The position numbers and the translations under genes are program-made. Below the pieces are notes generated by a model, which ran no database searches, was not told the origin of the DNA, and saw only the letters and a list, made by a program, of their open reading frames with translations. From assembly GCA_009746045.1 (NCBI GenBank), contig RPFO01001483.1, forward strand, positions 84,501-148,500: a DNA stretch of 64,000 bases, read 5' to 3'. The number at the start of each line of letters is the position of its first letter. Position 1 is the stretch's first letter. Positions 1 to 64,000 of this stretch are shown here, one piece after another. Origin of the DNA: Mesostigma viride. Its lineage: Eukaryota; Streptophyta; Mesostigmatophyceae; Mesostigmatales; Mesostigmataceae.

Positions 1-455
1 TTGTGGTGTTTCCATGTTAAGATGTTTTTAGCAGACTGCAACGCGTTTCGCATTTTCGTTTCCAGTTCCCAGCGCGGTGTTGTGTTAGGCGTGTCTGGTC
101 ACTGCCGCCGTCTGAACCGTGGGCAATCGCGGACATGCCGACCAGGCAACCCTGTTGGTAGCAACTCGGGGACAGTCGGGTAGCACTCTGTGGCTCAGTG
201 TCGAAGCGGCTCTGTCACGTGTCGTTTCTGGCATGCGGCCGCTCAGGATTGGCAGCATGGCGATGTGTTATGTCGTCATTCGTGGTTTTCGTCTGATGTA
301 CCTGTCCAGCGATCGTAAATCAGGAGAACCCCCCTTTTTAAGCTGGTCAGGCTTATCCACTGCCATAGTGCAATTTTTGTGTGCCATGTGCGTGTGCGAA
401 TGGGTTGTCCATGCTCACATGCGTGGGTGTACGTGTCTGGGCGACCACCCCCCAG

Positions 456-2269
456 GCTGGTGGAGGAGGCAGACTACAAAGCCACACAGGAGCTGTTCAA
501 GGGGACCAGCGGCGCGGCCAAGAGCATCGACGACTTCATCCCGAAGACGCTGGCCGACTTCCAAGCGCTCGGCGAGTTGGTGGCCGCCAAGGTCACGCCC
601 TTTGAGGTGGGTGGTGGTGAAAAGGCTGCGCCCTTTGAGGTGGTGGGGGGGGAAATGGTCACGCCCTTTCAGGTGGGTGTGGGGAAAAGGTCACGCCCTT
701 TCAGGTGGGTGTGGGGAAAAGGTCACGCCCTTTCAGGTGGGTGTGGGGAAAAGGTCACGCCCTTTCAGGTGGGTGTGGGGAAAAGGTCACGCCCTATGAG
801 GTGGGTGTGGGGAAAAGGTCACGCACTTTCAGGTGGGTGGGTGGGTGGGTGGGTGGGTGGGTGGGTGGGTGGGTGGGTGGGTGGGTGGGTGGGCGGGCCG
901 GCGGGCGGGCGGGCGGGCGGGCGTGGGCGGGCGGGCGGGCGGGCGCGCGGGCTCGTTCTTTCCTCCTCTTCACGCTTTCAACCCCCCTATGGGCCACTGC
1001 GTGCGTTCTGTCACCCGGTGCTGGCATGCCCTGTCCCTTCGCCTTCGCCTCTGCGCAGAAAGAGCCTCCAGCCCTCCACTAGCTGGGGTAGGGACCAAGG
1101 GCCCCCTTCATGGCACTCCACCATTGCTGTCACCCTCCTCGCACTGGCATCCCCTCTTTATCACTATATGCATGCTCTCTTGAGCGTGCGCGGAAGAGCC
1201 TCCACCACATGGAGCTGCCTTCACGCTCCGCTTGTCCCCCGGGTGCGTGCAATCCCACCGTGGCTAACAAATGCATGGCCCGCCACGCCCCCACGGTCCC
1301 CTCTGTGCGCGCGCAGAAGAGCCTCCACTACCTGGAGCTGCTCAAGGCGCTCGTGCGCGCGGCCACGGCGGGCATCAACTCGGAGAAGGTCAAGGAGCTG
1401 GGCGCGTCGGTCACGGTGATCGCCAACAACAAGCTCAAGGATGAGAAGGCCGCGCACGGGGAGGGCAAGAAGAAGAAGACGGCAGGTGAGGATGGCAGCG
1501 ATGGCAGGCATCTCAAGGCAGCCGCTAGAATATGATGGTCTTGTATGCGTGAGGGGCAGTTTCTCAGTAGAAGACTGTGGGTGAGATGTAGCAATGGCTT
1601 GGCAAGGAGGCAAGCACTTGTAACTTCTATGAACGCGCGGGGGTGTGGCAGCGGTATCTGTGGCAAGGGGGGTTGTCACAGGGGGCTTATGCTGGCCGCA
1701 GCATTGTGCATGTATAGCCTAAGAGGGAACCTCTCAGAGGATCTGCATCCCTTGCTGCCTTCTGATTGCTTGGGGAATGTTCCTGCTGCAAGTCTTGTTC
1801 TTCTTTTCATTGATCAGGTGATCGGTGGCTGTGGCGGTTTTTCTTTCTCATTGTGCCCTCGCGTACTTGTGTTCAGATTTTTGCGGCCGCCCAGTTGTCG
1901 CACGCGCTTGGTGGTGTGGATTGTTGGAGTGGTTGGTGGGAATCGGGGGTCTATAGGATGGCGCCATTGGCAAGCTTGCCTGCCTGACAGATGTTACGTG
2001 TCAGCATGGCTGCTATGTGATGCGGCTAGCAATAATGGACCCATCAGTCACAGTCCTTTGTGTGCCAATGGTCCTAGCCCTTAACCCACACGGAAAAATG
2101 CTACATGCGGGCGTTGCCTTTTCACATGTCATCGTGCGTGTTTGTTTCCGCAGCCGCCAAGGGCAAGAAGAACCTCAACCTGGACGCGGAGGAAGACAAC
2201 CTCGCGGTGGAGGCGGACGACGGCTGGGATGGGGAGGATGGCTACGATGATGGCTATGACTTTATGTAG
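456..2269 (+). CDS. EIF3J: Translation initiation factor eIF3 subunit j, last three exons (5' part outside the window)
   Basis: eIF3j (yeast Hcr1) is a loosely bound eIF3 subunit that sits at the 40S decoding centre and assists mRNA binding and ribosome recycling in the cytosol. Exons read by splice consensus are 456-606, 1317-1485 and 2154-2269 (stop TAG 2267-2269). Phases agree: the first exon ends in phase 0, the second leaves one base that joins CC of the third to give Ala. The peptide follows the family layout: a 'PKTLADFQALGELVAAKVTP' segment, then KSLHYLELL, a lysine-rich stretch (GEGKKKKT), and an acidic tyrosine/glycine C-terminus ending DDGYDFM, close to the human ending. The acidic N-terminal exons are not visible in 1-455, so they should lie upstream. 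The first intron (607-1316) holds two repeat arrays. An AATAAA-like motif follows at about 2440. The assignment is by motif recall. Confidence 0.85.
592..835 (+). repeat. 32-bp minisatellite carrying copies of the eIF3j splice donor
   Basis: Units start at 592, about 625, 658, 690, 722, 754, 786 and 818, with exact 32-bp spacing from 658 onward. The first unit is the real exon end: CACGCCCTTTGAG followed by GTGGGT. Later units keep CACGCCCTTTCAG|GTGGGT, so each repeats the exon tail and a usable 5' splice site. The array lies at the start of the intron after exon 456-606. Confidence 0.9.
836..950 (+). repeat. (GGGT)n then (GGGC)n microsatellite in an eIF3j intron
   Basis: About 60 bases of GGGT repeats pass into GGGC/GGGCGT repeats. 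G-rich on the transcribed-sense strand, directly after the splice-donor minisatellite. It explains several apparent Gly/Trp and Pro/His open frames here, which are not genes. Confidence 0.95.
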
Positions 2270-3380
2270 GGCTAGCACGCGCACTCGCGTTTGGTGTTGT
2301 CGGTCCCAAGGACATTTGGCCTTTGGGGATGTGTGGCACCCGGTCGGATGACCCGGCTTCGCTCTAGGTAGGTGTTGCCATGCGAGAGTGAGCGCAGGTA
2401 TGTTAGGTGCGATAAATGCAACATGATGAGCATCGCAAATAATAAAGAGCTGCTTTGGTGCCATGGGAAGGGATGTTGGATCCGGGCGTACATTGCAGAC
2501 AACCGCTGCATCTAGAGTATCAAGTGTTTGAAGAGGGTCGTCCCAAAATGCTGTAAAGCAGCGTGGACAACATTTCTGCAGAACAAGCGCTCGACCGCTG
2601 CACTATCAAGGAGACAACCAGCGCACTATGCCCAAGCTAGCTGACCCCATGTGTAGGATTGGGGTCACCCTCGTTAAACGTAGCATGAACGCTCGAAGAA
2701 CGGATTGTTCCAACAGTTTATACGGCTGTCAAAAAGCGTGTGCAATTGTTCAAGTATCTTTTTCCCGTTGCACATGCATTAGTCACGTCCATCGATTTGT
2801 CACGCAGGACTTCCCACTGGCCGGGGGGGGGGGGCGCAAGCCCCACCCGCGTCAAGGAAATATTGTGGGCCAGCCAGCGGTCAAGGCCCTGACAGGCGCC
2901 GTGCCGTGCCCCGTGTGCTCCACCGGGGTGCGCTGCCGCTGGCCGCCGATCCGGTCGAGGTGGTACCACATTTCCTTGCCCTGGTTGCGAGCTTGGCAGG
3001 CCTTGGCATCCACGATGCACTGGGCCGCCCGTCTGCGTCCTGAGCACACGTGTGCGTAGGGCGGCCTTGATCGAGCACTGGTTTCAGCAGCGGGTCCCGG
3101 TTAGAACTTTACGCTTGAGGCGGTGCCGGGCAGCCAGGACTTCGGGGGCCTGCCGGTAGAGCGGGCCGGGGCGGCGGGGGGGCATGGCCGTCAGATGCCG
3201 GGCCGCAAGCAGCGGGGTGCAGGCCACAAAGCCCGCAAATGAAACATGGTGGCGTTGGGAGCACGGCCTTGGCCAGCGCGTCGGCGTCAGCCTGCCCATA
3301 TATGGCCTAGCTAGCCAGTAGCCCATTACTGACACCCGCCAGCCAAGCTATTCTGATCAGGCACTCCGCAAAGGTGAATT
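2270..3380. other. Intergenic stretch with one coding-like remnant
   Basis: No convincing gene. The minus strand from about 3050 to 2860 reads as an ordinary-looking peptide (CIVDAKACQARNQGKEMWYH and more) without start or splice context, so it may be a decayed exon or transposon fragment. A TCAAGGAGACAACCAGCGCA motif at about 2608 recurs elsewhere in the window. A run of G occurs at 2824-2833. Confidence 0.35.
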
Positions 3381-3399
3381 TAACCATTTGCGTCCAGTG

Positions 3400-3525
3400 C
3401 CGGGCCGCGGAAAACGCGGAAAAACGCGATCTGCAAATGAATCCGACCGGAATCGAACTGGGGACCTCTCGCACCAATTTTGCTGACTATAGGACGGACG
3501 TCTCCGGTTACCATGGCATCGCCAA
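3400..3525 (-). repeat. tRNA-like B-box sequence, possible tRNA-derived SINE head
   Basis: Read on the minus strand, the segment contains GGTCCCCAGTTCGATTCC, matching the RNA polymerase III B-box (GGTTCGANTCC) of a tRNA T-arm. The stem bases are not fully complementary and I could not fold a complete cloverleaf, so this is a tRNA relic or SINE promoter, not a tRNA gene. Confidence 0.4.
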
Positions 3526-3689
3526 CTTACACCTACAGTCATCCGCAAAAGTTCTCCTGTCCCGGGGGAGTGATGCAAGCCTTTCGGATTTGGTACTAGA
3601 TAAATCACCTAGCAATGTTTGCCGCCTAGCAATAGCACTTTTTTGCTCACGCCTAGCAATGCAATGCTCACACGGGTCTTAATGCACCG

Positions 3690-3895
3690 GCCACAGTGAT
3701 AACCGGATCGTTTAGACGTGTCCGATCGCACCTGTGGCATGCCAGTGGCATGAGGGAGGGGGGGGTCTCTACCCCCTTCCTGTCGCGTGCATGCACTGAC
3801 ATGCACAGGGCAAGCTCTTTGGTGCTCCACCGGACTCCCCAACGGGAGCACCGGTGTTCATTTTTATTCGATCATTTTAATGATCAATATGGGGA
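3690..3895 (+). mobile_element. 5'-truncated retroelement 3' end with terminal hairpin
   Basis: Similar along its length to the minus-strand copy at 24,405-24,590 (shared CCGGATCGT, TGTGGCATGCC, GGTCTCT and CCCCTTCCTG-like blocks). It ends in the hairpin CTCCC-CAAC-GGGAG at 3835-3848, then an A/T-rich tail. No coding region remains. The next element copy begins directly after it. Confidence 0.6.
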
Positions 3896-5525
3896 AAAAA
3901 TTGCAAGACATCTACTACCCTACCCGGCACCGTCGCGACCGACACCATCGTCCGCAACCTCCTTAATTCGAGCAGCACGTGACCCCCCTAGTTATTATAA
4001 ATAGTGACGGAACCTTTTTGCCACTTGGGCAATTAGGTCCGTCACTATTTATCCGGCGAAAACCACTCGCCGGCATCTATTCCGCGTTAAGTTCACGTGA
4101 ACTACACGCGGAATTGATGCCGGCGAGTGGTTTTCGCCGGATAAATAGTGACGGACCTAATTGCCCAAGTGGCAAAAAGGTTCCGTCACTAACTCCCCTC
4201 GCTGCAGATGTGGCGGCAATGGGCGGCACACTGGCTGCTGAGCTCCCTCACCCGTTTCCACCACCGTCACCTCCACCTGACCACGTACCTCCTCGCCTCC
4301 ACCTCCACTGCCACCTCCACCTCCACCGCCGCGGCCTCAAAGCCCAGCTCCTCGACATCGACCAGCGCCTCAAGGACACCACCATCGCCATCGAGTGCCT
4401 GCAAAACACCGCAGGCATCACCGCCCAGGCAGTGAAGGATCATTGCCGCCAAGCCAGCCTCCGCTGGCCCAGGCGGCGACGCCCCTCCCCCCCAGACCTG
4501 GGCGTGACTTGCTGAAGCACCACACCACCCGTCCACCACCTCCACCATCGCGGCACAGCTCAAGCAAAAAGCCCTCGACCTCCGCGAGGAGGCCGACCGC
4601 ACCCAGCGCAGCGCCACAATGTCATCATCAAGCACTTCGACCCTAGCCGGCAGATTAGACCTCGGCGACTCTTCTCACGGCATTTAGGCGCGACATTCTT
4701 GCCCCCATGCAACTCACTGGTGAGCTGCGGATGTTGGCTGCCCGCCTTCCCCGCGCTCGGGGTAAGGCTGGCCCGGCCCCTGTGCTCCTCACCGGCCTTT
4801 AAGTACATGGCGGATAAGCCGTCGTTCCTTAATTAAATGCCGCAAGAAGCTCTCGAGGACTCACTACAGGCTGGACGACGACTTGACCCTGGCCCAGCAA
4901 CAACGGCGACGCGAGCTATGGCCGACCTACCTCCGGCTCCGGCAGAGCGCAGGTGGGAAACCGGTATACTGGAGGGGGGACGTCATCTGGACACGTCGAC
5001 CACAAGCCCTGGCAGGCACCCCCTGCCACCCCAGCAAACCCAGTCTAGGGAATATAGCAGTAGTGCAGATTAGTAAGGCTTAGCATAGCAAGTGGCCCAC
5101 GCGCATGTGCGCCCATAATGGCCCCCAATGGATGATGCTTTCACGGAAGTTGGCCACGCTCTGCCTATAATGGGACTCCCCATGGATGATGCATTAAGAT
5201 TTTAGCCCAGCTCTGCCCATGCAGAGAGTCACTCTCTGATGAGAAACCATGCCCTAGCCTTTGTATAGCCATGATGATCTTCCCCCCTATGTCTGCGCCT
5301 TTAGGTAGGTGCTGGAATACATAGTGACCAGTGTGCAGGTGCACTTTGTGCACTCAGAGCAGGTGTAGTTTACACCCTACCCTTGCAGGAAGTAGCCCAG
5401 AGTGTATTAAAAGCCATATATGCCCAGCTTCCCTCCACCCCATCCATCATGGAATATATGTGCTACATGACCTCCCCACGGAGGCATGTTATAATTTAAT
5501 TTAAAATTTAATTTAATTTTTTTCA
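3895..5525 (+). mobile_element. Degenerate ORF1-only retroelement copy, 5'-truncated
   Basis: Matches the better copy at 6,076-8,035 from its middle onward: GAGCAGCACGTGAC at about 3967, then GCTGCAGATGTGGCGGCAATG after a foldback insertion, then the coiled-coil, RRM-like and C-terminal regions in shifting frames (for example DDLTLAQQQRRREL at about 4875). Several frameshifts and an early TGA show that it is a pseudogene. The 3' part has the usual 450-bp noncoding tail, the hairpin CCTCC-CCAC-GGAGG at 5471-5484 and an (AATTT)n-type tail. Confidence 0.75.
4003..4190. mobile_element. Foldback MITE, near-perfect 188-bp palindrome
   Basis: Two arms of about 90 bp are inverted copies of each other, outer ends TAGTGACGGAACCTTTTTGC and its complement. 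The innermost bases centre on TTCACGTGAA. It interrupts the ORF1-like copy between sequences matching 6760-6785. The ends can be read as TA + GTGACGGAACC, compatible with a TA target duplication (Tc1/mariner type), but the flanks also differ by a few extra bases, so the superfamily is uncertain. No coding capacity. Confidence 0.85.
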
Positions 5526-5610
5526 ATGCCCAGCTTCTCAGGGATATGTGCTTCATATACTCCCAACGGAGTTATGTTCCAATTCAATTCAATTCAATTG
5601 ACCACGTATG
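5526..5610 (+). mobile_element. Solo 3' end of the ORF1-only retroelement family
   Basis: Only the last 80 bases of the family are present: CCCAGCTTCTCAGGGATATG, hairpin ACTCC-CAAC-GGAGT at 5559-5572, then AATTC repeats (about four). A very short, 5'-truncated insertion abutting the preceding copy. Confidence 0.65.
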
Positions 5611-5629
5611 TACCACGTTATTTAGAGAC

Positions 5630-5756
5630 AACTATTATAGCTAGCTAGCCACATGGCTGAAATCTTATCATAAGCAAGATAACTATTATATTGTCTCCTT
5701 GATTATATAGCTAGCTAGCCACATGGCTGAAATCTTATCATCAAGGAGACAAGCTT
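5630..5756. repeat. 35-bp direct repeat with inverted GTCTCCTTGA motifs
   Basis: TAGCTAGCTAGCCACATGGC continuing to ATCTTATCAT occurs twice (about 5638 and 5708). The second copy is bracketed by TTGTCTCCTTGAT and ATCAAGGAGACAA, so it can fold into a hairpin. No gene seen between 5,610 and 6,075. Confidence 0.7.
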
Positions 5757-6075
5757 AGCTAGTCCCCCATCATGTTCACTCTTAGCACACAAAATATTTG
5801 CAGCTACCTAATCATCGGCCGGGGGTTGATGTATTAATCCTGAGTGATTCGCATGGCGGGGCGCATCCAACATCCACCCTGCTGATCATGTATGCTCAAA
5901 TGATTGATGAACAGCGAAATAGCATAAAATTCCAAGCAATAAAAATGACTGATTACATGGCAAAACATCGTACCCCCCCAACTAATGTGAAATAAGCTTA
6001 TACCAGCATGCTATGCAGACCGGCCACCCGGGCATGAGCTTGCACCTGATATGGTTGCACCTGATATGGTTGCAC

Positions 6076-8035
6076 GAGCCACGAGCCACGAGGTAGCCAT
6101 GGCTGTCGGAGCTCATAACTTTCACGTTTGAGCCCCGAATTCAGCTGTGAATATCACAATCGCTTCTTCTTTCTTAGACGCACATGCTGCTATAATTTTC
6201 CAAAGCTATAACGCACTATATGGCGAATAAACGCGCCTCGACGCAACGCAGCCTGGCGGCTGCGCTCGGCAATGAAAATACGTCTGCAGCCCCGGCAGCA
6301 GACTCGCCCTCAAGCCCGGACGGCAATATGGTGACACTAGTCGTGCACTGGTGGTTGCCCAGCCCCCTCACGGACTTGCCTCGCCCTCTGCATCGCCAGA
6401 GCCTAAACGTAGCCGCCCTGAGCATCCGCCCCCTGACGAGCCGGACTGGAAAGAAATAGACTTTGACGCCAAATCAGCTACATGGTGGACACAAGGCCGC
6501 GCAAATCCCATCCAGTTTATGAACGCCGTGTTCTTTGGGTCGCGCACCTCGCTTCTTGCCCTGCCAGGCAAGCACTTTTACGTCCAAGGCCGCATCATTA
6601 TGCCTACCCGCATGGATTCCCCGTCGGATCTGTCCAGCTACTCCCGCCCCCGCCTTCAGCTCCTCGCCCTCTGCTGCCTCCTCGGGCGCTTTGTCGCCGA
6701 CATCTGGGCCCCCCCCTCCACCTCCGAAATTCGCTCCATCATCAACAACGCCATCGAACAGCACGTGACACCCCTGGCCGCAGATGTGGCGGCCATGGGC
6801 GGCACGTTGGCTGCCGAGCTTCCCATCCTCTCCTCCACCACCACCGCCACCTCCAAGCTCCTCGCCTCCACCTCCACCACAACCGACGCCCTCACGGCCC
6901 AGCTTCTCGCCATCGACAAGCGCCTGCAGGACAATGCCATAGCCATCGAATGCTTGCAGAACACCGCCGGCATCACTGCTCAGGCGGTGAAGGACATCGC
7001 CGCTCGGCCAGCCCCTGCTGGCCCTGCCGGCGATGCTCCTCCCATCCCGACCTGGGCGGACATGCTTAAGCAACACGCCACCTCCACCACCTCCGCCGTC
7101 GCCGCCCAGCTTAAGCAGCAGACGCTGGACCTTCGCGAGGAGGCCGAGCTCGCCAAGCGCAGCCTTAACGTCATAGTCAAGCACTTCGACCCGCTGCAGG
7201 ACGAGACCTCCGAGACCCTTGCCCTGGCGTTTGAGAACAAAATCCTTGTCCCCATGGCTATCACTGGTAAGGGCAAGCCGCGGGGGGTGACCCGCCTTCC
7301 CCGCTCGCGGGGTAAGGCCGGCCCCTCCCCCTTGCTCCTCACCTTTGACACCATGGCGGATAAGATGGAGTTCCTCAAGTGTCGCAAGCGGCTTGGGGGA
7401 ACCGCCTACACGCTGGACGACGACTTGACCTTGACGCAGCAACAACGGCGACGGGAGTTATGGCCGACCTACCTCCAGCTTCGGCAGACGGCGGGGCAGA
7501 AGCCGGTCTACTGGAAGGGGGCGGACATCTACGTCGCCCACAAGCCCTGGCAGGCGACCCCTGCAACCCCAGCCACCCCAGCCACCCCAGCCTAGGGAAT
7601 ATATAGCAGTAGTGTAGACTAGAAAGCTTAGTGACGTGGCCATGTATGCCTACGTGATGGGCCCACACCCGCCCTTGCAATAGCCGTAGCAATGTCGAGT
7701 CATGCTTTGCCCATGCAGGGAGTTACCCCCTGCTGAGAGGCCATGTGTACCCTAGCTATAGCCTAGCCATGTGATACCTTCCACCCCATATGTCATGCAG
7801 GCCTTCTAGGCCCTCTCCTCAAGCCCCCCCTGGGTGCCTGTGCTTGTTTAGGAGGCATGAACCATCATGGAGGTGCAGGTGCACCTAGTGCACCCAGAGC
7901 AGGTGATAGTTGTACATCCTACACCTGCAGGTTGTCGCCCTGATTGTATTACAAACCCATAGATGCCCCTTTCTCAGGGCTATGTGTTACATATGCTCCC
8001 CACGGAGCTACTATTTTAATTAATTAATTAATGAG
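6076..8035 (+). mobile_element. Best-preserved ORF1-only (HAL1-like) retroelement, about 1.96 kb
   Basis: The 5' end is set by comparison with the minus-strand copy at 58.8-62.2 kb: both start their similarity at GCCACGAGCCACGAGGTAGC (6076 here, about 62,180 there). Layout: about 145 bp leader, one protein-coding region (6220/6351-7595), about 440 bp 3' UTR with a hairpin (GCTCC-CCAC-GGAGC, 7995-8008) and a TTAA-repeat tail at 8017-8031. No endonuclease, reverse transcriptase or LTR is present. The organisation is that of a non-LTR element reduced to ORF1, like mammalian HAL1, presumably moved by a LINE reverse transcriptase acting in trans. At least seven related full or partial copies lie in this window. 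Confidence 0.75.
6351..7595 (+). CDS. ORF1p-like RNA-binding protein of the retroelement (coiled coil + RRM-like + C-terminal domain)
   Basis: The open frame has 414 codons. Residues about 130-215 are heptad-like and rich in Ala/Leu/Ile, as in a coiled coil; a short WADMLKQ motif follows. From about residue 270 (RSLNVIVKHFDP) the pattern is that of an RRM-like domain, and from about 354 (TLDDDLTLTQQQRRRELWP) that of the L1 ORF1p C-terminal domain, where the Asp-Asp-Leu-Thr...Arg pattern is typical. ORF1 proteins trimerise, coat the element RNA and act as nucleic-acid chaperones. No ATG opens this frame early; an ATG at 6220 starts a frame reading MANKRASTQRSLAAALG that looks like the true N-terminus, so one frameshift near 6300-6340 probably separates the two. 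Other copies in the window support both parts. Ends in PAT repeats. Confidence 0.7.
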   Translation: MVAQPPHGLASPSASPEPKRSRPEHPPPDEPDWKEIDFDAKSATWWTQGRANPIQFMNAVFFGSRTSLLALPGKHFYVQGRIIMPTRMDSPSDLSSYSRPRLQLLALCCLLGRFVADIWAPPSTSEIRSIINNAIEQHVTPLAADVAAMGGTLAAELPILSSTTTATSKLLASTSTTTDALTAQLLAIDKRLQDNAIAIECLQNTAGITAQAVKDIAARPAPAGPAGDAPPIPTWADMLKQHATSTTSAVAAQLKQQTLDLREEAELAKRSLNVIVKHFDPLQDETSETLALAFENKILVPMAITGKGKPRGVTRLPRSRGKAGPSPLLLTFDTMADKMEFLKCRKRLGGTAYTLDDDLTLTQQQRRRELWPTYLQLRQTAGQKPVYWKGADIYVAHKPWQATPATPATPATPA

Positions 8036-8084
8036 CTTGCAAACAAACTATCATGTGCCACTATGGATTATTAATTGAACCTGT

Positions 8085-8262
8085 GGCGTGCCTTTTGAAC
8101 AAGGCAACGAGAGAAGGGGGGGGTCCCATGCCCCCTTCCTGCTGTCCATCAGACAGGAATGAAAGGTACCTACTCATAAGTTGGTACCCCATGACTCTCC
8201 CTACGGAGGCACACGAATGAATGAACTATTGAATAATGTGCCATTCACACTCATCCTCATTC
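8085..8262 (+). mobile_element. Truncated retroelement 3' end with hairpin and GAAT tail
   Basis: Resembles the pieces at 3,690 and 24,405 (GGCGTGCC, G-run, CCCCTTCCTGCTG blocks). It ends in TCTCC-CTAC-GGAGG (about 8196-8209) followed by GAATGAATGAA. It lies just downstream of the minus-strand docking-protein gene's stop codon. Confidence 0.5.
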
Positions 8263-8273
8263 CTCGCCCTTCG

Positions 8274-11200
8274 CTATTTGTCCTGCTTGGCAGCCACCAC
8301 GTCCTGCTGCATGCGATTGAGCTCCCCAACCAGCTCGTTGGCAAAACTCTCCACCTCACGCGCCATTAGCCCGCTCGCCGCCCCCCCCCTGCCGTGCTGA
8401 GGATGACCCGGTTCCTCATTGGCTGCCAGCCCCTGCGTGAGCCCCACCAACGCCGCCTCCACTCGGTCCCCTACGGACGACAGGATCCTGTCGCGCCGAG
8501 GCATGCCGGTGACGACTGCAAGTGCAGCCAAAGCAGCAGGGGCAGCACCCCCCGTGTGACTGGAACGAGTGTTGGGACTGCGTGCACTCGGCAAGTCTGC
8601 GTCCGCAAGAATCGCTGCCATCCGACTGAGGCAGCTCTTGAATGTCGTGCTGGCGGCCTCCATTGCCGCCCGTAGCACCAGCACCGCCTGCATGACCCTT
8701 AGCTCCTGCCGGCTCTTTCCCGCGAGCAACGCCTCCGCATCCATGTTGGTAAGCGCGCCCGCCATGCCACCTGGCCCACGCAGCCCGTCCCCGTTGCCCA
8801 CGTCCTCCCCATCGTCCACATTGTGTGTGGCATCCGGGTTGCTACTGGCGTACACAGCCTGAAACGCCGCCACCTCGCCCTCGGTTGGCGCGCCCATGGC
8901 ACCCGCGACGCCGCGCAGCGTGACCACCAGGTGGCGCACATCGGCGAGCGTGCGCCATATGACCCCCAGGTGCTCTCTCAGAGCCGCCTCAACGTCCCCC
9001 GTGGCCCCGGCGCGCGCGCCTTTCTCCGCGAGCCGTGCGAGTGCCGCGACGATCTCCCCTTCCACGTGGGCGCGCATGTCGTCGATGTGGGCGCGCAGGG
9101 AGCTGCGGGGTCATTAATCCACACAAGAGAGGTTTAGTCCATACTGGCCATGATTCCACGCAGTAGGCAATACATGGATGATGTGGGCCACCGTCCACAC
9201 AGTAGGTCATAGATACACCACCACCATCCCACGCAGTAGGTAAGTGATGGCAGAGGTGCCATCTAGACAAGCGAATCCGGGGACCACGGCAGCCGATCGT
9301 TAATTAGGCGGTAGGGGACCACGGGAGCTGACTCATTCGGTGGTAGTGGAGGCAGGGTGAGCCACATGGCAGGAGGTGGGCAGGCAGGAGCCGCGAGAGG
9401 GTTATCCGTAAATCTAGTGACTGGGTTAAGGGAATGCACAGCACCCCCACCAGGCAAACTTTTTCTTCCATAACCAAGGGCGGGATCCTCTTCACGTTAT
9501 CCTCCACTCGTTCCAGCAGGGGAGCCGGTAAAGCCACCCAGGCCAAACACTTTTGAAGCCACACAGGCCAAACACTTTTGAAGCCACACAGGCCAAACAC
9601 GCACTTTGGAGCCACACAGGCCAAACACTTTGGAGCCACACAGGCAAAACACTTAAGAGCCACACAGGCCAAACACTTTGGAGCCACACAAGCCAAACAA
9701 ACAAGCCTAGTGCACGTGACGAACCAGCCTTGTGCATGCGACGGAAAGCCCACGGTGGCATACTCATGGCGCTTTGCCTCGAGGACAGCGCCGAGGGAGG
9801 GTGGCGTGGAACCGGGGGGTGGGAGGAGCAACGACGGAATGAGGGGAGGCTGGTCGCAAATATCTAAATGAATATAGTTAAACATAATTCTACTATAGTA
9901 CATAATATAATAGTAGTACTGATATAGTGTATAGTATAATAATACCATAGTATATAACATGATACTACTATAGTACATAATATAATACTGATATAGTACA
10001 TAACATAATAATACCATAGTGTATAACATGATACTACTATAGTACATAATATAATACTACTATAGTATACATAAGGGGAGGCGGGAGCAGCACCAGAGGG
10101 AGGCTGTTCGTAAACTGGCAGAGACATATGGCTGTCATGCGGACGAGGGCGCACTGAACAGGCCGTGCGATGTGCATACCCTTGGTGATGTTTGTCACCA
10201 CAGCATGGTATATCAGACGGCGCCCCACAGGTGACTGCTGTCCGCCGCCAGCTACGCAGGCATCACTACAGCACCATGTGCGATGGATGACCCTTTCCAC
10301 CCGACAAGTTCTGTCCGCCGCCAGCTTTCGTCATTGAACATGATCGACACCCCTCCCCAATACTCCTTGCATAGTCACGAAACATCTGCCAGAGGTCCTG
10401 CGTTAGAATCCTAGTAGTGTATAATCAAATTTAATTATAATAATTAATCTATCCTAATTTCGACTAAATTGCTGCCATCCGCCCCCTCACCTGCTGGCGT
10501 CCGCATCCCCTGGCTTGCCAGCAGAAGGCGCCCACTCCCCATTCGGCCCCTCCGCCCCGTGACCCGCCCTGCCCCCCGCTGCTGTCGTCTGCACCGCGAG
10601 GTCCGCCAGCTCCACAAAGCCAGCGAGGAAGAAGCCCCGGTAGAGCACCACGAGGCGCTCCTGCGCGCCAGGTGGCAGCGTGTCGTCCGCGCCCATGCAC
10701 CCTGTGGCCGCCAGCAGCGCGCCGAACCGCGTTGTGATGGACGCCAGCTGCGCCTCCAGCTCCTGCGAGAGAGCAAGGGCATACAACCCGGGAAGGTGCA
10801 TCATCGGAGAGCGGGATGGGCGCATCAAGGGAAGGGTAGGGGGCGGGGGATGGCACTCAATAAGTGTGCGCGAACGAGCAAGTCCAGGCGTAGACAACGA
10901 GGGATGGCGTTGGCGCACACGAATAAGCGCAGCGGCCGTTGACGTGCGCCAGTAAGCATGGGGCAGTTGACCTGTGCCAGCAAGCACAGTGAAGGCGGTA
11001 ACGCTTGTGCGGAACACTCGCATCGATGGGTCTAGGGTGGGTGGTGGGCTTGAGGGGTATGCAGGACAAAGATCATCAAGAAGCGAGGAGGGGTGCAGGA
11101 CGGGGAGTGGCGGACTTAGTGTGACCGAGCAAGCGACGCAGAGGGGAGGGGAAGACAGGGATGAGTGTGAGCGAGCAAGCGACGCAGAGGGGAGGGGAAG

Positions 11201-12485
11201 GCAGGGATGAGTGTGAGCGAGCAAGCGACGCAGAGGGGAGGGGAAGGCAGGGAGGAGTGTGAGCGAGCAAGCGACGCAGAGGGGAGGGGAAGGCAGGGAG
11301 GAGTGTGAGCGAGCAAGCGACGCAGATGGGAGGGGAAGGCAGGGAGGAGTGTGAGCGAGCAAGCAATGCAAAAGGGTATCCGACCGAGGTGGGCAAAACG
11401 GTGCGAGCAAGAAAGCATTAACACAGGTATGGGGCTAGGGGTGGCAGCGGCGTGCAGGAATCAGCACAGGAGCAGTTGGTGCGAGCGAGCAAACATGACA
11501 AAGGGTACGGTGATTGAGCAGGGCAACGGGCTACAGGACCGGGGGCGGCCATTAGGGGGGGGGTGCATGCATGAGCGATACAGGGATGGTAGGAACCGGG
11601 CTTGCCTTGGCCGTGTGTGAACCAGCCGAACATTGGGCTTGGACCAAGGCCATCGTTGATGTGAGCGAGCTTGCACAGGCAAGAGAGAGAGGGCAGGGGA
11701 AGGGCGACGTTGGGGGCGGGAACACAAGGGGGAAAGGGCGACCAGGAACACAATAAAGGCATAGTGGCCGCAACGGGTGTGATCTCAAGAACGTGGCTGA
11801 AACACGTGTCCGTACGACATGGACATGCGTTTGTGCGTGTGGGGGGGGGGACTTTATTTCTCGACAAAAGCTGTACAAGTGATGCGGGTGCCAGTAGTGT
11901 GTGCGTGCCTCTAACCCAACAGACGCTCTTTGTTTCTTTCCACAAAGTTTTTTGTTTCTTTCCAGCTGAAGCCACGGAACTTACGGTGCACCCCAGGAAG
12001 AGTGAGTTGACGATATCTGCCTGTGACGGCCCGCGGTCCTCCTGCTGGCACCCGCCACAAGAAAGGCAGCACAAATGCGCCCACATTCACACGCAGACAG
12101 ACAGAAACACATACATGCACCCACTTGCACACACAGGCAAACACGCACACACACGCACACACGCACATGGCAAGAAATTACTTGCTTGTCACGGCAAGAA
12201 AATCAGCTGCCAGCGCGGTGCCCACCGCGACATGCTGACTCGCCAGCATGCCCCGATGGCTACATGGGCGAATTGGCGATGAAGGTGCTCTAAATCTGAT
12301 ACCGTACCAATTGGCTTAAAAAATAAGCCCCCTACCAAGTGTTTGCTGGCCTTTCGCTGGAGCTCCTATGAGTAGCCTACCGCTGGAGCTCCTACGAGTA
12401 GCCTATCGCTGGAGCTCCTATGAATACTTGCCAGGAACCAGGATGACCAGGATAGGGACAGTACTCACGCAGGCAGGCAGGCAGG

Positions 12486-12531
<46 letters not shown>

Positions 12532-15500
12532 CGGCATGACTGCGTGGTGGTGACATCTGGGCACGCTCTAGAGTTGTCGTTGTCCAACTGGTTTAGTCAA
12601 GAATGATGACAGGGACCCGAGGGCCTGCTGCATGCTATCCCAGTCATCCACGATCCAGCAATCAATTACAGCTGTGGCAAGAGAAAACGAGGCGACTGGA
12701 ATTTGTGCTGGGGGAGTTGGGGAAAGTCGGCTGCCCAAGGATGCATGCACATAAGCACGGACAAGCGAGATGCATGCACACAGGCAGCCCTCACCATCTG
12801 TCCGGTCAGCGCCGCCAACGCCTCGGTCTTCCAGCGCACCAACGACTCCCACAGCCCATCCAGCGCATGCTCCACCTCGGCCCAGCACCCTGACAGGGGG
12901 TCCGGCGCGTCCGGCCACAGCGCCTGCGCCACGCCTGCCTGCGCGGCCGCAGCCTCCTGGTCCACCCGCATTGCCAGCAGCGGCATCATGGCCAGGATGT
13001 CGACAATGTCCGATGCCAACGCAGCCGCTTCGTCCTGGGGAGAGGGGGCGCCACTCTCATCAGGCTGGCCAGCACTGCTGGCTGCCGCCAACACGGGCTG
13101 CGACCGCAGCGGCGCTTCCACCGCGGCCTGGGCATCGGCCATCAGTTTCTGTCAGGGCGAGGGCGCGCAGGGTGGGACCAGGGGGGGGCAGGAACGCACT
13201 AGGAGGATTCTGCCTCAGATGGTGGGGCGATTACGAATGAGATGGGGGTCTATAGTTGGTATAGAGTCTTGACCCGAGTGGGCGGTGACGGGGCGTGGTG
13301 TTACGAGGGCAAAGTTCATGGCCTTCCAGCGCTGATCGGGTACGCAGGTAGGAGAGGTATCGGGGATCGATTGTGTGATGTGAGAAGGGAAACCGCGTGT
13401 GGGGGACATGCTGTGGGTGACCAACCCTGCATTAGGGGGTTGATGTGCGGCCACACACGTAACAAAAGGCAAGCTGACATGCACGTAACAAAAGGCAAGC
13501 TGACATTACAAAGACTAACGTCTTCATCGTCGATACGACAACAACGATGGCGACTCTTGTCGCCAGGGATAGTGAGATACCCAGCGGAACTGTTCAGTGG
13601 GTCACACCCACGCCCCGAACAAGAACCCCACCCTTGTCATGAGCACACACACAACGACATGCCCGGCGCACGCCTCACATGGCAAAAATGGGGGACCTGA
13701 TGGAAATCCCTTTTCGGGGCTGGCGGGTGCCGTCTCTCTGGATCGCTCACCCTGGCCATGACCTGGCAATGGAATAGTCATCGCAGTGGCATCGTCATGC
13801 GCTCTTGCATGGCAGCCAGGAAGCACAGGGAGAAGCAAGTTGGCAGAGTCGCTGCTGCTTCGAATCGAGCCCCTTTACACTCCGCGAAGCCCTTTACACT
13901 TGAAACTCCTCGCATCACCCAGCGCGTTCCTAGTCCTTGCTACCTATGGCGAGAGCGAGCAGAGGAGAAACCCACCCTGGAAAACTACTAAACATAAATA
14001 GGAACATAAGCGGGGGCAAAGCAGAGTAGGGGCGAGCCCGAGCAACTGCTGCCAACCTTGCCCAGCATGGCTGTACTTTGCATGGCAGGCACCATAACAC
14101 ACAGCATGTACACTCCTTACGCGCAGCCCCTACGCGCACAGCCCCTACTAAGAGCACACAGCCCCTACGCACATGGCGCCTTCACGCACAGCACGCACCC
14201 ACACCAATGCTCCTGGATCTACAAAATGCATGCAGCATATGCTAACGCATGCGCGCAGCCTGACAAATAGCACTTTAAGCGCCCACAGCACCAGCCCACC
14301 TTGACACTGTTGCAGAAGTTGCCCAGCTCCATGAGTATGCGAAGCCGGGAGGCATCCGACAACACATAGCGGCCTTCCTCGAATTGGCTGCCATGCAAGC
14401 ACAGGTGCACGGTGCGACCAACAGGGTGGCCGGCATAGACCCGTGATCCGAGGGGTTAGGTGAGCCACTGGTGAGAAACTGCTTACCTTAAATGTAGACA
14501 CAACAAATCATGGAACGTGCTTTTGTGTGGGCTGGAGCAGTAAGAGGAGCAATGATCGAGAATGCCCCCCACACATATCGTATTCAAGTCCTATACGTGC
14601 AACCCACTAGAGGCCTCCTGCGTGCCTTCGGCATGGCGAGTTGCGAAAACCCACTCACAGAACCACCAGTCACTTTTGCGCAGCACCGAAATCTTATCCA
14701 GTTGCGCGGCATGCCAACTATTAAAGCCCCACTACTGCACCCCCATCCACAAGCCCTCCCCCTTAATTAAACTCCCGCACTACCCCCAAGCCTCAACACC
14801 CCCCCAACATCGCCACTCAAGTATACTCCCAGCACCCTCGCATACTTGTCCAGCACGCAAAAAGTATCTAACGCAACACACGTTCATGCGGCAAAACAAA
14901 TTATCTGACCTGACCACCCACTCGTGTAGCACTTCAAAAGAAACCCCCAAATGTCCCCAACACATCCAAAACAAGGACCCCACTTACTCATGTGGCACGC
15001 CCAGCTCCCTCTCCAGCACGCGCTCACACGCCGCCCGCCCCTGCGCGAGACTCAGTGCGCCTGTGTCCACCGCGCCCACGATGGCCCCGCTGAGCGCCGT
15101 CACGTGGCCACGATTCAGCCTGCCCCCGCCCCCCTCCCCGCCCATGTTGGCCCCATCCGCCGCGATAGAACGCAGCGCCCACTGGACTGGCTCCATGCCG
15201 GCCCGCGCTGCCGCCAGGCACTGCGCCAGCTCCTGGGACACCTCCTGCAGGGTGAGAGCGTCCACGGCCGATTCCTGCCTGTGGCCCCGAGCAACCCCCG
15301 ACGGAGAATAATGGCCAGCCCCATCACCTGCCCTTTCATGCTCGGCCCCTTCCCCCCAAACTCCTCCCCCCCAAGCACCCCTGTGCCCTGGCCCCCGCCC
15401 TTGCCCCCCGCTCCCAAAACCCGTCCCCTCCCCTCCCCCCTCTGCAAGCTCAAACGGCTGTCGGCGACCCGACTCGTGGCCCCGCAGGCTGCTGCTTCGC

Positions 15501-17433
15501 GTCCGCACCAGCGAGGCCTGCTCGCCTCCCCCCTGCGGCCGGTCCTCCTTCCCTGAGGCCTTCCCCCTCGCGTGCGGCAGATCCCCCCCCCCGTCTCCCC
15601 CCCTTGGTCGCTAACCCCTGCCTCCCTTTCTCTCTCGTCCCGTTGCTGTGGCGGCTGTGGCCGTGCCCTCGCGTGCGCCTCGGCCTGCCGCTGCTCCTGC
15701 AGGCGCGCCAGGTGCGCCCGCTGCTCCTCCAACCGGCGGCGTGCACGGCTGCCCACGGGGCCCGACTCGGGCCGTTGAGACGCTGATGTGGCGGCCGCTA
15801 GTGCGGGGGCCGGGCGTGAGGGATCCGCGCGGGGAAGCAGCCGCCGCTGGTGGAAGTATGACGCGAGGAAGGAGGGCGGCTTGGGTGGCCGCTGGCGCAC
15901 CAGCTCTCGTAGAGCCTGGCGGACGGCACCCGAGACAGTGCAGTCGAGGTACACCTTGACCTGCGTGGCTCGTGGTGGGGCGCCCGCCAACAGGGAGAAT
16001 GCAGCGTGGAAGAGGAGGGACACATATCAATGAGACAACCAGGGCAGGGTTAACACTGTAGTATAGTGACCAGCGCATCCATAAGACAAGCAGCGCAGGC
16101 CTTGATCCTTAGTATAGTGACCAGCGTGTCCATGAGACAAGCAGTGCAGGCCTGAGACATGCCTGAGATCTGCCTGAAGGTGTGGGTGTGCTGGCCGGCG
16201 TGTGGTTGTGGCGGTGTGTGTATGTATACACTTCACGGTGTAGGGCTTGGCGTGTAGGGTTTATGGGTATGCATGTAGGGTATAGGATCAAGCATGCGTA
16301 TCTGGCCCGTGTGTTGCTGCACACCACATGCGTATGGGTGGCATGTTTGGATCCTGGGGTGCACCGGCCCTCCTTTCTGGCCTGTGTTTCGGTGCGCCGG
16401 CCACAGTACATATGCTAGTAAATATAATGCTAGTACATATGCTAGTCTGCGGTCACGTTTGTGTGCCATGTGTGTTTTGGTGCGCCGGCCACAGTACATA
16501 TGCTAGTCTGCGGTCACGTTTATGTGCCATGTGGCAGGAAGGTGCTGTGCCGTGTGGCAGCTGCCCTTGTCACTGTATCATGTATGTGATGTAGTGTTTG
16601 ATGCATGTCTCTGCCACAGCACCATGGCCCATCGCCCATAGCGCCCGCGGCGCATGCGGGGGGCAGCCTACCTCGTTTAGCTCAAAGATGTCGGTGGCCA
16701 GCTCCTCCCGACTGGGGGCCTGCGCCAGCTCATCTGCAGAATGGCAACGTGGCATTACAAAAGGGCAAGGCCAGGTGTTGCAGATTGGCATGGCAATGTG
16801 GCATGGCAGCGTGGCATGATGGGTAGAAGTAGGCGGTAAGCTTGTCATCCATATACCAACCATGCGGCCCCTGGTGTTGCCAGGTTCGTCAGGAAACGTT
16901 GCTGCGCTAGAATGGAGTGTCCTCGCATGACTGGATGCCATCCAGTTCGACAGTGTCCGCTTTAAGCCCATCTCGATGTGCCAGTCGCCATGCAAGCAAT
17001 GCAAAGTACCGGCGCTTCGAAACACAACCGGACCTGGGAATTTGGATGGAACAACAGCTGCTGCGTTTGTGAATGGCGCATCGACCCATATGACACTGCA
17101 TCGACCCAAGGCTGCATCGTGTGAGCTCTTGCTAGGGAACCCTTGCGAGATGACGTACCTGGCAGGGCACCAGCAAAGTAATCGCTCAGGAAACCGATGG
17201 GATCCGCCGGTTTCTCCAAAACGAGGACGACGAGAGCGGTCTGGAGAGCGTCAATCTGCATCATGTGCATAGCAGAGAATGGCCACGGGCTCTCAACAGT
17301 GTGAACCAGACATAAAAGGGATCAACCAACTGGAGTATAGCTCTCTGAAAACGTAAGTTCAAGCTCTTACCGCCACGGTCCGCAGGTAGCTGTTCACTTC
17401 TTCTCGCTTGCTTTTATTTGTTTCCGACTCCAT
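8274..17433 (-). CDS. Nine-exon gene for a protein with RIIa-like and Dpy-30-like docking motifs (about 884 aa)
   Basis: Exons on the minus strand, placed by splice consensus: 17433-17371 (ATG, MESETNKSKREE...), 17255-17159, 16733-16672, 15960-15328 (3' limit least sure), 15244-14988, 14387-14300, 13148-12795, 10762-10491, 9102-8274 (TAG). All phases agree (sum 2,655 nt). Residues about 22-53 (LVLEKPADPIGFLSDYF) look like an RIIa dimerisation-docking helix pair, as in TPGS1; about 75-115 (YLDCTVSGAVRQALRELV, then RPPKPPSFLASYF) match the Dpy-30 motif of radial-spoke and related ciliary proteins. A charged, Gln/Arg-rich stretch follows, then a long helical C-terminal half I do not recognise. 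The likely role is a scaffold or anchoring protein in cilia or at microtubules; that is inference. Introns are rich in minisatellites. It shares a 1-kb promoter interval with the divergent P450. The exon-4 donor could instead be at 15,469 or 15,616, both in phase. Confidence 0.75.
9535..9700. repeat. Minisatellite of about 25 bp in the last intron of the docking-protein gene
   Basis: About six units of GCCACACAGGCCAAACACTT with variable extra bases (TTGAA, GGA, AAGA). No reading frame is preserved. Confidence 0.85.
9870..10075. repeat. A/T-rich tandem repeat (ACTATAGTACATAATATAAT)
   Basis: Irregular units of ACTATAGTACATAATATAAT and GATATAGTACATAACATAAT fill about 200 bp of the same intron. 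Confidence 0.85.
11108..11372. repeat. 46-bp minisatellite in an intron
   Basis: About six units of GTGTGAGCGAGCAAGCGACG continuing with CAGAGGGGAGGGGAAGGCAGGGA, spacing 46 bp (for example 11,165 and 11,211). Purine-rich on the plus strand. It lies in the intron between exons 10762-10491 and 13148-12795. Confidence 0.9.
12355..12535. repeat. 26-bp triplicate (GCTGGAGCTCCTATGAGTAG) and (CAGG/CAGC)n microsatellite
   Basis: Three imperfect 26-bp units at 12,355-12,425, then CAGG repeats passing into CCAG repeats at 12,472-12,530. Intronic to the minus-strand gene. Confidence 0.85.
16030..16520. repeat. Two short tandem repeats in an intron of the docking-protein gene
   Basis: 16,025-16,160 has three units of about 57 bp built on GAGACAAGCAGYGCAGGCC and TAGTATAGTGACCAGCG. 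16,375-16,520 has repeats of TGCGCCGGCCACAGTACATA with TGCTAGT and TCTGCGGTCACGTTT. Confidence 0.75.
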
Positions 17434-18476
17434 GTTGTAAAGAAGCGAAAGGGCTTCACGTTACTTGCTGACTAATGCCATGGAAGGCTAACTACGACAG
17501 CAGGTCGTAAAGCCCTTTCGTCACTTGGCGGCGACTTACAGGTTATGCATTTCCCTCAGTTTCCTAAAAGAATGCAGGTCGGGCATCAAATGGAACCCTC
17601 CCCTGTAGTGAATATTGCCGAGGGAATATAGTGACGATCTCCTTGAGTTGGACACAGACGGCTAGAGATGGCTATTTAGATGGCAATGATTATGAGCTCA
17701 TGCCGATGCTAAAGCAGCTCGCTGGTCAAATCACTTCCGGGTGCAACGAAGCACATTGCCGTACTACGCACCAAGGTCCACCGAGATTTGACAAAATATA
17801 ATTGCTCTAGAGGTAATCCTTGGGTAATCGGCAGTTATGTCCTAAAATGGAAGAAGCCTCCTCTGCCGTCTCTAGCGTGAAGCGTCTGTACCACTACAGT
17901 AGGTAAGATGTAAGATACTGGCAGAATGCAGCTACAGTAGATGCACACGCGTGCAGTCACTGCAGTCCGATCGTCGCCCTGAGAAGTGAGACGGAACGGC
18001 CTGACCCTAATAACATACTAGGAATAGGTACAAACTAGGGTATACGTTTCGGCCGGCCTGCTAGGACGAGGCATTAGATGGGATAAGTTGGGACTTAGTA
18101 AAGATATTGTCGATACTGTACAGTAGGGACAGTTGAACCCCGATGGATCAGCATAGATACCCCGCTATAGACTATAGACTCTCTGCTGCTGTGCGGCGCG
18201 GGATCCAAGTCATCCAACTGACTAGCTGACTGACATACATACCCTGAGATGTCGGTTGTCGCCACGTGTACTCGCGCCTGGCGACAGGAGATTCTGCTGC
18301 ACGTTCACCAAAACGTTGCCTGGTGGCAAAATATTTGGAACACGATTGTGAAGTGTAAACACAAGCCTCCCGACTCCCCGGCGATGAACACATCTTTGCG
18401 TACCACCTATCCGGATCCTTTCGTAGTTACAGTTAGTGTTGCGGAGACGAGGTCCATTAGCTTGTAGCTTCCGGCC
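17434..18476. promoter_or_regulatory. Divergent promoter interval between the docking-protein gene and P450-1
   Basis: The ATGs at 17,433 (minus) and 18,477 (plus) face away from each other across 1.04 kb with no ORF of note, so promoters for both must lie here. A small inverted repeat (CGAAAGGGCTT at about 17,446 and AAGCCCTTTCG at about 17,511) sits just upstream of the minus-strand start. I could not identify a TATA box or transcription start with confidence. Confidence 0.5.
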
Positions 18477-21400
18477 ATGGGGTCTCCTTTGCTAGATGTA
18501 ATTCCGGTTTTTGTAGCCATCGCCGCGTGTATTATCGCAGCATGGACCCGATACTTGCCATCTCATGTCACCCGGTTAGATGTCCCAATCTCCGGAATTG
18601 TTCTAGGGATTGGGTTCACTGTGTCGGCGTTCCTTTACGGCAAGCTTCCACATTGGAGGCTGCGCTCGTTACCTGGACCTCCACCAACGTGGCTGTTGGG
18701 CAATTTGCCCGATGTCAGGAAGGAAGGCGCAATACCCGAAATTCTGGCAAAGTGGAGGAAAGCTTATGGTGACATGTATAAGGCAAGCGTCACATAAAGT
18801 CTGTACTTCAAAGGGGCAATTCGTTTCTCGTCCCAATTTTATTTGCTACTCATGGGCTTTGTGCAGGCAGGCATGTCCCATGTCGTGGCTATTGCCAACG
18901 ATGAAACATCAGGTCATCCAATCCGTCCCTTGCATTCATGGCGGTACAAGCGTTGAAATTGCACGACCTTGATTGGTGCCGTGTCGACTTACCGAGCTGC
19001 GTTTCGGTGTGCCGCTTGCCAATATGCGCAGTTCTACTTCGGGCGCCGGATGCTTGTGGTGGTGACTGACGTAGCCTTGGTAAAGGAAGTGACGACGAAG
19101 AAATTCCGCACCTTCCACGACAGGTAAACCTCCGAACCTGATGTGCCGTGTATTAAGGAGGGCGGGCAGCCAAGTGTGTAAGCTTTGCTCCTCAAGCTCG
19201 GAGGCATCGAGTTGTAGCAGTTGCATCAACTTTGACAGGCTGTGGCTACGTACAATAATTGTCCCAACATCAAAGACAACCGGCACAGGCCAGAAATCTG
19301 GAGAATCCGGCCGTATGGGGTTGTCAGGGGACACTGATCCATTTCAAAGCTCGCCCCCAAGAGTTATTTTGCCATACCTTCACATCTGCGTCTAGACTGT
19401 GGGGGCGCTGCGGCTATGCATGGGGCATGTGCCTGATGTCATGCGCCTTGGCTTCATGTCCCTAGCCACTGTGGGCAGGAATTCTCTGCATCGACAGCCA
19501 CGTACCTGTCTATCATATGCATGAATTATAGCTGGGTGCAGCTGTCACTGTCCTAAAGAACTTCGGTCGATTTCGATTCATGTTTTGTTTTTTGAGTCGT
19601 AAATGCCCTTACTTTTTCTCTTCTTCCGTGCCCGCGCCACCATGCCAGCGGCACGGCACACCCATGCGTACCGGGGTGGGCGCTCGTTCGAAGCGCACCC
19701 CATGCGCTCCATGCTGTTGCATTTTCTATTTGTATTATTAACATACTAAAATCAAAAGAGTTTGTCCTGTAACGCTTCCCAAGCGCTCCCCATGCACTCC
19801 GTGCTGTTGCTCTCACGCCCCTCGAGCTGTGCGATGTGGGATTACCTCACTATGGGCTTCATCCCGCTTGACGTCTCCCCATTCACCAGGGGATAGCGCC
19901 GCACGTAACCCCACGCCATCTGGCCGGTGTTTGATCGTTGGGCTGCCTCATGCCAGCCAGCATCACTGGAAGCAGTGCAGAGATGGCACTATCCACTACT
20001 CCCCCTTCGGCGCATCGTTGCAGGGTGGCACCTGTGTCGTTGCCTTGCATACCCTGCTTGGCCATGGCCTTGCCCCCGATGGGTTTCTTTGCCATGGGTT
20101 CCCTTGTCATGTATGCTTTTGATGCATGCTTGTCATGTATGCTTTTGATGCATGCTTGTCATGTATGCTTTTGATGCATGCTTGTCATGTATGCTTTTGA
20201 GTTATGCTTGTGACCTATGCTTTTGATGCATGCTTGTCATGTATGCTTTTGAGTTATGCTTGTGACCTATGCTTTTGATGCATGCTTGTCATGCATGCTT
20301 TTGAGTTATGCTTGTGACCTATGCTTTTGACGCATGCTTGTCATGCATGCTTTTGAGTTATGCTTGTTACCTATGCTTTTGATGCATGCTTGTCATGTAT
20401 GCTTTTGATGCATGCTTGTGACCTATGCTTTTGAGTTGTGCTTGTGACCTATGCTTTTGAGTTGTGCTTGTGACCTATGCTTTTGATGCATGCTTGTCAT
20501 GTATGCTTTTGAGTTATGCTTGTGACCTATGCATGTGATGTATGATTGTGACGTATGCTTGTGATGTATGGCTCAATGTGGGTTGGCTCGCGAGAATGCT
20601 GCCATGGCTTGACATCGCTCTACCTCTCGGCACGTGGGTCCTCAGGACAACGCCGGCATTTGTCACCAAGCTGAGCGCCAAGGGGCTGGTCTTCAGCAAG
20701 TGAGTGCTCCCTGCCATATCGCGCGTGGCCACTGGACTTGGCCTGATGAGTCGTGGCAGCCCACTTCCGTGCCTGCCCTCCTGCCTGCTGGCCTGCCTGC
20801 CTTGCTGCCTGCCTGCCTGCCTGCCTGCCCTCCTGCCCTCCTGCCTGCCCTCCTGCATGCCTGCCCTCCTGCTTGCCTCCCCTCCTGCCCTCCTGCCTGT
20901 CCCCCTGCCTGCTTGCATCACCTACCCCATGGTCTGTGTGGGACTGTGGGTGCAGGAAGTATAGGCAGGCCCTTGCGTCGTCCAGCTCACGTGTCGCCCC
21001 CCTGACTTTCATTTGGCGCACGAGTTTCTTGAAGAGTGCCTTTTTGTCACGCTTGTCCTCTAGCTCGCCCATAGCCCAGGAGGAGGAACGAGGCACCGTA
21101 TGGCAAGTCATAGGCGGTGCCCATCACGGGTATAGGTACCATCTGGAAGCACCACCCACACAGAGGGTGAGCTACTGGATGTATCAATTTAGCTGTCTCG
21201 TTGACATGGATAGCCTAGCTGTCGCATCGAGTTGGGGGGGTGTATTTTAGAAGGTTGGTACCTGGGAAAAATCGTCGCCATGCTTTCTATTATCCTGCGC
21301 CTTCATATTGGGCTGCTGCGATGACAGGATAGTATCTGCCTCGCAACTCCTCAACCTCTGCGCGTCATGACGGCTGGTTTCCTGGCTGTTTCGTCCATTG

Positions 21401-23664
21401 CGATCCATCACCAGGGGCGCCGAGTGGTCTGCGTCCAAGAATGCGCTGCTGCCACTTTTCCACAAGGCGAGTCCTGGGCTGCCGCAGGGTCGTGATGAGC
21501 AAGCGCATATGCTGTCTGGGAAGGAGGTAGCACTAGTGTTGATGATTGGCAGGACAGGGGCGGTTGATCGTTGACAGCCATAGCATTGATGATTGGCAGC
21601 ACGAGGGTAGTTGATGATTGACAGCAATAGCATCGATGATTGGCAGAACGAGGGTAGTTGATGATTGACAGCAATAGCATCGATGATTGGCAGAACGAGG
21701 GTAGTTGATGATTGACAGCAATAGCATCGAAGCAATAGCATCGATGATTGGCAGAACGAGGGTAGTTGATGATTGACAGCAATAGCATCGATGATTGGCA
21801 GAACGAGGGTAGTTGATGATTGACAGCAATAGCATCGAAGCAATAGCATCGATGATTGGCAGAACGAGGGTAGTTGATGATTGACAGCAATAGCATCGAT
21901 GATTGGCAGAACGAGGGTAGTTGATGATTGACAGCAATAGCATCGATGATTGGCAGAACGAGGGTAGTTGATGATTGACAGCAATAGCATCGATGATTGG
22001 CAGAACGAGGGTAGTTGATGATTGACAGCAATAGCATCGATGATTGGCAGAACAAGGGTAGTTGATGATTGACAGCAACAGCATCGATGATAAGTAGCAA
22101 TAGTGTTGATGGTTGGCAGGGCATTTCAGTAATTGATGGCAGCAGAAGGGCGGTGGATGGCAGCAGAAGGGTTGTGGGTGGCAGCATAAGGGTGGTGGGT
22201 GGCAGCAGATGGCGCCGCTGCAGATGCTTTCGATGTCACGGGGTGAATCATAACCTTGGAGTCGTTGCTTGATGCCATCGCTTGTCTTACCCGTCTCTAT
22301 CTTGCCTCCCCCAGAACATGCTGCACGGATTCCTGCCGATCATGTCATTCGTCTCCACCGACCTGCTTGCCTGTCTGCGCTGCGTGCCGCCATCTGTCCC
22401 CGTTGACTTGAACGAGCTGCTGCACAAGATGGCCATGGATGTCATCGGTGAGGTCGCGCTGGGCGTGCGTTTTGGACTGCTCACCGACGAGAGGCAGCAC
22501 CTCGCAAAAGCTCACGGTGCCACGCCCACCCCAGCGGGACGCGGTGGTGCTGGCAGCATCAAGGAAGGCCAGCAAGTCACAGGGGCCCAGGGGGAGGCCC
22601 CTGGGCTGGACCCAGGCTTCTCCAACCACGAGCTGTACGACCTCATGATGGAGACGATGCGGCTGAGCTCGTTCGAGGCGTCCATCTCCAACCTTATCAT
22701 CCTGCTGTGTGCGCCGCTGGGGCGCGGCTTGCGGGAGCTGCTGGCGCGCGTACCCGGGACCACGGACCACCGCTTTCGCAGGACGCAGGTGTTTGGCGTG
22801 CGCCGGTTTGTGCAGATGTGCATCGGGCGTAAGAAGCAGGTGGGGACCACCGGGGACGTGGGCGCGGTTGCTGCGACAGCGGGCAGCGAGGGGATGCCGG
22901 GGAAGTTGCCTTCCTCGGATGCGGATGGGGTGGCTGCCCCGGGCGCGGCGGGGGTGAACAAGGATGCGATGACGTTCCTTCTGTCAGCCATCAACAGGGA
23001 CACCAAGCAGCCGTTCCCGATGGAGAGCGTGGCTGGGTTGGCGACGGAGCTGATCGCGGCAGGGTCTGACACCACCGCCAACACGCTCGCGTTTGCGCTG
23101 TACTGTGTGAGCGGGGACCCTGCGGTGGAAGCGCGCGTGGTGGAGGAGGTGCTGGCGCCCGGGAGGGGCCCAGGTGTGCCCATTACCCACGAGGACTTGG
23201 AGGACAAGTTCCCGTACGTGGAGGCGGTGATTAAGGAGTCGCTGCGGGTGTACCCGCCCGTGGCAGCCATGACCCGGGTCGCGCTGGAGGACGTGGAACT
23301 GGGAGGGCATTTCATCCCTGCTGGCACTGGGGTCATCGTGCCTGCCATGGCCATGAACATGGACCCCAAGGTGTTCCCTAACCCGGATGTTTTCAATCCC
23401 GACCGCTTTCGTGGCAAGGGTGGTGAGGAGAAGAAGGATTACCCCCACCTGTTCAACCCGTTTGGGGTCGGCCCCCGTATGTGCCTGGGCCACCGGTTTG
23501 CCATGTTGGAAGCGATGCTCGTGTTCATTCGCTTGTATCAAAACTTCTCCTTCGCACGGGCGCCGCCCACGAGCCTTGAGGTGCCGCTGAAGGTTCAGCA
23601 CACGATTGTCAGCAAGCCCAAGAACGGGGTTTGGATGTATGTGACTCCGAGGGTCGCAGCATAG
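18477..23664 (+). CDS. Cytochrome P450, CYP711 (MAX1)-like, at least four exons
   Basis: Haem-thiolate monooxygenase, probably ER-anchored. Exons: 18477-18782 (two hydrophobic N-terminal segments, then the proline hinge LRSLPGPPP), 19032-19123 (FYFGRRMLVVVTDVALVKEV), 20646-20699 (TTPAFVTKLSAKGLVFS) and 22315-23664. The last exon has I-helix AAGSDTTANT (about 23,056), K-helix KESLR (about 23,233), NPDRF and the haem loop FGVGPRMCLG with Cys codon 23482-23484. The segment VPGTTDH before the F-G region and EEKKDYPHLFNPFGVGPRMC resemble MAX1-type enzymes; family is by recall. Exon 1 ends MYK|GCAAGC, a GC-type donor. Exon 3 ends in phase 2 but the last exon starts in phase 0, so one exon (length 3n+1) should lie between; it would carry the C-helix WxxxR and I did not find it. 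The gene is either incompletely read or damaged. It is paralogous to the gene at 63.5 kb. Confidence 0.75.
20105..20575. repeat. 26-bp minisatellite in a P450 intron
   Basis: About 17 units of CTTGTCATGTATGCTTTTGA plus TGCATG, with variants such as GTGACCTATG and GAGTTATG. It ends about 70 bp before exon 3. Confidence 0.9.
20765..20925. repeat. (CCTG/CCTC)n microsatellite
   Basis: Irregular CTGCCTGC and CCTCCTGC repeats directly after P450 exon 3. It produces spurious Cys/Leu/Pro open frames. Confidence 0.85.
20950..21530 (-). other. Coding-like antisense segments inside a P450 intron
   Basis: The minus strand reads FLDADHSAPLVMDRNGRN and on to HGDDFSQ (about 21,450-21,265), ending at a good donor CCCAG|GTACC. 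Further down, ELEDKRDKKALFKKLVRQMK and VRGATRELDDARACLYFL (about 21,075-20,955) look like a second exon. Composition is that of a normal protein, unlike the repeats around it. I recognise no family. It occupies the interval where the missing P450 exon should be, so it may be an inserted gene fragment. Confidence 0.4.
21531..22095. repeat. 47-bp satellite, open in all three minus-strand frames
   Basis: About eleven units of GTTGATGATTGACAGCAATA continuing GCATCGATGATTGGCAGAACGAGGGTA; spacing 47 bp (for example 21,610 and 21,657). Two units carry an extra 13-bp duplication (AAGCAATAGCATC). Since 47 is not divisible by 3, the minus-strand frame rotates through all three phases without stops. Confidence 0.9.
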
Positions 23665-24404
23665 CTCCAAGTGTGAAGGTTGAGCTCACGGTTGCCGTTC
23701 AGACTTGGCAAGCAGGATGGGGGTCTTGCTCTTTCATGTACAGCTCCTAGATTAACCCGTGTTGTATTCTAGAACATGTTACGGTGTGTTGTAGGGTTAT
23801 AACGCGATGTATCGTGTTGTACATAATGTGACAAGTGGGAGACCTAATAGACCTGAGATTCTTGGTCTGAAACTCGGTAGACGCACGGACTACTTAAACA
23901 TCCTATAGATATCTAGAATTCAAGAAATTATTTTTGGAATTTTTTGTGACAGTTGCAAACAAATATGTACCACTGAAATTAGGACATTTCGCGTCACGAA
24001 GGTGAAGACGATGAATGGCGATGGAGGCAGGTGAATCGCACCAGTTTTTGCGCATATTTCAGTGGGGCCCCGTTAGGTGCCATGATCCCATGACTTGATG
24101 CGTTTAGCGGTTGATAATTAGGTTTTGTGACGATCCCGGAGCGATGAGACAACTATTTCTGTATACACAATCCCGTGCTCACTCACCACTAGACACTCAC
24201 GGCCAGTTAGGCTCGAAACACACGCCCTGATCAAGCAGTTTCCAGCCCCACCTGCCGTCTAGGTCATCTAGTCGCTCTACACGTAAGCCAGCCATAATTT
24301 CAATGCACAAGACCACACATTTCCATCTCCATTCATATTCATCATCCTGAACGACACGACAACGCGGAAAAAATAACGGCAGGCTCGAGCTACCATTAAT
24401 TAAT
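23665..24404. other. 3' flank of P450-1, no gene seen
   Basis: Ordinary A/T-leaning sequence containing the presumed 3' UTR and polyadenylation site. I found no clear AATAAA or TGTAA signal close to the stop, no ORF above background and no repeat. Confidence 0.4.
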
Positions 24405-24880
24405 TAATAAATTAAACTCGTGCTCCCGTTGGGGAGTCACGGAGCACCGAATTAGTGCACAACAGGAAGAAAGGGCAGAGACCCCCTTTCTCCTTCATGC
24501 CAGAGGCATGCCACAGCCGCAATCGGACACGATAGACGATCCGGCAAGTTCTGTGGGTGTGCAAATAAGACACACGTGAGCATATCATAACAAGGAGCGT
24601 GGGCAAGTAATCTGATCATAGTCAGGACGTAGCATGGCTGTACAAGGGCTAAGCTAAGGCTATGGCTGTGTACCGTGTGTTAGCGGTGCACGTGACTAGG
24701 TATGGTGGCACAGCTAGCAGGCAACATTCTAGGCATGGCTGCCATGATGGAAGTGACTACCAATGAATACAAGCTAGGGCTATTCTAGCCCGCAGGGGCC
24801 GGGCGTACGCCACATCTTGTGGTTGATCATTGATCAGGTCCCCGCCCCTCCAGTACCACTGTCTGTGACCACCCGCCTTA
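24405..24880 (-). mobile_element. ORF1-only retroelement, 3' portion, minus strand
   Basis: Reading down the minus strand from about 24,880: the end of the ORF1-like protein (WYWRGGDLIN), about 330 bp of 3' UTR, hairpin (plus-strand 24,423-24,436, CTCCC/GTTG/GGGAG) and a TTAA/TTAAT tail at 24,395-24,418. 5'-truncated. It abuts a plus-strand copy that begins near 24,885. Confidence 0.65.
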
Positions 24881-24884
24881 CTGA

Positions 24885-25079
24885 CCAGGTGGAAGGCCGG
24901 CCGAGTCGGCCAAGGCACCGTGAAACTTGAGGCAGTTGCTACCAAGGTAGACGCCCTGGCCACGCAGGTCCCCGAGATCGCCGAGCGAACGGCCACCATC
25001 GCCGCCCAACCTGCTGGTAGGGCTATAGCGATGACCCCTCGACTCGCGCCTCCTGGGCGGACCTGCTCAAGAGCCAGGC
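24885..25079 (+). mobile_element. Left part of an ORF1-only retroelement split by the LTR retrotransposon
   Basis: Reads KLEAVATKVDALATQVPEIA and then, after a frameshift, a SWADLLK motif equivalent to WADMLK of the copy at 6.1 kb, just before the LTR. The remainder resumes at 56,516 after the target duplication CAGGC. Confidence 0.7.
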
Positions 25080-25768
25080 TGTTGCGAACCCGACCCTTTG
25101 GAACGGGCGCAACAATGGAATAAATTATGTATTTTGGCTTGTTGTCATAGTCCGTAGGACTTTGGGATTCATTTCGGGACTTAATTTGGGAATTGTCCCT
25201 TGGTCAGGATTTTTGTATGGAACTATGATAGTTTGTGTGATTCGGACCGGTTATTTTGGGCCTAGGTTGATGTTCGAGATCTTCTAGAGCTAGTAGGCCG
25301 GTGCATTCGCGCCGCGCTGCGTACTTTACAGCTGGTTGAGATATTGTACTCATGCGTGGATTCTGTAGCCAGCTGGCGGGGGTCGATGTCGACCCGAGGA
25401 TCTTGTGTGGACTGCATGCTTTGGAATTCGCTGGAAGGTCGGCGCCATGTCGGCGCCCCTTGCCAGCTTGGTGGCAGACCTAGGTGAAATTGGTCCGAGG
25501 ACGAGAGTCTCGTCCTCTTGGTTCGGAATAAAGTGTGTGTTATCACCTGTCTGAACCTGGGGCATAATTCCAACTGCATTTGGTGGCTCTATCCTGAATG
25601 TGGGTTGTGTAGATTAATGCAATATTAATCACCGTGAGCCGTAGCAGTGTAAATGCCGCAACTGCTCCGTTAATACCACTCCCGGAGAGTGGTGAGCGGT
25701 TGACCCAGATTTCCATATTAACCACCCTAACATAGGATCTTTCGCACGACCCGGATGGGTTCGTTACA
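25080..25768 (+). repeat. 5' long terminal repeat
   Basis: 689 bp, starts TGTTGCG and ends GTTACA, with short inverted ends TGT...ACA. AATAAA at 25527-25532 is a candidate poly(A) signal, preceded by a 10-bp hairpin (GAGGACGAGA-G-TCTCGTCCTC). Identical to the 3' LTR except at 25378. Confidence 0.95.
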
Positions 25769-25790
25769 CTGGTTATCGGAGGTTAGGTTA
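25769..25790 (+). promoter_or_regulatory. Candidate primer-binding site
   Basis: One base after the LTR the sequence is TGGTTATCGGAGGTTAGG. The TGG start is as expected for pairing with a tRNA 3' CCA. It is not the common initiator-Met site (TGGTATCAGAG) and I could not name the tRNA. Confidence 0.5.
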
Positions 25791-26404
25791 GGGGAGTTTA
25801 GAATGGCGGCCCGGAGCCGTGCGTAACCTAGGCAAGGCATCGAGCTGAACGGGTTCAGCCAGCCCAGCAAAGGGGTGCTGATCGAGCCCGGGGTCGTCAT
25901 AGCCGCCAGCGTCGCAGCCAGGGGCGCCATCCTAAACCGCCTAGCCCATCGTTGGGTGTTCAAGGACGCTAGACGTCCATGAGCGAGGTAAGAAGTTAGA
26001 GATTCTAGGATTTCCTTCTTGCCCTTCCCGTCTTACCCACGCGCGTAGAAACGGGGTTTCTGTTTTCTGTCGTGCTCTTTATTCATGTTTGTGCTTGTTG
26101 GTGAATGGGTCGCCCCGGAGGCAGACCTTCGTGAGCTGTGGGCGGACCCCCGGAGGGCAACGCTGCTTACAGCTCGAGGGTAGTCACCGGCTGGCCGTTG
26201 CCTTACTGTGTTGCCGGTGGCTGTACCTCAACGTTTTTCGTACTGTCTGTGAACGTCCTGTTTCTGCCTTGTGTTTCTCTCTCGCTGTGAGCACGTCACC
26301 TGCACGTAGAGGTAACCTGGGTGGGCTTTCCTTCCTTTCTTTCCCCTTCCTGCATTGCCTGCTGTAATACCATGTGATATTGCTTTATACCTAATCGGTA
26401 GTTC
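25791..26404 (+). other. Retrotransposon 5' leader
   Basis: About 610 bp between primer-binding site and ORF0 with no long conserved-looking frame. Presumably holds the packaging signal. A pyrimidine-rich stretch ends it at about 26,330-26,365. Confidence 0.5.
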
Positions 26405-26776
26405 ATGGGAACCTCTCGCAGCAGACGTAATAATGAAGGAGGATATAGACGTATTAATCAAGGAGGTAGATCCCAATACCTATACTATGCAGTAGCACAC
26501 GACGGGGCCACAGGCCAACCAGGAATTTTCTATAGTTGGGCTGCGTGTAGTAATCATATTAAGGATAAAGTCTTACACCCAGCGTCGTTAGCTAGATGGC
26601 AGGGATTTAATACATTAGCGGAGGCAGATCAGTTTATTAGGATAATATGCCCCTCCCAGAAGGGCTGCACCAGCATAGGCGTGTCACCCAGATCCCAGCA
26701 CAGGATGTGTTGCGTGCACTGGAGCAGCTTCACCTGGGCCCATCCTCTAGGGCATAAGCCCCACTATCACTACTAG
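26405..26776 (+). CDS. ORF0: small protein with an RNase H1 hybrid-binding / viroplasmin-like domain
   Basis: 123 codons from ATG 26405 to TAG, in the leader upstream of gag. After a basic N-terminus (SRSRRNNEGGYRR), residues about 25-71 read YYAVAHDGATGQPGIFYSWA, then a Lys-rich turn, W-Q-G-F-N-T-L-A-E-A and FI. This is the pattern of the RNase HI N-terminal hybrid-binding domain (Pfam Cauli_VI): tyrosine-rich first strand, GIF-x-SW-x-x-C, and F-x-T-x-x-E-A-x-x-F. In RNase H1 the domain binds RNA/DNA hybrids; in plant pararetroviruses it occurs in the inclusion-body protein. No RNase H catalytic part follows. The C-terminal 45 residues are Cys/His-containing and unrecognised. It could bind the hybrid made during reverse transcription or be a captured host domain. 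The domain call rests on residue pattern only. Confidence 0.7.
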   Translation: MGTSRSRRNNEGGYRRINQGGRSQYLYYAVAHDGATGQPGIFYSWAACSNHIKDKVLHPASLARWQGFNTLAEADQFIRIICPSQKGCTSIGVSPRSQHRMCCVHWSSFTWAHPLGHKPHYHY

Positions 26777-26941
26777 ATACCAGTATATAGTGATACTAAC
26801 TACTAGCTTAGCTACAATAGTTAGCAGATAATATATAATTACTATTAGAAGTAGTTGTGGCTTCCTCTTCTCTCTCTTGCTTGCCTGTGTTGGGGAGGTA
26901 TTGTGTAAGGTACTGGTGCTGGTACGGTACTCGGGCCCAAA

Positions 26942-29152
26942 ATGCCTAAGAAGCGAGGTGGTGGTAAAGCACAGCCCCCGGAGGGCCGTAGAGAGACACA
27001 GTCCCCGGAGGACAATAGCAGGGAAGAACAGGAAATAGCTAGCACGGCTAGTCGGAGTTCCAGTGGGTCCCGGAGATCCGAGGCAGCCGCTAGGGTTACC
27101 GCACAACGGCAGACGACTCTTGAGACGCAGCTAGAACAAGCTGCCCTAGGGTTTGGTCAGCAACAGCAGTCGCCGCAGCGACAGCATCAGCCTCAGCAGT
27201 CGCCGCAGCGACAGCATCAGTCTCAGCAGTCGCCGCAGCGACAGCAGCAGTCGCAGCAGCAGCAGCAGCAGTCGGAGCAACAGCGACAGCCCCAGCAGCA
27301 ATCGCGGCCACGACCGACTGAGCATCTGGGCGAATGGAACAGGGTACCTCCCACGCAGCGACCACCATCCGTGGAAGTTGTGCCGGAGGAAGATGAAGAT
27401 ATAGAGGTCGCTTTTAGCCCGGTAGCTAGCTCGCCGTTCGCTCCGCCGCCTGAGTTCGTGCAGCCCTCTCAATTGGGGGCATACGCGCGTGGCCGCCCGA
27501 GCCTGACTCACCCTTGGGCAGGGCGTGGCCGCGGCGGGCCGGGGCCGGGCCCTGGAAGGGATCCCCGTCGGGTCTCCTTTGGAGCGCACGAGAGCTGGTC
27601 CAGACCCCCACCGCAGACGTCAGGGTCGGCCCACGTGCAGTACGATCCCGAGGAGGAGGACTATGCTCCCCCGGGCCCCTTTCCTTACGTATCCACCTCC
27701 CTCCCAGCAAGGAGCGCGCCCACCAACGCTAACTTCAGCCGGCTGCCCCTGGATGACCCCGGTTATGAGCATCCCACGTCCGTTCGCGTTCGGCGTGAGT
27801 CGGCCCCCTTTGCGTCACAACGGATGTCCGCTGACTACGCGCCCCGCCGAGTATCCGGCGACTTCGATCCCGAGCGTGCGGAGGACACCTTCGTGTCCCA
27901 ACGTGGGCATGACCAAACTGCAGGAAGGGGTTCGCACCAGGAGATGCGGACGCGGTGTCACCATCCCCTCACCTTTTCTAGCCCCGCGTACTGCAGCAAG
28001 GGTGGCCCCCTGCGACCTGACCCTGTCAAGGCGCCGCCTATGCCAGATTTTAAGGCGGTGCCCAAGCTCCATGCGGGCATGACTCCCCGTGAGATTGACG
28101 AGTGGGCTCGTATGTGGCAACAGTTGTACACTGTATGGTGTGAACACCATGAGTGGCAGCTGGCCACCAAGGTTCTGATCCCCTACGTGGTGGTGAAGTG
28201 TATGGACCCATCAGTGGTCGGGATGCTTAACGTTGAGAGTGTGGCGGCCCAGTCATACCCGCAGACGGTCGAGGAACTGCACGAGCGCATCCGGCGCAAG
28301 CTCATCCCTCCCGGCTATCGACTGACCGAGCGGTTTGAGTTCGGCCGCCTACGTCAGGGCAACACTGACTTGGCGGAGTTCCTCACCACTTTTGATTCCT
28401 TTGCGGCGCGGTTGACCGGGGACCTGACGTGGACCGAGTACAAGATTCGGTTTTTGGAGGCCATCCATCCCGACCTCCTCGCTGAGGTTAAGAAGCACTA
28501 TGCCGAGGTTCCCTGGGACAAGCTTGACATCCACGCTGTCCAGCAGTACCTTCTACAGGTGGCCGACGTCGTCAAGCAGCCGCGCTACACCAGCACCCGC
28601 CGGTTCGCCTCATCCACGATGACACGCCGTGTCCACTTCACTGAGGTGGAACCCGACCCGTCGGAGGGGGAGGAGTCCAATGACGACGAGCAGCCGGCTG
28701 CCCAACTGCACGCCATCGATGCGTCCAAAGCCCGCTGTTTCATGTGTCACGAGGTCGGGCACCTCAAGAAGGATTGCCCGCGCCTCAAGGCGCGCACCAG
28801 CACGGCGACGGAGGCCACCAAGGAGGCCCCCAAGTTTTCTGGTCCCGCCTTTGAGAGGCGCCCAGCGCCGGCAGCGCGGGATGCTCGCCCGCGCAACGCA
28901 GGCGCGCGGGCTGCCAAGCTGCGCGACGCGCGCACGCAGCCCAACCAGTTCCAGACACCCCGCTTCCCAGCATCGTTCTCTCGGACAGTGCGCGAGCTCA
29001 ATGAGATCCTGGCGCAGCAACAGGCGTCCGAGGCTGGAGGTGACGAGTATGAGGCGCTCAACCCCGGCGACGACGACGACTCGGATGAGGGGGAAGGGGG
29101 GACCGGAAGGTCGGACGAGGCGGCCTCCCGGCCCCGCGATCCTCGCGCGTAG
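26942..29152 (+). CDS. gag polyprotein (ORF1)
   Basis: 736 codons from ATG 26942 to TAG 29150-29152. Order: basic N-terminus (MPKKRGGGK); Gln-rich repeats at about 75-125; a Pro/Arg-rich, disordered part to about 360; a capsid-like helical core at about 365-545 (MTPREIDEWARMWQQLYTVW, then RFEFGRLRQGNTDLAEFLTT), as in retrotransposon gag; one CCHC zinc knuckle at residues 599-612 (CFMCHEVGHLKKDC); and an acidic tail. Gag assembles the cytoplasmic particle and the knuckle packages RNA. The frame is intact. It overlaps the pol frame, which opens at 29,089 in the -1 phase; a run of six G (29096-29101) in the 64-nt overlap is a possible slip site. Confidence 0.9.
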   Translation: MPKKRGGGKAQPPEGRRETQSPEDNSREEQEIASTASRSSSGSRRSEAAARVTAQRQTTLETQLEQAALGFGQQQQSPQRQHQPQQSPQRQHQSQQSPQRQQQSQQQQQQSEQQRQPQQQSRPRPTEHLGEWNRVPPTQRPPSVEVVPEEDEDIEVAFSPVASSPFAPPPEFVQPSQLGAYARGRPSLTHPWAGRGRGGPGPGPGRDPRRVSFGAHESWSRPPPQTSGSAHVQYDPEEEDYAPPGPFPYVSTSLPARSAPTNANFSRLPLDDPGYEHPTSVRVRRESAPFASQRMSADYAPRRVSGDFDPERAEDTFVSQRGHDQTAGRGSHQEMRTRCHHPLTFSSPAYCSKGGPLRPDPVKAPPMPDFKAVPKLHAGMTPREIDEWARMWQQLYTVWCEHHEWQLATKVLIPYVVVKCMDPSVVGMLNVESVAAQSYPQTVEELHERIRRKLIPPGYRLTERFEFGRLRQGNTDLAEFLTTFDSFAARLTGDLTWTEYKIRFLEAIHPDLLAEVKKHYAEVPWDKLDIHAVQQYLLQVADVVKQPRYTSTRRFASSTMTRRVHFTEVEPDPSEGEESNDDEQPAAQLHAIDASKARCFMCHEVGHLKKDCPRLKARTSTATEATKEAPKFSGPAFERRPAPAARDARPRNAGARAAKLRDARTQPNQFQTPRFPASFSRTVRELNEILAQQQASEAGGDEYEALNPGDDDDSDEGEGGTGRSDEAASRPRDPRA

Positions 29153-32100
29153 TGCCCCTTCCCACAGGGGTAGAAGTAGGAGTAGACTTAGTCAACCAGG
29201 TAGAACAGCCGCCTGCACCGGATGTGGGCGCGGCCACCCCTGAGGCCGATGTAGCGTTAGTCAATAATGTAGATAGGACGGGCGGGCAGGCCCCAGCGGT
29301 CTCCTTGCCCTCTTCAGATGCAGGCGTGTCGGCGACCGCGGTCGACCCCGCTTCAGCCAATAGTGTAGATAGGTCTAGCGGACAGGCCCCGGAGGCCTCG
29401 CCGCCCTATGCTTCACCAAGCACCAGAACACTTTTAATCTTCAGTGGTGGACTGGCGCTCCCTACCACCACACTTGACCCGTTTCTGAAGGAGAAGACGA
29501 TCCTGGATGTTAAGTTTATGGTGGATACGGGGGCGACCACATCCTTTATCCATGAGGCCCTTGTGCGACGCGCTGGCTACACGATTCGACCACACCCGAC
29601 GCCCATCAACGTCCGGTATGCCGATGGTAACAAGCACCCGTCACCTGGCCTCGTGGACCTCAAGGCGGTTGTCCAGGGCATACCAGTGGAGGTAACAGCC
29701 ACAGTGGCGCCGCTGGGCGCCGCTGACATCATCCTGGGCGTTGATTGGCAGGACGCCCAGGACGTGACGATCAGTGTCAAGCGACGGGTGGTTTGGTTCC
29801 CTGATGGCTCCTTCTGGTGCCCACGGCACGAGTATCTGGCGCACGGCACCGAGGTGCACAACGTTCAGCACGACGCGGGGCCCGAGAAGCCACGACGCCA
29901 TGCATCTCAGATGCTGATGAGCAGCAAGACGCTCGCGCGCAACCTGCAGAAGGGCAAGGAGTACTACATGTACCGCCTTGACTCTGTGCCCCTGCTTGAG
30001 GAGCTGCTGGAGATCGGCACCGACTTCACTGACGACGAGATCGCGCGCTACAACGCCATCCTGGCCAAGCGGGAGAAGCTGTTCGACGAGTCTACACCGC
30101 AGTTTCCCCCGCCCCGTTCTGTGCTGCACCATATCCGCCTCAAGGAAGGCTTCGGGCCCACCACGTCCCCGATGTACCGGATGGGGCCAGTCGAGCTGAT
30201 GGAGCTCAAGAAGATCCTGATGGCCCTCCTTGAGCGTGGTCTGATTGAGCCCAGTAACAGCCCTTTCTCCGCTGGGGTACTCCTAGTGCCCAAGCCTGGG
30301 GGCAAGTGGCGGCTCGTCACCGACTACAGGAAGCTCAACGCGATCACTGTCAAGTCCAAGTACCCGCTCCCGCGCATTGATGACATCTTCAATCGAGTGC
30401 AGGGCGCCACCTGCTTCACGGTGATCGACTGCGCCGATGGGTTTTGGCAGCTCCGCATCGCTGAAGAGGACTGTCACAAGACGGCCTTCAATACGCCATA
30501 CGGACACTACCAGTTCCGTGTGGCGGCGATGGGGCTTTGCAACTCACCAGCCAGCTTCCAGATGCTCATGAACGACATCTTGCGGCCCGTCATGGGGACT
30601 GCACACCTGCCACAGGTATCCAGTGACCTGCGCGACCCTCGCAAGGGGGACAAGCCGCCCTGGTCCTGGAAACGCACTTGCGCTTTGGCCTATCTGGATG
30701 ACATCCTCGTGTACTCCAAGACCTTCGAGGAGCACCTGGAGGACGTCGATACGGTCCTGCGCATTATGGAGGACGAGCATCTCTCGGCCCGCAGGGCTAA
30801 GGTCCGTGCGGGGCGCAGCGTCCCGTTCCTGGGCCACACGCTTTCAGCGGCAGGCGTGGCCACGGACCCGGAGAAGATCGCCTCTGTCCAACAGTGGCCA
30901 GCTCCGACAGACGTGAAGGGCGTGCGTAGCTTTCTGGGGATTGCGTCATACTATCGACGCTTCATCCCCCGGTTTGCCACGATCGCGTCGCCCATCAACG
31001 CTCTCCTCAAGAAGGGCGTATCCTTCGTCTGGTCGGCACAGTGCCAGCAGGCCTTTGAGGCCCTCAAGGCCAGTTTGACCGCGGCACCCGTGCTCGTGCT
31101 CCCAGACCCGTCCCTTCCTTTTGTGGTTGCGACGGATGCGAGCAAGGTGGCTATCGGCGGGGTCCTCTTGCAGGACCAAGGCAAGGGCTTGCAACCGGTT
31201 GAGTACATCTCCCGCACAATGATCCCCGCCGAGCGGAACTATCCGGTCCACCAGCAAGAGCTGTTGGCTGTGGTCTACTGTTGCCACACATGGCGCCACC
31301 ACCTGTTGGGCGCGCAGTTTGATGTTGCAGTCAGCGAGACAGGGGACCTCGACCCCGCCCGTTTGATTATTCACACCGACCATAGGCCCCTGACCCACCT
31401 CTTGACGCAGCCAAATCTGACGCCCCGTCAGGCCAGGTGGATGGAGTACCTTTCCCAGTTTGCCCCTTTTAAGATCCAGTATGTGAAGGGTGCGGACAAC
31501 GTGGTGCCCGACGCCCTCTCCCGTCGTGCTGACTACTGGTTCTATGAGGACATGGGGGTGCTCCATACCACCTGTGAGGAGGCGCCTGGCGCCCCGCTCT
31601 ACGATGACCTCCCACGGTCGCCGCGGGCGCGCCACCTGTTTCACATGAGTCATACCACTCCGGATGCCTTGTCGCCCCCCGATGGCGACGACGACCAGCG
31701 CGTGGACGCGCGGTCCCCCGGGGAAGGGGAGGGGTCCCACACACGGGTTCCCCTTGGCGCTGTGGCTCAGGCTATTTTTCATCTGGAACCTCTTGGATCC
31801 CCGGTGGTCGTGTCTGAGTACCTACACTCGGCGCTGGACCAACCGGAGGAGGAGGACGAGGCCGATGCGTATACGGTCACTTCCCCCCTGGAGATGCTGA
31901 TCAGCCGCTTCACGGTTACCGAGCCGGCCGCCTTGGAGGTGATCAAGTCACACCCCAAGATGATGGGTAGGCTCCCGTGCAAGTTCCAAGAGGGTCGCCT
32001 ATACGTCATGGTGCGCCCGGACACGTGGCGCCTCTACATACCCGAGCTCTGTCGAGCAGCCTTGCTCCACGAGCTCCACGACTCCCTAGTCGGCGGTCAC

Positions 32101-35100
32101 CAGGGCATTGGGCGACTGCTACCAAGGGCACGTCGTCACTTCTACTGGCCTGGCATGAAGGACTACATTGCGGCCTATATACGCGAATGCCCGTCGTGCC
32201 AGATAGCCAAGTCCCAGAACACGGGTACTCAGGCTGTCCCAAAGACGCTACCTGATCCCCTGGGTCCCTGGGACTCGATCCAGATGGATTTCGTCGGCCC
32301 CTTTAAGAAGACCAAGAACGGCAACAGCAAGATCTTGGTGTTCGTGGACCGACTCACGCGCATGTGTCACCTGGCCCCCTGTCCGGCTGACCTCACGGCC
32401 GAGGGGTGTGCCAAACTGTACCTCAACCACGTCTTCCGGTTCCACGGGCTCAGCCGCCAGTTCATCTCGGACCGGGACACGCTCTTCACCGCCCGGTTCT
32501 GGCAGGAGTTCTTCGACTGCCTGGGAACCAAGGTGTCGCTAGGGACGGCTTATCACAGCTCGTCCTCCCATCTGGTGGAGCGACTCAACCGCACGGTACA
32601 GGAAACCATGCGCCATTACACCGACGAGGTGGGCAGCAACTGGGAGGAGTTGCTGTGCTTGGTGGAGTTCTCCTTGAACAACGCACCACAGGCAGCCCAT
32701 GGCCTAACCCCGTTCTTTCTCAACACGGGAAGGCATCCGCTGACGCCGACCGACTTGCTGACGAGTCCGGCGCTGGCGGAACCGGAGGTGCTGCGCACTA
32801 CTCTGGCGGGCGTGAGCAGCCTGCTGGAAAAGATGCGCCAAGCTCACAACAGTGCGGTTAAAGGGTACCGGGCCGCTGCCGAGCGCAACATGGCTCGCGT
32901 GGAAGGCAAGCGGGACTCTAGAGCACCGGACATCGAGGTCGGGGACTGGGTCCTGGTAGAGGGACCCCAGCTCGGTCGATTCTCCCAGAAGGTGGAAGGG
33001 GAGCTCAAAACGAAGCTCCGGCCCATGTACCTGGGGCCCCACCAAGTGCTGGAGAAATGGGATGATGTCATGTTCAAGGTGGACGTGCCCATCTCATGGC
33101 CCTAAGCTCGTCTGGATTTGTACTAGAACACGCAATTTGTAGTTCATTTTGAAAAGTTGTATTTTATTGAATTTAAAGTTTCCACTTAAGTCTCTGAGGA
33201 AGGGGAAGTTCATAGGACCCGTGACACCGTGACATCGTGACACCGTGACACCGTGACACCTCAAAATGCATATAAACACACATCTTTGCAGGTATGCAGT
33301 GATTATTAATGGGGATGATGTATTCAATGGGTCATTGCAAGTTTTACCTATGCTTCTGACACCGTGACACCGTGACACCGTGACACCGTGACACCGTGAC
33401 ACCGTGACACCGCAAATACCACGTATACACCTTCATAATAATCCTAGTAGAGACATTCATTTCTCCATACATCTCGGTCATCTCACCATATATCGTCTCA
33501 TGTTGATGTATTCTTGTTGTGCGTGTAGGTACCTTGCCGGGTCATGACAAGTTCAGCCATTCCTCGTTTATGCGGTCCAACGTCGCTTCAATAGGGCATG
33601 TGATTAATATCTGGTAACAACTTATATATGTTGGCACGCCATGCGTCCAGGAATAGCTGTCTCACTTAATATGCATGCAAGCAACCATCAAAATCACTTT
33701 GTCATGAAATCACTTGCCGGGATTTCAGTTTCTCCCTGGCCGGCCTGAAAAAGCTGGTTCTTTATAAACTCTTTCCGATCCGCAGGCTTCTTAGACCACA
33801 TGTCGGTCCTCATCGTCCTGAGCTCCTCGAAATGCACGCTTCTCAAACAATGGCGGCCACAACCACAGTCCCAGTCCCTGCAAAGTGCCGCAGCCAAGGA
33901 CGAATCCTGGGTGCATTTCGCCAACACGGCGGCTGCAGATAACCGGACCCCGCGCCTCGCCATCATATTGAACACGACGACGCCCAGGAGTAATAGCAAG
34001 AAGAACATTCCCAAAACCTGCCAACCCAGCGCCCCCGCACTGGGCTCCATGAAAACGCCGGGTCTCGCCATGGCTATGTCAACTGGGCAATGTTGCAAAC
34101 ATCATTTGTCCCCCCCCCTCCCCATCTATTTCTACGTTGGCAGATGGCAAACGTAGATCCCCACGCCATGTGTGGGGGGGAATAAAACATGGCAGACCGG
34201 GATGTCACGCCAGCCCGGTCTGCCCGAGTTGTTTAGCCCATGTTACCTCATTTGGCAGCGATCACCATCGCTGCCGCTCTCGTGAATTCGGGGTGAAAGC
34301 GCACGGTGTCACGGTGTCTCAACATGTTTGTAGTTGGTTTGTAGTTGGTGTCTCGGTGTCTCAGAAACTCGTGGTCCGCATTGAGTGGGTGTCACGGTGT
34401 CACGACATCTGATTGGCCCGGTTCAGATTCGTTTTTTTTTTAATTTTTTTTTAATTCGTTTTTTTTTTTTTTTTAATTTGGGGCGAATCTGAACCGGGCC
34501 AATCAGATGTCGTGACACCGTGACACCCACTCAATGCGGACCACGAGTTTCTGAGACACCGAGACACCAACTACAAACCAACTACAAACATGTTGAGACA
34601 TGGGTGTCACAACCGATGTCACAAGGTGTGCAGCAGGTATTTCCTTTCAATCCCCGAGGAAATTATCAACCATTCATCGGCCATTCTGGTCAGGATAGCT
34701 AAGAATGGCTAGCGAATAAAAAGGCAGTATCGAGGCTGGAAATTTTAGTGTATGCTCCTAGGGTCATATATTACTTGCCGTTATTTTTTTTCGCCACAAA
34801 TTCTGCGGAGTCCTTCCATTTTGGCGTCATTCACAGGTGGGTGCCTGTTTTGTCGCCGATTTTCTCTCGACCCCACCTACCTGCAGCAAAAAATTTTCCC
34901 GATGAAAGTCGCCCTAACATCTGGTTTTTGACACTAACCGACGCAGTTTTTAGTTTTTAAGGCCTTGACCGAAGCACTTTTTTCATTACCGGCTCAGTTT
35001 GCTTTAACCGAGCTGGCGCGATTTTTAATCCAATTTCTAGGCTGGGCCAGGCGTCGCAGACCCGTAATCCGTTTTTAAGTGCTTTTGTGCCCGATATCGT

Positions 35101-36521
35101 GTCTTTTGCAGGCGTTCTTGGCATCAAAGACGCCGTGGCGTCAGGGGCTAAAACGGACCTCCGCACGTTCGTTAACTGCGGCGAGCATGTCAATGCCGCC
35201 AGCAATTTTTGCTGCCGCGTCTGTGAAACGATTGCGATGCAAGACCGTTGTCGACGTGACGGAGTGGTATGTGCACATTCAGGTGCGAATTTCTTCGCTG
35301 TTGAAACCCCGGCCGGTAGCAGACAAGTATTTCACCGTATCCCCTTTCCCCGAGTCTCTCTTTTCCGTCATGTTTTCATCTTACGGAAAGCGCGTATAAA
35401 GCATCAGTGAGCGACAGTATGATGGCGAGCCGTTTGCTCGCATCAGGGCTGTGCGGCTTATTCTAGAGAGAAGCGACATCAAGCAGATTTTGCAGCCGGA
35501 TGTGAGGGAGGGGCCCTGCTGGGGTGGGAATAAACTGCTGTGAGTGACCGATCCACTCCCTTCCTCCCTCCCTCCCTCCCTCCCTCCCTCCTCCCTCCCT
35601 CCCTCCCTCCCTCCCTCCCTCCCTCCTCCCTCCCCTCCCTCCCTCCCTCCCTCCCTCCCTCCCTCCTCCCTCCCTCCCTCCCTCCCTCCCTCCCTCCCTC
35701 CCTCCCTCCCTCCCTCCCCCTCCTCCCTCCCTCCCTCCCTCCCTCCCTCCCTCCCTCCCTCCCTCCTCCTCCCTCCCTCCCTCCTTCTTCCCTCCCTCCC
35801 TCCCTCCCTCCCTCCCTCCCTCCCTCCTCCCTCCCTCCCTCCCTCCCTCCCTCCCTCCCTCCCCCTCCCTCCCTCCCTCCCTCCCTCCCTCCCTCCTCCC
35901 TCCCTCCCTCCTCCCTCCCTCCCTCCCTCCCTCCCCCTCCCTCCCTCCTCCCTCCCTCCCTCCCTCCCTCCCTCCCTCCCTCCCTCCCTCCCTCCCTCCC
36001 TCCCTCCCTCCCTCCCTCCCTTCCTCCCTCGTGAACTCACTCGTGGACTCACTCACTCGTGGACTCACTCCCTCACCCACCCACCCACCCACCCACCCAC
36101 CCACCCACCCACCCACCCACCCACCCACCCACCCACCCACCCACCCACCACCCACCCACCCACCCACCCACCCACCCACCCACCCACCCACCCACCCACC
36201 CACCACCCACCAACCACCCACCCAACCACCCACCCACCACCCACCCACCCACCCACCCACCCACCCACCCACCCACCCACCCACCCTCCCTCCCACCCAC
36301 CCACCCACCCACCCACCCACCCACCACCCACCCACCCACCCACCCACCCACCCACCCACCACCCACCCACCCACCCACCCACCCACCCACCACCCACCCA
36401 CCCACCCACCCACCCACCCACCCACCCACCCACCACCCACCCACCCACCCACCCACCCACCCACCCACCCACCCACCCACCCACCCACCCACCACCCACC
36501 CACCACCCACCCACCCACTCA

Positions 36522-36565
<44 letters not shown>

Positions 36566-39500
36566 CTCACGCACGCACGCACTCACTCACTCACTCACTC
36601 ACTCACTCACTCACTCACTCACTCACTCACTCACTCACTCACTCACTCACTCACTCACTCACTCACTTAGTAACTTGCACATGCACCACATGCGCAAGGA
36701 GGACACCAAGAGCTTCACCAACCACCGTCGAAAGCTTGGCTGTGATGCCAAGGGCAAGGGTGTGGGGGTGTCCATGTTGACACAGTGCATGAAGGCTGAC
36801 AAGGTCAGGCAGAGATTGTGCAGGGAGGTGCCACTACCTCCTAGCTAGCGATACCGAGATGAGGGCGCGCAAACGCATCAGCGCCATGCCGCGTGTTGAG
36901 TAATTTGCAACTACATTACTTGGCATGCTGTGGGTGCACGTGTAAAATGACCTTTCTAGCCATGCATGCGACAGCTGCCAATATTATGTTCAGCAAGCTC
37001 CTCCCTATAATAGAAATTGCGTGAGCATCCACATGGCCACATGTGCATATTGTCAGCTGTGTCTATATCAATGAACTTTTATGTATGTCTCCTGGACGGG
37101 TTGTCTTACATCACTCGTGAATGGTTTCCATGTTTTAGTGAGTCATCTTATTTGAGTTGACCAGATTGTCTCCTTGATATTCCACACTGGCAGTTTCGCA
37201 TCCATGGGTAAGAATTTGTAATGGAAACTGGCAGGTATGGCATTGATAGCTCTACCAAATAGAACATGATCGGCCTGAATTTTTGTGGAATGTCTAAAAT
37301 CATGATGGCTAAGATGCATGCAAGTTTCCAGCCTCAACAGAGCACATCTTGTACGGAAACTGCACTGAAATGTGATGAAAAATACGAAAAACGTGCATTT
37401 TTGGTAACATTTGTGAGCAAACTGACATCAAATACCCTCTGATGGTTCTGAATTTTTGTGGAATGTCTAAAATAATGATGGCAAAGATGCATGCAAGTTT
37501 CCAGCCTGAACTGAGCACATCTTGTATGGAAACTGCCATGGAATGTGATGAAAAATACGAAAAACGTGCATTTTTGGTAACATTTGTGAGCAAACTGACA
37601 TCAAATACCCTATGATGGACCTGAATTTTTGTGGGATGTCTAGAATAATGATGTTTAAGATGCCTACAAGTTTCCAGCCTCAACCGAGCACAGCTTGTAT
37701 GGAAACTGCAATGAAATGTGATGAAAAATACAAAAAACGCACATTTTTGCTAGCATTTGGTGGCATTTTGTTACCAAATGCGGTTGGATGACCATCAGAT
37801 CTTGTGTACAGTCATTAGTCATGAGTATCAACTTACTTGCAAACAGCCAGGTCAAGAACTCTTTATTTGCATATTAGAATGTATTTGTTTATATTAAAAT
37901 CTGGAAAACTGCTAAAAATAGAAATGCCAAAAATAGGTCAGCTGAGGTCCGGTAAGTCCGGAAAGTTGCAATCCTTCTACTGGTGTCCTGAACATGCTAC
38001 CTACCAAGATCTAGCATGTTTCGACAATATTTGCATCGTACAGGAGTTATAAGGCTGTTTTTTGGCACTTTCAGACCGTTGTGTGCGGAGCATGACGATG
38101 GAACGGGCGTAGCACGGCCAACGGGGGAGGAGACTGAGAGCGCAGTTGATGCGGGGACACCCGTAGGTGATGAAGGGCGGGGGAATAAGAAATCGCACGT
38201 GTACGTCAAGGTTAAGGCCCTGACCGAGAGGGTCAATGCTTTGGAGAACCAACGAAGAATGCCATCCACCCCAGCAAGTGCTGCACCCAGCTCCAGCACT
38301 GGCGTTGGCACGGAGCTTCGCCGGCCCGCTGCGCCTGCCGCGTTGGGGCAACGCGAAAGCTTCAGCGCGGCCCATGGCCAAGTGACAGGACTGCAACCAG
38401 CACACCGTCAACAAGAGCCACGCGCGCGCGCAGTCGCAATGGATGGGCCGAGGCAGCTGGATCGGGAGGGGGAACCGTACGGCGAGCACGGTGTGTACGC
38501 GCCGTACGACCAAGGAATGCATGCCCAGCCTACTGCCGCTGGCAGGCAAGCGGCCAATGCTTATGTATACCATGCCGGCATGTACGATCCACAGCCTGGC
38601 GAAGGGTCGGCAGCTGATACACATCAGCCTTGAGGTCGCGGCACATTGCAACAAACCACCTACGTTGAGAACCCTGAGCCCGTGCAGCATTACAATGACG
38701 GCACTTACCGTTATGCCGCAGCCCCCCCTCTAAGGAGATCTCCAAGGAAGACAAAGCCGAGGCCCCAAATCCCCAAGGCCGCCGGGGAGCAAGACTGGCA
38801 ACATGGTGATGAGTGATGAGGGAGGAGGTTATGCAGCCAGGGATTCTCATTTCATGGGTCATAGTCATTTTGATGAGCAAGGGACGTGGGCCTACAACGC
38901 CCACGTCCGGCCGGCCCCACAACCAGGCACATGCCCAGGCTCCACCGCGGAAAAGGCCACCCTACTCGCAAGATGTAGACGAGTCGGGGCAACACGATTA
39001 TTATGGTTCATATTAGATTGGGCATGTATGGTTTTGATACGGCATTTGCTTGGCACCAGATTCTGCATTAAAGAAAGCTGTATGCAAATCATTGTCAGGT
39101 AAGTTTAAGCTAATTTATACATTATTTTATCTTGCATTTGATATTAAAGAGGCAGAGAGACACAGTTGGCAGATGCAAGTTTGCTAGGCCATGTAATAGG
39201 GATTATTGGTCATCCATCATATTCATAAATTTTCTTTTATTTATACATGGTTGCATAATACATTAATGTTGCGTTAATACTTTGTGGCACTAAACAACAA
39301 AATCATGAAATGCTAGTGCTATCGTGTCATATTGTCACTATCATGCTGTCACGGTGTCACAATGTCACGATGTCACGGTGTCACAATGTCACCTCATGTT
39401 AATCAGTGCTTCTGGGCAATGTAATATCATTGTTGCAACCCCATGGGCGCCACATTACCTTGTGACACCATACAAAATCGTAAAATACTAGCGTTATGGT

Positions 39501-40501
39501 GCCATCGTGTCACGGTGTCACGGTGTCACGGTGTCACGGTGTCACGGTGTCACGGTGTCACGGTGTCACGGTGTCACGGTGTCACAATGTCACCTCATGT
39601 TAATCAGTGCTTCTGGGCAATGTAATATCATTGTTGCAACCCCATGGGCGCCACATTACCTTGTGACACCATACAAAATCGTAAAATACTAGCGTTATGG
39701 TGCCATCGTGTCACGGTGTACATTCACGGTGTCACGGTGTCACGGTGTCACGGTGTCACGGTGTCACGGTGTCACAATGTCACCTCATGTTAATCAGTGC
39801 TTCTGGGCAATGTAATATCATTGTTGCAACCCCATGGGCGCCACATTACCTTGTGACACCATACAAAATCGTAAAATACTAGCGTTATGGTGCCATCGTG
39901 TCACGGTGTCACGGTGTCACGGTGTCACAATGTCACCTCATGTTAATCAGTGCTTCTGGGCAATGTAATATCATTGTTGCAACCCCATGGGCGCCACATT
40001 ACCTTGTGACACCATACAAAATCGTAAAATACTAGCGTTATGGTGTCACGGTGTCACGGTGTCACGGTGTCACGGTGTCACGGTGTCACAACATGTTGGG
40101 ACAATAACCTACATGCTTTGGACTTACGAGAGGCCCTAAATAACAAAGTTTGAAAAATCTCAATTTGTAGTAGTGTTCTAGTACAAATCCAGACGAGCTT
40201 AGGGTGGGGCACCGCGACAACCTTCCACCGCGACCAGCTCAAGCTGTACCACCAGAACTCGATCCAGGGTAGACTCAATCCCCCGGCTCCGGTGGAATAC
40301 GACCCGGAGACAGGGGAACAGGAGGACGAGGTCGAGGAGATTGTCGCCCATCGCGATTTCGGGCGTGGTCGTCAACGCCAATATCGGATCCGGTGGAAGT
40401 TTACTAGATATGGGGCAGAGGCCTCTTGGCGGACGGAGAAGGAGCTCTCTGGCTGCAAGCGGTTGCTAGACGCGTACAAGAAGGCCCACAGGTTGCACTA
40501 G
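29152..40501 (+). CDS. pol polyprotein (ORF2): protease, RT, RNase H, integrase, chromodomain; interrupted by a CACTA-type element
   Basis: Coding parts 29152-33099 and 40208-40501 (stop TAG), about 1,413 codons together. Protease active site DTGA at residue 125; reverse transcriptase with YLDD at about 514; RNase H (VATDAS at about 660); integrase HHCC zinc finger at about 977-1022 and D,D(35)E core starting MDFVGPF (about 1046), SDRD (about 1106) and VER (Glu about 1143). The usual AYHPQ...TER motif is here AYHSSSSHLVER. The last 95 residues, beyond the insertion, form a chromodomain (EVEEIVAHRDFG, QYRIRWKF, ASWR), which in chromoviruses steers integration. In its present state the gene stops at TAA 33103-33105, supplied by the inserted transposon; the split falls in codon-phase register with a TGG duplication. 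No early ATG opens the frame, so expression by -1 frameshift from gag is likely. Confidence 0.92.
33218..33416. repeat. Left subterminal GACACCGT repeats of transposon 1
   Basis: Two clusters of GACACCGT (33,219-33,260 and 33,356-33,412), about ten units in all, the inverse complement of the array at the right end. Confidence 0.9.
33694..34098 (-). CDS. Cys-rich ORF of transposon 1, possible transposase N-terminal fragment
   Basis: 134 codons. The C-terminal half has DWDCGCGRHCLRSVHF, then ELRTMRTDMW and RKEFIKNQL. A C-x-C-x3-C cluster followed by an R-x6-W/S-x7-R-x2-F pattern is, as I recall, common near the N-terminus of large DNA-transposon proteins in algae and oomycetes. The N-terminal half contains a hydrophobic run (VLGMFFLLLLLGVVVF) that may be translated noncoding sequence. 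The only recognisable candidate for part of a transposase here; no DDE domain was found next to it. Confidence 0.4.
   Translation of the reverse strand: MQHCPVDIAMARPGVFMEPSAGALGWQVLGMFFLLLLLGVVVFNMMARRGVRLSAAAVLAKCTQDSSLAAALCRDWDCGCGRHCLRSVHFEELRTMRTDMWSKKPADRKEFIKNQLFQAGQGETEIPASDFMTK
34315..34602. mobile_element. Foldback MITE nested in transposon 1
   Basis: Two inverted arms of about 115 bp (34315-34432 and 34486-34602), outer ends TGTCTCAACATG and CATGTTGAGACA, around a T-rich centre. The arms contain GTGTCACGGTGTCACG, the same motif as the subterminal arrays of its host element, so the host's transposase may also mobilise it. Confidence 0.85.
35079..35535 (+). other. Coding-like segments in transposon 1
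   Basis: 35,079-35,395 includes TVVDVTEWYVHIQVRISSLL and a Pro-rich end before a possible donor. 35,405-35,535 reads YDGEPFARIRAVRLILERSD, then IKQILQPDV and WGGNKLL. Both look like protein but lack a start and a known domain. They precede the large microsatellite; a further piece (CMKADKVRQRLCREVPLPPS) follows it at about 36,785-36,848. Confidence 0.3.
35556..36667. repeat. Compound tetranucleotide microsatellite of 1.1 kb: CCCT, CCCA, CACG, CACT
   Basis: Four blocks in order: (CCCT)n 35,556-36,028, (CCCA)n 36,068-36,516, (CACG)n 36,517-36,582 and (CACT)n to 36,667. Each block differs from the next by one base per unit. All long Pro/Leu/Ser/Thr/His and Gly/Trp/Arg/Glu open frames here come from it. 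Confidence 0.97.
37190..37800. repeat. 172-bp tandem repeat, about 3.5 copies
   Basis: The marker CCAGCCTCAACAGAGCACAT and variants occurs at 37,329, 37,501 and 37,673. Each unit includes GTGATGAAAAATACGAAAAA and CTGAATTTTTGTGGAATGTC. No coding signal. Confidence 0.9.
38016..39005 (+). pseudogene. Broken Gln/Tyr-rich coiled-coil ORF in transposon 1
   Basis: The frame from 38,016 reads a coiled-coil-like stretch (VYVKVKALTERVNALENQRR), a Pro/Ala/Ser stretch and a Gln/Tyr/Gly-rich part, then TGA at 38,631-38,633. The same frame continues with protein-like sequence (TYVENPEPVQHYNDGTYRYA) to TGA at about 38,816, after which the coding look shifts frame (PRKRPPYSQDVDESGQHDYY, ending about 39,015). 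It may be the remains of a DNA-binding accessory protein of the transposon. No known domain recognised. Confidence 0.45.
39325..40090. repeat. Right subterminal repeats of transposon 1
   Basis: Four modules of 150-200 bp, each with AATGTCACCTCATGTTAATC (39,387; 39,587; 39,775; 39,928) and a variable run of CGGTGTCA. Run length differs between modules (2 to about 10 units), as expected for unequal exchange or slippage. Confidence 0.92.
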
Positions 40502-40772
40502 AGGTATGTACATACACATAGAGGTATGTACATACCACAGGTACACCGTACACTAGTCGGTATGACACCGGTACTCACAGGTGTTGCCTTGCTGCTCGTG
40601 GTCATTCCTTGTACAACAGGCGTACTCCCCGGAGGAGACTCGCTTCAGCCCCCGCCCCATAGGTAGTGACTCCAGCAGTCCTTTGGTGCGGTTCACACCC
40701 CCAGCCTCCCCGGAGGAGCCTCCGGGGTTCGCACCGCCTGCCAGTTGTGGCAAGAGACGACGGTCGGAAGAC

Positions 40773-43700
40773 ATGAAGGAGCAGGGGTCGGATATAGCTG
40801 CGACCGCCAACGAGAACAACCGTGAGACCTTTAATCCGCGGACGTTTCTGCCCGACTACGGCCAGGAGGGCGTGTTCTTGGCGCGTCGACGGCGCAGGCA
40901 CGGCAAGGCCGATCAAGACTACCTGGCCTCCTCGGTTCTGGAGTGGCCCGACGATCGACACGAGAAGTTCCGCGAATCCGTGCAAAGGCACTGCGGGTTC
41001 AAAGTCGAGACCCGGACGGCGATTCGAGGGAATGTGGCGGTAGGGACAGCTTGGGAGGACCACGCACCCAGCTGTGCCTGCAACCGTTGCGTGACTACGG
41101 TGTCGGCCCTCATGGCCTACCCCCGCCTCATGTTCTTGCTCGTCGCACCGGCACGACGTCAGATCCTGCAGCGGGCCTACCGGGGCTTGCCGCCAGATGG
41201 GGCCTTGCGGGGCCCGTTCTGCACCGCAGCAGGCCAGTACTCCCTCCGGCAGGCGCTCGACCGCATCGTGGAGTTGGACGAGGCGGATGATCGCGGCGGG
41301 GAGGGCCCCGATGAGGAGGAGGACTGGAGTGAGGACGACGACCTGTTCCCGCCGCGCCCTGCGCCCCGGGAACTTGCCCACTCAGCCGGCAACGCCTCGC
41401 GCGATGCCGGGGCCCGCCGCGAGAACTCGGGAGACCGGCGACCCCCGGGTCAGGACAGGAGGTCCGGCAGCGCACGGGACGCGTCCCGCTCCAGGGAGCC
41501 TTCCCGTGGCGTGGGTGTTCGCCCGGAGACGCGTGAGGAGGAAAGGTCCTTTCGGCGGACATGGGACAGGGCGACGGGACATCAAGGGTCGCGGTCGCCA
41601 AGGTCGGCCCCGGAGGCCGCACCTTCGGCTGATCGGAGCAAGACACACTAGGAGTTAATTTTACGGGGCGTAAACGCCCCGGTTGAGGTTACCGGGGCGG
41701 TTACTGGCCAGTAACCATGTACGTTTAAGGTTACCGGCCAGGTTACCGGCCGGTAACCCGGAATGCAACAGACTAAATACCGGCCGGTAATGGTTACCGG
41801 GCGGTATTAGTTACCGGAACGTTTACTGGGCGGTAACTTTTACCGGAGCCGTAACCATGCCCGTAACCTATCTGGGTTACGGTCATGGTTACGGCCCAAG
41901 TAGAAGTTACCGGGCGGTAAACTGGTATGGTTACGGGACCAGTTCTGAGAACCGGGATGGGTTACCGGCATGGTTACGGGACCAGTTCTGATAACCGGGC
42001 CTGGCTACTGGCCTGGTTACGGGTCCGTCAACCGTCCCGTAACCTGCAGTAGTTACGGCCCAGTAGTTGACCCTGGTTACTGCGGTGGTTACGGGGCCGG
42101 TTATGCCCCAGTAATATTAGTAACCCATGCCTACAACGCAGCCTGTCCGGGTTATGGCCCCGAATTCTAAATGCATTGACCCCGGCTATGGTGAGTGGCT
42201 TGCATGATATGGTGCTTTTCAAGATGCATTTTTGAATTAGGCATTTCATTAAAATGTTTAAGAAGTCATTAATAATCAATTGCACGAATCACTTCCATCC
42301 GATGTTGTCAACGTGGGCTTCATGATGAAATCGTGGAGATGACGCACATGAAGTTCACGGAACATCTTAGGTAATAAATTAAGCCGTTACGGCAGTAGAA
42401 CCTTGGCCGATGAGGGTGGCGTCTTGAAGCTGTTGTCACCCTCAAGTCCGCTCGGCCAGGGGTAATCGCCCATGTTGATTTGAAAGGTACCGCCGTCCAT
42501 ATGGCGGCTCCGCTTTTGGTGCGAGTTGACCAACTTCCCGTCTTAATCATTCCGGATTGCCTGCAGTTCATTCCGCCTTTGTCCAAGTAAGACAGCAACT
42601 GTCACGCACTCATAGAAAACGCAAAATGCCCCGAATGCAGTTACGGCCATACGGTAGCGAGGAATAGCAGTTGAAATTTCTAGTACACAGGCAACTAGTA
42701 AGAAAAGGGACGATGCGTGCACCACCACCAATACGTACGTGCATCCCTCTCTTGAAAATGACAGCATCTTCCATGCCGTCCAAGAAAAACGCAACGTATT
42801 TAACATGAACCCGAATGCAGTTACGGTCGTAGACTAGTGAGGACTGGCAGCTGAAAGTTCTAGTTGATGGGCTGAGAATAAGGAAAAAAATGATGCGTGC
42901 ACCCACCTAACCTATTACGTCCCTCCCATGGCAAGGAACCAGCAAAACCACCCACATACCCTGTTGTGTCCCTCCCTTGACAAGGAACAAGCACGTGCAC
43001 ATGCCCCACCCCACATGCATGCCTCCCTTGACAAGAATCGAACGGGCACGTGCACCCACCTACCCTATGTGCAGCCCTCCTTTGACAAGGAACAAGCACG
43101 TGCACATGCCTACCCCACATGCATGCCTCCCTTGACAAGAATCGAACGAGCACGTGCACCCACCCACCCTGTGTGCACCCCTCCTTTGACAAGGACCAAG
43201 CACATGAACTCACCTACACTACGCGCGTCCCTCCCTTGACAAGGAATAGGCACGTGCACATGCCTACCCCACATCCATGCCTCCCCTGACCAGTAACAAG
43301 CACGTGCACCCACCTACCCTACGTGCATCCCTCCTGTGACATGGAACAAGCACGTGCACCCACCAACCCTATGTACGTGCCTCTTGACAAGCAACAAGCA
43401 CGTGCACCCACCTACCCTAAGTGCCCCCCTCCTTCGACAAGGAACACGCATGTGCACTCACCTACCGTACGTGAATCCCTCCCTTGGCAAGGACCAAGCA
43501 CGTGCACCCACCTACCCGATGTCCGCCCCTCCCTTGATAAGGTACAAGCATGCCCACCCACCTACCCTACCTGCATCCCTCCCTTGACATGGAACAACCA
43601 TGTGCACATTCCTACTCCACATGCCCCCCTCCTTTGACAAGGAACAAGCATGTGCACTCATCTACCGTACGTGCATCCCTCCCTTGACAAGGAACAAGCA

Positions 43701-46700
43701 AGCCCACCCACCTACCCTACCTGCATCCCTCCCTTGACATGAAACAAGCACGTGCACATGCCTACCCCACATGCATGCCTCCCTTGACAAGGAACGAGCA
43801 CGTGCACCCACCCACCCTGTGTGCACCCCTCCTTTGACAAGGAACAAGCACATGAACTCACCTACACTACGTGCGTCCCTCCCTTGACAAGGAATAAGCA
43901 CGTGCACATGCCTACCCCACATCCATGCCTCCCCTGACCAGTAACAAGCACGTGCACTCACCTACCCTACGTATGTGCCTCTTGACAAGGACCAAGCTCG
44001 TGCACCCACCTACCATACGTGAATCCCTCCCTTGACAAGGTACACGCATGCCCACCCACCTACCCTACGTGGGCCCCTCCCTTGATAAGGTACAAGCATG
44101 ACCAGCCACCTACCCCGCGAGCCTCCCTACTTTGACAAGGAACAAGCACGTGGGCCCGCTAGCATGGCAGCAAGGAAGACATTACCCTAACATGGCATGG
44201 CCAAAGCAAAAGAGACAGAGAAGTCAATGGAGAGAGAGCTCCTAAGAACTCCTAGTAAAATTGGAAACCATGGAGGGCAAAAAACGTTCAACAACTTACG
44301 ATGGGCATCGGCACATACAGAGAAGCCCAGGTGTGCCAGGTGTAAAATAAGCGAGATTGAAGTGTCGCCTACCTCGTGGGAGACTTTTGGTATCTGGTAA
44401 ACAATGAAAGCGAGTGGAAAGATGGACAACGTGAAAATAACATACAAACCACTGCAATGCATGCAAAGAGGACAGAATCAGTAATAAAGCGCGCTGCATT
44501 CAGGCAGCGCTGAGCAATTGAACGGTGAACAATTTAATCCGGAACGCATTGTCTACGCGACTCGATGCGACTAAACGTGGCATGCATACGCGGTCGCTGA
44601 CTGAAGACATTGTGTACCTGGCTCAGCAAGGTGCGCTTGCAGCCGCTTTCTTAAATATGCCGCAGGCGCACGATGTAACGAATTGAAGTTTGCATGTAGT
44701 AACAAAGGCAAGAAAAGCGGTGTAGCTGGCTACCGACTACGCCATAGTAAGCTGTATCGGAGTTGGCGTTGCCGATGGCTGGAAACGGATGACCGAATCA
44801 TGCTAAACTGGGGCTCCAAAAGGGCTTGTCATGCATCCTAGTGCGCCTTTTGCTTTTTTTTCTTCAAGCATCGTGAGCATGCGGGTTTAGGGGGGCGCTT
44901 ATTCTTTCACCACTATCAGTCGGCTGGACTGCAATCGGCATAGCCAGCGCAAGGTGATGCAAGGGCAGGCAAACTAAAACTTTACCAGCTCGTTCAAGGC
45001 TCGTTGATGAAATTCAAACATCTAGGCGGCGCGTCTGCAACGGCTCATCGCAATTCGAATTCGCAAGCAGAACCCTCGTTACACGTGGCGCATGCAGAGA
45101 TCTGCTTCGGGCGGCTTGGCGTATCTCACTGCGTCGTGACTCGAGTACATGTAGATAGTCAGCCTAGTTAGTACTCTGGGGGCCTCGAGTTCGGCAGTCC
45201 CCTATTCGGAAATCCCGGATCATATGTACTCCACACTATGTACTCTTGGAGTACATAGTGTGCCACCCTATGTACTCTTGGAGTACATAGTGTGGATTAC
45301 ATAGGTAGTCACTCCTTCCTATGTAATACGGGCGTGTCTCACCGCGTCGGCAGTCCCCTATTCGGAAATCCCGGATCATATGTACTCCACACTATGTACT
45401 CTTGGAGTACATAGTGTGCCACCCTATGTACTCTTGGAGTACATAGTGTGGAGTACATAGTCACTCCTTCCTATGTAATACGGGCGTGTCTCACCGCGTC
45501 GGCAGTCCCCTATTCGGAAATCCCGGATCATATGTACTCCACACTATGTACTCTTGGAGTACATAGTGTGCCACCCTATGTACTCTTGGAGTACATAGGG
45601 TGGAGTACATAGTCACTCCTTCCTATGTAATACCGGTGTAATCATGCGTAATCATGCGTAATCATGCGTAATCATGCGTAATCATGCGTAATCATGCGTA
45701 ATCATCAGAGTAATCATCAGAGTAATCATCAGAGTAATCATCGTCCAGACAAGCTGCACTGCCCCTAAGACCCTAACTTACACAAGATGGCGATGGTCGT
45801 CGCCGGCAGCTCGACAAGTTCAGGGCAGCACGAAATAAGACAGGCAAGCCGACGCTGGCGCTCATCCCAATGAGGCCATTCATCCGAAGCAGCCTCCATA
45901 ACCTGGCCGCTCTTAGGGTGGCGAATCGGGGCGTCGTTGTCGTTGCGGAGCTTCAGCACGCTTGTCACAGCGGCGTCATTGTAGGCGAGGAAGGTATCGA
46001 TGTCTGCCAGGCTCAAACGCTGGCCTGGCATGTAGAATGAGGAAGAAATGGCGTCCGGCAAGGAGGTTTCAGCAGCTATCGGAGTTGCTTCCGAAGTTGC
46101 TTCCGAAGTCTTGGATCGCTTGTTAGCGGCGTTCTTGGCGACGACAATGTCGTGGGCGATTTTGTTTGCAGCAATCTGGGCATCAATAGAATCGGCGGCA
46201 AGAGCTGAAGACGATGCGGGGACCTCCATAGCTACGTTTAATAGCACCTAGACGAGGGCAGGGGGCGCAGGCACACTGATCACGTGCGTGGTGCCGCCAT
46301 AATGTGCAGAAAAATAGCGAGATCTGCTGGGCAGGCCGCTGGCGATAACTTAAGAAACCCTGGGCGATGGCTGCCAAAAATTAGATCGGCGTGTTCGTCA
46401 TCAAAAGGCGAGTCTATTGCAATTTACCCGACCAAATTTCATCATGGATGGAGGGAGGGAGGGAGGGAGGGAGGGAGGGAGGGAGGGAGGGAGGGAGGGA
46501 GGAGGGAGGGAGGGAGGGAGGGAGGGAGGGAGGGAGGGAGGGAGGGAGGGAGGGAGGGAGGGAGGGAGGGAGGGAGGGAGGGAGGGAGGGAGGGAGGAGG
46601 GAGGGAGGGAGGGAGGGAGGGAGGGAGGGAGGGAGGGAGGGAGGGAGGGAGGGAGGGAGGGAGGGAGGGAGGGAGGGAGGGAGGGAGGGGGGAGGGAGGG

Positions 46701-49700
46701 AGGAGGGAGGGAGGGAGGGAGGGAGGGAGGGAGGAGGGAGGGAGGGAGGGAGGGAGGGAGGGAGGGAGAGGAGGGAGGGAGGGAGGGAGGGATGGATGGA
46801 TGGATGGATGGATGGATGGATGGATGGATGTTCTTAATTAATTAATTAATTAATGGTCAAATTAAAGGCAATCATGGTACATGAAGCGAGACAAATCATG
46901 CCTGGACGCATGGCGATGTAAGAGCCCCCCCTCCCCCACGCCAGGAGGAAGGGGTGCGTGACTGAGTAGAGTAGTTAGGATTTTGTAGAGAGACAACTTT
47001 GTATATTATCAAGGAGACAACTTTGTATATAAGATTAGAGTGAGATCAGCTAGTCTTCGCGGCTTAGTTCTAATGCACCCACCCCCATCAGTCCATGGAA
47101 TACGTGCTCCTGCTCCAGATCCTTAATTAAGGCCAAAATGAGTCCCTTCCAAACAACGTTTGCACTTAGATAGTTAGACGAATTATGCCCGACGAAGCTG
47201 GAACTTAACAGCCACAATGAATTACGGTTGTTCAGACCTTGTACAACGCCTCAGGGCATTTGGAGCCCTGAATGGTAACAAATGCTAACAAGGTAGTGTT
47301 GCTATCAATAATGATTTTAAAAATTAATATGATGTCATTAATTAATTAATTAGTTATCAACATCACTCCGTTGGGAGTAAATGTAGCACATATCCCTGAG
47401 AAGGGGCATATGGCTTTTAATACATTCTATGCTACTTCATGCAAGGGTGGGAATGTAAGCTACCCCTGCTCTAGGTGCACCAGGGCACCTGCACCACCAT
47501 GTCATATTACAACCAAAACTGGTCGTCATCATGCAAGCATCTGAAGCATGGTCGCAAAACTTCGTGTGCAAAATCTCATGTCATAAGGAGCCCAACATTA
47601 TGACAATTGCCAGGCTTTGTAAAGATTTTTGATTTAACGATGACTACAGCACAAACAGTGAGCGAAACCCTGGTGCATGTGAATGCCTGAGTGGCGACTG
47701 TTCCTAACAGAATGCAAGATGTAAGGTAGACATTGCGAGTATGCCACAAATGTGTGATGTGCAGTGCACATGCATGTGAGCTACCATGGTCCGGATTCTC
47801 CCGATTTCTGGCCTGCGCTGGTTGTCTCCTTGATGTATACCCCATGACACCATACTTCTAAACTACTTAAGAACCTTGGCACATTGCAAAATGGGAAAGA
47901 AAGCTGAACAATACATGCAACATCACTCACTAACACAGCCATGTGATTGCTACCAACACGTACCATGTACATCCTGTGTGAAATTATTGGCAACGACACG
48001 CCAAGCAAACGCCAAGGTATAGTATAACTGCGACAGGCTGGCACATGTCACCTGGCATCCACGTATGCTCACCCCAAGGCATTGGCATATCCCCATGTCT
48101 ATATCCGTTGCCCTTTGTGCGTACCGAGTCACCCATGCAGTCACCCACCCATGCATCCACCTGGCCCACCCACACAAGTACTCATACACTTGCGCACCTG
48201 AGTACCCAGCCACCCACTGGTCCACCCACCCGGTGACCCAGCCAGCCAGCCACGCACCTACTAAACCAACCTATCTAACCACTCGTGCACCCAGGCACCC
48301 AGCCACATACCCACCCACTGGGACATCCACCCACCCAGCTAGCCACATATGCAATCTACCCACCTAGGCAATAAGGAGGCATTCACCCATCCTTTTATCC
48401 AGGCACCCATTACTAAAACCACGCAGCCACCTAACCACCCAGCCAGCTGGCCCCATGTGTGCCCACCAGGCCGCCCACCCCTGACCCACCCACGCCCCTT
48501 CCCACTCGACCACTCTTTCCCCCCATACCCTTATACCCACCGACCTGCACCCACTCACCCTCACACATCCACATCCTCTCAGCCAGTCACCCACCCATCT
48601 CACCCCTAACATGCACAGCCCTCCACCCGCGCTAGGTGAGTCGATCCCAACTACAAAACCACCCACCCACCCATATCCGTGCACCCACCCACCCATCTAC
48701 CTTCCCCATCGCTCACCCCACCCACTTCTAATCACAGCTACACATCCACCCGCCACAAACCAACGGTGCAAATCCTCCAGCCCATGCAACAGTTTCACTC
48801 AGGCATCCAACAATGCACCCACCTAGGAGTTCCCAAACCCCGTCGATCCCCCAGCCACCTGGCGATTCACTTATAAGCAACCACCCTTGCACCCATCCAC
48901 CCACCATAACCACCCACCCACCCGCCCTCCCTCCCTCCCTCCCTCCCTCCCTCCCTCCCTCCCTCCCTCCCTCCCTCCCTCCCTCCCTCCCTCCCTCCCT
49001 CCCTCCCTCCCTCCCTCCCTCCCTCCCTCCCTCCCTCCCTCCCTCCCTCCCTCCCTCCCTCCCTCCCTCCCTCCCTCCCTCCCGCCACCCCACCCACCCA
49101 CCCTCTCCAACTGCATGTGGACTGCCTCTCCCAGCGACTCGGCCAGCCGTTTGAGTGTGTTTGGGACCATATGCTGATGCCCATGGATATTACGCGCGCC
49201 ATCAACCAGGCAACACCAGTGACACTTGAGCTCCTTGTTATCCTTCTCATCGGATGTACTGACGACACCCTGCACAATTACAGCTCACAAGGCAACTAAC
49301 ATGCTGGAGGAACGCATCCGCCGCAGTGGACGTCAGTAACGGATGTTGCAATGTTGCTGGAGGGAGGTCAATCGACCGCACCCGTACATACAAGGGGCAA
49401 TTATTGATGCGTCATACCCAAAACAGGAAGAAAATGTGGCACAACTAACCTTGCCATCAACATGGATGGACGGAGTTGGAGACCAACTGCAGCGCGGCAT
49501 TCGCAAGGGCACAGGCTGTGTTGTTCAGCAGGTCCACCGCTGGACTGCCCGATGCCGAGTCCAGGTTCTTCCTTACACAAACTCTCCACAAGCGTGATTG
49601 TCGCGTCCTTGGCTGCCAACTGCGGAAAGGAGGCCAGTGCTCGCTTCAGCAGGAACTCGGCAATTGCAATCACGGTGGGCCCTGGCACGATTTGCAGGCC

Positions 49701-52700
49701 TACACATGCTTGCCCCGCATGTGCCTCCCCCACGTGTGCATCCACCGCAGTTGACGTGCTCGCTCGCAGCTCCCACTACCGCTGGCTTCGTTGCCATGTT
49801 CCTCCACCCGTTGCCTCTTGCATCTTAGCTGTTCCTCGCGCTTCTCCGCAGCCTCTCTTTCCCTCTCTTCCTCTCTCTTTTCTGCTGCCGTTCATGCCTT
49901 GCTCCAGATATAGATGTGGCTGCTTAGGCGTTCAATCTGCATCACAGAATTGGACGATATGCACGTCAAAGGAAAGCCAACCAAGCAGCAACATTACCAA
50001 CAATGTAGCGGGAGGGTCAGTGCAGAGGCCAGCAACATAACTGCCTTAGTCTTGTACTCCTACCATACACATTAGGGAAGACTGCTGGCATGGCAGCCTG
50101 CATCACAGCAATGAATTGCCGCCAACTAAAATAAGAGAGTGACTCACCGCTACTCTTCCCTGAAGCCGACTGGTCACACCTCCATTGTGGCGTTGTTTTA
50201 CCACTTTAACGCTCTTCCACAGCGTGCGATTTTGTTGATGCCATTTTCTCAATTCCTGTAGCATATATTTTGCCCCCGCCGCACGCTTCCATGGGTTGCC
50301 ATGTACATCATACTTTGCTGATGCTGCAGAGAAGTCAAGCGGTTCTTTGCATTCCCTCACCTGTATTCAACGGCAACGCCAAAACGGAATGCCAACGAAT
50401 GCGGAGCGGGGGAACAAGGCATAAAGCAACGCATGGTGAACCGGCAGATGCTGAGGCAGACACGACAATGCACTGGGTGCATGGCAACCATGTGAACACT
50501 GATGGTAGCACTCACATGCCTAACAAGCATTTTCTTTGTTTCCCCTGGGTTAGAGTGTAAGGCCTATGCCAACCAAGGTAAACAACAAAACAACACATCC
50601 TAAACTGCCCTAACTGACATGGGCAACAAACATGGCCAATGGAGGACAAGGAACCAAGTAGGATCATCCAACAGGATCATGGTATTATGGCAGCTTGCAT
50701 GCAGTAAATTACATCAAGCATGGTTGGCTCAGCACATTGAAGTATTGTCACATCATTAGAACAAGGGAAAGTCAGAAATCAACGCATGGTGAACCGGCAG
50801 ATGATGAGGCAGACACGACAATGCACTTGGTGCATGGCAACTATGTGAACACTGATGGTAGCATTCACATGCCTAACAAGCATTTTCTCTGTTTCCCCTG
50901 GGTTAGAGTGTAAGGCCTATGCCAACCCAGCTAAACAACAAAACAACACATCCTAAACTGCGCTAACTGACATGGGCAACAAACATGGCCAATGGACACA
51001 ACACCTTGAAATGGCCTTTTTTTTACATAAATTATGGCCCATGGCAAGTTTATTGTCCGATTGACCTAGGATTGGATCCCACCACTCCCCGGGATGTGTC
51101 TGGCTAGTGGTGGAGTAGTTGAGTCAAAATGTTAAGTTTACATGGTACTCCCTGCTTAAGTTAACTCCAGATCCAAGGCCAAAACTGGCCACCTAAACCA
51201 CTTGCACTTGCATAGAAACAATAGTTGATCTCAGATTATGCTGTAACTTTGCAGTGGTGATGAATAATAGTTGTTCTGACCTTGTACAAAGTTCTACGCC
51301 ATTTGGAGCCCTAGTTGGTGACAAATGCTAGCAAAATTTTGCTAGCATTTGTCATTAATGGCCATTTAAAATCAATATTTAACCCAAATAATGTCAGAAT
51401 GCCACCAAAACTTATTGCCATCATGCCAGCACCTGAAGCAAGGTCTCAACAAGTCATGAGCAGAAATTCAGATCATGCAGAGCCCAAAATGGTGACATTT
51501 GCCAGCAATTGTCACCATTTTTTGCTTTTTTACCCACAATTTTAACAACATTACCCACCAAAACATTCTCCAAGCTGGGGCGCATCATTTAAATCTTTGC
51601 AGGCAACTCAAGAATGACTAGTACAAACAGTGTGCAAAACCTTGGTGCATGTGAATGCCTGAGTGGTGACCATTGCTAGCAGAATCCATCATGTAAGGTA
51701 GGCATTGCCAGTATGCCACAAAGCTGTGATGTGCAGTGCATGTCCATATGTATACCCCATGACACCGTGCCTCTAAACTACTTGGCACATTGCAAAATGG
51801 GAAGGAAAGGTGAATAATACATGCCACATCACTAACACAGCCATTTGAATGCTACCAACACGCACCATGCATGATATACACTGCGTGTACAGTAATACAT
51901 GTCGAGAATATGCCGAGCGAGCATATCAAGGTGCAGTGACCCCAACGCTGGCACATGTCACCTGGCATCCACGTATGCTCACATGATATGGCATTGGCAT
52001 ATCCCATGTCTCCATCTCTTGCACTTTGTGCGCACCAAGCCACCCATGCAGTCGCCCACCCATGCAGCCACCTGGCCACCCACCCACACAACTGCTCACA
52101 CACTCGCGCGCCCGTGCACCCAGACAGCCACCTGTCCTCCCACCCAGTGACCCACCCACCAAGCCAGCCGCGCACGTGCTTACCCAACTTATACAACCAT
52201 GCGTGCACCTAGGCACCCAACCACCTACCAACCCACTTGGACATCCACCCACCCACCAAGGCACCTGCGCAACCCACACACCAACTAGGTAATAAGCAGG
52301 CATTCCCCCATCCAATGAGCCAACCACCCAACCACCCAACCACCTAAACACCCAGCCAGCTGGCCCCATATGCACCCGTCCGGCCACCCACAGTTGACCC
52401 ACCCACGCACCTACCCACTCAACCATTCACTGCCCCCACACCCTTATACCCACTGACCCACCCACTGACCCACCCACACATGCATTTTCTCAGCCAGCAC
52501 CCCGGCACCTACCTCACCCCAAACCTGCACAGCCCTTCACCCGTGATAGGTGAGTCGGTCCCAACCATAAACCCATCCACGCATCCATATCTGTGCGCCC
52601 ACCCGTCCATCTACCCGTCCCTTCGCCCACCCACCCACATCTAGTCATCTACACATCCACCAGCCACCAGCCACCAATGGCCCACCCACCAACCCACACA

Positions 52701-55546
52701 CACACATACATCCCTAACCAACCAACCACCAACACACCACCCTCAAAAACGTGCAGTTGTTTCACTCATGCATCCAACAACCCACCCACTTCAAAGTCCC
52801 CAAAGCCTATCATCACCCAGCCACCTGGGCATCTGCCAATAACCGACCGCCCTTGCACTCATCCACCCACCATGACCAGCCAGCCAGCCACCCACCCTCT
52901 CCAACTGCCTGTGCTCCCACCTACGCAGCCAGCCATTTACCAAAGCATCCACCTATCAGCCACCCACCTGCCATTGAACCCACCCACGCCTAGGCATCCC
53001 TTGAAGCATCTATAGCCCAAGCCTCCCACCCAAGGCTCTCTGGGCAATCAAACAACCAAACAACCAATCACCCAGCTATACAACCACCTAACCACCTAAC
53101 CACTCAACAACACAATCACCGAACCACCTAACTACCCAACACCCAAACCAGCCAGGCATGTGCCCGCCTCGCATGCCCTCACCATTGCAACACCCCATAC
53201 ACGCCCCGCTCACCTAGCCAGCCACACACCCAGCCAGTCTCCTGCTCAACTCACGCATGAAGGCAATATCAGCCATGCATGGCCTCACCTTGCATCACTT
53301 GCATTGCCTGGTTAATTTGCATGAGACAGCTTCCATCTCATTGTCAGCAACTGAAAAGGCTCTTTCTTCACAGTTATGAATAAGCTACAACGTTGGAAAC
53401 GTTCTCCCATCCCTCTTTAAAACAGTCTTTAAATCAGAAAGACAAGGGCAAATCTCTGGACAAGGTGGCAATAACCACTGCACCATGCTCTTGAGAAAGT
53501 CTTAACAACCCAGCTTTCTACCCTTTTAGAAGCTGCCTTGCGTTAGCAACGATTCTGGGCCCTCTGGCTCGCTCACCTGGCTTAATCTGCGCTTCTTTAT
53601 GGCTGCCGGGATATGCGAAGCTTGGGCCGAGGGTGTCGTGGCGAGGTCGTCTGCCCGACTCATCACTTCTCGAAACCGCACTGCCGACTAATAAAAACGA
53701 TGCCCCCCTTTGCCTTTTGTATCTGGCGTCAAAAGAACAATGAACTCGCTTGGAAACACTGTCGCAAAGAGCTTCCTACAGGCATTATAAGCAATTTTCG
53801 CAGCTTTTACCGCACTTACTGCACATCCGGAAGACCATTAGCGGCCTTCGCGCGGAATCTTGGGCACGCCATATCTTCTGCTGGCTCATTGCCGCAGGCT
53901 GGCAGTATAGGAAGGTCGGGCATAGCCTAAAGAGCTGATTATCTGACGACAAAGATATGCATTGCATGAAGCAAGAAACAGACGGATTTCGCACCCCCAT
54001 ATTTATTCACGTCAATGCCGGACAATTAAAAGCGAAACTCAAAAAACGAAAACACTAACGTTTTCGGGAATATTATAACGAACAAGCTGAGCTGCCAGCT
54101 ATGTCGCGGTTTACGATCCAGTTAACGATAACGGCTCCGTAACCACCCCAGTGCCTAATATTGGGGCAGCTATGGCGCCGTAACCACTACCTGACCCGTC
54201 CCGTATACCCCAACGTAACCTGAACCGAAGCCGTTCACGCCCCCGTAAACATGACCGGCCCAGTTACTGGGCCGTACCGAATCTCGGGGCCAATATTCCG
54301 AATGGTACCGTAACCGGTCCGGTAACCCAAACCGCCAACGAATACGGACCCGTAACCTGGCCCGTCGAAGTTACCGGGCAGGTTACGGGGGCGTCGAAGT
54401 TACCGGACAGGTTACGGGGGCTTCAAATTAACTCCTAGTGCAGTTGGATTGGCAGGAGCCGGTCCCTCATCGACGCAGTCGCCAAGGTCGGCTCCGGAGG
54501 CCGCGCCCTCGGCAGATCGTGGCAAGGCTGTTGCGGACACTTCTACTGCACGGGCCCACCGGTCGACCCCGGAGGTCGCACCGTCAACAGCCAGCGGAAA
54601 GGCTGCCTCCGGCCCTTCGTTCGTGCAGTCAACACGGACGGATACTGACGTCGCTCACCCAGCGGGTCGCGGCCAGATGCCGGAAGTCCAGGCGCTTGCG
54701 CTAGCGATTCCGGGCCCGCCGCCCCTCCCCCATGATGTGCCATGGTCATTGGGGGCCTATCTCCGACCGATACCCGGCCGCACAGTTGCCCACGGGGGCA
54801 GATGTCCTCGTATGGAAATATTGGGGGTGGATTGGAGTGCGGACGCGCCGGTCCAACCCCGATCACCACAGGAGTATGCGGACTATGACCTGGTGTTCTC
54901 GGCGGGACCGTGGTGCTACAAGGACCGGGGCGCCTATCTGGAGCTGCTGCGCGTACGTCTGTACCCGAGGATTCCCCTCCGACGTCCACGACCATTCGTC
55001 CCTGGGGAAAATCTCCCCTTCACGGTTGGGAGGGTGACGCGCTATGCGCCCGAGGGGGACAACTGGACCTACCGGGTGGCGGGCGAAACCCGTTTGGTGG
55101 GGCCTCCGAAGCTGGCCCCGGACGCGCCAGCGTTCCTGCACGCGACGGCTCCTGACTTCCTGGACATGAGCGTGGACGAGAACACTTGGATTGATTGGAG
55201 CCTAGCGTCTGAGGTGATGATGGGTATGGGAGAGGCTTACATTCGGGACCACCGTTGCGGGGTGGTGGACAAGGGTGCGAAGACCCTCCTCTTCACGATT
55301 CCGGAGTACCTGGCGGCCTTCTTGGCCATGTGGCCTCTCGGCTCGTGGACCCGCCTCTCTCTTTTGGGGCGGCGCGATGCAGGCAGACCGGAGCAGTGGG
55401 CGTTCGAGGAGGAGCTCTTGGCGTACCCTGGGACCCGTGGTCCACAGGCCACAGAGATTGGAGAGCGGGCATACCAGCGGGCCTGCCAACAACGAAATGA
55501 GAAGGACCCGGATCCCGCGAATCGCCGGCGAAACCACGGCCGCTGA
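40773..55546 (+). CDS. ORF3 of the LTR retrotransposon, unknown function, interrupted by a CACTA transposon
   Basis: Coding parts 40773-41645 and 54443-55546 (stop TGA), about 658 codons from the first ATG. The frame is open further upstream to 40,581, and a 3' splice-like site (CATTCCTTGTACAACAG|GC at 40,619) could supply a longer start by splicing, as for env genes. Features: acidic and Arg/Ser-rich linkers; [10 protein letters not shown] with three Cys; a repeated [14 protein letters not shown] segment on each side of the insertion; and a globular-looking C-terminal half ([20 protein letters not shown], then [16 protein letters not shown]). I see no strong transmembrane segment, so it is not an obvious envelope protein, and I recognise no family. 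The open frame over about 2 kb in a young element argues that it is functional. Confidence 0.75.
41665..42170. repeat. Left subterminal TTACCGG/GTAACC repeats of transposon 2
   Basis: At least 25 occurrences of GGTTACCGG, GGTTACGG, CCGGTAAC and variants in both orientations within 500 bp, as in CACTA transposase-binding regions. Confidence 0.9.
42895..44150. repeat. 50-bp minisatellite, about 25 copies
   Basis: Units of CCTCCCTTGACAAGGAACAA continuing GCACGTGCACCCACCTACCCTACGTGCAT, diverged by point changes. CTTGACAAG and GCACGTGC are short palindromes present in nearly every unit. Confidence 0.92.
45188..45640. repeat. Three tandem 152-156-bp units rich in palindromes
   Basis: Units begin TCGGCAGTCCCCTATTCGGA at 45,191, 45,347 and 45,499. 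Each contains CTATGTACTCTTGGAGTACA twice and can fold into long hairpins around TACTC/GAGTA. Units are nearly identical, hence recent. Confidence 0.93.
45641..45742. repeat. Decamer repeat GTAATCATGC then GTAATCATCAGA
   Basis: Six to seven copies of GTAATCATGC followed by about four copies of the 12-bp variant GTAATCATCAGA, immediately after the palindromic array. Confidence 0.95.
45765..46229 (-). CDS. Unrecognised ORF in transposon 2, possibly a first exon
   Basis: From ATG 46,229 the minus strand reads [20 protein letters not shown], a Ser/Thr/Ala-rich part, then [20 protein letters not shown] and a helical C-terminus with [20 protein letters not shown], stop near 45,765. Codon use looks protein-like. 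Near the end, ATCTTGT|GTAAGTTAGG is a good splice donor (about 45,781), so this may be exon 1 of a longer gene. No family recognised. Confidence 0.45.
   Translation of the reverse strand: MEVPASSSALAADSIDAQIAANKIAHDIVVAKNAANKRSKTSEATSEATPIAAETSLPDAISSSFYMPGQRLSLADIDTFLAYNDAAVTSVLKLRNDNDAPIRHPKSGQVMEAASDEWPHWDERQRRLACLISCCPELVELPATTIAILCKLGS
46447..46828. repeat. (GGGA)n and (GGAT)n microsatellite
   Basis: About 340 bp of GGGA with occasional shortened units, then (GGAT) about ten times. The Glu/Gly/Arg open frames in three phases are artefacts of it. Confidence 0.97.
46829..47515 (-). mobile_element. Retroelement 3' ends inside transposon 2
   Basis: 47,338-47,515 is, on the minus strand, the family 3' UTR (GGTGCAGGTGCCCTGGTGCA-like block, CATATGCCCCTTCTCAGGGA), hairpin ACTCC/GTTG/GGAGT (plus 47,365-47,378) and TTAA tail. 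46,829-46,990 shows another TTAA-repeat tail next to a CCTTCCTCC block but no clear hairpin. 47,000-47,335 shows nothing else apart from an ATCAAGGAGACAAC motif at about 47,019. Confidence 0.5.
47640..49130. repeat. Internal duplication, copy 1 (with CCCT expansion)
   Basis: Collinear with 51,615-52,915: shared landmarks GTGAATGCCTGAGTGG, CACCTGGCATCCACGTATGC (48,050 and 51,960), a long CCACCCACC-rich tract and CACCCACCCTCTCCAACTGC at the end. Diverged by perhaps 15-20 percent by eye. Contains (CCCT)n at 48,927-49,083, absent from copy 2. Confidence 0.8.
49105..50360 (-). other. Coding-like exons on the minus strand of transposon 2 (possible captured gene)
   Basis: Three segments with splice signals. 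About 50,360-50,145: [20 protein letters not shown] then [20 protein letters not shown], donor GTAGCG|GTGAGT. 49,699-49,450: acceptor [27 protein letters not shown] and on, donor GGCAAG|GTTAGT. 49,269-about 49,105: acceptor [28 protein letters not shown] then [19 protein letters not shown]. The phase between the last two does not fit in the favoured frames, so an exon is missing or it is decayed. No family recognised; either the transposon's own gene or a host fragment. Confidence 0.4.
50428..50996. repeat. Pair of 218-bp direct repeats
   Basis: CAACGCATGGTGAACCGGCA through CAAACATGGCCAATGGA occurs at 50,428-50,645 and 50,779-50,996 with a few substitutions, separated by 133 bp of unrelated sequence. 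50,997-51,614 shows no gene. Confidence 0.92.
51615..52915. repeat. Internal duplication, copy 2
   Basis: Counterpart of 47,640-49,130. Cytosine-rich CCACCCAC tracts give spurious Pro/Thr/His ORFs. At the place of the (CCCT)n array it has only AGCCAGCCAGCCACCCACCC. 52,916-53,700 continues with low-complexity CCACC/CAACC sequence and no gene. Confidence 0.8.
53700..53938 (+). other. Coding-like segment near the right end of transposon 2
   Basis: Reads [20 protein letters not shown], then [20 protein letters not shown] and a stop at 53,936-53,938. It resembles a C-terminal exon but has no assigned family or clear acceptor. Confidence 0.3.
54060..54424. repeat. Right subterminal repeats of transposon 2
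   Basis: Many CCGTAACC, CCGGTAAC and GGTTACGG motifs. The last 80 bp has AAGTTACCGGRCAGGTTACG twice. Mirrors the left subterminal region. Confidence 0.9.
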
Positions 55547-55811
55547 CCAAGAAGGTCGGAAGTGTGGTTGGAAGAATTCCACTATTTGACTACGTCAAAA
55601 CTTGTCCTTGTGTGGCAAGTTCTGGGGGAATTGGTTTTACTAGTCTGATGGGTGAACATGGGCTGGGACATAGTACCCCTATGGTCAACCTGAATTTTTG
55701 CCCTGCGAGGCAAGTAGAGTAACCATGTGTGGTTAGTAACATGTTTGTTGTGTGCTTTCTCCCTTTAGTTGCTGGGCCTTATCTACATGACGGTAGGGAC
55801 TACCGTCCCCC
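55547..55811 (+). other. 3' untranslated part of the LTR retrotransposon
   Basis: 265 bp between the ORF3 stop and the polypurine tract; no ORF or repeat seen. Confidence 0.6.
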
Positions 55812-55826
55812 GGGGAGGGGGAGGAG
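55812..55826 (+). promoter_or_regulatory. Polypurine tract
   Basis: GGGGAGGGGGAGGAG lies directly against the 3' LTR, the expected primer site for plus-strand synthesis. Confidence 0.9.
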
Positions 55827-56515
55827 TGTTGCGAACCCGACCCTTTGGAACGGGCGCAACAATGGAATAAATTATGTATTTTGGCTTGTTGTCATAGTCC
55901 GTAGGACTTTGGGATTCATTTCGGGACTTAATTTGGGAATTGTCCCTTGGTCAGGATTTTTGTATGGAACTATGATAGTTTGTGTGATTCGGACCGGTTA
56001 TTTTGGGCCTAGGTTGATGTTCGAGATCTTCTAGAGCTAGTAGGCCGGTGCATTCGCGCCGCGCTGCGTACTTTACAGCTGGTTGAGATATTGTACTCAT
56101 GCGTGGATTCTGTAGCCAGCTGGCTGGGGTCGATGTCGACCCGAGGATCTTGTGTGGACTGCATGCTTTGGAATTCGCTGGAAGGTCGGCGCCATGTCGG
56201 CGCCCCTTGCCAGCTTGGTGGCAGACCTAGGTGAAATTGGTCCGAGGACGAGAGTCTCGTCCTCTTGGTTCGGAATAAAGTGTGTGTTATCACCTGTCTG
56301 AACCTGGGGCATAATTCCAACTGCATTTGGTGGCTCTATCCTGAATGTGGGTTGTGTAGATTAATGCAATATTAATCACCGTGAGCCGTAGCAGTGTAAA
56401 TGCCGCAACTGCTCCGTTAATACCACTCCCGGAGAGTGGTGAGCGGTTGACCCAGATTTCCATATTAACCACCCTAACATAGGATCTTTCGCACGACCCG
56501 GATGGGTTCGTTACA
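55827..56515 (+). repeat. 3' long terminal repeat
   Basis: 689 bp, identical to 25,080-25,768 by eye except for T at 56125. Followed by the target duplication CAGGC (56516-56520). Confidence 0.95.
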
Positions 56516-57464
56516 CAGGCATCCTCTACCACGACTGCCATCACCACCAAGCTCCAGGAGCTGGAAGACACGCGCCGCGAGGCCGCTGACCGCGACCGTC
56601 GCCGCTGCCGGGGGCATCCTCAGGCGCTTCGACATGCCGCCGGAGGAGACGGCCAGACTCTCTTCTCAACGAGCTGAAGAAACAGCTCTTGGCGTGCATG
56701 GAGCTGCCATGCAGGTACGGCACTGCAGGGCGCCAATATACCGCCTGCCCCATATATCCACGGGCCAAGGCTGGGCCCCCTCCAGTGGTCCTCACCTGCA
56801 GCGACATCACAGCCCGAGTTCGGTTCCTCTCTCGCCGCAAGAAGCTGGTGGACACCTCCTGGTCGCTTGACGACGACCTGACGCCAGCCCAGCAGCAGCA
56901 ACGCCGCGATCAGTGGCCCGACTACATCCGCCACAAGACCAACCCCGAGAAGCCCCAAGTGTACTGGCGGGGCGGGGACCTCTATGTCAACAAGAAACTG
57001 TGGAAACCCCCCCGGGATTCCCCGGGATAGAGCACTCCAGCTAGTTGTCTAGATGGGGGCAATCGATGATGCATGGATAGCTTAGGCATTACAGCACTTG
57101 AAACGATATTAGCGCACAGCGTTATAGTACCTTCAATTAGCTCTGGCACCTAAGTTGTGGTCATCAGCTTGCGCCTTAATTATAGCCGACGTCTTGAGCC
57201 CACCTCACATTTGTAGCATAAGCTATGCGTCAGCCTGCCTACCTATGGTATTGCACTGGTTGTATTGCACCCACAGTGGTGCGCCCCGGCATGATGCACC
57301 ATGCCGTACGGAGAGAGCGCTCTGTGGCCTGCCCACTTGCGGCAGTGAGAGAAGCTAGGGCGCCCTCCCTCCTTCTCTCTGTGTATATAGCTAGGGTTGA
57401 AGGTTCCTTTACTCTGTATTGGCACCCACGTGACGCAGTCACGTGCTTATTAATTATTAATTAA
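56516..57464 (+). mobile_element. Right part of the split ORF1-only retroelement
   Basis: Continues from 25,079: TTTAITTKLQELEDTRREAA, then in another frame SLDDDLTPAQQQQRRDQWPD and VYWRGGDLYV (about 56,860-56,990). The 3' UTR ends in a different hairpin (CACGTGAC-GCA-GTCACGTG at 57,427-57,445) and a TTAATTATTAATTAATT tail. Frameshifts make it a pseudogene. Confidence 0.75.
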
Positions 57465-57466
57465 TT

Positions 57467-58640
57467 GGGCTTCTGGGGGTCCTGCATGCTTGTGGCGGAG
57501 GCCATTCCGGCCACAGGTCGCGTCGTTGCTGCTGCTGAGCAGGGGTCAGGTCGTCGTCCAGCGTCCAGGTGTCAGACCCTCAGGTCGTGCAACCTCTTGC
57601 AACGAGAAAGGAACCGCTGCTTGTCCTCAGGGGATCGGGGGAAGGTGAGCAGGACTGGTGGGGGAGCCGGCGCCTTGTCCCGTGAGTGGGGAAGGCGGTG
57701 GCACCCACGCAGTTCTACCTCTCCTACCATGCAGGCCCATGAGGGTAAGGAGCTGGTCCTTGAGCTCGTCGGCATGGGGTGCATGGTTGACGTCTCACCT
57801 GGCTTCTGCATGGGGGGAAGCGACGCAGCACCACGGCCCCGTCGGCCCGGCAGTCACGGCGAGCGCGGTCGGTGGCTTCCCGCGTTGTTGTGCCTTGCGA
57901 AGGTACGTCTTCAAGCTCCTGGAGTAATTTCGTAGCGATGGTGTCAGCATGGTAGAGGCGGTCGCTTTCCGGCGCAGCAGGTCCGCATAGGAGAGCGGCG
58001 GGAGGTCGCCAGCATCCCATGCCGGGGTGGCTGGGATGCGATGGCCGGGCCGTCTGCTCCGGCCGCTATATCTTTGGGACCTCTAGTCTAGTAGGCTGTG
58101 TGGTCAGGGCCTCGGTGTGGGCGGTGACGGCTTCAAGCTTGTTCATGAGCACACCGCACTTGCCCTCCACCTGGTTTAGGCGAGAGACAAGTGCAGCGTG
58201 CGTTTCAGATGCCTATAGGCCGCGCCGCGGTGCACGCACGCGCGCGCCGTGAACTGAGCTATAGGTTGGAGCTTGTGGACGACCTCTGTTTCCACATACA
58301 TAGTGTAATAGACTGTTGGAAATTGACCCGGACCTCCACCGTACGGTTGCATGAGCGTCGTGTTCAGCACGGTCAGCTTCTCGGCCAAAGGCCAGGTCAT
58401 GCACGTGCTCCTCCATCACTACGCGGATGTCATCCTTGCAGAGGGAGGGAGCCGATGTGGTGCGCAGCTGGCTGCGCAGGCCGGGCTGGGTTGCGGAGCT
58501 TGGCGGTGAGGTCGGCTTCAGTTAGCTGGAAGAAGGCTGCTGCACAGGATAGCGAGGCGGTGTTTGTTCACTGGCCGGGCGAGGAACCTCTCCACTGAGG
58601 TTCTCGTCTTGCATGGATGGGCCCACCTGGCCCAATTCCG
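57467..58640 (-). mobile_element. Degenerate ORF1-only retroelement copy, minus strand
   Basis: On the minus strand from about 57,640 it reads KQRFLSRCKRLHDL and, after a frameshift, the TLDDDLTPAQQQQRR-type motif at about 57,550; similarity to the protein extends back to about 58,400. It abuts the tail of the plus-strand copy and lacks its own 3' tail. Confidence 0.6.
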
Positions 58641-58809
58641 CTGGGGGCCGGCCAGACCGAGATCGGTGTCTACTACCCGCCTGACTGGTGCAAGCAAGAT
58701 GTCCTACGAATGCTATCCTACGCTGCCTAATCTATCTTGACCGAAATGAGAGGCATACCCTGATACAAAGACTCTAATGACCTATGTGTGCCGTGTGGAA
58801 AACCCTATA

Positions 58810-61800
58810 CATTCATACCGTAGATGGCCGCCCCCTTCCAGTACACGCGGCCGCGGCTTCCCCGCCGCCGGTCTGCCGGAGCTGGAGGTAGGTCGGCCAT
58901 GGACTGACTTTGTTCATCATGCTCCCGTCGCCAGTTACGTTAAGCCGCGCCAGGGTCAAGTCGTCGTCCAAGGTGTATATTCTTCTTGAGCCGCTTGCGG
59001 TGTCTGAGGAACGAAATCTTGTCCGCCGGGTTCTCAAAGATGAGCAAAAGCGGAGGCCGGCCCCTGCACCTTATCCCGCGAGCGGGGAATTAACTCGTCG
59101 TCTGTCCCTGGTCCTCTACGGAGGACTGAGTTGAACTCAGTCCTCTCTAGAGGACCGAGTTTTTGGGTTTCGTAGAAAATTCGCCCCGGTCAGAATGTTT
59201 GACAAAAAATTTCTCTCAAAATTTATTCAAATACTACGTGAAAAGATCTTTCTTGGACATATTTTTGGGATTTTTTTGGATTTGGTATGCGCGGCTAACT
59301 GTACGGTCAAAGTACAGGTGGTAAGGGTACTTTTCCACGTGAAACGCGAGTTCCGGAAATGCACGACCTATAGCCATGGCGGCTCGCGCCCATGCATGCA
59401 GTTTACGTTTTCGGACGAGTTAGCCGTCCAAACTCAGTAAATAGATTTAACATGCCCTAAAGATGATATAAATCAATTTTTAGCTCGCGGGGATGCGATT
59501 TACCCGGTGTCGGCACTGTTCTTGCTGGAAAAAACTGCGATAAGGCAGGTCGACGGAATTGATGACTGCGCTTGCTTTCCGGCGCAATTTCAATGGCTGA
59601 TAGGTTTCTTTCTACATTTTAACATGAATTGTATTAGAATATATTGAGTGACAGTATAGATTTGATGATCTCGACCATTCTGTCACGTCATGGTCTATGT
59701 GCCGCAAAGTGCCACTTTTGCGGGCACCGCCTGGGCCAAGGTAACGCCAGCCGTGCCAGGTAAAGCCGGATAATCGTTGCCTCTTCGTTCCTTGATGTTC
59801 GTACATGAGTTTAAGCTTGCCGCTTGCGAGGCGTTGTCAGGTTCAAGTCTTGATGCTCTTTCTTGACCGTTGCCTGCCCCTCTCTAAAACCCCCTTTTCA
59901 GATGATGTTAGCAGGCATTTGCCTTAACCCAGTGTAGTTGTGCAGGGTTTTAGGAGCTGTGCAGGTTTAAACACCTTCATAGATGTTAGTTATTCTTTTG
60001 CTACGTTCATACTGCATGATTGTGTGGCCACGGGCTGCGTCAAGGGTGCATTCAAGCTTTTACGGGTGAGTGAAAAGTCTTGGTGACAAACCACTGCCAT
60101 CATGTGCCAGCAACTATGTTGGCCACATCATGGCAAGGCAAAACAGTTATAGCCATATCTATTGTTGTTTGAAACAATGGAAATATGCTTAACCTACCCA
60201 TTATATTGGTGGTTGGCACTTATAACATAACCCTTTGTTGGTAGGTATCCAAGCCCATTCCCTACATGCATGCATAGGCTCTCACTACATGATAAGGTAT
60301 GATATACCTGAAGTATGATGATGCAAGTGTGTTGTCCTGTAATGCTTGAAGGGAAATGAGTTGATTGGGATGGTTGGTGGCCACGGTGATGTAGTATGAC
60401 CGCACTTACATGCTAGCAAAGTTAGCAAAAGCCCCATTCCTCTCCTGAGGACTGAGAGTTTTTTAATTGTTTCAGGCAGTTGCAGTGGCCAAATGGAGCC
60501 CAGTTTTTTGCCACGCTTCAAGAACTATGTTGTTTACGTGCCTATATTTTTTCTTCATGCACCAGGATTTGATTGAATTTTTCCCACTCGTTCTTATCCC
60601 GAAAAATGCAAATTCGCGAGGGGCGCCCAACGTCCGTGTAATTTTCAGGTGTTCGGGTCAAGTTTTCACATATGCAGTATTTTTGCCAACAAAATGATAT
60701 CTAGTACACCCCAGATCCACATCAAAACATTTGGGATGGACCCCCCACCTAGTCGCTACACGCGGTTGAAAATTGTCAACTCAGTCCTCCTGTGAGGACT
60801 GAGTTGGGACAGACGACGAGTTAAGGCGGTGGGCGTCCAGCTTGATCTCACCAATGAGGACCCGCCATGGATGCGGCCAAGGATATCTCTCTCAAACGCC
60901 TGTGCAAGCGTCACGGAATTCTAACCTTCCACCAGGTCGAAGTTCTTGACGATGACGTTAACGCAAGTTGCGCAAGTTGTCCAGCTCGGCCACCTCGCGG
61001 CCGGTGGTCGAGCATCTGCTGCTTGAGCTGTGTTGCGAGTGCGACGGCGGAGATCGATCGTGGAGGTGGTGTCAGACAGTGTTGCTTGAGCACGTCCGCC
61101 CAGGTCTGGGTGGGCGGGGCATCGCCAGCCGGGCCAGCGGGGGCTGGCTTGGCGGCAATGTCCTTCACCGCCTGGGCTTTGAGGCGTGCGGTGTTTTGCA
61201 GGCACTCAATGGCGATGGCATTGTCATGGAGGCACTTCTCGTCTGTCGATGTCGATCACGGAGAGCTCTGGGCGGTGATGGAGTCGGTGGAGGCGGTGGG
61301 GGGGGGGGGGGCGGGGGTACGTGGAGGCGAGGAGCTGGGTGGAGGTGGCGGTGGAGATGGCGGGGAGCTCGGCAGCCAGCGTGCAGCCCACGGCTGCCAC
61401 ATCTGCAGCGAGGGGAGTCACACGTGCTGCGCGATGCCACGCTTCTTGAAGGTGGTGGAGGAAATGGGTGGATTTGGTCAATTAAGGGGGAGGGGAAAAA
61501 GAGGTTGTCGACAGCTCTAGAGCTCAAGGAGGGAAAAGAGAGCGGCGATCGAGCTGTTCAAAGGCGCGGGCGGGACCATGCAGCCGGGAAAGTGGCCGTC
61601 AAATCCGTGGTTGGAATTAAGTTACCGGCCATCAACTCCATTGCGGAGGCGCATTTTAGAGTGGAGTTGCTGGCACACGGCAAGGAGCGAGGCGTGCATG
61701 CGACCCGTAAAACACGAGCTCCAGTATCTTGATAGAGGTCACGTCGAAAAAGCCGGGTCTGTCGACGTCAAAAGGTGGAAAATACCTGTCGACGTCAAAG

Positions 61801-62180
61801 TCGCGCTCGATCAGACCAGCTAGGTTCGCCTGGCTGGGCGACTCCGCTTGGGTTCAGGCGATGCAGAGGGCGAGGCAAGCCCGGAAGGGACCTGCATGCG
61901 ACCACCAGTGTGCGACTAGTGTCACCGCTGCATGCCTTCCGGACCTGAGGGCGGAGCTGCATTTTCAGGGCTTCTAATAAAGCGCAGCCGCCGGGTTGCG
62001 TTGCGTAGAGGAGCGTTTGCTCGTCATATATTGCGTAATAGCTTCGGAAAATTATGTCAGCGTGTGCGTCTTAGTAGAAAGACGAAGCGATTGTGATATT
62101 CAGAGCCGAATTTGGTTCCCAAACGTACATGAAAGTTATGGGCTTCGCCGTCAGCCATGGCTACCTCGTGGCTCGTGGCA
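58810..62180 (-). mobile_element. ORF1-only retroelement copy split by a TTAA element, minus strand
   Basis: Minus-strand parts 62,180-60,825 and 59,093-58,810. The 5' end matches 6,076-6,260 closely (leader, start region ACGCAACGC...GGCGGCTGCGCT), giving independent support for the 5' boundary of the family. Several frameshifts, and a CACC/CCCC-rich expansion around 61,300. The coding end has TLDDDLTLAR and WPTYLQLRQT (about 58,985-58,870). The 3' UTR and tail are missing or not recognisable below 58,810. Confidence 0.75.
59094..60820. mobile_element. piggyBac-like non-autonomous DNA transposon, 1.73 kb, TTAA duplication
   Basis: Flanked by TTAA (59090-59093, 60821-60824) with 15-bp terminal inverted repeats CTCGTCGTCTGTCCC. 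Next to each end is a hairpin built of AACTCAGTCCTC and its complement. Removal with one TTAA joins CCGCCTTAATTCCCCGC on the minus strand, matching CGCCTTCCCCGC of the intact retroelement copy (about 7,291). The interior has no ORF of note and no transposase. TTAA targeting is diagnostic of piggyBac, though the TIR does not begin with CCC. Confidence 0.8.
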
Positions 62181-62267
62181 GTATACCACTCCCGGATCGA
62201 GATATCGAGCCCGAACCCCGGCGGGGGGGTCCCATTGGCCCGGGGGGAGGGATCGAGTCCGAACCCC

Positions 62268-62307
<40 letters not shown>

Positions 62308-63505
62308 CCCCCCGACAATAATTATGAGTGGGGGATTCCAGCCGTGGTACTCAACCTGATTACTTCGGCGATACTAGAATATCTCGTAGTAGGTCTGCAC
62401 ATGCGTACTAGTACTCTTGCGCACTTTGGTCTAGTGGTGGTGAGTCATCTTCTATAGACTCAGCAATATCGGACATATTGGCAGCCCTCTCCGGTAAAGA
62501 TGTTTTTCGCAGTTGGGCTGTTTCAAAACGTTAAGTGAGATGCCTTCGGATCAGGAGACTCACAAAGCCGCGAAATCATGCCAAAGGTCCTATGTTCGAT
62601 TCCGCTAGCTGGTAGCTTCTAGGCTTTTCTTACTTTCTGTGTTCCGCGGAATCTCAGATTTGGGCAGCTAGCGTTTTCACGTTTGTTGCTTTCTGACGAC
62701 AATGAGTGGGGTGTCCTACATTCCCCCCCCCCCCCCCCCCCCCCACGGCCCATTACCATTTTTTTAACCCGCCCAGGTTTTCCCGCCCACGCTTTGCCGC
62801 CGACCTCGGTTTTTCGGCCATAAATGGTCGATGGAGGGGGTGGGCAAGCCTTCTTGTTCCCCCCCCCCGCCCCCCAGGACCCCCCGGGGGTGGCAACGAA
62901 TGAGGGGGGGTGGGAGAGGTCTGACCCCCTATAACCCCGGGGGGTTCCCGTGGGGAGGGGGTGCTTGACCCCCCCTCTCGGGCGATATCTCCATTCTCCG
63001 GGAGTGTCGCGAATATGTTCATTAGGGCAGGAATAGCAAGGGAATAGGGTAATAATTAGGACCGCCGAAGCTGGTACGTACTGAAGTAGTACGTACTGTA
63101 TGTAGGCCGGAAAAGGATCAGATGTTCTGACAGCAGAAGCAGCCAAGCTTGGCCATCCATGCATGCCCCATGGGTCCAAAATTGTTTTGGTTCAAAAGAA
63201 ATCCTGGAATAAGAATAATTAAGAACCCCCGTCCTTCAGAAAGTCCGAAGTACAAGGACCCGGTGACTGGTGCAGAGAAACCATCCGTGATGAACAGGAT
63301 GGCTTGGCTGGAAGAAGACCCGAATGGATAATGTCTACATTACCAGAGATAATGCAGCATTACAGTACTTCTTAGCGACGATGGTCGATGCGGTGGTAAA
63401 GATGCCAAAGTAATACCCTGAGTTAAAATAGCATAGCGTTTGTAGCGCTAGGCTACCATTTGTTTGGCATAAACATTGGCGCTGACTTGTGAGGGAGAGA
63501 ATAAC
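62181..63505. other. Spacer upstream of P450-2 with long poly(C) tracts
   Basis: Contains C36 (62,269-62,304), T, C8, and C22 (62,723-62,744), plus other C/G runs to 62,970. GGTCCTATGTTCGATTCCGC at about 62,587 is a tRNA B-box-like sequence (possible SINE). No gene seen; 63,000-63,505 should hold the P450-2 promoter. Confidence 0.6.
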
Positions 63506-64000
63506 ATGGCCCCGAAGCTCCTCGACGCAGCTCCCACATGCATTGCCCTCTTGGGGGCTCTTGTCGCCGGCTTGTCGAGCTACGCGTCGGTTACCATTCA
63601 GTTATATTCCACTCCCGTGCCGATTTCCTGGATCATCCTAGGTGCAAGTTTAGCTCTGTCCACGTACCTTTATGGAAAACTGCCACATTGGCAGGTAAGG
63701 ACTTTGCCGGGTCCCAAACCGAAATGGCTTATCGGCAACATACTGGACGTAAAGAGGGCAGGCGGCACGCCCGAGGCGATGTCCCTCTGGAGAAGAGTAT
63801 ACGGGCCAATGTACAAAGTGCGTGCGTATCCGGGGCATGGCCTGGAAGGTGCTATATCTCAGGTGCTATGCCGCACTTCCGTAAAACTTCGTCCGCATGT
63901 CCAGTGTAAAAACCTTGGTCATTTCCTGCACAGGTAACTCGCTCAACGCGTTCACCCTGGTATTCCTACCTGGCTGTCCCTGGGCGTGCAGTTCTATTTC
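63506..64000 (+). CDS. Second CYP711-like cytochrome P450, first exon and start of second (cut by the window end)
   Basis: Exon 1 63506-63817 (104 codons): two hydrophobic membrane segments, then YLYGKLPHWQVRTLPGPKPK, WLIGN and a W-R-x-x-YGPMYK end. It aligns without gaps over the last 60 residues with exon 1 of the P450 at 18.5 kb (FLYGKLPHWRLRSLPGPPPT...YGDMYK). The donor is TACAAA|GTGCGT, a normal GT. The acceptor GGGCGTGCAG ends at 63,991 and exon 2 starts TTCTATTTC (63,992-64,000), matching FYF of the paralogue. The identical intron position shows descent from one duplicated gene. Haem domain outside the window. Confidence 0.85.

Follow-up and report, generated by a model that had tools for sequence, protein, structure and literature searches.

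An RNase H1-type hybrid-binding (Cauli_VI) domain encoded as a separate leader ORF upstream of gag in a chromodomain-containing Ty3/gypsy element of Mesostigma viride

The transactivator/viroplasmin of caulimoviruses is a large protein of a virus without an integrase, and in the hybrid-binding domain of human RNase H1 the residues W43, F58 and K59 contact the nucleic acid. In the same human domain, Y29 and K60 are described as touching the DNA backbone and the main-chain amides of R52 and A55 as touching 2'-OH groups (PMC7657459). For the CaMV protein, TAV, a motif is described as binding both hybrids and dsRNA, and the domain that holds it is reported to bind TOR and ribosomal proteins as well (PMC5902531). 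This domain (PF01693) has also been described on a transposable element, in the product of gene capE of the Pleurotus Helitron HELPO1.3, which is a DNA rolling-circle transposon and, unlike the element reported here, not reverse-transcribing (PMC4289320). LTR retrotransposons are known to gain a second RNase H, a chromodomain or AlkB: the orchid AlkB elements are Ty3/gypsy elements with an extra nucleic-acid-related domain (PMC9289625), and the oomycete element Chronos, also Ty3/gypsy, is described with a dual RNase H and a chromodomain (PMC5348765). In both of these the gain is catalytic, whereas the leader ORF considered here would be binding-only. Among the full-text matches listed, no paper described PF01693 in an LTR retrotransposon, and an earlier note on this DNA knew of no chromovirus with the domain as a stand-alone first ORF; the Helitron is a published case on a transposable element (PMC4289320). 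Subscription papers and repeat-element libraries lay outside the scope of that search, and 'unreported' is therefore a provisional description.

The window analysed, a 64,000-nucleotide stretch of Mesostigma viride DNA, contains an LTR retrotransposon that is delimited on both sides (LTRs, coding features, primer-binding site and polypurine tract are all on the forward strand). The 5' LTR (TGTTGCGAACCC...GGGTTCGTTACA; 25080-25768) and the 3' LTR (55827-56515) are both 689 bp long, differ by one mismatch, and are each other's only further copy in the window. They are bounded by a target-site duplication, CAGGC, at 25075-25079 on the left and 56516-56520 on the right, and the 3' LTR is preceded by a polypurine tract, GGGGAGGGGGAGGAG (55812-55826). 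A putative primer-binding site, TGGTTATCGGAGG (25770-25782), one base past the 5' LTR, is assigned by position and TGG start only; tRNA and Rfam scans of the window were empty, leaving no tRNA gene there with which to compare it. The gag ORF (26942-29152; 736 aa) contains a CCHC knuckle, CFMCHEVGHLKKDC, and its Pfam matches, to Retrotrans_gag (E 0.0028) and zf-CCHC (E 0.027), are under the cut-offs. The pol frame (29089-33105), -1 relative to gag, encodes an aspartic protease, RT, RNase H, integrase and an SH3-like end; its listed ORF begins at 29152, and its final 6 bases fall within a nested transposon, A. No canonical -1 slippery heptamer was found at the gag-pol overlap. Past transposon A the pol coding sequence continues with a chromodomain (40211-40498; PF00385, E 2e-9, 37.6 bits, cut-off 25.1).

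The order protease-RT-RNase H-integrase and the best PDB relative of pol, Ty3 Gag-Pol at 365 bits, identify the element as Ty3/gypsy, and the leader ORF sits between its 5' LTR and its gag, as the earlier note had proposed. A position of the ORF outside the element is ruled out by the LTRs, target duplication and purine tract that enclose it. The note had further called the element a chromovirus; the chromodomain after the integrase and the domain order support this name, an assignment by domain order and not by phylogeny. Chromodomains are reported to be able to arise convergently (PMC5348765). Beyond pol lies an extra ORF in two pieces, 40581-41651 (its final 6 bases in a second nested transposon, B) and 54449-55546, neither of which has a Pfam match at E up to 0.1. 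The two pieces have a 14-residue stretch in common, and env-like genes occupy the post-pol position in other elements. The element has as its neighbour an uninterrupted cytochrome P450 frame of 460 aa (22282-23664; Pfam E 2.9e-63).

The leader ORF extends from an ATG at 26405 to a stop codon ending at 26776 and has 123 codons before the stop, in exact agreement with the coordinates, strand and length first claimed for it. An in-frame TAG lies upstream of the ATG, with a single codon (TTC) between the two. Its length is weak evidence alone, as 24 of 2000 dinucleotide-shuffled versions of the leader give an ATG ORF at least as long. Its description as the first ORF holds with respect to gag but not to the leader as a whole, in which the stretch from the LTR to the ATG of the leader ORF holds five further ATGs that open ORFs of 1-32 codons. 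The residue pattern on which it had been recognised is present throughout, with YYAV at residues 27-30, GIFYSW..C at 40-48 and F.TL.EA..F at 68-77, and the profile search that the note had proposed returned PF01693 (Ribonuclease H1 N-terminal domain, Cauli_VI) with E 3e-8 and a score of 34.2 bits (curated cut-off, 21). The match covers residues 27-77 (26483-26635) and profile positions 2-44 of 44. PF01693 is the sole Pfam family found in the ORF at E up to 1; the RNase H catalytic part, said from the outset to be missing, gave no match at this threshold, which separates the protein from the RNase H1 enzymes, where a catalytic RNase H domain lies in the same chain. Other searches gave little: the NCBIfam model RNaseH_Halikb matched far under its cut-off (E 0.016, 15.2 bits), PHROGs returned nothing better than E 0.044, and phmmer with the single sequence against PDB chains found no match at E up to 10.

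As a control, a profile was built from 117 bacterial RNase H1 domains, derived from 120 loci (the DNA-pattern draw on GTDB genomes gave at least 120 stretches), and searched against the 1330 stop-to-stop frames of at least 30 aa in the window and against 1000 shuffles of the leader ORF. The leader ORF scored 28.1 bits (E 2.3e-7); no other frame of the window exceeded 7.9 bits, and the best shuffle reached 7.7. The first half of the motif was fixed by the DNA pattern, so invariance there is by construction, but the agreement past the Cys (A63, F68 and A74) is independent of the pattern used for sampling. The Pfam score and the frame and shuffle controls rule out chance similarity, and at the level of sequence the presence of the RNase H1 N-terminal domain in the leader ORF is confirmed.

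Compared with the RNase H1 hybrid-binding domain (PF01693; PDB: 3BSU, 1QHK), the leader ORF is alike in sequence, in modelled fold and in its aromatic contact positions, and differs in that no catalytic domain was found, in having insertions of 3 and 5 residues relative to all 37 aligned relatives, and in carrying Q and G at human K59 and K60. In the alignment, the positions of human Y29, W43 and F58 are occupied by Y28, W45 and W65; the last of these is aromatic, yet its column holds W in none of the 37 relatives (Y in 26, F in 11). At the human K59 position, where 36 of the 37 relatives have K and one has R, the leader ORF has Gln66, although the Pfam family itself makes no requirement for this lysine. 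Gly67 takes the place of K60, in a variable column (S in 23 relatives, K in 10, G in 3, A in 1). The RNA-contact loop, which precedes the third strand, exceeds that of all 37 by 5 residues. The domain core, residues 27-77, contains 3 K/R against 4 D/E, and is surrounded by basic flanks that include a basic N-terminal tail. A structure predicted with an alignment shows the hybrid-binding fold, with a strand (E40-42) that follows the first strand and precedes the first helix; this alignment consisted of such domains, which makes the fold match partly circular, and the model built without alignment is poor (pLDDT 41). Foldseek searches of the aligned model against the PDB and BFVD gave no significant match, and 3BSU came up only in a second look, by VIA-align.

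The domain thus lies in a delimited, young-looking element, in an ORF with no recognisable catalytic part. The explanation that we rank first, and hold tentatively since it falls short of an even chance, is that the captured domain serves as a leader gene that aids reverse transcription by gripping a hybrid or duplex. A chromodomain Ty3/gypsy element would have acquired, as a small leader gene of its own, the hybrid-binding domain found at the N terminus of an RNase H1-type protein; the element RNA would be translated into the 123-aa protein, which would grip the element's own duplexes, either the RNA/DNA hybrid in minus-strand synthesis or dsRNA structure in the genomic RNA. There it could assist, in trans, the RT and the RNase H encoded by pol, by analogy with the help that the tethered domain gives to cellular RNase H1. 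Gln66 in place of K59, Gly67 in place of K60, a W at position 65 that none of the 37 relatives has, the longer loop and the balance of 3 K/R to 4 D/E in the core all count against this explanation, and the case of ANKLE2 shows that hybrid binding is not inherent in the fold; the five ATGs ahead of the ORF and the codon composition of residues 1-77 (below) also count against it. The broader proposal, that chromodomain Ty3/gypsy elements include a lineage with a conserved, stand-alone leader protein dedicated to hybrid or duplex binding, which acts as a reverse-transcription cofactor in trans and evolved separately from cellular RNase H1 and viroplasmin, seems doubtful. We regard the locus as a genuine combination of domains that did not turn up in the literature searched and is provisionally unreported, represented by a single copy and with a predicted role. 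If that role is true, the LTR retrotransposon would have gained something of another kind, a hybrid-binding domain with no nuclease attached that serves as a separate factor for the RNA/DNA intermediate.

Next in probability, and possible though we lean against it, is that the ORF is a passenger with no role in transposition, a fragment of some RNase H1-type gene, from the host or foreign, that was caught in the leader of the element or of a recent ancestor. GC3 is 0.23 for residues 1-26, 0.37 for residues 27-77 and 0.74 for residues 78-123 (0.48 for the whole ORF), such that the first two segments differ from the element and the third does not. No 77-codon window of the other coding sequences compared comes as low as residues 1-77 (0.32): the minima are 0.53 in gag, 0.56 in pol, 0.68 and 0.61 in the two post-pol pieces and 0.71 in the P450 ORF. 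This low GC3 suggests a foreign, perhaps recent, origin; it is expected of a recent capture and may mark a passenger. The loss of the conserved lysine (Gln66) and the single known copy point the same way, and there is a precedent in the Helitron, whose gene capE is described as captured, with no copies outside helitrons in the account given (PMC4289320). Against a passenger, the domain is complete and well preserved and the ORF opens with an ATG of its own soon after an in-frame stop, and these features, together with the basic flanks and the young-looking element, favour an integral gene. The leader ORF as part of a nested insertion was considered and rejected: the interval 26200-26941 has no repeats of at least 9 bp save one direct 9-mer, and the two flanks compared have no 8-mer in common, though a target duplication shorter than these lengths may be present. 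Viral contigs yielded no relative when scanned with the leader ORF, with 900 aa of pol or with 253 aa of gag; a pattern scan with the leader ORF's own spacing gave 0 matches, and a tblastn search of phages with 399 aa of pol gave none.

The caulimovirus protein P6/TAV offers a different comparison: it too carries this domain, belongs to a reverse-transcribing element and has an ORF apart from gag and pol. The leader ORF could by this analogy encode a translation factor, acting on the ribosome or on duplex RNA in the leader so that ribosomes can initiate or reinitiate at each of ORF1, gag and pol on a polycistronic RNA, a reading that we consider improbable. The layout is polycistronic, with 11 ATGs between the LTR and the gag ATG (the leader ORF's own included), and the TAV dsR domain, which holds the motif, is reported to bind TOR, eL18 and eL13 and to lie within mini-TAV, which keeps residual transactivation activity (PMC5902531). 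Caulimovirus ORF VI/viroplasmin proteins also rank 2, 3, 5, 17 and 18 in the best 50 of 294 viral fold matches to the model, none of them significant. However, the four non-fragment ORF VI/viroplasmin proteins among the matches listed are 435-531 aa long, in contrast to the 123 aa and single Pfam domain of the leader ORF, which moreover stands before gag in an LTR element that encodes an integrase. Splicing of the leader could equally skip the ATGs. A donor-like site, GAG/GTAAGAAG, is found at 25988, from which most of the upstream ATGs could be bypassed; the splice sites in the leader are suggestive at most. Should the preferred role in reverse transcription be true, the element would be a second reverse-transcribing lineage, besides the caulimoviruses, to use the PF01693 domain, and would offer a way to ask whether the role of the domain lies in reverse transcription or in translation. 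Least probable, and in our view very unlikely, is an ANKLE2-like use, in which the fold would have turned into a module for protein-protein contacts and would no longer bind nucleic acid. The longer loop and the missing, nearly invariant lysine seen here speak for it, as does the precedent of ANKLE2, whose loop is changed and which is reported not to have bound hybrids in vitro (PMC13179284). Against it, all three aromatic positions are still aromatic and the strand at 40-42 is modelled, whereas ANKLE2 is described as lacking a strand at this place (PMC13179284).

The full span of the element, 31.4 kb, is not that of one giant element, as two nested DNA transposons with terminal inverted repeats (TIRs) make up 19.9 kb of it. 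Transposon B (41646-54440; 12795 bp), with 16-bp perfect TIRs (CACTAGGAGTTAATTT), splits the post-pol ORF and is CACTA-like, judged by its ends; no ORF of at least 200 aa lies wholly inside it, and several of its 27 listed ORFs (at least 90 aa) are simple repeats. Transposon A (33100-40204; 7105 bp) has 32-bp perfect TIRs with TGG on both sides and splits pol; a Pfam search of its 205-aa ORF (38016-38633) returned no family at E up to 0.1. Without the two transposons, the element would measure about 11.5 kb (duplications taken as 3 and 2 bp). Transposon A also carries, at 34315-34600, a perfect 117-bp inverted repeat whose arms are 52 bases apart.
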